A DNA stretch of 38,446 nucleotides from a virus. A program made the position numbers and the translations under genes. The stretch spans positions 1 through 38,446 of IMG/VR virus record IMGVR_UViG_3300050175_000061. One strand, written 5' to 3'. This document shows positions 1-38,446 of this stretch, piece by piece. How positions within the stretch are numbered: position 1 is the first letter of the stretch; each line of letters begins with the position of its first letter. The notes below the pieces were generated by a model. That model did no database searches, was not told the origin of the DNA, and saw nothing but the letters and a program-made list of their open reading frames with translations.

Positions 1-85
1 GTCGACTTTTTTACGCTTCAATTTTTTTTCAAAGTGGGGGACACTTATTTTCACAAGGAAAAACATAAATTTAAATTTTAGGAAT

Positions 86-412
86 ATGGGAGTAGAGGAG
101 ATCGCGGAAGATTTTATAAAGCACCATAAATTTAGCACGCCAGCTCAACTAAGTTTAGTAGCGATAATAAAAGACAACCTTAAAATAATAGAGGAGTCTA
201 AAACCGCGTTGGATACCGAATACCTTTTGAATGATACACCTTACGGAGTTATAAAAGCTCACGGTGCGTTGATTCCTCACCCTTGCTACAAGATGAAAGC
301 AGAGGCGCAGAAAGTAATACTTTCGTGTTTTAGACAGTTTGATATAAAACCCGAAGAGAAGGAAAAAGAAAAACCCAAAGGGCTTTCTAGCTTAATGAAA
401 AAAGCATCTTAG
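86..412 (+). CDS. terS: Terminase small subunit, P27-like
   Basis: This 108-residue protein is probably the DNA-recognition subunit of the packaging motor. It would bind phage DNA and hand it to the large terminase encoded at 840. The sequence fits the P27-type small terminase pattern: a helical N-terminus, a central G-x-x-x-PHPCYK segment near residues 60-68 and a final helix with FDIKPEE, followed by a Lys/Glu-rich tail. Length is at the short end for the family. The ATG at 86 follows an AT-rich leader without a clear Shine-Dalgarno sequence, as is usual in Bacteroidota. Position two genes before the large terminase supports the call. The family assignment comes from pattern and context and was not searched. 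Confidence 0.75.
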   Translation: MGVEEIAEDFIKHHKFSTPAQLSLVAIIKDNLKIIEESKTALDTEYLLNDTPYGVIKAHGALIPHPCYKMKAEAQKVILSCFRQFDIKPEEKEKEKPKGLSSLMKKAS

Positions 413-434
413 AAAACATAAACGTCAAGCAATC

Positions 435-839
435 ATGAACAGAGAAACAAGAAGGGGGATATACAAAGCTACCTCAAGCAATTTGGGGGGTAGCCCCAAA
501 GTAGATAAAGCAGTCAAAGCCATACAGGCAGAGAATGCAAAAGTGTTAGACTTCTTTGCGGAAAATATGTATAAAACTATCGGAAAAGAAAAGTACATAG
601 CTGTCGAACTTCTTCACAGAATGAGAGAAACAGTGGTCGATTCGCATGCAAAAGGTATTGGAGATAGACATAACGCAGTATCGAGGCTGTTAAATAAAAG
701 TATAAACACACTAATAGACTTGAGTGAGGTAAAAGGTCTTGACTACGTGGACATCGTAGACCTCAGAAAGGCACATGCAATAGTAAAAGCTTCGGCCTTG
801 ATGCCAGTCGAGTTTCCTGACACCCCTACAGAGGCCTAG
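435..839 (+). CDS. Hypothetical protein between terminase subunits
   Basis: A 134-residue, mostly helical, charged protein that I do not recognise. It has no membrane segment and no obvious catalytic motif. Residues 1-35 are basic and could bind nucleic acid, and the middle (about 40-100) is amphipathic helix. It lies between the small and large terminase genes, with its TAG stop directly abutting the ATG of the large subunit at 840, so the two are probably translationally coupled. A role in packaging, for example as a second DNA-binding or accessory terminase protein, is an inference from position only. Confidence 0.7.
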   Translation: MNRETRRGIYKATSSNLGGSPKVDKAVKAIQAENAKVLDFFAENMYKTIGKEKYIAVELLHRMRETVVDSHAKGIGDRHNAVSRLLNKSINTLIDLSEVKGLDYVDIVDLRKAHAIVKASALMPVEFPDTPTEA

Positions 840-2702
840 ATGAGAGTTGAGGACATAAAAGCTTTTAAGTATGCACAGGGCGTGCTATCAGGAGACACTA
901 TCGCGTGTAAACTGGTGGTAAAAGCTTGCGAACGCTTTATGTCCGACTTAGAAAACCCTAAATTCTATTTAGATTTAAACGAGGTGGAGCGCGTAACTTC
1001 TTTTTTCGAGAACATTTTAGTAGTGCCTGAGTTAAAAAGGACAGAGCCTTTACAACCGCCCCACGCTTTTTGGATTCAGCAAATCTATGGGTGGAAGATG
1101 GCAGACACAGGTTTGAGGCGGATAAACAACGCATACCTTCAATTTGCAAGGAAATCTTTTAAAACTTTTTACGCGGCTGGGCTTTCACTGTGCGAGACAT
1201 TACTAGGTAATGATGACTCCCCCTTCATAATGCAGGGTGCGAACACGCGTGATCAGGCAATGATTTGCACCAACATGACGGGTAAGATAATAATGGCCTC
1301 CCCAGAACTAAAGGAGCTGGTCAACTTAAAAAAAGGCATAGCGTCAGAAGATAAACCAATAAGCTTATTTGCATATAAAAAATTATACAACAGAATAGTG
1401 TACGAAGACGAGTCAAGGTTTGCGGAGATACAAGCCATGCCCAAAGACCCAGGGGATGGGGGGAACGCCTCCGTGGGAATAATCGATGAATTCCACGAGG
1501 CAAATTCTTCTGATCTTTTGGAGACGATAGAATCTGGACAAGGGCAAAGAGCAGAACCTTTGACTGTCATAATAACGTCCCCTGGACACAACAAGACGGG
1601 ACCATGTTACGCAAATGCCAGAAAGAAAAGCGTAGATATACTCAACGGTGTGGTAGAAGACGACCATCACCTATCCCTCATATTTGAATTAGATTCAGAA
1701 GAAGAGTACCAGCAGATAGCTAACGATATAAAACTAGACAGCCCCACAGGGCTTGCGAGGCTGCTGGAGAAATCTAACCCAATGATTCCCTATTCTAGCA
1801 CGCTATTGCCTTATCTTAAAAAAAGAATAAAGAAGGCCAACTTGGAAGGGGGAGCTACGGCGGTAAACATTAAAATAAAAAACGCAGGGCTTTGGGTAGA
1901 TGCAGCGCATGTTTGGATACCTTCCGACACGATAAAAAGAAACAATCACGGGTCAGAATATAGCGAGTTGATAGGAAAAAGATGTTTTTCAGGACTGGAT
2001 TTATCTGCGGGGATGGATTTGAATTCGTACGTGCAATTTTTTCCAGACTTCAAGGAGATTGAGATGCAAGCCCCTCGAATAAACAAGGATGGAAACCAAA
2101 CGCTCGTCTGTGAAAAAGTGAGCGTCCACGCTGTAAAAGCTATGTTTTGGATACCTAAGCATAAGATAGAGAGCGCTAAAAATGACGGGGTAGACTACCA
2201 AAAATACGTCGATGGCGGGTGGATAAAAGTGTTTGATGGCAACACAGTAGAATATGACAGGATAGCCAGAGACATAATTGAAGAGACTAGAAAGCACGAC
2301 ACTATGGTTTTTGGTGCAGACCCGAAATACCTAACGACAGGGGTAGCCTCGTATCTAAATTCCGAGGGACTCATTGAGCCAAACGGAGATTACCAAGGGC
2401 TATTGCCTGTTTCCCAAGGGTTCAACTTGACCGCTGCTACGGGGGAGGTAGAAATGTGGGCGGCAAACAGCAAATTAGAAATGTTCGGAAACCCAGTCCT
2501 AGAGATGTGCTTTGCCAACACTACATTACACTACAAAGACATGGTAGCCAAAGAGGGGGGCCTATCAGGTCACAAATACCCTTCAAAAGGGAAATCCAAC
2601 GGTCGAATAGATGGTGTTTCGGCACTTTGCACGGCGGTTTGCGAGTATTTAAGGCTGGGGCTTGCACCTCCAAAAACACAAAGTTTCATAGAGGTATGGT
2701 AA
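840..2702 (+). CDS. terL: Terminase large subunit
   Basis: The 620-residue ATPase-nuclease motor that cuts concatemeric DNA and pumps it into the prohead. Visible motifs are a Walker-A-like FARKSFKT near residues 102-109 (a variant lacking the usual glycine), a Walker B segment VGIIDEFHE near 211-219, and RNase-H-fold nuclease residues in SGLDLSAGMD near 384 and VFGADPKY near 490. A C-terminal segment DGVSALCTA near 591 is also typical of the family. The length is somewhat above the common 480-580. It acts with the small subunit at 86 and docks on the portal encoded at 2953. The ATG directly follows the previous stop codon. Confidence 0.93.
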   Translation: MRVEDIKAFKYAQGVLSGDTIACKLVVKACERFMSDLENPKFYLDLNEVERVTSFFENILVVPELKRTEPLQPPHAFWIQQIYGWKMADTGLRRINNAYLQFARKSFKTFYAAGLSLCETLLGNDDSPFIMQGANTRDQAMICTNMTGKIIMASPELKELVNLKKGIASEDKPISLFAYKKLYNRIVYEDESRFAEIQAMPKDPGDGGNASVGIIDEFHEANSSDLLETIESGQGQRAEPLTVIITSPGHNKTGPCYANARKKSVDILNGVVEDDHHLSLIFELDSEEEYQQIANDIKLDSPTGLARLLEKSNPMIPYSSTLLPYLKKRIKKANLEGGATAVNIKIKNAGLWVDAAHVWIPSDTIKRNNHGSEYSELIGKRCFSGLDLSAGMDLNSYVQFFPDFKEIEMQAPRINKDGNQTLVCEKVSVHAVKAMFWIPKHKIESAKNDGVDYQKYVDGGWIKVFDGNTVEYDRIARDIIEETRKHDTMVFGADPKYLTTGVASYLNSEGLIEPNGDYQGLLPVSQGFNLTAATGEVEMWAANSKLEMFGNPVLEMCFANTTLHYKDMVAKEGGLSGHKYPSKGKSNGRIDGVSALCTAVCEYLRLGLAPPKTQSFIEVW

Positions 2703-2881
2703 AGGCAGGAGATAAGTTTCTAGAGATGTACTACAGGACTAAGATAGCTAATGACAAGCTTAGATATGAGGCTGTAGTGAAGCAGTGGAGGGAAAATTAC
2801 GGGTTTGAAGCTCCCTACTCATCATACATATCTTTCAAAGTCAGGCAAGGGAAAATGATAAAAAACAAGAAATTAAACTAA
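2696..2881 (+). CDS. Small hypothetical protein overlapping the terL stop
   Basis: A 61-residue basic, helical protein (MVKAGDKFLEMYYRTK at its start). Its ATG lies inside the terL stop region, giving a 7-nt overlap that suggests coupled translation. The reading frame stays open upstream inside terL, but that extension is a shadow of terL; the first start compatible with a separate gene is 2696. The C-terminus is rich in Lys. It sits between large terminase and portal. I do not recognise the family. Confidence 0.6.
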   Translation: MVKAGDKFLEMYYRTKIANDKLRYEAVVKQWRENYGFEAPYSSYISFKVRQGKMIKNKKLN

Positions 2882-2952
2882 GTTTAACACACCATAGCCA
2901 AAGCCTGTCTATACTTGCAGTTCATAGTTGCAGTCCATAATTGTAATTGAGT

Positions 2953-4239
2953 ATGTACAAAAAGGAGGCGTTTTTTCAAAAGATATTCAGGGCGGTGGTT
3001 TACAATGGCAACTACCGTAGCCTGAATAACCCTAATACACCGATAAGCTCCTCAGCAGCGATGGAACTGTTCGGGATACAAGAGCAAGAGAGCGGAACGC
3101 ACGCAAGCAGAGAATCAGCACTGACTATATCAGCATACCACAGAGCCAATGAAGTCCTCAACCACACTTTGGCATCGCTACCTATATCAGTTTTCGAGAA
3201 GCAAAAAGACGGATCTAACAAGAAAATAGACCATGATTTAAACGATATATTGAAAAGGGAGTCAAACCCTTTGATGTCCGCTTTTTCATGGAAAGAACTA
3301 GGCCAAGGTCAGTTAAACACGGCAGGCAACTCGTATTCAAGGATAGAGTCCAACGCATCTGGAAGGATCACAGCGCTCTGGCCAGAAGTAGAAGGTGTAA
3401 CCCCCACAAGGAGTGGAAACAGAGTGGTTTACAAGTCCACAGACCTAAAAAACCCGATAAAATACGAGGACATGCTGCACATTCCTGGTTTCGGTTTTGA
3501 CGGAATCGTCGGAAAACCTAAGATACAATTGATGGCTGAATCTCTAGGCCTAGGCCTAGCTTATCAAAAATACGCATCGAGGTACATTAAAAATGACGCA
3601 TCGTCAAGAGTAGTACTTGTCGCAAAAGGTGACATTAGCGCGGAAGATTTGAAGACAAGCAGGGATAACTGGCAGGAGGCGAATGGAGGTAAGAACCAAG
3701 GGAAAGTAGCCTCAATAAGAGGTGATTGGGATGTAAAAAGTATATCAAGCACGCCATCAGATTCACAATTACTAGAAAGCCGCCAGTTTTCGGTCACCGA
3801 AATAGCACGATGGACAGGCGTACCGCCCCATCTACTATTCGACCTAAGCAGGTCTACTTATAATAACATAGAACATCAAATGACTGAGTTCGTTATGTTC
3901 ACAATTTTAGGCTGGTGTACGAAGTGGGAGCAGGAGATAAACAGGAAGCTGTTTTCGCCCAAACAAAAAAAATCAGGGAAATATTTCGTGAAGCACAATT
4001 TAAATGCCTTAATGAGAGCGGATTCAAAATCAAGAGCTGATTTATATAAAGCTTTGTCCCAAACCAGTGCTTTCTCTGCCAACGACATTTTGAAACTAGA
4101 AGACATGAATCCAGTAGAGGGTGGAGACAGAAGGTACACGCAAATGCAAAACATCCCGACTGACAGAGTAGACGAGTGGCTCGACGCAAAACTGCTACAA
4201 GGGATAAAAAATAATACGGATAACGATAACGTTGAGTAA
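2953..4239 (+). CDS. Portal protein, HK97 family
   Basis: A 428-residue portal subunit that would form the dodecameric ring at one capsid vertex through which DNA enters and leaves. HK97/lambda-type portal features are visible: the YHRANEVLNHTLASLP segment near 60-75, GNSYSRIE near 130, DMLHIPGFGFDG in the middle, the SVTEIARWTGVPPHLL motif near 280 and a C-terminal LKLEDMNPVEGGDRRY segment. I chose ATG 2953; a TTG at 2947 is in frame but is a weaker start. The upstream gap 2882-2946 contains two near-identical copies of TTGCAGTtCATA. The protease gene follows with its ATG 2 nt after the stop codon. Confidence 0.93.
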   Translation: MYKKEAFFQKIFRAVVYNGNYRSLNNPNTPISSSAAMELFGIQEQESGTHASRESALTISAYHRANEVLNHTLASLPISVFEKQKDGSNKKIDHDLNDILKRESNPLMSAFSWKELGQGQLNTAGNSYSRIESNASGRITALWPEVEGVTPTRSGNRVVYKSTDLKNPIKYEDMLHIPGFGFDGIVGKPKIQLMAESLGLGLAYQKYASRYIKNDASSRVVLVAKGDISAEDLKTSRDNWQEANGGKNQGKVASIRGDWDVKSISSTPSDSQLLESRQFSVTEIARWTGVPPHLLFDLSRSTYNNIEHQMTEFVMFTILGWCTKWEQEINRKLFSPKQKKSGKYFVKHNLNALMRADSKSRADLYKALSQTSAFSANDILKLEDMNPVEGGDRRYTQMQNIPTDRVDEWLDAKLLQGIKNNTDNDNVE

Positions 4240-4240
4240 C

Positions 4241-4864
4241 ATGAGTAAGGACAAAGATTATTTGGAGGCCATAGAGGGCGCAGAAAGGAGGTTTTTTAGT
4301 GGACCTGTGGAATTCAGAGAGTCTGGTGAAGGCTCGGGTGAGATAGAAGGAATAGCAGCCAAGGTAGGGACGACTTACGACATGGGCTGGTACAATGAGG
4401 AGATACTTGAAGGGGCATTCGACGAGGCTTTAGGCAGCGACATACGATGTCTATTCAACCACAACCCTAATAAAATTCTCGCTAGAACTAATTCTGGCAC
4501 GCTCAAAGTAAGCCTGTCACCCGAAGGACACCTAATGTACAAGTACAAAACGCCTGAAAGGCAGTACGCCAAAGATTTAGAGGATGCAGTGCGAACGGGA
4601 GATGTAGATCAATCATCTTGGGGTTTTACCATAAAGGAACAGAGGTGGGTTGAGAGAGACGGAGAGCCAGATTTACGGCAGGTAGTTAAAGCAGATATCA
4701 TATATGACGTATCACCAGTCACATATCCAGCCAACCCTGACACCACTGTTGCAAAGAGGAGCTTTGAAGCTATGAGAGAGGGAAAAGAAGCGGATAGAGT
4801 AGACAAGCAGCACCGCAGTAGAAAATTGAGATTGAATGAAATTAAATTAAACGAAAAACGATGA
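4241..4864 (+). CDS. Prohead protease, HK97 U35 type
   Basis: A 207-residue serine protease that would cleave the scaffold segment of the capsid protein during maturation. Family motifs are clear: the EEILEGAFDEAL segment, the catalytic His in LFNHNP near residue 71, the SSWGF nucleophile motif near 125, and VSPVTYPANPDTTV near 165, where the core ends. The Lys/Arg-rich tail after it may be removed by self-cleavage. ATG 4241 lies 2 nt after the portal stop; a TTG at 4232 overlapping the portal gene is less likely. The stop TGA overlaps the capsid ATG as ATGA at 4861, indicating coupling. Confidence 0.92.
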   Translation: MSKDKDYLEAIEGAERRFFSGPVEFRESGEGSGEIEGIAAKVGTTYDMGWYNEEILEGAFDEALGSDIRCLFNHNPNKILARTNSGTLKVSLSPEGHLMYKYKTPERQYAKDLEDAVRTGDVDQSSWGFTIKEQRWVERDGEPDLRQVVKADIIYDVSPVTYPANPDTTVAKRSFEAMREGKEADRVDKQHRSRKLRLNEIKLNEKR

Positions 4865-6090
4865 AAGTCAAGGAATTAAAAGAAGAAAGGAGCGGCATAT
4901 ATAGCCAAATGAAGGACATACAAGCCAACGCTGACAGAGAAAAAAGAAGCTTGTCGGAAGATGAGATGAAAAGATTTGACCTTTTGGACACGGAGTTTGA
5001 AGCTAAGTCTAGTGAAATAGAAGTGGCTGAAAAAATGGAGGAGAGGCAAGCGCTAATGGACTCCTTGGAAGGGGAGACACTCGAAGAGAGGTCTGCCGAA
5101 GTGGAAAGCAAAGAGGACAAGGTGGAAAAAAGGCAGAAGTCCTTCGAAAAGTATTTGAGACGAGGCATGAGCAGTCTCAACGTTGAGGAGAGAAGCCACA
5201 TACGAATGGCCAGTGTGGAGAATAGAGCGCAAACTACTCAAACGGGGTCGAGTGGAGGGTTCACTATCCCTACTCTAATGGCGGACAGAATATGGGTGGC
5301 TTTATTAGATTTTGGAGGTGCTAGAGCGATAAGTAATGTCATACGCACGTCAGGAGGAGAGCAGATTGATTACCCAACCACCAACGATACTGAGAATATA
5401 GGTGATCTACTTGCGGAAAATACGCAAACGCCAGAGCAAGATATCGAATTTGGAACAGTGCCATTGAACGCTTTCACTTTCACATCTAAGATGATAAAAG
5501 TACCAAATCAACTTTTGCAAGATTCTAAATTCGACATTTCTGCCCATATAGTGAGCGCTTTGCAAACAAGAATAGGCAGGTCTAACAACCAATATTTCAC
5601 GAACGGTACAGGATCAGGGCAGCCTACTGGCTTTCTAACCGCGGCGGTATCAGGGTTGACAGCAGCAAGTGCTACGGCGATAACTTTCGACGAGCTTATT
5701 GAGCTAGAGCATTCCGTTGGGTCGGCGTATAGAAAAGGGGCAAAGTTCACTTTTGCAGATTCCACTTTGAAAGCGATCAAGAAGCTGAAAGATGGCGATG
5801 GTAACTACTTGTGGCAAATGGGAGATGTCAAGTCAGGTGCGCCAGCAACCATAAATGGGTATCAATATGAGATAAATGACGATGTACCAGCAATGGCTAC
5901 AACGGCAAAAGCGGTAGCTTTTGGAGACTTCTCCAATTTCTTAATCAGAGACGTGGGAACGCCTTCTATTTTGAGACTGTCTGAGAGGTATGCAGATTTT
6001 AACCAGACGGCATTTGTTGTTTTCACACGATCCGATTCAGAGATGATCAACGCAGGGACAAACCCTGTGAAAGTCATAACTATGGGTTAG
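4861..6090 (+). CDS. Major capsid protein, HK97 fold
   Basis: A 409-residue capsid subunit. Residues 1 to about 115 are a highly charged coiled coil matching the delta (scaffold-like) domain that the neighbouring protease would remove. The mature part starts around TQTGSSGGFTIP near residue 125, a common HK97-type start. It is followed by a P-domain and E-loop region (GEQIDYPTTND; LLAENTQTPEQD), a conserved stretch with FTSKMIKVPNQLLQDS, and NGTGSGQPTGF. Order after portal and protease is canonical. Because a delta domain is present, no separate scaffold gene is expected and none is seen. Confidence 0.94.
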   Translation: MKVKELKEERSGIYSQMKDIQANADREKRSLSEDEMKRFDLLDTEFEAKSSEIEVAEKMEERQALMDSLEGETLEERSAEVESKEDKVEKRQKSFEKYLRRGMSSLNVEERSHIRMASVENRAQTTQTGSSGGFTIPTLMADRIWVALLDFGGARAISNVIRTSGGEQIDYPTTNDTENIGDLLAENTQTPEQDIEFGTVPLNAFTFTSKMIKVPNQLLQDSKFDISAHIVSALQTRIGRSNNQYFTNGTGSGQPTGFLTAAVSGLTAASATAITFDELIELEHSVGSAYRKGAKFTFADSTLKAIKKLKDGDGNYLWQMGDVKSGAPATINGYQYEINDDVPAMATTAKAVAFGDFSNFLIRDVGTPSILRLSERYADFNQTAFVVFTRSDSEMINAGTNPVKVITMG

Positions 6091-6121
6091 TTTTTAAGAG
6101 ACTTTAAAATTATAAATAGAG

Positions 6122-6289
6122 ATGAAAGTTAAATTCACAAAAGATTTCCCTTCGGTTGACGGGACCAAAGGAGATGAGAAGAAAGGCAGGTTCTACCCAA
6201 AAGACGAAGTGGTTGATCTACGCCCCTGTAATGCACAGGTGGCCATAGAAGCTGGTTTTGCTAACCCAGTGGTCAATAAAAAAAAGTAG
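6122..6289 (+). CDS. Small post-capsid protein, paralogue of the 7665 protein
   Basis: A 55-residue protein translated from ATG 6122, directly after the capsid gene. It begins MKVKFTKDFPSVDG and ends with an A-x-x-A-G-F-A-N-P pattern. Small proteins of this kind, with a KGDVVDLP-like core and a final segment resembling AxxLIxAGxAEP, are common right after capsid genes in tailed phages; their role is not established, though a head-tail or decoration function is often suspected. It resembles the protein encoded at 7665 (M-[KR]-[VI]-[KR]-FT start, basic middle, similar spacing), so the two may be paralogues. Too short for many gene finders. Confidence 0.65.
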   Translation: MKVKFTKDFPSVDGTKGDEKKGRFYPKDEVVDLRPCNAQVAIEAGFANPVVNKKK

Positions 6290-6326
6290 AGAAAGCGGTT
6301 TATTTACCAAATAAGATTCAATATAG

Positions 6327-6896
6327 ATGACAAGCCAAAGAACACAAGATCCTGAGGTAGAGCCAGTCAGCGTAGAAGAGCTGAAAGGTCACATTTATAT
6401 TGAATCTTCTTTTGACGATCTAAAATTGGCGCGGATTATTGCAGCGTCACGGCAGTATACCGAAGAATATACAGATAGATCCTTGATAACCCAGCAGTGG
6501 GTCATTCGATTGGACAAATGGCCTTGCAAAAAATACATATCCTTACCAAAAGGGTTGATCCAGAGCATAGATAGCTTCACATACCTCGACGAGGATGAGG
6601 AGGAGCAGACTTTGGAAGAAGATACAGATTATGTCCTAGAAAATATGGGAGATTCAGCTTTTTTAAGTCCTGTAGAATGTTGGCCTTCGGTGTTCGCAAA
6701 TAGAAAAGGGGTTATATCAGTGACATATAAAACAGGATACGGAGACGCAGCAGAAAACGTACCAGCGTGGGCTAAAGAGGCCATACTAGCAATGTGTGCA
6801 TCCACCTATGATAATGGTGCTACTGACACGTCAAGGATATTTAAAATGTTCAGTGACAGCCACAGGCTTCACTTTAACTACCACGCTAACGACTAA
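6327..6896 (+). CDS. Head-tail connector (adaptor), gp6/phiE125 gp8-like
   Basis: A 189-residue connector expected to form the ring under the portal. The N-terminus carries the family pattern VSVEELKGHIYIESSFDDLK, followed by I..ASRQYTEEYTDRSLITQQW and, later, ISVTYKTGYGDAAENVPAW near residue 130, all typical of the phage gp6-like connector group. Between them is an acidic loop (DEDEEEQTLEEDTDY). Location immediately before the head-closure gene at 6899 fits the standard portal-adaptor-closure-terminator gene order. No unusual feature was seen apart from the acidic loop. Confidence 0.85.
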   Translation: MTSQRTQDPEVEPVSVEELKGHIYIESSFDDLKLARIIAASRQYTEEYTDRSLITQQWVIRLDKWPCKKYISLPKGLIQSIDSFTYLDEDEEEQTLEEDTDYVLENMGDSAFLSPVECWPSVFANRKGVISVTYKTGYGDAAENVPAWAKEAILAMCASTYDNGATDTSRIFKMFSDSHRLHFNYHAND

Positions 6897-6898
6897 TC

Positions 6899-7264
6899 AT
6901 GGCACTAGAGCATTTGAACCCTTCGCGCTTAGACCGAATAGGCACTATAGCTACAGGCACTGGAGTAAACGTAGGAGGAGAGATATCCCTAGAATATACA
7001 GCGACATACGAAAATGTTCGCGCAAAGAAATTAAACCCCCTAAGATCTGGGGGCGGAGAAGAGTTAGAAGTTCGCCAAGACGTGGCCACGCAAGAAGTGT
7101 CATGGCAAATTAGAAGAGAAGACAGGGTTTTAGACGCTAAGCATAAGATATTCATAGTAGACGGGATGACGTTTAGCATAACGCAGGTGAGAGACTACAA
7201 GGGGTCTCGAAATTGGCTTGTCCTAGACACCATTTGGAAAGACAACTTTAACGTAGAGCTATAA
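6899..7264 (+). CDS. Head closure / head-tail joining protein
   Basis: A 121-residue beta-rich protein that would plug or close the DNA-filled head and join it to the tail. The arrangement is that of phage head-tail joining proteins (SPP1 gp16-like): a short N-terminus ending in a RLDRIG segment, a segment on variation of YENVRAKK, a central R-x-D-x-x-T-x-x-V-S-W-x-I strand, and a C-terminal GMTFSITQVRDYKGSRNWLV core. The stop TAA overlaps the next ATG at 7264 by one base, so expression is probably coupled. Family assignment is by pattern plus position. Confidence 0.8.
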   Translation: MALEHLNPSRLDRIGTIATGTGVNVGGEISLEYTATYENVRAKKLNPLRSGGGEELEVRQDVATQEVSWQIRREDRVLDAKHKIFIVDGMTFSITQVRDYKGSRNWLVLDTIWKDNFNVEL

Positions 7265-7668
7265 TGGATGAAATCATTTGGATATTGCAGAACAACACTG
7301 GAATAACAAGCCTTTTAGCTAACGGGTCATCTTCTGTCTACTCACTAGAAGTGCCTCAAGAAGAGCCTACTCCCCACATTGTGGTTGACGAAACGGACAC
7401 GGTCGCATACGATACAAAAGGGGCAGCCTCAAGTATCGATGATGTCTATGTACGCATTTTCACTATTTCAGACAAGAGAGCAGGCACAGGCGGTAGCAGC
7501 ACAATTGCCAACGTTGTCAGAGCTGAGATAGACGCTCTATCAGGCACATTCAATGGGGTTACGATAACGTCAATTAAATTTGACAACCAAGAAGTAACGC
7601 CAGAGGGTGAAGTGAACAAGAAAAGAATAGTTGTAGAACAGGAATACCTTTTAAAACGAAAAAGATGA
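7264..7668 (+). CDS. Tail completion / terminator protein, DUF3168-like
   Basis: A 134-residue protein matching the DUF3168 (gp17-like) tail completion pattern: N-terminal helix with IIWILQNNTGITSLL, then VYSLEVPQEEPTPHIVVDETD, a variable strand region, and a helix IANVVRAEIDALSG before FNGVTITSIKFDNQE and a basic end. These proteins cap the tail tube and contact the head closure ring. It lies between head closure (6899) and the tail tube gene (7915), the usual place. Start and stop overlap neighbours by a few bases. Confidence 0.8.
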   Translation: MDEIIWILQNNTGITSLLANGSSSVYSLEVPQEEPTPHIVVDETDTVAYDTKGAASSIDDVYVRIFTISDKRAGTGGSSTIANVVRAEIDALSGTFNGVTITSIKFDNQEVTPEGEVNKKRIVVEQEYLLKRKR

Positions 7669-7889
7669 GAATAAGATTTACTGAATCGTACATTGGGGAT
7701 AACCCAGCAGGTGTGAAAGGGAATTACAGGAAAGATCAATGTGTCGCATGCCCCAAGGATTGGGGGCTGTCCATTGTTAAAAAAGGTAAAGCTGTAGAAA
7801 TGGGCAGCGAAGAGTATTTGAAAGAATCAATTGAGGAAACATTCGAAGGATCAATTGAGGAAACATTTGAAGAACCAATTAAAGAATAA
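7665..7889 (+). CDS. Small repeat-tailed protein, paralogue of the 6122 protein
   Basis: A 74-residue protein overlapping the previous stop as ATGA. The N-terminal half (MRIRFTESYIGDNPAG, then basic residues, CVACPKDWG and KAVEMG) aligns loosely with the 55-residue protein at 6122, including the start pattern, a G/K-rich turn and a central Pro. The C-terminal third is an acidic tandem repeat, SIEETFEG / SIEETFEE / PIKE, encoded by two 24-nt DNA repeats and a partial third (7827-7886). No known function. The repeat number could vary between related phages. Confidence 0.65.
   Translation: MRIRFTESYIGDNPAGVKGNYRKDQCVACPKDWGLSIVKKGKAVEMGSEEYLKESIEETFEGSIEETFEEPIKE
7827..7886 (+). repeat. 24-nt tandem repeat, 2.5 copies, in coding sequence
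   Basis: Two copies of a 24-nt unit starting TCAATTGAGGAAACATT lie at 7827-7850 and 7851-7874, followed by a degenerate half unit to 7886. They are in frame and encode the acidic SIEETFEG-type repeats at the end of the 7665 protein. Copies differ at three or so positions, which suggests a fairly recent duplication. Confidence 0.85.
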
Positions 7890-7914
7890 ATTTTTAACGA
7901 TAAATAATTAAGAT

Positions 7915-8325
7915 ATGCCAAGCACGGGAGTAGCGGATGGCGGCAACATAGTGTTGCTGCTTGATACGGTTCAAATAGATCATTTAACCGAAAATAGTTG
8001 GGAGGAAACGGTTGAGACAAAAGATGCCACCACAAAGGATGGTAACGGAGCTAAAGAGTACATAGCGGGTGACATAAGCTTTACGGCGTCTGCATCTGTT
8101 CTTTTTGCGGAAGATGACACCACAGGTGTGACAGCGTTACGGACTGCTCAAAGAGCTAAAAGTCCAGTGACAGTCAGAAGAACTAGCGGTGTAACTGGGG
8201 ATGTGTACGCAGAGGGGTCATGCATAATTACGAGTGTGTCGGAATCAGCGCCTGACAGCGGGGTAGTCACCGCGTCTGTGAGCTTTCAAGGTACAGGAAA
8301 CCCATCAAATGGAACAGAATCGTAG
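7915..8325 (+). CDS. Major tail (tube) protein
   Basis: A 136-residue tail tube subunit of the TP901-1/phi13-like kind. Evidence is the small beta-rich sequence with GGNIVLLLDTVQI at the start, a TWEETVETKDATT-like segment (here NSWEETVETKDATTKDG), the GDISFTASASVLF strand, and VSESAPDSGVVTASVSFQGTG at the end, which is the usual closing strand of tube proteins. It stacks as hexameric rings around the tape measure. It lies directly upstream of the chaperone pair at 8330, as expected. A spacer of 25 nt separates it from the previous gene. Confidence 0.87.
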   Translation: MPSTGVADGGNIVLLLDTVQIDHLTENSWEETVETKDATTKDGNGAKEYIAGDISFTASASVLFAEDDTTGVTALRTAQRAKSPVTVRRTSGVTGDVYAEGSCIITSVSESAPDSGVVTASVSFQGTGNPSNGTES

Positions 8326-8329
8326 AGCA

Positions 8330-8629
8330 ATGGAAAAGATCGAAATAGCAGGTAAGGTATACCCCCTAATTATATCCGCCGCGGCTGCAAAGAGATATTT
8401 TTCAGCGCAAGAAAACGAGAAGGATTTAGGGATAGACTCGGCAGTAACGTTGATCTATCATGCGATAAGGGACGCGAACATGCGAAAAGGTTTCGTAAGG
8501 AGGCATTTTGCATATTTTTTTACTCCGTCAAAGAGGCTCATAGAACACACGGTTAGCATCGAGGATATACAGCATACGGTAGCGGCTATTTTCCCTAAGC
8601 CGAAAAGCACAAAAAAGGGAAAGGTATAG
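8330..8629 (+). CDS. Tail assembly chaperone, G-type (zero frame product)
   Basis: A 99-residue protein (start MEKIEIAGKVYPL) that would coat the tape measure during tail assembly, like lambda gpG. I chose ATG 8330, just after the tail tube stop; an in-frame ATG at 8309 overlaps the tube gene. Near its end the gene contains A AAA AAG in the zero-frame phase at 8611-8617. Ten bases later it stops, while the -1 frame stays open for 104 codons. This is the classical arrangement of a G/GT programmed frameshift. Confidence 0.82.
   Translation: MEKIEIAGKVYPLIISAAAAKRYFSAQENEKDLGIDSAVTLIYHAIRDANMRKGFVRRHFAYFFTPSKRLIEHTVSIEDIQHTVAAIFPKPKSTKKGKV
8611..8617 (+). promoter_or_regulatory. -1 frameshift slippery heptamer A AAA AAG
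   Basis: The heptamer AAAAAAG is in the correct phase relative to the zero frame (ACA AAA AAG). Downstream, GCCTAGGC at 8630-8637 and the identical self-complementary octamer at 8684-8691 can pair with each other; with flanking G-U and A-U pairs the stem spans 8629-8639 with 8682-8692. It starts 11 nt after the slippery site and could stimulate frameshifting. The heptamer and frame geometry are directly visible; the stem is inferred. Confidence 0.75.
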
Positions 8630-8931
8630 GCCTAGGCGAACTTTGCGCGTGGATAGAACGACTCGAGGGGGTGGCGCTTGGTTGCCTAGGCTGGATGCCT
8701 AATCATTTCGAAGACTATACCCTGTCTGACTTGATAAAAGCTTGCGAAGGTAGAGACGAACATTTGAAAATTGAGAGGGACACACAAGTAGAAATAGCAA
8801 GGGCGGTATCATTCTATTCGGTCATAGGCAGTGCAAAAAAGGGGTTTAAATACTCCGACATTGCAATGCCTTGGGATAAGGTGATTAAGAAAGAGTTAAA
8901 AATGGCTAGGGTCACAAAACGAGAGAAATGA
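8617..8931 (+). CDS. Tail assembly chaperone T domain, made by -1 frameshift from the 8330 gene
   Basis: This frame continues the 8330 protein after a -1 slip, giving a fusion of about 200 residues (8330-8617 joined to 8617-8931). The frame has no stop between the slippery site and 8931. The encoded domain contains LGWMPNHFEDYTLSDLIKAC, which matches the common phage chaperone pattern of LGW-x-P followed by a helix ending near an L-x-x-A motif. A GTG at 8671 exists but is not needed if frameshifting occurs. Ends as ATGA with the next gene at 8928. Confidence 0.78.
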   Translation, partial: GKGIGLGELCAWIERLEGVALGCLGWMPNHFEDYTLSDLIKACEGRDEHLKIERDTQVEIARAVSFYSVIGSAKKGFKYSDIAMPWDKVIKKELKMARVTKREK

Positions 8932-9425
8932 CAGAAATAGATGACAGTAAGGTGATGAAGACTTTAGCAAACCTCCAAAAGAGAATCGACGGGCAGCAGC
9001 ACAAAAGGGCTTTTGCAAGATCTGCAAGAAAAGGGGGCAACTTCCTGAAATCTAAAGTGAAGGCGATGATCCCCAACTCGGATAGATTCCCATTCGTCAG
9101 CCAGATTAAAAGAGCGGTAGTAGTAAAAAACTCAAAAACATTCAGAAAGTACCCTGGGGTAAATGTAACCGTAAAAAAGACCGAAGCCCCTGTCAGTCCA
9201 GGAAAGGGGCGCAGTTGGTGGGACGTCAGAGGCTATGCGTTTCTTGTGTTTTTTGGAAACTACAAAAGTCCAGGAAGGTCTGGGAGAGGGGATGTAAAAG
9301 GTATAACACCAAGGAACGTATTCGAAACTGTCGAGGATCACAACGGGACGCAGGCGCTTAAATTGGTAGCGGATCATTTTATTATTGAGGTGAAGAAGGA
9401 GATAGATAAATCAATAGTTCAATAA
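8928..9425 (+). CDS. HK97 gp10-like minor tail / neck protein
   Basis: A 165-residue basic protein. The early helix with RAFARSARKGGNFLKSKVKAMIP and the later pattern DVRGYAFLVFFGNYKSPGR, GITPRNVFETVED and a closing amphipathic helix resemble HK97 gp10-type proteins, which have A-x-x-x-G-x-x-L and a P-x-x-F-x-R/P segment. Such genes usually sit before the tail tube; here it lies after the chaperone and before the tape measure, so it may instead have a tail role. The name is tentative. Overlaps both neighbours (ATGA at 8928; TAATG at 9423). Confidence 0.6.
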   Translation: MTEIDDSKVMKTLANLQKRIDGQQHKRAFARSARKGGNFLKSKVKAMIPNSDRFPFVSQIKRAVVVKNSKTFRKYPGVNVTVKKTEAPVSPGKGRSWWDVRGYAFLVFFGNYKSPGRSGRGDVKGITPRNVFETVEDHNGTQALKLVADHFIIEVKKEIDKSIVQ

Positions 9426-11632
9426 TGGCAGATAAACAAACCCCTTTGATCATACGCCTAAGAGAAGACGTAACTAAGTTACGAGCAGATCAGGCGAGGA
9501 CACGCAAATTGATGCGATCTCACAAAAGTCAAATGCAGGGCATAGGCAAGCAGATGTCTACTACTCTATCTGCCTACTTCGGCTCATACGCGGTGATTTC
9601 TGGAATATCAAGAGCTGTCAATTCTTTAGCCACTTTTGAAAAAGGGATGTCCAAAGTCAAAGCGGTTTCGGGGGCTACAGAGGAGCAGTTCGAAGCCTTA
9701 AGAAACAACGCGTTGGAGCTTGGAAGGGTATCTAAATTCACTGCGGGGGAAATAAGTGAACTAGAACTAGAGCTTTCAAAATTAGGTCTCACCCCTGAGA
9801 AAATAATACAGTCTACTGACGCCATTCGTAAATTGGCGACTGTAGCTGACTCCGAGTTAGGGGAGTCGGCAAAAACTCTGGCTGGCACGTTAAACTCATT
9901 TAATGTTTCCGCCACAGAATCAGAGAGAGTCGCTAACGTGATGGCAGAATCCTTCTCTAAATCAGCGTTAGACTTAGAGAAATTCACGGTGGCCACGGCT
10001 AACAGTGGTGCAATCGCCAAGGTGCTTGGTGTTACTTTAGAGCAAAATACAGCAAGGATAGGTAAGCTCGTGGACGCAAACATTGACGCTTCCAAAGCAG
10101 GTACAGACCTAAGAAAGATTTACCTAGAACTCAACAAGTCAGGAGTAACCTTTAACGAAGCCATGGAGTGGTTAAGGCTTTCTTCTGATAAAGCTGGTGA
10201 AGCTCAAAAAATGTTTGGAATACGAGCAGCCGGTGCGGCAGTCATTTTATCGAATTCAGCAAAAGAAGTGCAAGGGTTGACTAGCGAACTTCAAGATTCA
10301 AATGCAGAGTTGGATAGTATGGCCGAAATAATGGAAGGCAATCTGATTTCTAATTGGGAAAAGTTGGTGTCAGCCATAGACGCGGTAATACAGAAAGCAA
10401 GCTGGCTCACTACTGCACTGGATGCAGTAACCAAAGCGGCTACTTTTGCAATAAACGCACTGTTTAATAATCTACCCGACCCTGATAAAGAGCTTTCCAA
10501 TAAATGGAAAAAATATGGAATAGAGATAGCGAGGGCTTTTGAGGAAACGGACAAGGGTGTGTCGGAAGTTTCTACAGCCATAGCTCACTATTCTAACGCG
10601 TTAGATAAAGCCAAGTCTGACTTGGAAAAATTTAAGAGGGAAAAACAGGTTGATGGCAAAAACACCGCTGCAAACGCCTTCGAATACAGGTCATTAACAG
10701 AAGCTGTTATAAAATATGAGGCTATATTAGCCCCTTTAAAAGTAAAGCAAGAAGGTATTTCAAGAAGTATGGAGCTTCAAGCGAAAGCTGCCGAAGACCT
10801 TGCAAAAGCCGCCGCAAAAGTTCAGAGAGCGTACGAAGCTATAAAAAGAGCGAGTAACGAAGGGCTATCAATAGATAGTGAAAACGTACCTGTCGGCAGA
10901 GCAGTAGAGCTTGAGGGTATAAGTGCCGATGATATGAGCAAAGGTATAGCTAAAGCGATATCTGAAAGAAGAGAGGCAATGGTTAATGAGCTTCGATCTT
11001 TCGGACAAGGAGTAGAGATGGAGACTATCGACGTAGATGCTATGAATGAAGGCATAGACGAAGCTATTGAAGGCATAGCCGAAAGGAAAGAAGCGTTGAT
11101 TGGAAAATTCCAAGAGCTTGCAGATGGAATAAACGATGTGATAGAAAACCAGATAGAGGTTTCATTGATGAGTCTTGGGGAATCAATCGGAAATGCTATT
11201 GGGTCTGGGAGCGGCCAATTTGAAGACTTATTTGCAATAATGGCGACCTCCATAACAACAGGGATGAAAGCTATAGGAGCTTTAATGATCGCGACTGGAG
11301 TTGCAGCAGAGGCGTTTAAAAAAGGTTTAGAGAACATAAACCCATACTTGTTAATAGGCGGTGGCGTGGCGCTCATAGCTGCAGCTGCAGCGGTAGAAGC
11401 GCAATTTCAAAAAACTTCCACTTCCGTAGGAGGGAGTGGAGCGGGATCTTCAAGGCCTTCGTCCGCGCTATCCAACGCTACGGGAGGCCAGCTGGGAACG
11501 GGGGAGTTTCAAAGTAAATTGGACACACAGACAACGAAAGTACAGATCACGGGGACTTCCACTTGGAATGGGAAAGATATAGTAACAGCATATGACGAAA
11601 CTAAACAAAGAAATGAAAGGAGGGTGGGATAA
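9425..11632 (+). CDS. Tail tape measure protein
   Basis: A 735-residue protein that sets tail length; using the usual rule of about 1.5 angstrom per residue it implies a tail near 110 nm. Residues about 60-290 match the TP901-type core (FEKGMSKVKAVSGATEEQFEALR, shown here in short: SKVKAVSGATEEQFEAL; LELSKLGLTPEKI; AGTLNSFNVSATESERVANV; a final region with KMFGIRAAGAAVIL). The middle is helical and charged, with two related segments around residues 490-560. Residues about 585-655 form two hydrophobic helices (IGALMIATGVAAEAF; LLIGGGVALIAAAAAV) likely to enter the host membrane at DNA delivery. The tail is Ser/Gly/Thr-rich. Confidence 0.92.
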   Translation: MADKQTPLIIRLREDVTKLRADQARTRKLMRSHKSQMQGIGKQMSTTLSAYFGSYAVISGISRAVNSLATFEKGMSKVKAVSGATEEQFEALRNNALELGRVSKFTAGEISELELELSKLGLTPEKIIQSTDAIRKLATVADSELGESAKTLAGTLNSFNVSATESERVANVMAESFSKSALDLEKFTVATANSGAIAKVLGVTLEQNTARIGKLVDANIDASKAGTDLRKIYLELNKSGVTFNEAMEWLRLSSDKAGEAQKMFGIRAAGAAVILSNSAKEVQGLTSELQDSNAELDSMAEIMEGNLISNWEKLVSAIDAVIQKASWLTTALDAVTKAATFAINALFNNLPDPDKELSNKWKKYGIEIARAFEETDKGVSEVSTAIAHYSNALDKAKSDLEKFKREKQVDGKNTAANAFEYRSLTEAVIKYEAILAPLKVKQEGISRSMELQAKAAEDLAKAAAKVQRAYEAIKRASNEGLSIDSENVPVGRAVELEGISADDMSKGIAKAISERREAMVNELRSFGQGVEMETIDVDAMNEGIDEAIEGIAERKEALIGKFQELADGINDVIENQIEVSLMSLGESIGNAIGSGSGQFEDLFAIMATSITTGMKAIGALMIATGVAAEAFKKGLENINPYLLIGGGVALIAAAAAVEAQFQKTSTSVGGSGAGSSRPSSALSNATGGQLGTGEFQSKLDTQTTKVQITGTSTWNGKDIVTAYDETKQRNERRVG

Positions 11633-14541
11633 TGGCTGATAAAGTAGGGCATATATTGGTGTTAAGTCAGGTATTTTATGGGTCTGTTCTCACTTTCGAA
11701 CCTCCCGATCTATATGTGGTTGATTTTGAAAAAAGTGACGACGAGTTCATCGTAACGCGATTCGACCAGCTTTTTAACAGCGAGATACTAACAGATAAAG
11801 AGCCTCTAACGGTATTTAACCCACCTCATTTTTTTAGGCAAGATACTGGACACTCTTTCATAGACGCGGGGGGATCAAGAGTAACTTTCAGAAGGATAAC
11901 AACTTTTCCCTATTATGAAAAAGTCGGGGGATCACCTCCAGGAGAGGAGACAGTGAATGATTTATCTGTTCAGATCGTCAGCATTAAAAACACTAGCGGC
12001 GCAGGGGTTGCAGACGGGGAAGTTGAGGTGCTAGCCTCAGGTACAAATAATCCTTTCTCATATAGCTTGACTGACCCCACCGACTTTGACGACTATTTCA
12101 GAAAGTTTAACCCTAAATTTACAGGTCTTCCAGCGGGGAAATACTCCGTATGGGCTAAAGATGACAAAGGTTTTATTACATTCGTAAATGCAAGAATAGA
12201 AACAGACACCTCAGCTCAATATAACGTAATTTGGAGGTTAGATTTTATTGATAGGGTAGGTCAGATGATCCGAGTTGACATTCTTAAGCGAGATTACATA
12301 GGCATAGTAAACGAAGTTGACGGCAGCGGAAGCCCTTTAACCAGCGTTTCAAGAGCCGACACAAGGGACGCTGACAACTTATTGATAATACCCACAGAAA
12401 TAGAAATAAACTTGATAGCAAAGTCCGCAGATGATTTTGTTGAGATTTCGCGAGGGGACGAAAAAACGTTCCTAGCTAAAAAATACAAGCATGACGGTAG
12501 CGACTATGTTTTAGAATTTACAGGCTATGTAGACCCTTCATCTTATTCAGATTCAGTTTACCAAGTGCCATACTATGTTAGCATATTGGCAAAAGATGGC
12601 CTTGGTGACATTGGTCACACGGACTTCGTTTACGGCCAGTATGACACCACACTAGTGGAATCTAGTGACCTAGTAGGAGGGGACGTTTCTCAATTAGATG
12701 CAATAAAAGTGTGTATGGATAAACTTTCCTTGCAGAACGGCTACAGAGTGGCATGTAATGTTTTTGCTGAAAACCACGACACCGTAGATAAAAGTCCCTT
12801 AGAGCAAACATATTTTAACGGGTCTATATACACTAATGAGCAAGGCAATAAAGTTGAAAGGTGTGACGTGGTAGTCAAAGACATTCTTACAGCATATGGA
12901 GCTATAATGTTTAGCCACGGCGGACACTGGTACATAGTAAGACTGGCAAGCATGCTAGACGAGACTGTTAACTACATTGAATATGATCAATATTTAGAAT
13001 ATGTGGATACTAGTTCTTGGAATCCCAGGATCGAATTTGGCAGGCCTAGCGAGGTAGGGAAGTGGAGATTCGCAGCAGCCCAGAGTCGAGTATTCACAAG
13101 ACTATACAGATCTATTTTATTGAGACCAGAGTTAAAGCCAAACGAGAATGGGATACTCCCCAATTTTGACGGACAGAATGTTTTAAGATCAGGGGACAAG
13201 TTCGAAGGATTTAGAGGGTATTCACTATTTACAGGGAACGACGATGTAAGAGAAGCTCTAGTAACAAGAGGCATAAGTAACAGGAACACCAGCTTTGTCT
13301 TTGGAGAGGACAGCATTTTCTATTACCAAATAGGGATGCTCACCGACATAGGTCGTAACGGGGAATCACTAACCTACATAAGCACCTCCAACTCAATCAC
13401 CTACAGGCCGTCTTTTGATAAGATCAGGCTTAAGGTTTCACTGATATTAAATAGCGATTATTGGTTTGCTGAACAAACGGGGAATTTCAATGAGCTGCCA
13501 CCATACTTTAAACTTAGATGGAGCTTGAAAGTCGGAGATTTTTATCTGACGAGTTCAGGAAGCTGGTCGGCCACGGAGTATATAAATGAGGAATTTGTTG
13601 AGGAATTCAACGAGGAATATGAATTGGATAGGGAATATTACTTGTTTAACGATCAATTAAACGTAAATCCAGTACTAGAAAAGGATTTCACATTGAGATT
13701 CTATTCAGTGAGCATGACGGACAAGCATGCGTCTTTTGAAGACACCGACGGAATAATCGATTACTTCAAAAGCTCTCTATCCCCATCCTTTCTATTTGGT
13801 ACGGGAACGAGGAGAATAATGGCGGTTGAGCTTGAAAAAGAATATACTCCTGATACTAACAGCGCAGATGATTTTTTCAACCCATACTACTATGAGCTAC
13901 AAGAATCGAATGAGCCAGACGACGGGTATTTAACAATAAGACCTTTTGATTTCAGCAGCACTAACGAAAAGGTTTGGAAGCTGGTGACCACCCGATCCTA
14001 TCGATTCATAAGGTCAAACAAAGTGTATTTCTACACCAATTTTGACTACATGAACATTGATTTTATTCAGAACGACGAACCTTACCAGTATTCCCAGGAG
14101 TATGTGAAAGTTTTGAACAGAAACAACATAGATGTGCTAGAAAAAGAGATCAAATTAATCGACTTACCTACCGACTACAGGAACAGCGATAAGATAGTAT
14201 TGAACGCTACCAAGTATTCAGATGGCACACCGACGGACAATTGGTCTATAGTTGGGACAGACGTAACTAAAAAACTTCAAGGCCATTTGTTGGACTGGTT
14301 GGGTGTACTTTACAGAGCTTGCAGAAGCAGGATACGAGGTACGGCGTTAATAGAAGGTAACATGTCTTTAAAAAACGTATTAATAGACGTCGATGATAAC
14401 AACAGAATTTACCTACCTGTTGGGGTGTCTTTGGATGAAAAGCAAAATGAGTTTAGGGGCGAGTTGATAGAAATAGGATCAGACGATATTGAGGATAGTT
14501 CGGCATTCACTTTAGGGTTTAAACAAGAAGCAGTAACGTAA
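11632..14541 (+). CDS. Large tail protein (hub / tail-associated), Bacteroidota phage type
   Basis: A 969-residue protein directly after the tape measure, where distal tail and hub proteins lie. Residues about 111-190 resemble a SprB-type Ig-like repeat (PFSYSLTDP..., FTGLPAGKYSVWAKDDKGF), a module known from Flavobacteria surface proteins. Residues about 295-328 carry FTGYVDPSSYSDSVYQVPYY and LAKDGLGDIG, a pattern recurrent in tail proteins of Bacteroidota phages. The remaining C-terminal part is beta-rich with many aromatic and acidic residues and ends near ALIEGNMSLKNVLIDVDD. Likely contacts both tube end and host surface. Start overlaps the tape measure stop by one base. Confidence 0.75.
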   Translation: MADKVGHILVLSQVFYGSVLTFEPPDLYVVDFEKSDDEFIVTRFDQLFNSEILTDKEPLTVFNPPHFFRQDTGHSFIDAGGSRVTFRRITTFPYYEKVGGSPPGEETVNDLSVQIVSIKNTSGAGVADGEVEVLASGTNNPFSYSLTDPTDFDDYFRKFNPKFTGLPAGKYSVWAKDDKGFITFVNARIETDTSAQYNVIWRLDFIDRVGQMIRVDILKRDYIGIVNEVDGSGSPLTSVSRADTRDADNLLIIPTEIEINLIAKSADDFVEISRGDEKTFLAKKYKHDGSDYVLEFTGYVDPSSYSDSVYQVPYYVSILAKDGLGDIGHTDFVYGQYDTTLVESSDLVGGDVSQLDAIKVCMDKLSLQNGYRVACNVFAENHDTVDKSPLEQTYFNGSIYTNEQGNKVERCDVVVKDILTAYGAIMFSHGGHWYIVRLASMLDETVNYIEYDQYLEYVDTSSWNPRIEFGRPSEVGKWRFAAAQSRVFTRLYRSILLRPELKPNENGILPNFDGQNVLRSGDKFEGFRGYSLFTGNDDVREALVTRGISNRNTSFVFGEDSIFYYQIGMLTDIGRNGESLTYISTSNSITYRPSFDKIRLKVSLILNSDYWFAEQTGNFNELPPYFKLRWSLKVGDFYLTSSGSWSATEYINEEFVEEFNEEYELDREYYLFNDQLNVNPVLEKDFTLRFYSVSMTDKHASFEDTDGIIDYFKSSLSPSFLFGTGTRRIMAVELEKEYTPDTNSADDFFNPYYYELQESNEPDDGYLTIRPFDFSSTNEKVWKLVTTRSYRFIRSNKVYFYTNFDYMNIDFIQNDEPYQYSQEYVKVLNRNNIDVLEKEIKLIDLPTDYRNSDKIVLNATKYSDGTPTDNWSIVGTDVTKKLQGHLLDWLGVLYRACRSRIRGTALIEGNMSLKNVLIDVDDNNRIYLPVGVSLDEKQNEFRGELIEIGSDDIEDSSAFTLGFKQEAVT

Positions 14542-14546
14542 AAAAT

Positions 14547-14981
14547 ATGGCACAGTATAACATAGCTGGTTTTTTAGCTCAGATGGCTATTTACCTAGCA
14601 GACAACAACAACAGAGAGATATCAGAGCCTGATATGAGACAAGTTTTTACCGATTTGGTAGACTCGATGTCCTTTAAAAATGACACTTCTGTAATAACGG
14701 GGGACAGGGAGTTTACTACAATACCAGTTCTGCCACTGCCTGTCGAGAGCGACCAAGACCTCACGATAACTGAGAGAGGTGTGTATATCTTCTATGGAAG
14801 CACTGCAAGGACGTGGACTATAGATGACAACATAAGAGGAGAGGTGGAGATAAGGACGTTAGCTTCTGTAGACTTAACGGTATCGGCGAGTTTACCTGCC
14901 AGCCACCTAGGCACGATCTACTCAGGCATGCCTGTCCAACATTTTTTATGGAGTCCTGAAAATGATTTGTACACTTATTAA
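14547..14981 (+). CDS. Small tail / fibre-associated protein
   Basis: A 144-residue protein. Its N-terminus contains REISEPDMRQVFTDLVDSM, a pattern (I-x-x-x-D-x-R-x-V-x-x-D-x-x-D-S) often found at the start of receptor-side tail proteins in Bacteroidota phages. The rest is predicted beta strand with a segment on RGVYIFYGSTARTWTIDD and a short aromatic end. It sits between the hub protein and the fibre, so a baseplate or fibre-attachment role is likely, but it is an inference from place and pattern. Confidence 0.6.
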   Translation: MAQYNIAGFLAQMAIYLADNNNREISEPDMRQVFTDLVDSMSFKNDTSVITGDREFTTIPVLPLPVESDQDLTITERGVYIFYGSTARTWTIDDNIRGEVEIRTLASVDLTVSASLPASHLGTIYSGMPVQHFLWSPENDLYTY

Positions 14982-14992
14982 ACTAAATTAAA

Positions 14993-16810
14993 ATGAAAAA
15001 AACACTATTAATATTAATTGCGATGTTCCCGATATTCAGCTACGGACAGAAAGTAGTCGGGACAACAGTAGAGGCGAGAGATTCAGTCATGAGTCTTACA
15101 AATAACACAGACCTTGTGTTACGCGGAAAAGGTACAGGTAATGTATCTATAGAAGGTAACTACACATTACCTGCATCAGACGGTAGCGTCGGCCAGATCC
15201 TGACTACGGATGGCAGTGGGGCTTTGTCTTTTCAAGATGCATCAGGCGGCGTGACATTTGGTTTAGATAATCAGATCCCAACAGTTAATCCAGATGGAGA
15301 TGATTTTGAATACTTCACTGACTTTACCTACGATGGACTGTCGCTAATTGCAAAAGGCGCAGGTGTCACGTCTACAGCCATCGGTGTTGACGCATCCGCC
15401 ACGGGAGGCAGGGGGATAGCACTAGGTAGAAACGTATCGGTTTTGAGTCCAAATGCGGTGGGGTTAGGTTCAAATATAGTTGTATCGCTTGCCCCAAGCG
15501 GAATAGGGGTAGGCTTAAGCTCTATCATCAGTGCTCCCGCAGGAATAGGGATGGGGTGGTTGACAACTGTCACCGAAAATGGCGAAGGAGGCATATCTAT
15601 AGGGAAAAACAGCACATCAGATGCAATAGGTGCTATAGTTATGGGGTATGACCCCTCGTCTACGCAAACCAACAGCTTAGCAAACTCATTTGAACTAGCA
15701 TGGGATGGTACAACCCAATTTAAAGTGGGGGAAACCTACGGGACAGGCATAACTACAAATAGTGATCCAGATACAAATTTAACAGATGCGGTGGATGGCG
15801 TAATCGCATATGATGAAACAGATCACGAATTCAGGGCGCGCGTCAGCGGATCTTGGGAGACTCTTGGCGAAGGGGATGTCACTGCCGCAGCCCCTTTTGA
15901 TATCGATGAGTCATTCGTAGTATCAGATGGAACAGATAAAGGGGTTAAAAGTCTAGGCGATGACCTCACTTACAACGGAAGCACTGTCATTAACTCATCA
16001 ATCTCGACAACGGAGGTTAGATTTTTTACAGCTAGAAATCTAGGAGCTGGAGGGTCTAACATCAGCATAGGGTCATACGGTAGCGGCACTTTAAGTACTT
16101 TATTTGGGCTATCTCTTGGAAACTCTGCAGTGTTAACAGGTAATGGCACAGGAGGCTTATATATAACATCTGGCGACGATATGAGATTTGGCACTGCCGC
16201 CGCACTATCTGCTACTATCGATGCATCTACACAAAATTGGTCTTTCGAAGATCACCTACTGTCAGATGTATCCGACCCCGTGTCCGACCAAGATGCGGCT
16301 ACAAAAATATATGTAGATCAGCCTAGATTCCACATAACCCAATACAAAAGGACTTTAGGGTCTCCAATAACAGTGACTAACGGAAGCTCATTAAATTTAA
16401 TGGAAGGTTTCGTAATCGGTGATAAAACAACAGTGTCAGCCACAGGCGATGGTGCTATGAGCATAACCACTGACGTGGGAGAAGACTACATACAAACCAA
16501 TTGGAGAGGCACAATTGAGTCTTTAGATATAAGAGTAACCATTGACATCGATCAATCAGGCACAGACTTCTATGAAGTGGCTTTGAAAAGAGTATCTGAC
16601 GATTCAGTAGTTGGACAAACGTCCGTTGCCATGGATGGATCACACTCAATAGCAAGTGTGCTACTTCTCTCTTACGTAGGGAGCGATACTGACTCATTTG
16701 TAACTGACGGGTTCTACTTGACATTCGAAAACGAGTCAGGACAGTCAGCCGATTTGCAAAACGACATAGACATTTTAATAAAAAGAACTTACCAATCAAC
16801 CCCCGATTAA
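14993..16810 (+). CDS. Tail fibre-like protein with signal peptide and YadA-like repeats
   Basis: A 605-residue protein. Residues 1-19 (MKKTLLILIAMFPIFSYGQ) look like a Sec signal peptide of Flavobacteria, which is odd for a virion protein. Residues about 120-215 hold repeats such as TAIGVDASATGG, GIALGRN and GISIGKNSTSDAIGAIVMG, resembling the YadA head fold of trimeric adhesins. Near residues 425-441 there is SDQDAATKIYVDQ, a common phage fibre motif. The C-terminal 160 residues form a beta-rich domain, possibly the receptor-binding tip. The ORF directly follows the small tail protein. Function as trimeric receptor-binding fibre is likely; whether the leader is used is unknown. Confidence 0.75.
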   Translation: MKKTLLILIAMFPIFSYGQKVVGTTVEARDSVMSLTNNTDLVLRGKGTGNVSIEGNYTLPASDGSVGQILTTDGSGALSFQDASGGVTFGLDNQIPTVNPDGDDFEYFTDFTYDGLSLIAKGAGVTSTAIGVDASATGGRGIALGRNVSVLSPNAVGLGSNIVVSLAPSGIGVGLSSIISAPAGIGMGWLTTVTENGEGGISIGKNSTSDAIGAIVMGYDPSSTQTNSLANSFELAWDGTTQFKVGETYGTGITTNSDPDTNLTDAVDGVIAYDETDHEFRARVSGSWETLGEGDVTAAAPFDIDESFVVSDGTDKGVKSLGDDLTYNGSTVINSSISTTEVRFFTARNLGAGGSNISIGSYGSGTLSTLFGLSLGNSAVLTGNGTGGLYITSGDDMRFGTAAALSATIDASTQNWSFEDHLLSDVSDPVSDQDAATKIYVDQPRFHITQYKRTLGSPITVTNGSSLNLMEGFVIGDKTTVSATGDGAMSITTDVGEDYIQTNWRGTIESLDIRVTIDIDQSGTDFYEVALKRVSDDSVVGQTSVAMDGSHSIASVLLLSYVGSDTDSFVTDGFYLTFENESGQSADLQNDIDILIKRTYQSTPD

Positions 16811-16812
16811 AT

Positions 16813-17148
16813 ATGAAAAAAGAAGTAAAAGAGTTAGGTCAATGGTTTGACGACAAAATAGATTTCACTAGATTCGTAAAAGGCATAACTGGAATGGGGA
16901 TCGAGTCCGTAGATGGGTTCTTTTTCACGCAAGTCCTATCCTTCGCATACGAGAAAACGCCCGAAGATAGGAAAGAAGACTTGTTGAAGCTTTACGCAGC
17001 TATATGCAGAGAAGATGTTGAGATCATAAAAACTATTCTTTCCACGGAGATAGTTTCAAGGATCAAAACTTCCCTTGGTGACACAAAGGAGTCCATAATA
17101 GTAGAGGGGGTGTTAAATATCTTCATTGAGTTAGCGATAAGCAAATAG
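16813..17148 (+). CDS. Hypothetical protein following the fibre gene
   Basis: A 111-residue, largely helical soluble protein starting 2 nt after the fibre stop codon. Visible patterns are WFDDKIDFTRFVKGITGMG near the start and a YEKTPEDRKEDLLKLYAAI helix in the middle. No signal peptide, membrane segment or enzyme motif was seen, so it is not a recognisable endolysin. It sits at the junction of the tail module and the membrane-protein cassette. Function unknown. Confidence 0.65.
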   Translation: MKKEVKELGQWFDDKIDFTRFVKGITGMGIESVDGFFFTQVLSFAYEKTPEDRKEDLLKLYAAICREDVEIIKTILSTEIVSRIKTSLGDTKESIIVEGVLNIFIELAISK

Positions 17149-17182
17149 TACACGTGGAAGGATGTAACCAACAGCCTGTCAC

Positions 17183-17443
17183 ATGGAAAGAGTAATATTT
17201 ATAGTTGTAAGTCTCATTTTATATACTTCGATTATTCAAGGTGTGCAAAATAGGACTTATGCACTTTTAAAATTGATTTTTAAAAGACTGAACGATTTTG
17301 TAACTGTATTTGAAACAGAAGAGAAGATGAGAATTTTTGAGGAAAGACTAAACAGCATGAATGAAATAATCGAGAAAATGGGAGGTGGAGGCACGCCGAG
17401 ACCCCCAGAGCCAAAACCCCCTGAGAACATTGAAGATATTTAG
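17183..17443 (+). CDS. Small membrane protein with coiled coil and Pro-rich tail
   Basis: An 86-residue protein with one N-terminal hydrophobic segment (about residues 4-20), a charged amphipathic helix (about 45-68), then Gly-rich and Pro-rich ends (TPRPPEPKPPEN). It is the first of four consecutive small membrane-linked genes, a layout seen in phage lysis cassettes. One membrane anchor followed by a coiled coil and prolines would fit a spanin-like or holin-accessory protein, but no specific family is recognised. Confidence 0.6.
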   Translation: MERVIFIVVSLILYTSIIQGVQNRTYALLKLIFKRLNDFVTVFETEEKMRIFEERLNSMNEIIEKMGGGGTPRPPEPKPPENIEDI

Positions 17444-17840
17444 AAGATACTACGTGCAACTTTTAACGTTGCTAGTTTGGCTAAACAACCAAATGACTTA
17501 CGTCACTAAAGGATCTAACGAGGCTACAATCTCTTGGGGAGGATACGTAGGTTTCCCCGAGTGGTACGATAGCTGGGTAACTTTCGATGTGGAAATAGGG
17601 AAGATTTTACTGTGGGGGATAATCACGATTTCTAACATTCTCCCCCTGGAAGGTAAATATAGAGCATATGCCACCTGCAATAACGTAATGATATTAGCAG
17701 TACTGTTCGCGGAATTCGTATCCTATAAATATTTTGGGAACAACGTTAGAAATGAGCAAATGTTCCCTTACTATTTTGGGGCTTACTTGGTCGGAATAAC
17801 CACCTGCTATTTCACAAACAAATGTCATAAAAATGGATGA
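17430..17840 (+). CDS. Multi-pass membrane protein, holin candidate
   Basis: A protein of about 136 residues with three or four hydrophobic segments (YYVQLLTLLVWL; IGKILLWGIITISNIL; VMILAVLFAEFVSY; YYFGAYLVGITTCYF) and a basic C-terminus. The start is uncertain. GTG 17385 is in frame, but residues from there would be read from the Pro-rich end of the previous gene; TTG 17430 fits the membrane protein better. GTG 17454 is another option. Small size, several membrane segments and position in the cassette make it a holin candidate by inference. Confidence 0.55.
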   Translation: MKIFRRYYVQLLTLLVWLNNQMTYVTKGSNEATISWGGYVGFPEWYDSWVTFDVEIGKILLWGIITISNILPLEGKYRAYATCNNVMILAVLFAEFVSYKYFGNNVRNEQMFPYYFGAYLVGITTCYFTNKCHKNG

Positions 17841-18132
17841 ACTATTAAATAAAATAGTCATAATAGTAATAGGCACTGTGGTGGCTGCTATATCGGTGTG
17901 GGTTAAAGGGTTAAATACTAAAGTAAAAGATAGTGCGATAGATATAGCACTGTTAAAACAGCATAACGTGCTTAAAGAAGCCTCCCAGAGCAGAGATATT
18001 AAAGGACGCGATAAAGACGCAGACGCAGTAAGGACAGTGTTGTCAGAAATGAATAAGAAGTTAGATTCCATGATGGTCAAATTTTCAGACATAGAAAAGG
18101 CCTTGGCTCAACACGGAATAGTCGTACCGTGA
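17833..18132 (+). CDS. Membrane-anchored coiled-coil protein, lysis cassette
   Basis: A 99-residue protein with one N-terminal membrane segment (KIVIIVIGTVVAAISVWV, about residues 7-24) and a long charged helix with heptad-like spacing (about 35-95). It overlaps the previous gene by 8 nt and the next by 4 nt (GTGA), so the cassette is translationally coupled. The topology is reminiscent of holin-associated haemolysin-type proteins, although in the XhlA family the order is reversed (coiled coil, then anchor). Function is inferred from topology and place. Confidence 0.6.
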   Translation: MDELLNKIVIIVIGTVVAAISVWVKGLNTKVKDSAIDIALLKQHNVLKEASQSRDIKGRDKDADAVRTVLSEMNKKLDSMMVKFSDIEKALAQHGIVVP

Positions 18133-18305
18133 TAAAGCTGCTAAAAATCTTTACGAGTGGCGAATTGATCTCGATGCTAGATACCAATGGCGATGGGCGA
18201 ATACAACTATCGGAGATAAAAAACGCACCTTTCCACACGTGGCTGGAGATAGCTTTCAAATACTTACCTCTTTTGCTTGAACACTTATATTTCGCATATT
18301 TCTAG
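18129..18305 (+). CDS. 58-residue EF-hand protein
   Basis: This short gene starts with GTG overlapping the previous stop as GTGA. Residues 18-29 read DTNGDGRIQLSE, a perfect EF-hand calcium loop with ligands at positions 1, 3, 5, 7 and 12 and the conserved Gly6 and Ile8. The C-terminal half (APFHTWLEIAFKYLPLLLE and an aromatic end) is hydrophobic and may contact membrane. It is the last gene of the membrane cassette and precedes a promoter. A calcium-responsive lysis or exclusion role is speculation; single EF-hands usually need a partner to pair. Confidence 0.6.
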   Translation: MIKLLKIFTSGELISMLDTNGDGRIQLSEIKNAPFHTWLEIAFKYLPLLLEHLYFAYF

Positions 18306-18377
18306 GAGTTAAAATTATTTTTCCTAAATCACATAAATTTTTTATAAAGTTTTCCGTTTTATTAAAATATTATTTTA

Positions 18378-18385
18378 TATCTTTG
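18378..18385 (+). promoter_or_regulatory. Bacteroidota-type -7 box TATCTTTG
   Basis: TATCTTTG matches the TAnnTTTG -7 consensus of Bacteroidota promoters exactly. At the expected -33 position the sequence is a weak TTTCCG. The region 18306-18377 is very AT-rich. The box ends only 4 nt before ATG 18390, so the transcript would start at or near the start codon. Confidence 0.55.
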
Positions 18386-18389
18386 AGTC

Positions 18390-18791
18390 ATGAAAATGAT
18401 TGACTTAAGCAAAATAATAGAGGACAGGCAGCTTGACAAAACAGAAGTCGCGGATCGATTGTTTCCAGGCCATAAACACCCAAAAATGGCACTGGGTAGA
18501 GTGCTTGTGGGGGAGGGAGATCTCGACGCGACCCAAATAAGCTTGTTATCTTTATATTCAGGCATACCAATTGCCGAGCTATACACTGGAGGAGGCTGGG
18601 TTTCAACTCTAGGAGAAAGCACCCACACGTTGACTTGTGGGGAGTTCACCGCCGAATTGGATTCAAAGACCTGGACTACTAAGCTTTTTAAAAATGGGTC
18701 TATCTTCCATCAATTTATACTGTCTTCAAAGTCGATTTCACTAGAAGACTACATCCAGATACTGGACAGTGAGATATCTAAAAACAAATAA
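18390..18791 (+). CDS. Helix-turn-helix regulator
   Basis: A 133-residue protein whose N-terminal half looks like an XRE/Cro-type HTH: LDKTEVADRLFPG (helices 1-2), a basic turn with HKHPKMALGRVL (recognition part) and DATQISLLSLYSGIPI. The C-terminal half is a beta-rich domain of unknown type that may serve dimerisation. It is the first gene after the late/lysis block and has its own promoter box at 18378, which fits a regulator of the replication operon that follows. Start ATG 18390; ATG 18396 is a possible alternative that would leave room for a short leader. Confidence 0.7.
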   Translation: MKMIDLSKIIEDRQLDKTEVADRLFPGHKHPKMALGRVLVGEGDLDATQISLLSLYSGIPIAELYTGGGWVSTLGESTHTLTCGEFTAELDSKTWTTKLFKNGSIFHQFILSSKSISLEDYIQILDSEISKNK

Positions 18792-18814
18792 ACGCACATA
18801 CTATTATTATTATT

Positions 18815-19381
18815 ATGAACGAGCTAAAAAACACGGCAGAGAACCCTATGCAAATGGAGGTCACAGTATCAATAGACCTTAAATCTTCTATGCAAGTGGA
18901 TGCCCTTCGCGGTTTGCTATTATCTATAGGGGGAGGAAACCCTATTGTTAACGTGGTTGATGAGATCCACGACGTTTTTAACCCAAAAGGTTTAAGAACT
19001 GAAAGTCCGGCCGAAGAAGCGCCAAAAGTCGGCCTCATCAAAGATTTGCCGCTTACCGAGACTGTGAAAGAGAAGACTCAGCCTAAAAGAAAACGCAGAA
19101 CGAAGGCAGAAATAGCGAAGGAAAAAGAGGAAGCCGCCGAAGCAAAAGCAGAAGAGAGGGGCGACACTGTAGAGGAAAACGAAGCTGCACTGGAGAGTAG
19201 CCTAGAGGGCGGTACAACTTTAGACGATGTACGCGCGGCCGTTAGTGCTTCTATTCAAACGGGGGGAGCGGCCAATAAGAGGGAGATAATTAAAGAACTT
19301 AAGTCCCTTGGAGTCGACAGGGTACCAGACCTTGACTCTAAACACTTTGACAGCTTCATATCTAAAGTAAGAAGTCTGTGA
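18815..19381 (+). CDS. Hypothetical protein with basic linker
   Basis: A 188-residue protein with three parts: an N-terminal domain (about 1-65) starting MNELKNTAENPMQM, a strongly charged linker (KPKRKRRTKAEIAKEKEEA-type, about 85-125), and a C-terminal helical domain with TLDDVRAAVSASIQTGGAANK and SLGVDRVPDL. The basic linker suggests nucleic-acid contact. It stands at the head of the replication module, just upstream of the DUF2800 nuclease, with which its stop overlaps (GTGA). The start lies after a run of TAT triplets. No family is recognised with certainty. Confidence 0.68.
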   Translation: MNELKNTAENPMQMEVTVSIDLKSSMQVDALRGLLLSIGGGNPIVNVVDEIHDVFNPKGLRTESPAEEAPKVGLIKDLPLTETVKEKTQPKRKRRTKAEIAKEKEEAAEAKAEERGDTVEENEAALESSLEGGTTLDDVRAAVSASIQTGGAANKREIIKELKSLGVDRVPDLDSKHFDSFISKVRSL

Positions 19382-20571
19382 AAGCGCATTCCGAGAGGTC
19401 GCACGCCATGCTTTCCGCGTCAGGCGCGAGTAGGTGGATGAACTGCACCCCCTCTGCAAGGATGGAGGAGGAATTAAGAGAATCAGGTTTGGAAGAGGTG
19501 AGTTCCGATTTCGCAGCAGAAGGCACTCTTGCACATGAGATATCGGAGCTTGATTTACGAATAGCTTTGTACGTCGGACCCTCTGGAAAAGGGTCGGACT
19601 ACAAGAAGTGGAAGGATCAAAGAGAAGCCTTGACAATGCACCACCTTTATAAACCTGAAATGGAAAAGTACGTTTCGGAGTATGTGGAATACTGCTTAGA
19701 AAGGTTTTCGGTTGCCCAGATGATTTACCCTTTCGCCACATGTATAGTTGAGGGCCGCGCTGATTTCTCACAATGGGTAGACGGAGGCTTCGGTACTTCG
19801 GATTTTACGATAGTCTGCCCTGCATATATAGAGGTGATAGATCTCAAATACGGAAAAGGTGTGCAAGTTTTCGCCGATAAAAATGCCCAACTTAGACTAT
19901 ATGCGTTAGGTATGATGTCCCTGTACGACGCACTATTTGATTTTGAAAAGGTGTACTTTACAATTGTGCAGCCTAGACTACATCATATAGACTCTGCAAG
20001 CATGAGTGTGCATCGGTTACTTGCATGGGCGGACTCTGACGTAAAACCTGCAGCCAATAAGGCTTTGAAAGGAGAAGGGGAATGTGTTGTTGGGGATTGG
20101 TGTAGGTGGTGTAAAGCTAAACCCGTGTGCCGCACAATCGCAGATGTAGCACTATCTACTGCAAAAAAAGAATTCAAAGACCTTAAAACCTTATCGGATA
20201 AGGAGCTAGTCAAAATGTATAAGCTTGAAAAAACGATACGCTCTTGGATCGAAAGCTTATCAGAACATATGCATGCTACCGCTTTAAAAGGCACTAAGTA
20301 TGAAGGGCTTAAACTGGTGAGGGGCAAGGGTAGAAGGCAGTGGGTGGACGAGGAAAAGGCGATAGGGACACTTAGCCTATTAGTTGAAAACCCTGAAAGC
20401 TTAACAAAAACAAAAATTGCGAGCCTTACAGCTATAGAGAGCATGGTTGGGAAAAAAGAGTTCAAGTCCTTGGGATTAACTACTATGTCCGAAGGTGCAA
20501 TAAGACTCGTACCCGAGGAGGCCAAAGGTGAGCCGATCGGTTTGGAGGAAGCAAGGAAAGATTTCGAATAG
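19378..20571 (+). CDS. PD-(D/E)XK nuclease, DUF2800 type
   Basis: A 397-residue protein of the RecB-like nuclease group that is commonly paired with DUF2815 in phages. Visible signs: the N-terminal SASGASRWMNCTPSARMEEEL motif, AAEGTLAHEISE, GTSDFTIV near 140 with EVIDLKYGKG near 152-161 (catalytic D and D-x-K), QLRLYALGM, and Cys-containing GDWCRWCKAKPVC near 240-252, which with Cys26 could bind an Fe-S cluster as in AddB-type nucleases. Probably acts in recombination or end processing with the SSB encoded next. The GTG start overlaps the previous TGA. Confidence 0.85.
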   Translation: MKAHSERSHAMLSASGASRWMNCTPSARMEEELRESGLEEVSSDFAAEGTLAHEISELDLRIALYVGPSGKGSDYKKWKDQREALTMHHLYKPEMEKYVSEYVEYCLERFSVAQMIYPFATCIVEGRADFSQWVDGGFGTSDFTIVCPAYIEVIDLKYGKGVQVFADKNAQLRLYALGMMSLYDALFDFEKVYFTIVQPRLHHIDSASMSVHRLLAWADSDVKPAANKALKGEGECVVGDWCRWCKAKPVCRTIADVALSTAKKEFKDLKTLSDKELVKMYKLEKTIRSWIESLSEHMHATALKGTKYEGLKLVRGKGRRQWVDEEKAIGTLSLLVENPESLTKTKIASLTAIESMVGKKEFKSLGLTTMSEGAIRLVPEEAKGEPIGLEEARKDFE

Positions 20572-20597
20572 TTTAATTTCAATTTTAATCGACAATT

Positions 20598-21155
20598 ATG
20601 AGCGATACAAAAGTTATCACGGGGCTGGTGCGCTTTGCATACCCTAGTGTATTTGAAACGAAAGTGCAAGATGGTGAGGATTCAGAAAAGTATGAAGTGT
20701 GTATTTTAATCCCTAAAAGGAACAAGAAATGCTTAGCGGACATTGATGATGCCGTAGATGCAGCCTTAGAACTGGGCGATTCCAAGCTTAATAATAAAGA
20801 CCCGAGGAAAATAAGAGGGTTTAAATGGCCTCTGAAAGACGGTGACGTGGATAGACCAGACAGCCCTGAGTTTGAAGGCATGATGTACTTGAATGCGAGA
20901 ACCAAAAACAAGCCTACTATTCTGGACGCTGACAAGGATGAGATCATAGACAAGTCGGACTTTTACGCAGGGTGTTGGGGTAGAGCTTCTATTAATTTTT
21001 ACATGTTTGCGAATAAAAGCACTGGCGTTGGCTGTGGACTGAACAATTTGCAGAAATTAAAAGACGACGACCATCTGTCTGGCGCAACCTCTGCCAAGGA
21101 AGATTTCAAAGACGATCTGAGCGACGAAGATTTGGACGCTTACGAAATAATGTAG
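20598..21155 (+). CDS. Single-stranded DNA-binding protein, DUF2815 type
   Basis: A 185-residue protein with the DUF2815 pattern: VRFAYPSVFETK near the start, YEVCILIPKRNK, a long central insertion, a YLNARTKNKPTILD strand and FYAGCWGRASINFYMF near residue 130. It ends in a very acidic tail with a final Tyr/Glu/Ile/Met, as in T7 gp2.5-type SSBs, whose tails recruit partner enzymes. It follows the DUF2800 nuclease and precedes the polymerase, the usual order. A terminator (21169-21210) follows directly. Confidence 0.86.
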   Translation: MSDTKVITGLVRFAYPSVFETKVQDGEDSEKYEVCILIPKRNKKCLADIDDAVDAALELGDSKLNNKDPRKIRGFKWPLKDGDVDRPDSPEFEGMMYLNARTKNKPTILDADKDEIIDKSDFYAGCWGRASINFYMFANKSTGVGCGLNNLQKLKDDDHLSGATSAKEDFKDDLSDEDLDAYEIM

Positions 21156-21168
21156 GTTGGATATTACG

Positions 21169-21210
21169 GCGGCGCTGTAGGCATAAAACTCCCTCCAGCC
21201 CGCTTTTTTT
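21169..21210 (+). terminator. Intrinsic terminator after the SSB gene
   Basis: GCGGCGCTG at 21169-21177 can pair with CAGCCCGC at 21196-21203 (eight pairs with one bulged C), followed immediately by seven T residues (21204-21210). It lies between the SSB stop codon and the polymerase start and may reduce read-through into the polymerase operon. Confidence 0.65.
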
Positions 21211-21242
21211 AGTTCGTTTTACTACCCCCTCAACTTACTTTA

Positions 21243-23216
21243 ATGCGCCAATTACACATAGATTTGGAGACCTATAGCAGTGTCGACATAGCAAAAAGTG
21301 GAGTCTACAAGTATGTAGAATCCGTAGATTTCGAAATACTAATTATAGCTTATTGCTTCGACTATGAGGAAATAAAAATAATTGACTTGGCATCTGGGGA
21401 GTGCATGCCAGGAGAATTAATTGTCGCGCTAACAGACCCAGAAATCCAAAAAAAGGCTTTCAGTGCCGCTTTCGAAAGACTGTGTTTTAGGGCTGTCGGA
21501 TTACACACCCCTGTGATGCAGTGGAGATGTACAGAAGTGAAGGCCGCGTATTGTGGACTCCCAAGGCAGCTAGGAAAAGCAGGGAAGGCGCTTAGTTTCG
21601 GTATAGATAAAGCCAAAGATTCAGCAGGAAAGGCTCTGATCAAGTTTTTTTCATGTCCAGTAAAACCTACTAAAGCTAACGGATGGAGCTGCAGAAACCT
21701 GCCTGTGAACTACCCCGAGAAATGGGAGGCGTACAAAAACTATTGCGTACAGGATGTACAGGCAGAAAAGGCTGTAGACTTAGAACTGGAAGCTTTCGTA
21801 ATGCCTGAAAGGGAGTGGGAGTTCTACGCATTAGACCAAAGTATAAATGACAGAGGCATTCTACTCGATACCGACTTAGCAGAGTCCGCGTGTAAAATAG
21901 ATTCGGACAGTATGAAAGTGTTGCTGAATAAGCTAAAAAAAATTACGGGGGTGGACAACCCTAACAGCCCAACTCAACTTAAGAAGTGGCTCAGTGACGC
22001 CCTAGGAAAAGACATAAAATCAATAGCGGCTGACACAGTTAAAGGCATTCTTGAGATTACGGAAGATGAGGCTGTTAGGGAAGTCCTCCACCTAAGACAA
22101 AAAACATCTAAATCCTCCATAAAAAAATACAAAGCGATACTTAATTGCGTGTCAGAAGATGGCCGAGGCCATGGGTTCTTTAGGTTCTACGGAGCAAGCA
22201 GAACAGGGAGGTGGGCAGGCAGACTCGTGCAACTGCAAAATTTAACGAGAAACTACATGTCGGATTTAGGCACAGCCAGAGAAACTACAAAGTTAAGAGA
22301 TTTTGAGCTTATGGAAGTGGTGTACGGAGGGGCGTCAAATATACTGTCCCAACTCATCCGAACAGCATTGATAGCTCCCGATAAACACACCTTTGCGGTT
22401 GCTGATTTTAGTGCCATAGAGGCTCGTGTACTGGCTTGGTTAGCCTCTGAAAGCTGGAAAGAGGAAGTGTTCGCTTCACATGGGCTTATTTATGAAGCCA
22501 ACGCGGCTAACATGTTCGGTGTAGATATCTCAGAAGTTGACAAACCTCTAAGGCAAAAAGGGAAAATTGCGGAATTAGCGCTGGGGTATCAGGGGGGGGT
22601 AGGAGCATTGGTTCAAATGGGTGCTGAAAATATGGGTCTTTCACACACTGAAATGTCCGACATCGTAAAGAGATGGAGGGCTGCCAGTTATAACACCGTC
22701 AAGATGTGGAAAAGTTTCGAAGAATCCGCAAAATTGGCCATCTCATTTAATAAGAAAACAAAGACCGAATACAAAGGCGTGTGCTTCGAGATGATAGAAG
22801 GGTCTTTGGTTATCACATTGCCGTCAGGTCGTCAGCTGGTGTACCGAGACGCAAAGGTGATCGATAAAAAAATAAAGCTTAAGAACGGAGAAGAGTGGGA
22901 CACCCAAGGTATAACATACTGGGGTATGTCTGATCATAAGTGGAGTAAGTTGGACACTTATGGAGGTAAATTGACTGAGAACATCGTGCAAGCTATTGCG
23001 AGAGACATTCTAGCAGAGTCAATGTGTAGGGTTGACGCACTGGGGTGTCGCATAGTCATGCATGTACACGATGAGATCATTTGCGAGACTCCAAAAATAG
23101 GCGCGGAGAAAGCATTGCGCGAGATGTGCGAGATAATGGGGGAGGAGATTAGCTGGGCTGAGGGATTAAAATTAGGAGCTGAGGGGTATTTAACGACATT
23201 CTACAAAAAAGATTGA
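21243..23216 (+). CDS. DNA polymerase, family A, with 3'-5' exonuclease domain
   Basis: A 657-residue replicative polymerase. The exonuclease motif I HIDLETYS (Asp7, Glu9) opens the protein, and NYCVQDVQAEK near residue 172 fits Exo III. Polymerase motifs follow: motif A VADFSAIEARVLAWLA near 385-400, motif B RQKGKIAELALGYQGG near 437-452 and motif C MHVHDEIICE near 606-615. There is no 5'-3' exonuclease domain, as usual in phage enzymes. It would work with the primase-helicase that overlaps its stop by one base (TGATG). Read-through or a weak promoter after the terminator at 21169 must supply transcription. Confidence 0.95.
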   Translation: MRQLHIDLETYSSVDIAKSGVYKYVESVDFEILIIAYCFDYEEIKIIDLASGECMPGELIVALTDPEIQKKAFSAAFERLCFRAVGLHTPVMQWRCTEVKAAYCGLPRQLGKAGKALSFGIDKAKDSAGKALIKFFSCPVKPTKANGWSCRNLPVNYPEKWEAYKNYCVQDVQAEKAVDLELEAFVMPEREWEFYALDQSINDRGILLDTDLAESACKIDSDSMKVLLNKLKKITGVDNPNSPTQLKKWLSDALGKDIKSIAADTVKGILEITEDEAVREVLHLRQKTSKSSIKKYKAILNCVSEDGRGHGFFRFYGASRTGRWAGRLVQLQNLTRNYMSDLGTARETTKLRDFELMEVVYGGASNILSQLIRTALIAPDKHTFAVADFSAIEARVLAWLASESWKEEVFASHGLIYEANAANMFGVDISEVDKPLRQKGKIAELALGYQGGVGALVQMGAENMGLSHTEMSDIVKRWRAASYNTVKMWKSFEESAKLAISFNKKTKTEYKGVCFEMIEGSLVITLPSGRQLVYRDAKVIDKKIKLKNGEEWDTQGITYWGMSDHKWSKLDTYGGKLTENIVQAIARDILAESMCRVDALGCRIVMHVHDEIICETPKIGAEKALREMCEIMGEEISWAEGLKLGAEGYLTTFYKKD

Positions 23217-25630
23217 TGGGGAAACAGCAAACAGACACACTGATAGATATCGCTACTGGGCATAGCGTTAATTGCCGAAGGTGGGAAAACGTTAAGATGT
23301 CTTGGCCTGATCTAGTGTCTAAATTAACTACAGTTAATCGTACACCTGAGACGTATAAATCTTTCCTTAAAGCCTCCAAGGACGACCAACTGAAAATAAA
23401 AGATGTAGGAGGTCTAGTAGGGGGCTACGTTAGGGGAGGCAAGAGAAAAATAGGAAACATAATGCACAGGCAGTTGTTGACTTTGGATATAGACTACGCT
23501 GACAATATGTTTTGGGGTGATTTTTTAATGGCTTATGATGTTGCGGCAGTGCTACACTCCACGCACAAGCATTCCGAAGAGTCACCTAGATTCAGACTAG
23601 TCATTCCTTTGTCAAGAGAAGTAACACCAGACGAGTATGTAGCTATATCTAGAAAAGTGGGAGGTGTACTGGACATAGATGTTTTCGACCCCAGCACCTT
23701 CCAAAGTGAGAGGTTGATGTTTTGGCCTTCGGCTTCATGCGATGGAGTTTTCAAGTATGAGATACAGAAGGGCAGCTGGTTGGACGCAGACGAGGTGCTG
23801 GAGTCGTATGTTGATTGGACAGACTCAAGCGCTTGGCCTACCACAAAAACCGAGGTTGAAAAGTTAAACTCCCTCACAGATAAGCAAGAAGACCCCGAGT
23901 CAAAAAGGGGCATGGTAGGTGTTTTCTGTAGGACCTTCGGAATAGGAGAGGCGATTTCTGAGTTTTTGTCCTCGGAATATGAGTCGGGCAGCGAGGGGAG
24001 ATATACGTACCTTTCAGGGTCGACCTCTAACGGACTGGTAGTGTATCAAGATAAATGGGCATACTCCCACCACGGCACTGACCCCTGTGGGGGCAAACTG
24101 TGCAACTCCTTTGATCTCGTACGAATGCACAAATACGGGCATTTGGACGAGGGGCAAAGAGTGGGTGGGGCTAAAGCTAATAGCTTCAATGCCATGGTCG
24201 ATTTTTGCAAAGACGTAGATGCCGTAAAGAAGGTTATCGCATCCGAAACGATCACCGACGCAAGATACGATTTTGCGGACCCTCTAAACTTTGAAAAAGA
24301 CGATCCCAAAGAACTAGACATTGAGTGGGCTTCCGAGCTAGAGACTGACAAATCAGGAAAATACCTTTCCTCTGCCCATAATATAGGCACTATTATTTGC
24401 AGCGACCCTAATTTAAAAGGCGTTTTTAGAGAGAACTCTTTTGAGGATAAAAAATACGTGTTTAAATCAACTCCCTGGAGGGCGGTTAAAACCCCCGAAC
24501 CTTTTAGAGATGTTGACATTTCTGGACTTAGGGATTACCTAGATAAAGTGTACAACATAAGCGCAGCATTGAAGATTGAAGATTCTCTTAAATTAGCCTT
24601 TGATAGAAATAAGTACAACCCACTTGTCGACTATCTTAAGTCCCTAAAATGGGATGGGGTCAGCAGAATTGACAACCTCTTGATCGATTATTTTGGGGCG
24701 GACGACAACATCTACACTCGTGAAGCTATGAGGGTCACGCTAGTGGGCGCTGTGGCAAGAGCTTTCCGCCCAGGGGTCAAGTTTGATCTGGTTTTAACGC
24801 TCGTAGGCGCTACTCAAGGCACGGGGAAGAGCACTTTCTTTTCAAAGTTGGGGAAACAATGGTTCTCCGACAGCTTTCACACCCTCTCAGGAAAGCAGGC
24901 TTTCGAGCAGCTTCAAGGAGCGTGGATCATGGAAATGGCAGAGCTTTCAGGATTGGCAGAAGGCCGAGTGGAGGCAGTAAAACACTTTATCTCTAAGCAA
25001 ATAGACGTATACAGACCTGCTTTTGGTAAAATTATAGAGGATTTCAAGAGGAAGCTTATTTTCGTCGCGACTACAAACGTCAAAGATTTCCTAAAAGACC
25101 CCTCAGGGAATCGGAGGTTCATGCCTATCGACTTGAACGAGAGTAAGATAAAAAAGAATATACTTTCGAGCAAGGAGCTGACAGGGGAAGGGGTAGACCA
25201 GATTTGGGCAGAGGCCGTTGCTCTATACGAAAAAGGCTATAACATATACTTGAGTCCAGAGGCCGAAGTAATAGCAAGAAAAGAGCAGAGCGCGCACAGC
25301 GAGTTGGATGATAGGTCGGGTGTGGTAGTTGATTACCTAGAAAAGCTGCTGCCTGTTGACTGGGACTCGTTAGACCTGATAGACCGAAGAGATTTTATAA
25401 ACGATCCTCTGTCCCCCAACGGCATAGACCGAAGAGATTTCGTGTGCGTGGCCGAGCTTTGGTGCGAGTGTTTAGGGAAAAACAAAAGCGAGATGACCCG
25501 ATATAACACACGGAGTCTCAACGACATTTTAAGAAGCCTCCACGATTGGGAGGGCGTTAACACAACTAAAAATTTTAAGATTTATGGAACGCAAAAATAC
25601 TATCGCAGAAAGCGAGAAAACGTTGGATAA
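23216..25630 (+). CDS. Primase-helicase, BT4734/VirE type
   Basis: An 804-residue fusion. The N-terminal part resembles BT4734/VirE primase-polymerase domains: LLTLDIDYAD near residue 88 (candidate metal-binding D-x-D) and TFQSERLMFWPS near 165. A C-rich/linker region follows (CGGKLCNSFDLV near 295), then a VirE-type helicase with Walker A GATQGTGKST near 530, EMAELSGL near 575 and the ATTNVKDFLKDPSGNRRF sensor region near 620. It would prime and unwind DNA for the polymerase. I chose ATG 23216; the TTG at 23213 is in frame but less likely. The end overlaps the VRR-NUC gene by 47 nt. Confidence 0.88.
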   Translation: MGKQQTDTLIDIATGHSVNCRRWENVKMSWPDLVSKLTTVNRTPETYKSFLKASKDDQLKIKDVGGLVGGYVRGGKRKIGNIMHRQLLTLDIDYADNMFWGDFLMAYDVAAVLHSTHKHSEESPRFRLVIPLSREVTPDEYVAISRKVGGVLDIDVFDPSTFQSERLMFWPSASCDGVFKYEIQKGSWLDADEVLESYVDWTDSSAWPTTKTEVEKLNSLTDKQEDPESKRGMVGVFCRTFGIGEAISEFLSSEYESGSEGRYTYLSGSTSNGLVVYQDKWAYSHHGTDPCGGKLCNSFDLVRMHKYGHLDEGQRVGGAKANSFNAMVDFCKDVDAVKKVIASETITDARYDFADPLNFEKDDPKELDIEWASELETDKSGKYLSSAHNIGTIICSDPNLKGVFRENSFEDKKYVFKSTPWRAVKTPEPFRDVDISGLRDYLDKVYNISAALKIEDSLKLAFDRNKYNPLVDYLKSLKWDGVSRIDNLLIDYFGADDNIYTREAMRVTLVGAVARAFRPGVKFDLVLTLVGATQGTGKSTFFSKLGKQWFSDSFHTLSGKQAFEQLQGAWIMEMAELSGLAEGRVEAVKHFISKQIDVYRPAFGKIIEDFKRKLIFVATTNVKDFLKDPSGNRRFMPIDLNESKIKKNILSSKELTGEGVDQIWAEAVALYEKGYNIYLSPEAEVIARKEQSAHSELDDRSGVVVDYLEKLLPVDWDSLDLIDRRDFINDPLSPNGIDRRDFVCVAELWCECLGKNKSEMTRYNTRSLNDILRSLHDWEGVNTTKNFKIYGTQKYYRRKRENVG

Positions 25631-25883
25631 AAAACTGGTCAGGAAAGTGAGAGAGCTGGGAGGACTAAGCATCAAGCTGAGCGCCCTGCACTTCACAGGC
25701 TTGCCAGATAGGATGTGCTTAGTGCCTGGAGGGAAGATCGCTTTCGCAGAGATGAAGGGTACAGGTGAAGAGTCCTCAAGAATCCAAAAAACAGTACACA
25801 AGAAGCTAAGGGAGCTTGGATTTGCGGTGGAGGTGGTAGATTCTACTAATTCTTTAAATATTTTTCTAAAAAATAACTTTTAA
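25584..25883 (+). CDS. VRR-NUC domain nuclease
   Basis: A 99-residue stand-alone VRR-NUC protein. The key pattern is present: a Lys-rich first helix, G-x-x-x-K-L, GLPDRMCLVPGG at residues 39-50, then AFAEMKGTGEESSRIQ with the catalytic E-x-K. This fold cuts branched DNA such as Holliday junctions. The gene starts within the end of the primase-helicase gene, an overlap of 47 nt, indicating tight coupling. It is the size typical of phage versions. Probably resolves replication or recombination intermediates. Confidence 0.9.
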   Translation: MERKNTIAESEKTLDKKLVRKVRELGGLSIKLSALHFTGLPDRMCLVPGGKIAFAEMKGTGEESSRIQKTVHKKLRELGFAVEVVDSTNSLNIFLKNNF

Positions 25884-25895
25884 GACCAAACAATC

Positions 25896-26204
25896 ATGAA
25901 AATCAAATTGATCATATCAATCGCACTGATCGCTCTACTCTGTGAGTGCAGTCCGAAAGTACAAGATTTTGAAGATAGCAGAGACCTCGTGTGGGTCAGG
26001 GTAGCAAGGAAAGAAGAAGTGTGGCACAAAGATACTTTTGAGGGAGGCTATGTGGAATATTTGTTGTTCGTACACTGCTTTAGCCAGTCTAAAATCCTGA
26101 TTTCGAAAAACCTAAACGTTTTGGAAGTCAACAGTTACACTTTCCGCAGAGTGTCTCAAGGCCAGTTCTACCACAAAAACGAATTGCTTAACGTGATACT
26201 TTGA
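25896..26204 (+). CDS. Predicted lipoprotein, copy 1 of a paralogous pair
   Basis: A 102-residue protein with an N-terminal signal (IKLIISIALIALL) and a lipobox-like LLCEC, with Cys18 the likely acylated residue. After the Cys it reads SPKVQDFEDSR and then WVRVARKEE. The protein at 31033 shares the Cys-Ser-x-Lys start, the EDSR and WVRVARKE segments, a central LFVH/LYVH strand and the FYHKNEL/YYHNSEL end, so the two are clearly paralogues. Phage lipoproteins are often made early and block entry of other phages; that role is inferred only. It stands in the replication operon between nuclease and helicase. Confidence 0.78.
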   Translation: MKIKLIISIALIALLCECSPKVQDFEDSRDLVWVRVARKEEVWHKDTFEGGYVEYLLFVHCFSQSKILISKNLNVLEVNSYTFRRVSQGQFYHKNELLNVIL

Positions 26205-26245
26205 CCAAATCTAATGTAGTTTTTAACTTTAATAATATAAGAAAT

Positions 26246-26419
26246 ATGGATTCCAAAACAAGAATTATCGCCAGAAACATGGCTTGGGAAAGGTGTAAAG
26301 GGGAGCTAAATAGTATCATGCACACATTTGTAGTATCAGAAAGGTCAAAGTTTAGAGCCTTTAAAAAAACATGTCAGGAGTTGACAGAGCGAGTGGAAAG
26401 AGGACGGCTGCTCGAATAA
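26246..26419 (+). CDS. Small helical hypothetical protein
   Basis: A 57-residue protein (MDSKTRIIARNMAWERCKGELN at the start, shown here as MDSKTRIIARNMAWERCKG). The ATG at 246 bases into 26 kb, position 26246, follows an AT-rich leader; a TTG at 26201 is in frame but would overlap the lipoprotein stop. The sequence is a continuous charged helix. Small proteins with an A-W-E-R-x-K-G-E-L pattern occur in phages of Bacteroidota near replication genes, but a function is not known to me. Confidence 0.6.
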   Translation: MDSKTRIIARNMAWERCKGELNSIMHTFVVSERSKFRAFKKTCQELTERVERGRLLE

Positions 26420-26448
26420 CTTTCCATAACACTAAAAAACATAGATTT

Positions 26449-27843
26449 ATGTTACAAGAATCAAACCTTCACAAATACCAAAAGACAGGGGTAGATCATG
26501 TATTAAATAATCCTTTCTGCGGGCTGTTCTTTGATATGGGTCTGGGGAAGACTGCCACTACGCTCACCGCGCTAAATTGGCTTATGAACGTTGACCTAGA
26601 AATAAGTCGAGTTTTAATAATAGCGCCCAAAAGGGTGGTGGAGAGCGTGTGGTCTGCAGAGATCGAGAAATGGGAACATTTAAAAAACCTACGGGTATCT
26701 AAGGTGTCAGGCTGTGAAAAGCAGAGGATACAAGCCTTAAAATCAGATGCAGATATATTCTTGCTTGGGAGGGATAATGTGGCTTGGCTGTGTGGACATT
26801 TCGGAGGTTTGAAACTCCCCTTTGACATGCTGGTCATCGACGAATCTAGCAGTTTCAAAAACCCTAACTCACAGCGGTTCAAAGCTCTGAGGCGCGTGCA
26901 ACCTTCTTTTGATAGAGTTGTCCTTCTGACAGGCACACCTGCCCCTAACGGGCTGGCCGATCTGTGGAGTCAGATATATTTGCTAGATAGAGGAGAGAGG
27001 CTAGGGAAGACACTGGAGAGTTTCAGGAACGATTTCGTTAAACCAGATAAGTATAATGGTGCGATCGTATACAGCTACAAGATAAGGAGTAAAGATCACG
27101 AAAAGAAGCTGTACGATAACATAAAAGACATCTGCCTATCCATGAAAGCGGATGATTATTTAGAGCTGCCAGATAGGGTGGACAACTTCGTGGAAGTTGA
27201 GTTTACTCCGAAACTAAAGGCTGAATATGAGTCTTTCGAAGAAGAAAAAGTTTTAGAGCTGAAAGAACAAAACGAGGAGATAACAGCTGTTAACGCCGCA
27301 GCGCTGTACATGAAATTGTTGCAGTTCAGCAATGGCGCTATATATGGAGATGACGGAGATTGGCACGAGGTTCACAGACTAAAGCTAGACGCGCTTAATG
27401 AGATAGTAGAAAACGCAAACGGTGTACCTGTGCTAGTAGCCTACTCCTTCAAGCATGATATGGAGCGTATTTTGAAAGCTTTAAAAAAATACAACCCTGT
27501 GCAGTTTGATGGGGATGAACACGTCAGGGCTTGGAACAGGTGTGAGATACCAGTTATGGTAATGCACCCTGCTAGCGGTGGTCACGGCCTAAACCTCCAA
27601 TCTGGCGGCAACCTCATCGTGTGGTTTGGGCTGCCTAGAAGCCTAGAGTTGTATCAGCAATTTAACGCCAGAATTCTCAGACAGGGAGCGGATTTCAAAA
27701 ACATAGTTATTCATCACTTGTGCGCTAAAGGCACAATGGACGGGGACGTTATGGCTGGATTGAGAAGGAAAACTAGCCTACAAGATGCACTGCTTGCAGC
27801 TGTCAAAGCCAAGATAGCTAAATACCTGAGAGACCAATTTTAA
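26449..27843 (+). CDS. SNF2-like / DEAD-box superfamily 2 helicase
   Basis: A 464-residue protein from ATG 26449. Helicase motifs are clear: the Q-like HKYQKTGV near residue 8, motif I FDMGLGKT near 28-35, Ia IIAPKRVVESVW, motif II VIDESSSFKN near 129, motif III LLTGTPAPN near 160, and motifs V/VI in HGLNLQSGGNLIV and QFNARILRQG near 405. The short, single-protein SNF2 form is common in phage replication modules. It could remodel forks or recombination intermediates. An in-frame ATG at 26371 overlaps the preceding gene and adds 26 residues unlike the family, so I prefer 26449. Confidence 0.88.
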   Translation: MLQESNLHKYQKTGVDHVLNNPFCGLFFDMGLGKTATTLTALNWLMNVDLEISRVLIIAPKRVVESVWSAEIEKWEHLKNLRVSKVSGCEKQRIQALKSDADIFLLGRDNVAWLCGHFGGLKLPFDMLVIDESSSFKNPNSQRFKALRRVQPSFDRVVLLTGTPAPNGLADLWSQIYLLDRGERLGKTLESFRNDFVKPDKYNGAIVYSYKIRSKDHEKKLYDNIKDICLSMKADDYLELPDRVDNFVEVEFTPKLKAEYESFEEEKVLELKEQNEEITAVNAAALYMKLLQFSNGAIYGDDGDWHEVHRLKLDALNEIVENANGVPVLVAYSFKHDMERILKALKKYNPVQFDGDEHVRAWNRCEIPVMVMHPASGGHGLNLQSGGNLIVWFGLPRSLELYQQFNARILRQGADFKNIVIHHLCAKGTMDGDVMAGLRRKTSLQDALLAAVKAKIAKYLRDQF

Positions 27844-27926
27844 AATTTTTTTTAATGAAAACAGCAAAATAATTTTTATTTCAATTTGAGTTGTGTACTT
27901 TTACAGTAAATCAAAGTTACAAAGAC

Positions 27927-28292
27927 GTGAAAATCTTACCTTCCAAAAAGTCAAAAGGGTTGTGCCAAGCTTACAGGTGCGCAAGTCTACACTCTAAAAA
28001 AGACCGATTCTGCCACAAGCATAGGAAAAGATATCAGAAAGAGCATAATGAGGCGGTGTACGTTTTTGGGATGCTTAAACAAAACGCTAGGCGGCGGAAC
28101 AAGCCTTTCAAACTTACGATTAGGCAGTTCAGGGAATTTTGCCGATCAACTAACTATTTAGAGAATAGAGGTAAAAATAAAAGTTCTGCCACTGTAGACA
28201 GGATTGACCCCGCAAAAGGTTACGAGGTTGGTAACATACAGGTCATGAGCCTTTCGGACAACAGCCGTAAAGCAGATAAAGCACCTTTTTAA
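27927..28292 (+). CDS. HNH-type endonuclease with N-terminal zinc site
   Basis: A protein of about 121 residues. The N-terminal part has a likely zinc site, LCQAYRC followed by FCHKHRKRY. The C-terminal part carries ATVDRIDPAKGYEVGNIQVMS and DNSRKADKA, the D-R-I-D ... G-Y ... N-I-Q-V ... N pattern of one HNH class. Such genes are often free-standing homing-type nucleases. I chose GTG 27927 because 27891-27926 looks like AT-rich leader; a TTG at 27891 is in frame. It lies between the helicase and the thymidylate-synthase-like gene with no overlap. Confidence 0.72.
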   Translation: MKILPSKKSKGLCQAYRCASLHSKKDRFCHKHRKRYQKEHNEAVYVFGMLKQNARRRNKPFKLTIRQFREFCRSTNYLENRGKNKSSATVDRIDPAKGYEVGNIQVMSLSDNSRKADKAPF

Positions 28293-28303
28293 ATACAGAA
28301 AAC

Positions 28304-29326
28304 ATGAGACAGTTTCTAAAAAACATAGAGTTGATTTTGTCGAAAGGCGAAAGATCAGATTCAAAGGAGTACAAAGGCTTAAAAGAGGTAAAGTTGTATA
28401 ACGTGAAAGCCGAGTATGATTTGCGTGGTGGCTTCCCTATAGAAACAACCACCAGAGCCAGTTTCAGACTCGCGGTGGCAGAGTTCCTGTGGTTCTTGCA
28501 AGGTGGGCAAAACATACACTTCCTTAAAAAATTAAACTGCAACATCTGGGACGAGGAAGCTTGGTATACATACTTAGATGTTTGCAACTCCCATGGATTT
28601 GCCCCGAAGAATTTCAGAGATTTCATTTTAAGTATTAAAGGTTTCACTGACACGACCTTTAATGGGTACTCCTTGGGGGACGTGCGAGATGCTCCTGGTT
28701 TGGGGTGGCGGGGGGATTTCAACACTGTAAAAAACATCGTTAACGCAATGTTAGTTGAAGGTGGGTCGAAGTGTGCGACTCTATACCCCAAGGGGCTTAA
28801 AGAAGGACGCAGCTTGAAATCACACGGGGCTTGTTTTTCAACGAGATGGGTTAACAACTCCTATAGGATTTCGTGTTTAGAAGGTAGAATGTCGAGACAA
28901 TACATACACTCGTTGCGCAAAGCGAGCATTGTAGAGGCAGAGGAAAAGTTGAACAGATTAGGCGTACCAAAATACACGCTGAATTGCGACTACTACCAAC
29001 CGCGCGCAGAGATGTTAAAAGACGCGCCTCATAGATTGATGACCTTCGCCCTCTTAACTGAGAGACTTTCAGGTGCGTGCGGATATATACCTGGAGTCTT
29101 ATACCAACATTTGGGTGAAGCTTTCATCTATGAAGCTCATAAAGACTCCGCCTACAAGGTACTGGAGAGAGAACCTTTCGCTGCACCAAGGCTGAGAGTG
29201 TCTCAAGACCTTAATCTCGCATCCATTAGGGCGAAGGATATACTGCCTGGCAGCATGCATGATTACAGCCTTGATGGATATGAAGCACATAAACACATTC
29301 GGCCTAGTGCCGTTAAACATTTATGA
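28304..29326 (+). CDS. Divergent thymidylate-synthase-fold enzyme
   Basis: A 340-residue ThyA-like protein. The fold is visible at both ends: YDLRGGFPIETTTR near 38-51, AEFLWFLQGGQNIHFLK near 60-77 followed by NIWDEEA, and GYIPGVLYQHLGEAFIYEAH near 262-281 with DYSLDGYEAHKHIRP near the end. The catalytic Cys is probably Cys177 in HGACFSTRW, but the usual P-C-H context is absent. The YQRS segment is YQPRAE, and the Asn that reads the pyrimidine in PFNIASYALL is replaced by Arg in APHRLMTFALL. An insertion separates the Cys region from this part. Substrate may not be dUMP. Stop overlaps the next ATG. Confidence 0.8.
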   Translation: MRQFLKNIELILSKGERSDSKEYKGLKEVKLYNVKAEYDLRGGFPIETTTRASFRLAVAEFLWFLQGGQNIHFLKKLNCNIWDEEAWYTYLDVCNSHGFAPKNFRDFILSIKGFTDTTFNGYSLGDVRDAPGLGWRGDFNTVKNIVNAMLVEGGSKCATLYPKGLKEGRSLKSHGACFSTRWVNNSYRISCLEGRMSRQYIHSLRKASIVEAEEKLNRLGVPKYTLNCDYYQPRAEMLKDAPHRLMTFALLTERLSGACGYIPGVLYQHLGEAFIYEAHKDSAYKVLEREPFAAPRLRVSQDLNLASIRAKDILPGSMHDYSLDGYEAHKHIRPSAVKHL

Positions 29327-29967
29327 AAAAGAGCATGAAAGAATTAATGAGAATATTAGTGGCTTGTGAAGAGAGTCAAGCTGTAACAAAAGAGCTAAGG
29401 GCAAGAGGGCATGAGGCATTTTCCTGTGACATATTGCCTTGTAGCGGAGGTCACCCAGAGTGGCACGTGCAGCGAGATGTAACAAGTCTGTTAAAAAGGA
29501 AGTGGGACATGATCATTGCTTTCCCCCCTTGTACGTTCTTGACTGTGTCTGGGAATAGGTGGTTTAATGTAGAGGAATACGGGGAGAAAGCTATAAAAAG
29601 GCAAGAGAGTAGGGAAAAAGCAATTGACTTTTTTATGTTGCTTGCAAACGCAAATTGCGAAAATATAGCTATTGAAAACCCAGTCGGTGTAATGAGCAGT
29701 GTGTGGAGAAAACCTGATCAAATAATAAACCCTTATCAGTTTGGCGACCCTGTGGAAAAGAAAACGTGCCTTTGGCTAAAAGGCTTACCTAAATTGAAAC
29801 CTACCAACGTGGTGAAACCACCAGAGAGAGTGATTTTCGAAAGTGGAAAATCGATGGGTGCGTGGATGGCCGACACCTGGAATCTGCCAAAAAAAGAAAT
29901 AGCTAAATCGAGAAGTAAAACCTTTCCTGGTATCGCAAAAGCCATTGCAGAACAGTGGGCGATCTGA
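29323..29967 (+). CDS. C5-cytosine methyltransferase-like protein
   Basis: A 214-residue protein with a shortened methyltransferase pattern: RILVACEESQAVTKELRARG at the S-adenosylmethionine site (no F-x-G-x-G), a FSCDILPCSGGHPEW strand, and FPPCTFLTVSGNRWF near residue 66, the Pro-Cys motif of C5-cytosine methylases. IAIENPVGVM near 115 matches the E-N-V motif region. Related short proteins are widespread in phages, where activity is mostly unproven. It overlaps the thymidylate-synthase-like gene as ATGA, so the two may modify nucleotides or DNA together. In-frame ATGs at 29335 and 29347 are possible starts. Confidence 0.75.
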   Translation: MKKSMKELMRILVACEESQAVTKELRARGHEAFSCDILPCSGGHPEWHVQRDVTSLLKRKWDMIIAFPPCTFLTVSGNRWFNVEEYGEKAIKRQESREKAIDFFMLLANANCENIAIENPVGVMSSVWRKPDQIINPYQFGDPVEKKTCLWLKGLPKLKPTNVVKPPERVIFESGKSMGAWMADTWNLPKKEIAKSRSKTFPGIAKAIAEQWAI

Positions 29968-29997
29968 TATAGAAGGTGTATAAAAACTAAAAAGAAC

Positions 29998-30273
29998 ATG
30001 AAAGAATTAATCAAACTGTACAAAAGGCTTTATGTAAAAAGAGAGTGTTTTGAAATGCATAAAAACATTGAACACAAAAGGATTGGCGATTTTTTAAATA
30101 TACGTCAAATAGGAAGAGCCTTTGTATGCTTCTCGGACAACTCTGAAAAGGTGTGGGACCCGATCGAGACCAGCGATGACAATTTTGCGCCCCCAAAAGA
30201 AGATAGAGGTCACCCTGAAATGTGGAAATCAGGTAATTGGCGGTGGTTTATTTCCTTTTTTCACAACATGTAA
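29998..30273 (+). CDS. Hypothetical protein
   Basis: A 91-residue protein, charged, with two Trp-containing segments near the end (PEMWKSGNWRWF). The first 20 residues are basic. The start sequence ATGAAAGAATTAAT is the same as at 29335 in the preceding gene, which may be chance or a small duplication. No motif or family is recognised. It belongs to the accessory stretch after the modification genes. Confidence 0.6.
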   Translation: MKELIKLYKRLYVKRECFEMHKNIEHKRIGDFLNIRQIGRAFVCFSDNSEKVWDPIETSDDNFAPPKEDRGHPEMWKSGNWRWFISFFHNM

Positions 30274-30294
30274 ACTTAGATAGATAAAACTGAT

Positions 30295-30823
30295 ATGAAA
30301 CAATCACATTTAAAATTTTTAAAAAGAAACGGCTACTGTGCGACTTCTAGCGGCTTTGTTGACTCGCAACCAGATTTGCAAACGCTGTGGAGCGTTTGCG
30401 AAAGGGGGAGATTGGATGATGTGGCTATGCCATAAAGTATACGCGAACCATAGGCTGATGTCTCTTGCTGTGGCTCGTCACGCTAAAACGGTTATCCATT
30501 TTATGGAGGACGAAAAGGTAATAAAAGCTCTAGAAGCCACAGAGGTGTACGGCCTTGGGGGAGTGGCTGTGCCTACGGAAATATTTTCAGTTTCACTTTC
30601 GCCGTCGTATTGTACGAGTTTTAGTAGAAAAGAACTTTCTCACGACTCCGCTACCGCAGCTTGCAAATACACTTATGGCTACTCCTCAAAACCTTGGTTG
30701 GCAGCCGCGAGTTCTTCTGATGCGGCATACGATAGTGTTTTGAACCAAAAACAATCCGCAGACATCTGCAGAGAAATATTAACCGAAGAATTTAACAAGA
30801 AACTAAAAGAACTAGGACTATGA
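30295..30823 (+). CDS. Phage accessory protein gene interrupted by a +1 frameshift in a G5 run
   Basis: Frame 1 from ATG 30295 reads MKQSHLKFLKRNGYCATSS and on to LWSVCERG; frame 2 from about 30407 continues GDWMMWLCHKVYANHRL. Together they give the pattern W-x-x-C-x-x-G-D-W-M-x-W followed by an H-L/F-M-x-D-E helix and a C-terminal ADICREILTEEF, which I know as a family of unknown function in many phages. The join lies in GGGGG at 30404-30408; with four Gs the gene would be one 175-residue frame. As written, frame 1 stops at 30433-30435 and the remainder would need another start (for example the in-frame codon at 30338). Confidence 0.65.
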
Positions 30824-31020
30824 TTCTACATTCATTAATGTCTAACGTTACAGGTAAATATAAAATAGGGAAATTACTACCTGTGATAAATGTGATAACA
30901 TGTAATATAGTTATCTACTGGGTACGCCCTGAAATATACCACGGATACATATTTGGAATAATATTTAGCTTTTCTATACTACATACTGATACGATAGACA
31001 ATATAAAATTAAAAACTTAA
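30820..31020 (+). CDS. Small two-pass membrane protein
   Basis: A 66-residue protein overlapping the previous stop as ATGA. Two hydrophobic segments are visible (LLPVINVITCNIVIYWV and YIFGIIFSFSIL), joined by a short charged turn, with a basic end. It precedes the second lipoprotein gene. A membrane-associated accessory function, for instance exclusion of other phages, would fit the pair, but that is inference. Confidence 0.6.
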   Translation: MILHSLMSNVTGKYKIGKLLPVINVITCNIVIYWVRPEIYHGYIFGIIFSFSILHTDTIDNIKLKT

Positions 31021-31032
31021 GGTGCTAAAACT

Positions 31033-31347
31033 ATGAAATTTATAATATTAACACTACTGACATTGAATTTAATAAGTTGCTCACAAAAAATTTATGACTA
31101 CGAAGACAGTAGAAGTGGTTATTGGGTAAGAGTTGCCAGAAAAGAAAAAGAGATAAACAGTAATGTTTTCATGTTTGATCGCGAGGACGTTGTCTACAAG
31201 CTATACGTCCACAAATTCACAAAACATGGTAGCCCACTTTTGGAAAGGTTGTATGCTATGGGAGTTTCAGAGTATGTTTTTGAAAGGGCGTTATCTGACA
31301 ACTACTACCATAATAGTGAGCTTCAAAGAAAAACTGAACAAATATGA
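31033..31347 (+). CDS. Predicted lipoprotein, copy 2 of a paralogous pair
   Basis: A 104-residue protein with a signal peptide (FIILTLLTLNLI) and lipobox LISC, Cys16 likely acylated. The mature part begins SQKIYDYEDSR and contains WVRVARKEKE, KLYVHKF and YYHNSEL. These segments align in order with the lipoprotein at 25896, showing common descent, while the DNA and the middle have diverged considerably. An extra few residues lie after the second block. It stands apart from the replication operon in the accessory stretch, so the two copies may be made at different times. Confidence 0.75.
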   Translation: MKFIILTLLTLNLISCSQKIYDYEDSRSGYWVRVARKEKEINSNVFMFDREDVVYKLYVHKFTKHGSPLLERLYAMGVSEYVFERALSDNYYHNSELQRKTEQI

Positions 31348-31374
31348 TAGCTATATTAAAAATCGGCAGCGATA

Positions 31375-31515
31375 ATGCACGGTCAAGGTCAAGGTCAAGG
31401 TCAAGGTCACGGTTACGGTCAAGGTCAAGGTCATGGTCAGGGTCAGGGTCATTCTAAAGAAAAGGAGAAGTTAATTAAGTTTAATATGCCCCCATTGTGT
31501 CGATGGGGGCTATAA
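31375..31515 (+). CDS. 46-residue Gly-Gln-rich microprotein
   Basis: The ORF begins MHGQGQGQGQGHGYGQ and continues as alternating Gly with Gln/His/Tyr up to residue 25, then a basic SKEKEKLIKF part. It is encoded by a GGTCAA-type hexamer repeat. The end overlaps a GC-rich hairpin at 31488-31510. I cannot tell whether it is translated; the reading frame is fully open and in a normal intergenic place between two genes. Compositions like this are seen in low-complexity, self-associating proteins. No family known. Confidence 0.4.
   Translation: MHGQGQGQGQGHGYGQGQGHGQGQGHSKEKEKLIKFNMPPLCRWGL
31379..31451 (+). repeat. GGTCAA-type hexamer tandem repeat
   Basis: About twelve consecutive hexamers of the form GGTCAA/GGTCAC/GGTCAT/GGTCAG/GGTTAC between the genes ending at 31347 and starting at 31526. 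The repeats are in the frame of the 31375 microprotein and change mostly in third codon positions or between Gln and His, which suggests selection on the Gly-Gln/His pattern or simple slippage. Confidence 0.85.
31488..31510 (+). other. GC-rich perfect hairpin before the 31526 gene
   Basis: GCCCCCAT (31488-31495) and ATGGGGGC (31503-31510) form a perfect 8-bp stem with a 7-nt loop. No T run follows, so it is not a classical intrinsic terminator. It ends 15 nt before the GTG at 31526 and close to an AGGAG sequence, so it could shape translation of that gene. Confidence 0.55.
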
Positions 31516-31525
31516 ATCAGGAGAC

Positions 31526-31981
31526 GTGAAAAACATAGGAAAAGTAATAAACTGGTTTGATGAAAACTACGTGGAAGAGCCGGCCTTCGCTATGGTATTG
31601 CTGGCGGATTTCTCCCGTAAGACTCTTTTGGACGTCGATTTCATTTATGGGATCTGCAGATTCACTAAAGAGAATAAACTTTCGAGCAGACACCTAAAGG
31701 TGGAGCTTGCATATCTATCAATTTTTCTAAACGACCTCTGCCCCGCTCGATCTCCAAAAAGTAGAAAGGTATTGGAGTACGTATACTGTTTCATTCTCGA
31801 AGAATATAATTGCCGAAGGATGGAAGTGAAATGTATAATGATCCACTTCCTCTATCACAATCGGCCTTGCCCAATATCTAAGGTATTTTCCACAATTGAG
31901 GAAGCTAGACTATTGGGTATGAAGCCTATTGATGTGTGTAAAATATCCGTGGAGCTGGACGAGACACTAGAAAACCTCTGA
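31526..31981 (+). CDS. Hypothetical protein with a Shine-Dalgarno-like leader
   Basis: A 151-residue helical protein starting with GTG. AGGAG lies 3 nt upstream of the start codon region (CAGGAGACGTG), unusual in this genome, and a stable hairpin lies just before it. The sequence has several Cys (CRF, LCPARS, YCFILEEYNC, KCIMI) and basic patches but no motif I recognise. Its hydrophobic face suggests a folded helical bundle. It belongs to the same accessory stretch as the 32027 gene. Confidence 0.62.
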   Translation: MKNIGKVINWFDENYVEEPAFAMVLLADFSRKTLLDVDFIYGICRFTKENKLSSRHLKVELAYLSIFLNDLCPARSPKSRKVLEYVYCFILEEYNCRRMEVKCIMIHFLYHNRPCPISKVFSTIEEARLLGMKPIDVCKISVELDETLENL

Positions 31982-32026
31982 CAATACCAGACATTTAAAT
32001 ATTACATAAACTAAATAAATTAAACT

Positions 32027-32452
32027 ATGTTAAATTCAAAAGTTAAAACTGTTAAATCCAAAGGGTTTGTAAAAAGTTTCAATGAGCTGGCGAACCGAAT
32101 AGGTTCAAAACTGGAGGGTATTTCATCATCCAATGCGCCCTCGTATGATGCCATAAACCCCGATCACTACAAAAAATATAGTCTGGAGTCCATACAAATC
32201 ATGGAGTCCGCATGGGGCCCAGAAAAGGTCGCTGTGTACTGTGAAATATCAGCCTTCAAATACCGTATGCGTATGGGGAATAAGCCTGCTAGCACCGTGT
32301 CCGAGGACTTGAAGAAAGAGGAGTGGTATCTAAGAAAAGCTAAGGAAATGAGAAGTAAGATAGACCCTTTTAGATCATCTAAATCCAAAATGGAATTCCA
32401 AGTGAAATCTGAGGATGTTGTAAAAAGAAAACACCGCACCCATGGTAACTAA
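32027..32452 (+). CDS. DUF3310-type protein
   Basis: A 141-residue protein with a clear DUF3310 pattern: INPDHYKKYSLESIQIME near residues 43-60, a following helix EKVAVYCEISAFKYRMRMGNK and SEDLKKEEWYLRKA near 95-110. Proteins of this family are small and common in phages; some annotations call them nucleotide kinases, which is not proven. The first 40 residues form a basic extension not typical of the core. The stop overlaps the next gene by 11 nt. Confidence 0.82.
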   Translation: MLNSKVKTVKSKGFVKSFNELANRIGSKLEGISSSNAPSYDAINPDHYKKYSLESIQIMESAWGPEKVAVYCEISAFKYRMRMGNKPASTVSEDLKKEEWYLRKAKEMRSKIDPFRSSKSKMEFQVKSEDVVKRKHRTHGN

Positions 32453-32699
32453 AAGGAAACAAGATCCTAGGTCACTGGAGGCTTACATTGAGGAGTGTCA
32501 TACAGATAAGAAGCTCAGAAGGTTGAAACATTTGAAGATTGCGCTGGCTGTGATCTCGATTGCAGGGCTTTGGACGGTTAGAGGGAGAGCCGAAGGGTCA
32601 GCAATCGTGGTAATATTAAGCACATTAGTTTACATTTATATGGGTTATGAGACCTCGAAAAGGAAAGCTGACATAAGGGACAACTACACAGGTCTGTAA
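32442..32699 (+). CDS. Two-pass membrane protein
   Basis: An 85-residue protein with a charged N-terminus (about 1-30), two hydrophobic segments (LKIALAVISIAGLWTV; AIVVILSTLVYIYMGY) and a charged end. It starts inside the previous gene and is the last gene before the strong terminator at 32737. No family recognised. Confidence 0.6.
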   Translation: MVTKRKQDPRSLEAYIEECHTDKKLRRLKHLKIALAVISIAGLWTVRGRAEGSAIVVILSTLVYIYMGYETSKRKADIRDNYTGL

Positions 32700-32736
32700 A
32701 TTTTTAAGTTAAATTTAAGTTGGAGAGTTAATTTTA

Positions 32737-32767
32737 AACCTCAAGGTTCATGCCTTGGGGTTTTTTT
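32737..32767 (+). terminator. Strong intrinsic terminator closing the accessory operon
   Basis: AACCTCAAGG (32737-32746) pairs with CCTTGGGGTT (32753-32762) as a 10-bp stem with one T-G wobble and a 6-nt loop, followed by further T residues to 32767. An outer AT-rich inverted repeat (AGTTAATTTTAA at 32726 and its complement at 32772-32783) flanks it. It separates the long upstream transcript from the palindrome and the early promoter. Confidence 0.85.
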
Positions 32768-32890
32768 ATAGTTAAAATTAACTTTTAAGCTCACCTGTTT
32801 TAGCTATTTTAAGTCAAAATTAAAGTTTTCAATTCTGTGTGTTTGGTGTGGATTTTCATAACCCTTTGATACTTAGTGTGTTACCGCCCC

Positions 32891-33169
32891 TAAACAATAT
32901 AAACAATAGTAAACAATCCTTGTTTAGGCGTAACTCTCTCAAAATCAACTACTTATAGCCTCTATAAACAATAAACAATAAATCGGGTTTAACTGTATGT
33001 TTTTAAAAAAAAGATTTAGATTATTTATAGGTATTAATATATGAGTTTTATTTTTTATATTATATGAATGGACCCGATTTATTGTTTATTGTTTATATCG
33101 CTTGTAAAAAGCTGTAACTCAGAGAGTTACGTCTAAACAATCATTGTTTATTATTGTTTATATTGTTTA
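32891..33169 (+). repeat. 279-bp imperfect palindrome with TAAACAAT iterons; candidate origin or operator
   Basis: Left arm 32891-32988 and right arm 33072-33169 are inverted copies with no indels around the centre at 33030. The outer ~49 bp (TAAACAATATAAACAATA at its start) differ at about five positions; the inner 26 bp (TATAAACAATAAACAATAAA then TCGGGT) are perfect. Between them lies a diverged part. Eleven exact TAAACAAT/ATTGTTTA copies occur (32891, 32900, 32910, 32965, 32972, 33081, 33088, 33134, 33143, 33153, 33162). The 82-bp core is very AT-rich. No ORF is present. Iterons around an AT-rich core suggest a replication origin; clustered operators are the alternative. Confidence 0.85.
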
Positions 33170-33182
33170 TAAAATAATTTTC

Positions 33183-33213
33183 TTGTTTTTGTAAAAATAA
33201 TTTTGTATCTTTG
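33183..33213 (+). promoter_or_regulatory. Bacteroidota promoter TTG-N20-TATCTTTG
   Basis: TTG at 33183-33185, a 20-nt AT-rich spacer and TATCTTTG at 33206-33213 match the -33/-7 consensus of Bacteroidota exactly. The start codon at 33246 lies 32 nt downstream. It is the best promoter in the window and adjoins the palindrome, so it probably drives the small-gene array to the right. Confidence 0.82.
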
Positions 33214-33245
33214 GGTATCGAAAAAACAACTTAAACAAAAACATC

Positions 33246-33521
33246 ATGACACTAGTAGAGACGACACCTCACGGATTAAAAATCAACTTCAAAACTAAAA
33301 TGGTAGACTGCCTTGGTCATCTGAGATCAGAAGCGCGTCTTAAAAGGTACAAGGCAAGGTTAGACGCAGGCTTGCCTTGCGACGTTATGGCTCTTCACGG
33401 GTTAGATAATTTGTCCAGCTTAACTACTATGGGGGCTTACAAAATAAAGATGATGAGCGCCGAAAAGCTTGTAGCTTTGATCAATGATCACGAAGGTTAT
33501 ACTTGTTTAGAATTGAACTAA
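33246..33521 (+). CDS. First gene of the early array, hypothetical
   Basis: A 91-residue basic protein (MTLVETTPHGLKINFKTK at the start). The middle is a charged helix (RSEARLKRYKARLDAG), and the end has KMMSAEKLVALINDHEGY. No known motif. It is the first gene behind the strongest promoter and next to the palindrome, so it should be made early and in quantity; small basic early proteins are often host take-over factors, which is speculation here. Confidence 0.62.
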   Translation: MTLVETTPHGLKINFKTKMVDCLGHLRSEARLKRYKARLDAGLPCDVMALHGLDNLSSLTTMGAYKIKMMSAEKLVALINDHEGYTCLELN

Positions 33522-33536
33522 GGTTTTAACACAGCT

Positions 33537-33710
33537 ATGAAAAGTAGATATTACAAAGATACAATGCACGGGCTGGTGGCGTACGCCACAAGTAGGCAAA
33601 GCGCTTGGACACTCATAAGAAACAAGTGTCACGGACTTAAAATGGAAGTCCCCACGTATGACAAAGTGGAGGTGTGCGCGACTATCAGACGCGGAGGGTC
33701 AGCTCCGTAA
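33537..33710 (+). CDS. 57-residue basic small protein
   Basis: An ORF from ATG 33537 reading MKSRYYKDTMHGLVAYATS and ending TIRRGGSAP. It follows the 33246 gene by 15 nt and precedes a 98-nt gap without a gene. Basic, with two Cys. No family recognised; accepted because it is cleanly placed in the operon and its length and composition resemble its neighbours. Confidence 0.48.
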   Translation: MKSRYYKDTMHGLVAYATSRQSAWTLIRNKCHGLKMEVPTYDKVEVCATIRRGGSAP

Positions 33711-33808
33711 GCAAAGCCGTCGGATCTACCAGAGAGATACATATAGGTTGAAGGATTCCATGAAAAACTCGACCTCCCTTAATACTTGGGAAATTTAAAT
33801 TTAAGAAA

Positions 33809-34783
33809 ATGACCGAAGAAGAAAACAAAAAGCTCACAGAGTGGGGAAACCTGAATAGAACAGATTACCAAACACCTCCTGAGAATTTGAAAAAACTAGA
33901 AAGACGTACACACGAATTGAAAATTTGGAAAGAGTATTTCAAAGATGTGTTGACAGGCCGCAAAAAATTTGAACTTAGGGGGAAAGATCGAGCCTATGGC
34001 GAAGGTGACACCCTTATATTAAAAGAGTGGGACAACACTACCGAGACCTACACTGGTAGAGAGGTAAGGAGAGAAGTGACTTATGTTTTTGAGGGAGGCC
34101 TTTTCGGTTTGGAGTTAGGATATGTAATCTTAGGTATTGAACCTGTAAAAAAGGCAGTAGTTAAAAAATTCAAACTTACAGAAGAGAGCAAAATAAATAG
34201 CTCAGGTGTAAATTTGTTTAGGATAGAAGCTACCGAAGATTTCAAAGGCATATACAAAGGGCAGAAAGGTGGTTGGGTCGAGAATTTAGACAATCTGGAC
34301 GGTGATGCGTGGATATACCAATGCGCAGAGGTTTATGGGGGAGCTAAGGTCTATGGACACGCAGAAGTCCACGGGAATGCAAAAGTGTACGGGGATGCGA
34401 AGGTTTACGGGTATGCAAAAGCTTATGGGTATGCAGAAATTTACGGAGATGCAGAAGCTTATGGGTGCGTGCAGGTACACGGAAGATCTAAGGTTTATAA
34501 GCATGCAAAAGTTTACGCATATGCAGAAATTTTCGAGTGCGCAGAAATTTACGGTAACGTAGAAATTTACGGGTGCGCAAGAGTTCACGGGAATGCGACA
34601 GTTCACGGACATGCAGAAATTTTCGAGGACGCAGAAATTTTCGAGGACGCAGACGTTTTTGAATGGTCAAAAGCATTTGGAGCTTCAAAGATTCGTGGGA
34701 GCTCTACCGTTTGTGGGCGTGCGGAAATAGGCGGAGATAAAGTGATTGAAGGGGATGAAGAGGTTTATAAAGCATCAACTTAA
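33809..34783 (+). CDS. DUF3850 (ASCH-like) domain fused to a hexapeptide beta-helix
   Basis: A 324-residue fusion. Residues about 35-113 match DUF3850, an ASCH/PUA-like RNA-binding-type domain: HELKIWKEYFKDVLTGRKKF, AYGEGDTLILKEW and ELGYVILGI. A linker with FRIEATEDFKGIYKGQKGGW (about 143-165) is typical of phage repeat proteins. Residues about 170-310 are six-residue repeats such as VYGDAK, VHGNAK and IFEDAE, which should form a left-handed beta-helix. The repeats are visible in DNA as 18-nt units. Both halves occur in phages; their fusion is unusual to me. It is preceded by an AT-rich leader. Confidence 0.82.
   Translation: MTEEENKKLTEWGNLNRTDYQTPPENLKKLERRTHELKIWKEYFKDVLTGRKKFELRGKDRAYGEGDTLILKEWDNTTETYTGREVRREVTYVFEGGLFGLELGYVILGIEPVKKAVVKKFKLTEESKINSSGVNLFRIEATEDFKGIYKGQKGGWVENLDNLDGDAWIYQCAEVYGGAKVYGHAEVHGNAKVYGDAKVYGYAKAYGYAEIYGDAEAYGCVQVHGRSKVYKHAKVYAYAEIFECAEIYGNVEIYGCARVHGNATVHGHAEIFEDAEIFEDADVFEWSKAFGASKIRGSSTVCGRAEIGGDKVIEGDEEVYKAST
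34314..34670 (+). repeat. 18-nt degenerate coding repeat (beta-helix)
   Basis: About twenty imperfect copies of an 18-nt unit of the form gcAGAAvTTtAcGGGnAT encode the six-residue [VI]-[YHF]-[GE]-x-A-[EK] pattern. Copies differ in many positions, so the array is old or diversified, with a few near-identical neighbours (for example at 34615-34650) hinting at recent duplication. Confidence 0.75.
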
Positions 34784-34791
34784 AAGTTCAT

Positions 34792-35376
34792 ATGAGTAAG
34801 ATAAAAAGAATTTTTTACGACCTTGAAACTACAGGATTAGACCCAGAGAATTGCGCTATACACCAGATATCGGCGATTGTAGAAGTGGACTATCAGATAG
34901 TAGAGGAAATCAACCTTAGGATGAGACCTCACATGGGGGCGGACATATCAAAACAAGCTTTGGAGATAGGGGGCGTTTCTTTTTCAGACTTGATGCGAAA
35001 CCCGCTGCAGTATGATCAGATCACCGAGTTTAAAAGATCTCTGGGAAAACACGTAGACAAGTATGACCCCAAGGACAAGTACCACTTAGTGGGGTTCTGC
35101 AATCGTAATTTTGATGACGAGTTCTTGAGGAACTGGTTCTCTCGAAACGAAGACAACTATTATGGATCGTGGTTTTGGTCTGATACACAAGATGTCTCTG
35201 TGATGGCTTCCACTTATTTAGAGGCAGAAAGGTCTACGATGCGTAACTTTAAACTGGGTACAGTAGCTAGTAAACTGGGGATAGAAGTAGACACTGACGA
35301 GCTACACGACGCGAGGTATGATGTGAGTTTGACAAGAGAGATATACAATAGCATCAGAGGGTTTGATATAATGTAG
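34792..35376 (+). CDS. DnaQ-like 3'-5' exonuclease
   Basis: A 194-residue DEDDh exonuclease. Exo I is FYDLETTG (Asp10, Glu12), Exo II is GFCNRNFDDEFL near residue 103-114, and Exo III is LHDARYDVSLT near 178-188. The family polymerase at 21243 already has an exonuclease domain, so this enzyme probably has another job, such as degrading host DNA or RNA, or scavenging nucleotides, which I cannot tell. ATG 34792 lies 8 nt after the previous stop. A small gap with the possible frameshifted zinc ribbon follows. Confidence 0.88.
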   Translation: MSKIKRIFYDLETTGLDPENCAIHQISAIVEVDYQIVEEINLRMRPHMGADISKQALEIGGVSFSDLMRNPLQYDQITEFKRSLGKHVDKYDPKDKYHLVGFCNRNFDDEFLRNWFSRNEDNYYGSWFWSDTQDVSVMASTYLEAERSTMRNFKLGTVASKLGIEVDTDELHDARYDVSLTREIYNSIRGFDIM

Positions 35377-35414
35377 AGAGAAAAAATAACTTAAAACAAC
35401 ACAAAACTTAGGGG

Positions 35415-35614
35415 ATGAAAAATTACGAAAAAACTATTGCAAAGAACAGGACAAAAAAGAAGAACAGACTTGCCCTGAATGTGGAAGTAAAAACTACATC
35501 GAAGTAACAAGAGGAGAAAACTGTTACGCTTGTGGGTACTTTGTATGCTACCCATGGATGTTCACTATAAAGATAAAGAGTCAGCAGACTAGTGAGCCAC
35601 GGTCAGGGGAGTGA
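35415..35614 (+). CDS. Candidate zinc-ribbon protein reached by -1 frameshift
   Basis: ATG 35415 opens a short frame (MKNYEKTIAKNRTKK) that stops at about 35505. At 35453-35459 it holds A AAA AAG in the zero-frame phase. A -1 slip there leads into EEQTCPECGSKNYIEV and GENCYACGYFVCY, a zinc ribbon with C-x2-C and C-x2-C 13 residues apart. In that frame there is no ATG, GTG or TTG after the upstream stop at 35387. So the ribbon is made by frameshifting, or the gene carries an indel. The frame ends at 35614, inside a terminator stem. Confidence 0.42.
35453..35459 (+). promoter_or_regulatory. Second A AAA AAG slippery heptamer
   Basis: AAAAAAG lies as ACA AAA AAG in the frame of ATG 35415, the same heptamer and phase as at 8611. 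The -1 frame downstream encodes a zinc ribbon. No strong stem directly after it was found by eye, apart from the terminator hairpin 135 nt downstream. Confidence 0.4.
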
Positions 35615-35645
35615 GAAACCCCAATATCGGCCGTGGCTATTTTTA
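35595..35645 (+). terminator. Intrinsic terminator, long hairpin
   Basis: AGCCACGG (35595-35602) pairs with CCGTGGCT (35631-35638), and inside it GGGG (35606-35609) with CCCC (35619-35622). ATTTTT follows. It ends 13 nt before ATG 35658, which argues against the GTG 35592 start for the next gene. Confidence 0.72.
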
Positions 35646-35657
35646 AAACTTATAATC

Positions 35658-35906
35658 ATGAACTGGACCAACGTAAAAGATAGACACTTCGCCAAAATAA
35701 TCGATACTGAAAAAAGCTATGTATGGGAATCTAAGTATGACAAACCTTTTTTAGCTGCAGTAGCCACTTATGAGGGATGGGACATTGAAAAGGTTATACT
35801 AGAAGATGGAGCAGGGTTGAAAATATACTCTGATAATGAAACACACCCTTACGGGTGGGATATGACAGATGTAGCTTTTTGGTGTGAGATCACTGATCCC
35901 GAATAA
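35658..35906 (+). CDS. Hypothetical protein, DUF551-like at best
   Basis: An 82-residue protein beginning MNWTNVKDRHFAKIID. The ending DMTDVAFWCEITDPE and the early W-x-x-V-K-D pattern faintly resemble DUF551-type phage proteins (which begin W-I-S-V-K-D), but the resemblance is too weak to be a call. I chose ATG 35658 because a terminator hairpin spans the in-frame GTG 35592 and the bases after it. A 51-nt gap follows. Confidence 0.6.
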   Translation: MNWTNVKDRHFAKIIDTEKSYVWESKYDKPFLAAVATYEGWDIEKVILEDGAGLKIYSDNETHPYGWDMTDVAFWCEITDPE

Positions 35907-35957
35907 TTTTACTTCTTTTCGATACTCAACTACACAACTATAAACTCCGATAAAACT

Positions 35958-36335
35958 ATGGCCTTACTAAGATGTGATGAATGCGGAAGTAATGAAACCA
36001 ATTCTTTTGGGAGTTGGGATACACCAATAAAAATATCATGTACCAAATGCTCTACTATGAAAAAGAAAAGTACTACCCCCGTATCGAGGGAGAAAGAAAG
36101 TTCCACTGAAATAAACATCTCTGATATAGGGGTGGGCAGGATGACTACTACTGCTACTGTGATACTTACGACCTTAATGATTGAAGACGATGTAGTAAGC
36201 AGGGCAAGAGTTCTTGAGTCGGTAATGAAACACCTCTCAATAGAACCAGGGGACTTCGAGAAAATGAGAAGAAACGAAAAGAAGCATATAGCACTCGAGT
36301 ACGATAACGACGAAACGTACAGTTGGGAATGTTAG
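35958..36335 (+). CDS. Zinc-ribbon protein
   Basis: A 125-residue protein whose N-terminus has two C-x2-C pairs (Cys6/Cys9 in RCDECGS and Cys28/Cys31 in SCTKCS), a zinc ribbon. A basic, Ser/Thr-rich linker follows, then a helical C-terminal part with EDDVVSRARVLESVMK and MRRNEKKH. The layout, ribbon plus helical tail, suits a DNA- or RNA-contacting regulator. It is not obviously related to the 35415 ribbon beyond the ribbon itself. Function unknown. Confidence 0.68.
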   Translation: MALLRCDECGSNETNSFGSWDTPIKISCTKCSTMKKKSTTPVSREKESSTEINISDIGVGRMTTTATVILTTLMIEDDVVSRARVLESVMKHLSIEPGDFEKMRRNEKKHIALEYDNDETYSWEC

Positions 36336-36404
36336 GAAGAAAAAGGGGGGTAAAAGAGATGCAGTTTTAAAAGTGGAGATAGACGATTCAAAATAGGCAA
36401 AACC

Positions 36405-36740
36405 GTGAACATAACAAGAAGAGATAAAAAGGAAAACCCAAGAGATTCTAAGAGGGACATGTTTTACCAGACAAAGCAATGGAAAGACGATGTCGCTTAC
36501 GTGTGGGACAGGGACAGGGGTCTGTGTCAGGAGTGTCTGGATAAGGGCAGGAGGCACTACCTTGTGCGAGGTACCAAGAACATAGACAGGCAGGGTACAG
36601 TGGATCACATAAGACCCAGGCCGCGAAATGCGCCGTACAACCCCGAGACTTACGACCACGTGGATAACTTAAGGTTAATAGGGTCTAGACACCACGCGAG
36701 TAAAAGTTCCAGAGAACGGTCAAATATAAATCGGACATGA
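36405..36740 (+). CDS. HNH endonuclease
   Basis: A 111-residue HNH protein starting with GTG. Motifs: CQECLDKG near residues 41-48, GTVDHIRPR near 64-72 (the D-H pair), and NLRLIGSRHHASKSS near 88-102 (N and H with S-K-S). In many cos-type phages a small HNH nuclease encoded beside the terminase genes supports packaging cuts. Here it lies about 2 kb from the right end, which would be close to terS if the molecule is circular, consistent with such a role. The stop overlaps the next ATG as ATGA. Confidence 0.85.
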   Translation: MNITRRDKKENPRDSKRDMFYQTKQWKDDVAYVWDRDRGLCQECLDKGRRHYLVRGTKNIDRQGTVDHIRPRPRNAPYNPETYDHVDNLRLIGSRHHASKSSRERSNINRT

Positions 36741-36991
36741 TAGAGATAAAAAAATACAGAAAGTTCAACAAGACAGTCTTTATAAAGGGGGAAATAGTCA
36801 AACATCAGGTGGACAGTGATGCAAGAATAGTTGAGGGCAACGTAATGTTTGAAGTGTTAGACATAAATAACGACAACGAATATTTCAACAGCCTACCTCA
36901 TCTCATAAGCAACAAGGTCGTATCAAAACACCCCAGTGGTCGGCTTAACGTAAGACGAATAGTACTAGACGGAAAACATTTAAAAACTTAA
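36737..36991 (+). CDS. Hypothetical protein
   Basis: An 84-residue basic protein (MIEIKKYRKFNKTVFIKGE at the start), predicted beta-rich, with NVMFEVLDINNDNEYF in the middle. It overlaps the HNH stop. No family recognised; its position with the HNH gene suggests joint expression. Confidence 0.58.
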   Translation: MIEIKKYRKFNKTVFIKGEIVKHQVDSDARIVEGNVMFEVLDINNDNEYFNSLPHLISNKVVSKHPSGRLNVRRIVLDGKHLKT

Positions 36992-37004
36992 AAAGACACA
37001 AGAC

Positions 37005-37403
37005 ATGGAGTATCAAGAAAGAAACAAACAGCCAGCGAAGTTCGTTCATTCAGGACTTCGCAGGAGAGGTACACTAGGGGATGAAACACCTTTAGTGGAT
37101 GTATGTAAGGAGAAACTGTACGTTGGAGACATAGTAATAGATTTAAACAGGTTCGGCATAATTGGCGGACTCACAGTAGTAGTGAGTGACCAATACACAA
37201 GCACAAGCAACGGCTTTGAAGTAGAGCATGTCGCAAAGAAGGGAGATATAAGTTACTTCGTCATGGGGTTTAGGGGTGTTGATTTCCCAAACATTGATAA
37301 TAAGCGCCCAAGGGATCTGGAGATTAAGAAGGTGAAGTCCTTCAAAGACGTAGTAGATGGCGAAAAATGGACGGACTACGGTTTTAACTACAGGGCAGAT
37401 TAA
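37005..37403 (+). CDS. Hypothetical protein with a YopX-like segment
   Basis: A 132-residue, mostly beta protein. The segment VCKEKLYVGDIVIDLNRFGII near residue 34-53 resembles the G-D-I/V motif of YopX-like phage proteins, but the rest does not match clearly. A basic start (QERNKQPAKF) and an acidic/aromatic end (WTDYGFNYRAD) are notable. It is one of a run of small early genes with short spacings. Confidence 0.55.
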   Translation: MEYQERNKQPAKFVHSGLRRRGTLGDETPLVDVCKEKLYVGDIVIDLNRFGIIGGLTVVVSDQYTSTSNGFEVEHVAKKGDISYFVMGFRGVDFPNIDNKRPRDLEIKKVKSFKDVVDGEKWTDYGFNYRAD

Positions 37404-37406
37404 GAT

Positions 37407-37646
37407 ATGACACGATATAGAATAAGAGAGGATATACAGAACGGTGTAAGTAGGTACACGGTGGAATATCACCACAATAAAGACAATATAAACTATTGGC
37501 TAGAAGATGAAGCAGCCAAAGACCTAACCTCAATAGGTGTGTGCCATGCTTGGATTGAATATCGCATGTATAAGGATGGGAATAAGAATATAACTACACT
37601 TTATCACGGCTATGAACCTAAAGAAGCGAACACACAGGGCAGTTAA
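37407..37646 (+). CDS. Small protein, possible relative of the 38096 protein
   Basis: A 79-residue protein starting MTRYRIREDIQNGVSRYTV. The early Y-R-I-x-E ... G ... Y-x-V pattern recurs at the start of the 38096 protein (HYRIIERKDVSGEYCYNV), and both continue with a W- or A-containing helix, so they may be diverged paralogues. Function unknown. The gap to the 43-residue ORF at 37648 is one base. Confidence 0.58.
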   Translation: MTRYRIREDIQNGVSRYTVEYHHNKDNINYWLEDEAAKDLTSIGVCHAWIEYRMYKDGNKNITTLYHGYEPKEANTQGS

Positions 37647-37647
37647 G

Positions 37648-37779
37648 ATGTTCCATAAACTTAAAGCTCAACACTATAGAAGGGAACACCTGTTAAAAAT
37701 AACTGGTAGCACAGTCGAAACGCTCAATGAGCTTAAAGAAGCTGTGATAAAATGCAGAGCAAAAAAGTACGGGCCATGA
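37648..37779 (+). CDS. 43-residue basic microprotein upstream of the HigA-like gene
   Basis: An [23 protein letters not shown] ending KKYGP, very basic and helical. The ATG follows the previous stop by one base and the TGA overlaps an ATG of the HigA-like gene (ATGA at 37776), suggesting coupling. HigA is normally paired with a HigB toxin of about 90 residues; this ORF is too short and lacks HigB features, so it is probably not the toxin. Confidence 0.45.
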
Positions 37780-38054
37780 AGATGTTTAATCCTCCTCACC
37801 CTGGTGGTTTGATAAAAAGTATGTATTTAGAACCGCTGGGGGTTACGGTCACCTATTTCGCAAAGAAATTAGGGGTCAGTCGAAAGCACGTTTCAGAACT
37901 GTTAAATGGGAAGTCAGGTATCTCACCAGAAATGGCGGTAAGACTGTCTTTGGCTTTTGGTACATCAGTTGATATGTGGCTAGATATGTGGCGTGATTAC
38001 TCCTTGAGTAAAGTAGATGAATCTACGCTTCACGTTGAGCCTCTATTCGAATAA
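37776..38054 (+). CDS. HigA-like antitoxin / XRE regulator, orphan
   Basis: A 92-residue protein with the HigA pattern: [37 protein letters not shown] (helix-turn-helix), [19 protein letters not shown] and [15 protein letters not shown] prefer ATG 37776 or 37782 over 37752, because the family begins just before the N-P-x-H-P-G motif. No HigB-type toxin gene was seen next to it. It could neutralise a host toxin or simply repress transcription. Some phages carry such orphan antitoxins against toxin-based defence; that is family knowledge, and its use here is inferred. Confidence 0.82.
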
Positions 38055-38095
38055 GAACATTACTACAATCTATAAACATTATTAAACTAAAGAAA

Positions 38096-38323
38096 ATGAT
38101 TGACAAACATCACAGCAACACACACTATAGGATAATAGAGCGAAAGGACGTGTCAGGCGAGTACTGCTATAACGTCCAAGCTGCAACAAGCAGGTTGCAC
38201 GCCTTCTTCGGGATATGGAAAGAGTACGCTAAAGAGAACCCAACTATAACGGAAGCTATAAAACAAATAGAGTCTATCCGCAGTACTAAGTTAAAAAGAT
38301 CATGTATAGTTCACAAGGAGTGA
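38096..38323 (+). CDS. Small protein, last gene of the window
   Basis: A 75-residue protein with HYRIIERKDVSGEYCYNV near the start and a helix with TITEAIKQIESIRS. It resembles the 37407 protein in its opening strand pair. No function is known. It is followed by the CCGCCCC/TAAACAA region and the right end. Confidence 0.58.
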   Translation: MIDKHHSNTHYRIIERKDVSGEYCYNVQAATSRLHAFFGIWKEYAKENPTITEAIKQIESIRSTKLKRSCIVHKE

Positions 38324-38342
38324 AAGGCAGAGCAGTAAAACA

Positions 38343-38432
38343 TCCGCCCCACTGTTTAAACAAACAAATCTTAATAAACAAAAATAAAGTTTATTATTTT
38401 TTGGAGGGGGGCGGTAAAATTCTTTATCTTAG
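38343..38432 (+). promoter_or_regulatory. Right-end control region with CCGCCCC inverted repeat and promoter-like sequence
   Basis: CCGCCCC (38344-38350) and GGGGCGG (38408-38414) are inverted copies about 57 nt apart. Between them lie TAAACAA-type sequences (TTTAAACAAAC, TAAACAAAA) like those of the 32891 palindrome, which is also preceded by CCGCCCC at 32884-32890. TTG at 38401, a 21-nt spacer and TATCTTAG at 38425-38432 resemble a Bacteroidota promoter with mismatches at the last bases. It would read rightwards into the terminase module on a circular molecule. Confidence 0.5.
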
Positions 38433-38446
38433 GGGTCGCAGAAAAC

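Follow-up and report, generated by a model that had tools for sequence, protein, structure and literature searches.

A mirrored iteron array as a putative VirE-dependent replication origin in phages of Bacteroidota-type bacteria

What a long noncoding palindrome does in a phage genome is the question raised by this locus. The window (the whole stretch of 38,446 nucleotides that was analysed) is a virus contig with head, packaging and tail genes as well as a replication module, from a phage of Bacteroidota-type bacteria, and a mirrored element of 279 bp occupies its positions 32891–33169. The element region showed no DNA similarity to known phages. We found no description of the element in open papers (most subscription journals lay outside this scope), and a literal text search of the literature for its octamer, TAAACAAT, retrieved only unrelated papers among the matches listed. 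The place at which replication starts in these Bacteroidota phages is, as far as we could find, apparently unmapped.

The mirrored element and its neighbourhood

The two arms of the element (32891–32988 and 33072–33169) are complementary at 81 of 98 positions without a gap, and pairing is perfect over the inner 26 bp. Among 200 dinucleotide shuffles of the region, the highest count was 50 paired positions, and the arm match at the best other place in the window was approximately 0.5. Exact TAAACAAT octamers occur 11 times in the 38-kb window, all of them inside the element (5 in the left arm and 6 in the right), compared with chance expectations of 2.65 for the whole window and 0.2 for the element region. 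A first-pass annotation of this DNA had described ungapped 98-bp arms with perfect inner ends, eleven copies and no coding capacity, and had judged the arrangement too regular for chance; each of these statements held on re-measurement. It had also described an 82-bp core of almost pure A/T. The core is indeed AT-rich, but the stretch between the arms measures 83 bp with an A/T content of 85.5% (90% in the middle 61 bp), and this wording was therefore slightly generous. The arms were 98% identical in iteron columns and 69% identical elsewhere, indicating that the mirror symmetry consists mostly of iterons and fixed spacing. The folding check proposed in the same annotation gave z = –15 relative to shuffles for the element as a single DNA strand; such a strong fold is expected, because any long inverted repeat would produce it.

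The limits of the element, which has no strand of its own, were set from the palindrome and octamer counts against shuffles and from the same grammar in related contigs. The left outer cluster (32891–32926, plus strand) contains exact TAAACAAT copies at 32891, 32900 and 32910 and a degenerate inverted half, CTTGTTTA, at 32919–32926, and an outer triplet or dyad of this kind is present in many relatives. It is followed by a 38-bp left spacer (32927–32964), whose length but not sequence is conserved across phages, and by the left inner direct iteron pair in a 7-bp register (32965–32979, plus strand). The 101 bp between the inner pairs (32980–33080, 80% A/T) form the core and presumed unwinding region. 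On the other side of the core lie the right inner direct pair (33081–33095, minus strand), the right spacer, also of 38 bp (33096–33133; placed from the sequence and the spacer statistics), and the right outer cluster (33134–33169, minus strand), which is composed of the dyad TAAACAATCATTGTTTA and two inverted iterons. The segment TAAACAATAATAAACAATCATTGTTTA of this last cluster recurs, on either strand and with the middle base set aside, in Croceibacter phage P2559Y. A telomere-resolvase target was considered and rejected: the symmetry centre holds no perfect palindrome, the perfect 26 bp lie at the inner arm ends, and the central 83 bp fall outside the repeat arms.

The element is noncoding and lies between a terminator-like intrinsic hairpin that closes the upstream operon (32736–32763, plus strand) and a Bacteroidota-type promoter, TTG-N20-TATCTTTG (33183–33213, plus strand), which is located 14 bp past the last iteron and is the sole such match in the window. 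The first gene downstream (33246–33521, plus strand, 91 aa) has no family match, and no relatives of the two genes downstream of the element were found in viral contigs. Searches for a helix-turn-helix (HTH) in the genes flanking the element gave no match, the HTH genes of the window being located at 18390 and 37752; the element thus departs from a temperate-phage operator array, in which the cognate repressor adjoins its operators. Of the scanned genes, none was recognised as an integrase.

The replication operon is headed by a gene for a repressor-like HTH protein (18390–18791, plus strand), and a second array stands just 5΄ of this gene in other phages, but not in the window. The rest of the module (19378–27843, plus strand) encodes an exonuclease, SSB, DNA polymerase A, VirE, a VRR-NUC-like nuclease and an SNF2-like helicase, and the small gene for the nuclease has a P2559Y counterpart annotated as VRR-NUC. 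The window contained no recognisable RepA-like or O-like protein. DnaA boxes (TTATCCACA, up to one mismatch) were absent from positions 31895–36535 and were as numerous window-wide as expected by chance; with no box cluster, the element does not resemble a DnaA-dependent origin. GC skew, another check named in the first-pass annotation, stayed positive from end to end of the window and did not change sign at 33 kb. Such a skew is expected if transcription dominates, but it does not help to locate an origin. A search of Rfam gave one sub-threshold match only, outside the element, and the tRNA search was negative. Two further features of the neighbourhood were noted: six TGACCTTG/CAAGGTCA-type repeats within approximately 45 bp at 31381–31433, which are unrelated to TAAACAAT, and, at 33809–34783, a DUF3850/ASCH domain whose attached C-terminal half resembles Streptococcus and Lactobacillus phage proteins, not those of Bacteroidota phages.

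Recurrence and spacing of the arrays

We searched for similar arrays using a three-iteron fragment as the pattern, and obtained 36 stretches in viral contigs, compared with 3 iteron-poor matches among 84,980 prokaryote genomes. A common grammar unites the arrays: an outer triplet or dyad, a spacer of 36–40 bp, an inner direct pair and an AT-rich core, followed by the mirror image. In the outer part, direct copies are 9–10 bp apart with an inverted partner at 9 bp; the distance from the outer part to the inner pair is 45–47 bp from start to start, the inner pair is spaced by 7–9 bp, and the cores are mostly 80–110 bp long. Although our survey allowed spacers of any length up to approximately 90 bp, 35 of 43 distinct dyad-to-pair spacers measured 36–40 bp while their sequences were not conserved, from which we conclude that selection on array spacing is real, as had been suggested from the window alone. 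The motif ACGCG was enriched in TAAACAAT cores (9 of 22, against 1.3 expected) and was also present in 4 of 7 comparison-set cores.

P2559Y carries two TAAACAAT arrays, one extending from 42881 to approximately 43340 across the record start and the other (23619–23820) just upstream of its replication operon. Several contigs also contain a second array; in these genomes, one array lies 5΄ of the HTH gene and the other elsewhere, often 5΄ of the gene for the terminase small subunit (TerS). Promoters like that at 33183–33213 were found within 90 bp of about half of the arrays inspected. In P2559Y we also noted an eleven-copy GAAACTCCTAAGG repeat (5077–5233) inside the annotated ORF 5017–5514.

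This comparison with related phages, which the first-pass annotation had named as a check, bears on two alternative readings. The annotation had mentioned an assembly artefact as a way in which the palindrome might prove spurious, and chimeric reads can indeed yield long inverted repeats. However, the arms are mismatched at 17 positions, most of which lie outside the iterons, and the same grammar was found in dozens of independent and unrelated contigs and in the complete P2559Y genome; this excludes an artefact, and we give practically no weight to a chance inverted duplication either. The position of many arrays just 5΄ of TerS would suit a packaging site (cos or pac) bound by the terminase small subunit, but the array of the window is several kilobases from the terminase genes and other arrays stand at the head of the replication operon. 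Moreover, the large terminase subunit (TerL) of the window does not cluster with that of P2559Y, though the iterons of both are identical, and the repeat type follows VirE instead. We therefore regard a packaging site as very improbable.

VirE and its C-terminal domain as the candidate reader

Of 18 array-bearing contigs, 12 encode a phrog_256 VirE, among them all those longer than 33 kb, and the two largest array contigs that lack it contain none of the replication genes searched. The VirE/VapE-type primase-helicase of the window (23213–25630, plus strand; phrog_256), which we propose as the initiator, is homologous to SaPI PriRep1. It matched PF05272 (E = 1e-76) and PDB entry 7pds_A (E = 2.9e-71; Foldseek against 7pds, E = 2.5e-23), which is PriRep1 with dsDNA. 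Its closest VirE relative among deposited phages is that of P2559Y (54%). In two contigs (G003 and G001, belonging to L012 and L008, respectively), the VirE match was reported to contain an in-frame TGA, which may be an error, a readthrough or a recoded codon.

Six VirE phages from other lineages have an iteron array in a noncoding gap of 280–330 bp immediately 3΄ of VirE, and the copy counts of these arrays were not reached by any of 300 shuffles. These phages infect, with their repeat units in brackets, Enterococcus (GTATCCA), Listeria (GTGTCAACA), Acutalibacter (GGTAACGA), Bacteroides (phage Bacuni_F1; GTAAACG), Corynebacterium (GGGACAAC) and Paenibacillus (CTGCAACA). Ten other sampled VirE phages displayed at most weak repeats 3΄ of VirE; among these ten, lytic Bacteroides and Phocaeicola phages with a more distant VirE had no array there. 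The gap is closed in the window, in P2559Y, in Elizabethkingia phage TCUEAP1 and in Bacteroides phage BF503P2. In the window, the next gene overlaps the end of VirE (25630), leaving no noncoding gap, and the array lies approximately 7.3 kb downstream. TCUEAP1 has, like the window, a mirrored palindrome, here with 130-nt arms that are 82% complementary, a core of approximately 80–98 bp and pairs at 9 bp; it lies upstream of the replication operon and is unannotated. It differs in its unit, TGTCTCAA, and correspondingly in its VirE C-terminus. The arrays of the other lineages and of TCUEAP1 indicate that the architecture persists while the repeat unit changes. BF503P2 contained no exact 7-mer array. 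In this phage (L007), TGGCA/TGCCA repeats with an 8-bp period occupy 44780–45170 within a 1.4-kb noncoding region, which may be its version of the origin. Similar sequence occurs at 22045–22125, upstream of its 18390-family gene, and at 45672–45765, before the gene at 46180.

Changes in the repeat unit are accompanied by changes at the end of VirE. Residues 747–805 (25451–25627, plus strand) were 64.5% identical within TAAACAAT phages, compared with 44% to BF503P2 and 30% to TCUEAP1, whereas the corresponding values for the helicase part were 60%, 59% and 54%. These last 59 residues displayed the largest contrast between same-iteron and other-iteron phages along VirE; BF503P2 exhibited a weaker, secondary contrast in the primase part (residues ~161–229). 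In a tree of residues 1–740, BF503P2 and TCUEAP1 shared a well-supported clade with the TAAACAAT phages, whereas in a tree of the C-terminus they were placed on long branches. AlphaFold2 predicted the C-terminal end to be a winged helix (pLDDT ~76–91), with the signature residues on the last helix and the wing. The association between residue 787 and the first iteron base (P = 0.04) was chosen after the fact, and a one-residue, one-base link is only suggestive.

We also searched viral contigs blindly, with the VirE C-terminal domain alone, which confirmed 369 loci, and fetched 79 new loci. A bidirectional 7-mer cluster was present in 44 of them, and 38 of these contigs were absent from the array search. 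An AAACAA-type cluster was found in 34 of the 38 new contigs, usually 7–8 kb upstream of the VirE C-terminus, and two further variants, TAAACGAT and TCACACAAT, appeared; since some of these contigs are near-identical, the independent lineages are fewer than the count. No clear cluster was seen in the remaining 35 loci, many of which are short or end before the expected array position, and 5 of the 35 belong to contigs already known to have arrays beyond the fetched stretch.

Together, the covariation with the iterons, the structure prediction and the blind retrieval point to the VirE primase-helicase itself as the protein that recognises the iterons, presumably via its C-terminal winged helix. 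The first-pass annotation had left the recogniser unknown and had suggested the regulators at 18390 and 37776 for testing; this evidence favours the VirE C-terminus, not the regulators at 18390 or 37752.

It is nevertheless conceivable that the iterons are a clustered operator, bound by the 18390-family HTH protein or another regulator to control the adjoining promoter, with no origin present. The promoter lies close to the array in the window and near about half of the others, second arrays immediately precede the 18390-family gene, and the family is encoded by nearly all array contigs longer than 33 kb. It is a diverged family with weak matches to phage repressors, and among 50,697 phage records it is confined to array-type or repeat-bearing Bacteroidota phages, namely P2559Y, the BF503P2 group and TCUEAP1. 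However, the HTH did not diverge in any special way between phages whose iterons differ, the contrast in the other half of the protein being the same, and we rejected this protein as the iteron reader. In addition, the arrays 3΄ of VirE exist in phages that lack this family, the window has no array at 18390, and a symmetric complex of 279 bp around an AT-rich core is more than an operator needs. An operator without an origin therefore appears improbable.

Proposed roles in replication initiation and transcription

We consider it likely that the element is the replication origin of the phage, or one of its origins, at which VirE, bound to the iterons through its C-terminal winged helix, would assemble as a pair of opposed complexes that melt the core. 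It is very probably a VirE-dependent origin relocated from its usual place to a position beside a promoter. We directly observed how the element is laid out and conserved, that it is linked to VirE and that it covaries with the VirE C-terminus. An origin design, already preferred in the first-pass annotation, agrees with the comparison of sequences, in which the same architecture stands 3΄ of VirE in related phages, as does the SaPI origin.

By analogy with SaPI-type systems, from which we derive the binding, the oligomer number, the melting and the initiation, several VirE copies would bind the TAAACAAT iterons through their C-terminal winged-helix domains. Two opposed helicase complexes, one per arm and both facing the core, would then be built on the mirrored arrangement of outer dyad, ~38 bp and inner direct pair. 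Melting of the AT-rich core would allow one helicase to be loaded per strand, and replication would start with the co-encoded polymerase and SSB. Binding may also influence transcription from the adjoining promoter.

Several observations count against an origin: the arrays adjoin promoters and, as expected of operators, are often located 5΄ of TerS or of the HTH gene; several genomes have two arrays; the skew lacks a switch; and 35 of the 79 blindly fetched loci lack a clear cluster. The abutting promoters and second arrays leave room for a regulatory role. A VirE-bound origin might also repress or time the neighbouring operon, with two copies in some genomes, at the replication and terminase operons. 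The paired arrays of P2559Y and several contigs and the abutting promoters are consistent with such a dual function, but a promoter-side position may only reflect the available noncoding space; we regard it as a genuine possibility from which we lean away, and it extends the proposed origin rather than denying it. A more elaborate form, to which we assign a rather small chance, is a relocatable origin combined with a switch: one or two copies would head the replication and terminase operons, bound VirE would both fire replication and set the early-to-late transition in transcription, and copy number and place would be reshuffled from lineage to lineage under a constant spacing grammar.

If the element is the origin as proposed, an origin, an initiator and a recognition code that relates the iteron unit to the VirE winged helix are all predicted for this group of Bacteroidota phages, and the sequence rule finds candidate origins in unannotated viral contigs. 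The phages would also be tied to the self-loading helicases of SaPI and SCC elements, and origin specificity and its evolution could thus be tested by swapping phage parts.

SaPI origins have oppositely oriented iteron sets around an AT-rich region, and the window likewise has oppositely oriented short iteron sets flanking an AT-rich region, together with a phage-encoded helicase of the VapE/PriRep family. The initiator of SaPI origins with Rep/PriRep (VapE-type) is thus of the same family (PriRep1). According to the part of PMC7581432 covered here, SaPI origins contain multiple short iterons, these are read by the C-terminal domain of Rep, as we propose for the VirE of the window, and the origin lies just 3΄ of the Rep gene. 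The last arrangement is shared by the six VirE phages of other lineages but not by the window, whose array is distant from its helicase gene and beside a promoter. Strict membership of the SaPI type fails on this one feature, and the strict mirrored grammar, with its fixed 36–40 bp spacers, the two copies per genome in several relatives and the Bacteroidota hosts are further differences.

The putative origin of SCCmec Cch2 is similar in that its repeats, downstream of the gene of a related helicase, are bound by the C-terminal domain of that helicase, and the isolated Cch2 domain binds its iterons (PMC7581432, in part). It differs in having three AAGTG direct repeats only, and no mirrored array is described for it in that part of the paper. 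Iteron plasmid and lambda-type origins also place iterons beside an AT-rich unwinding region; in those systems, a separate initiator recruits the host helicase, whereas in the window the proposed initiator is the helicase itself.
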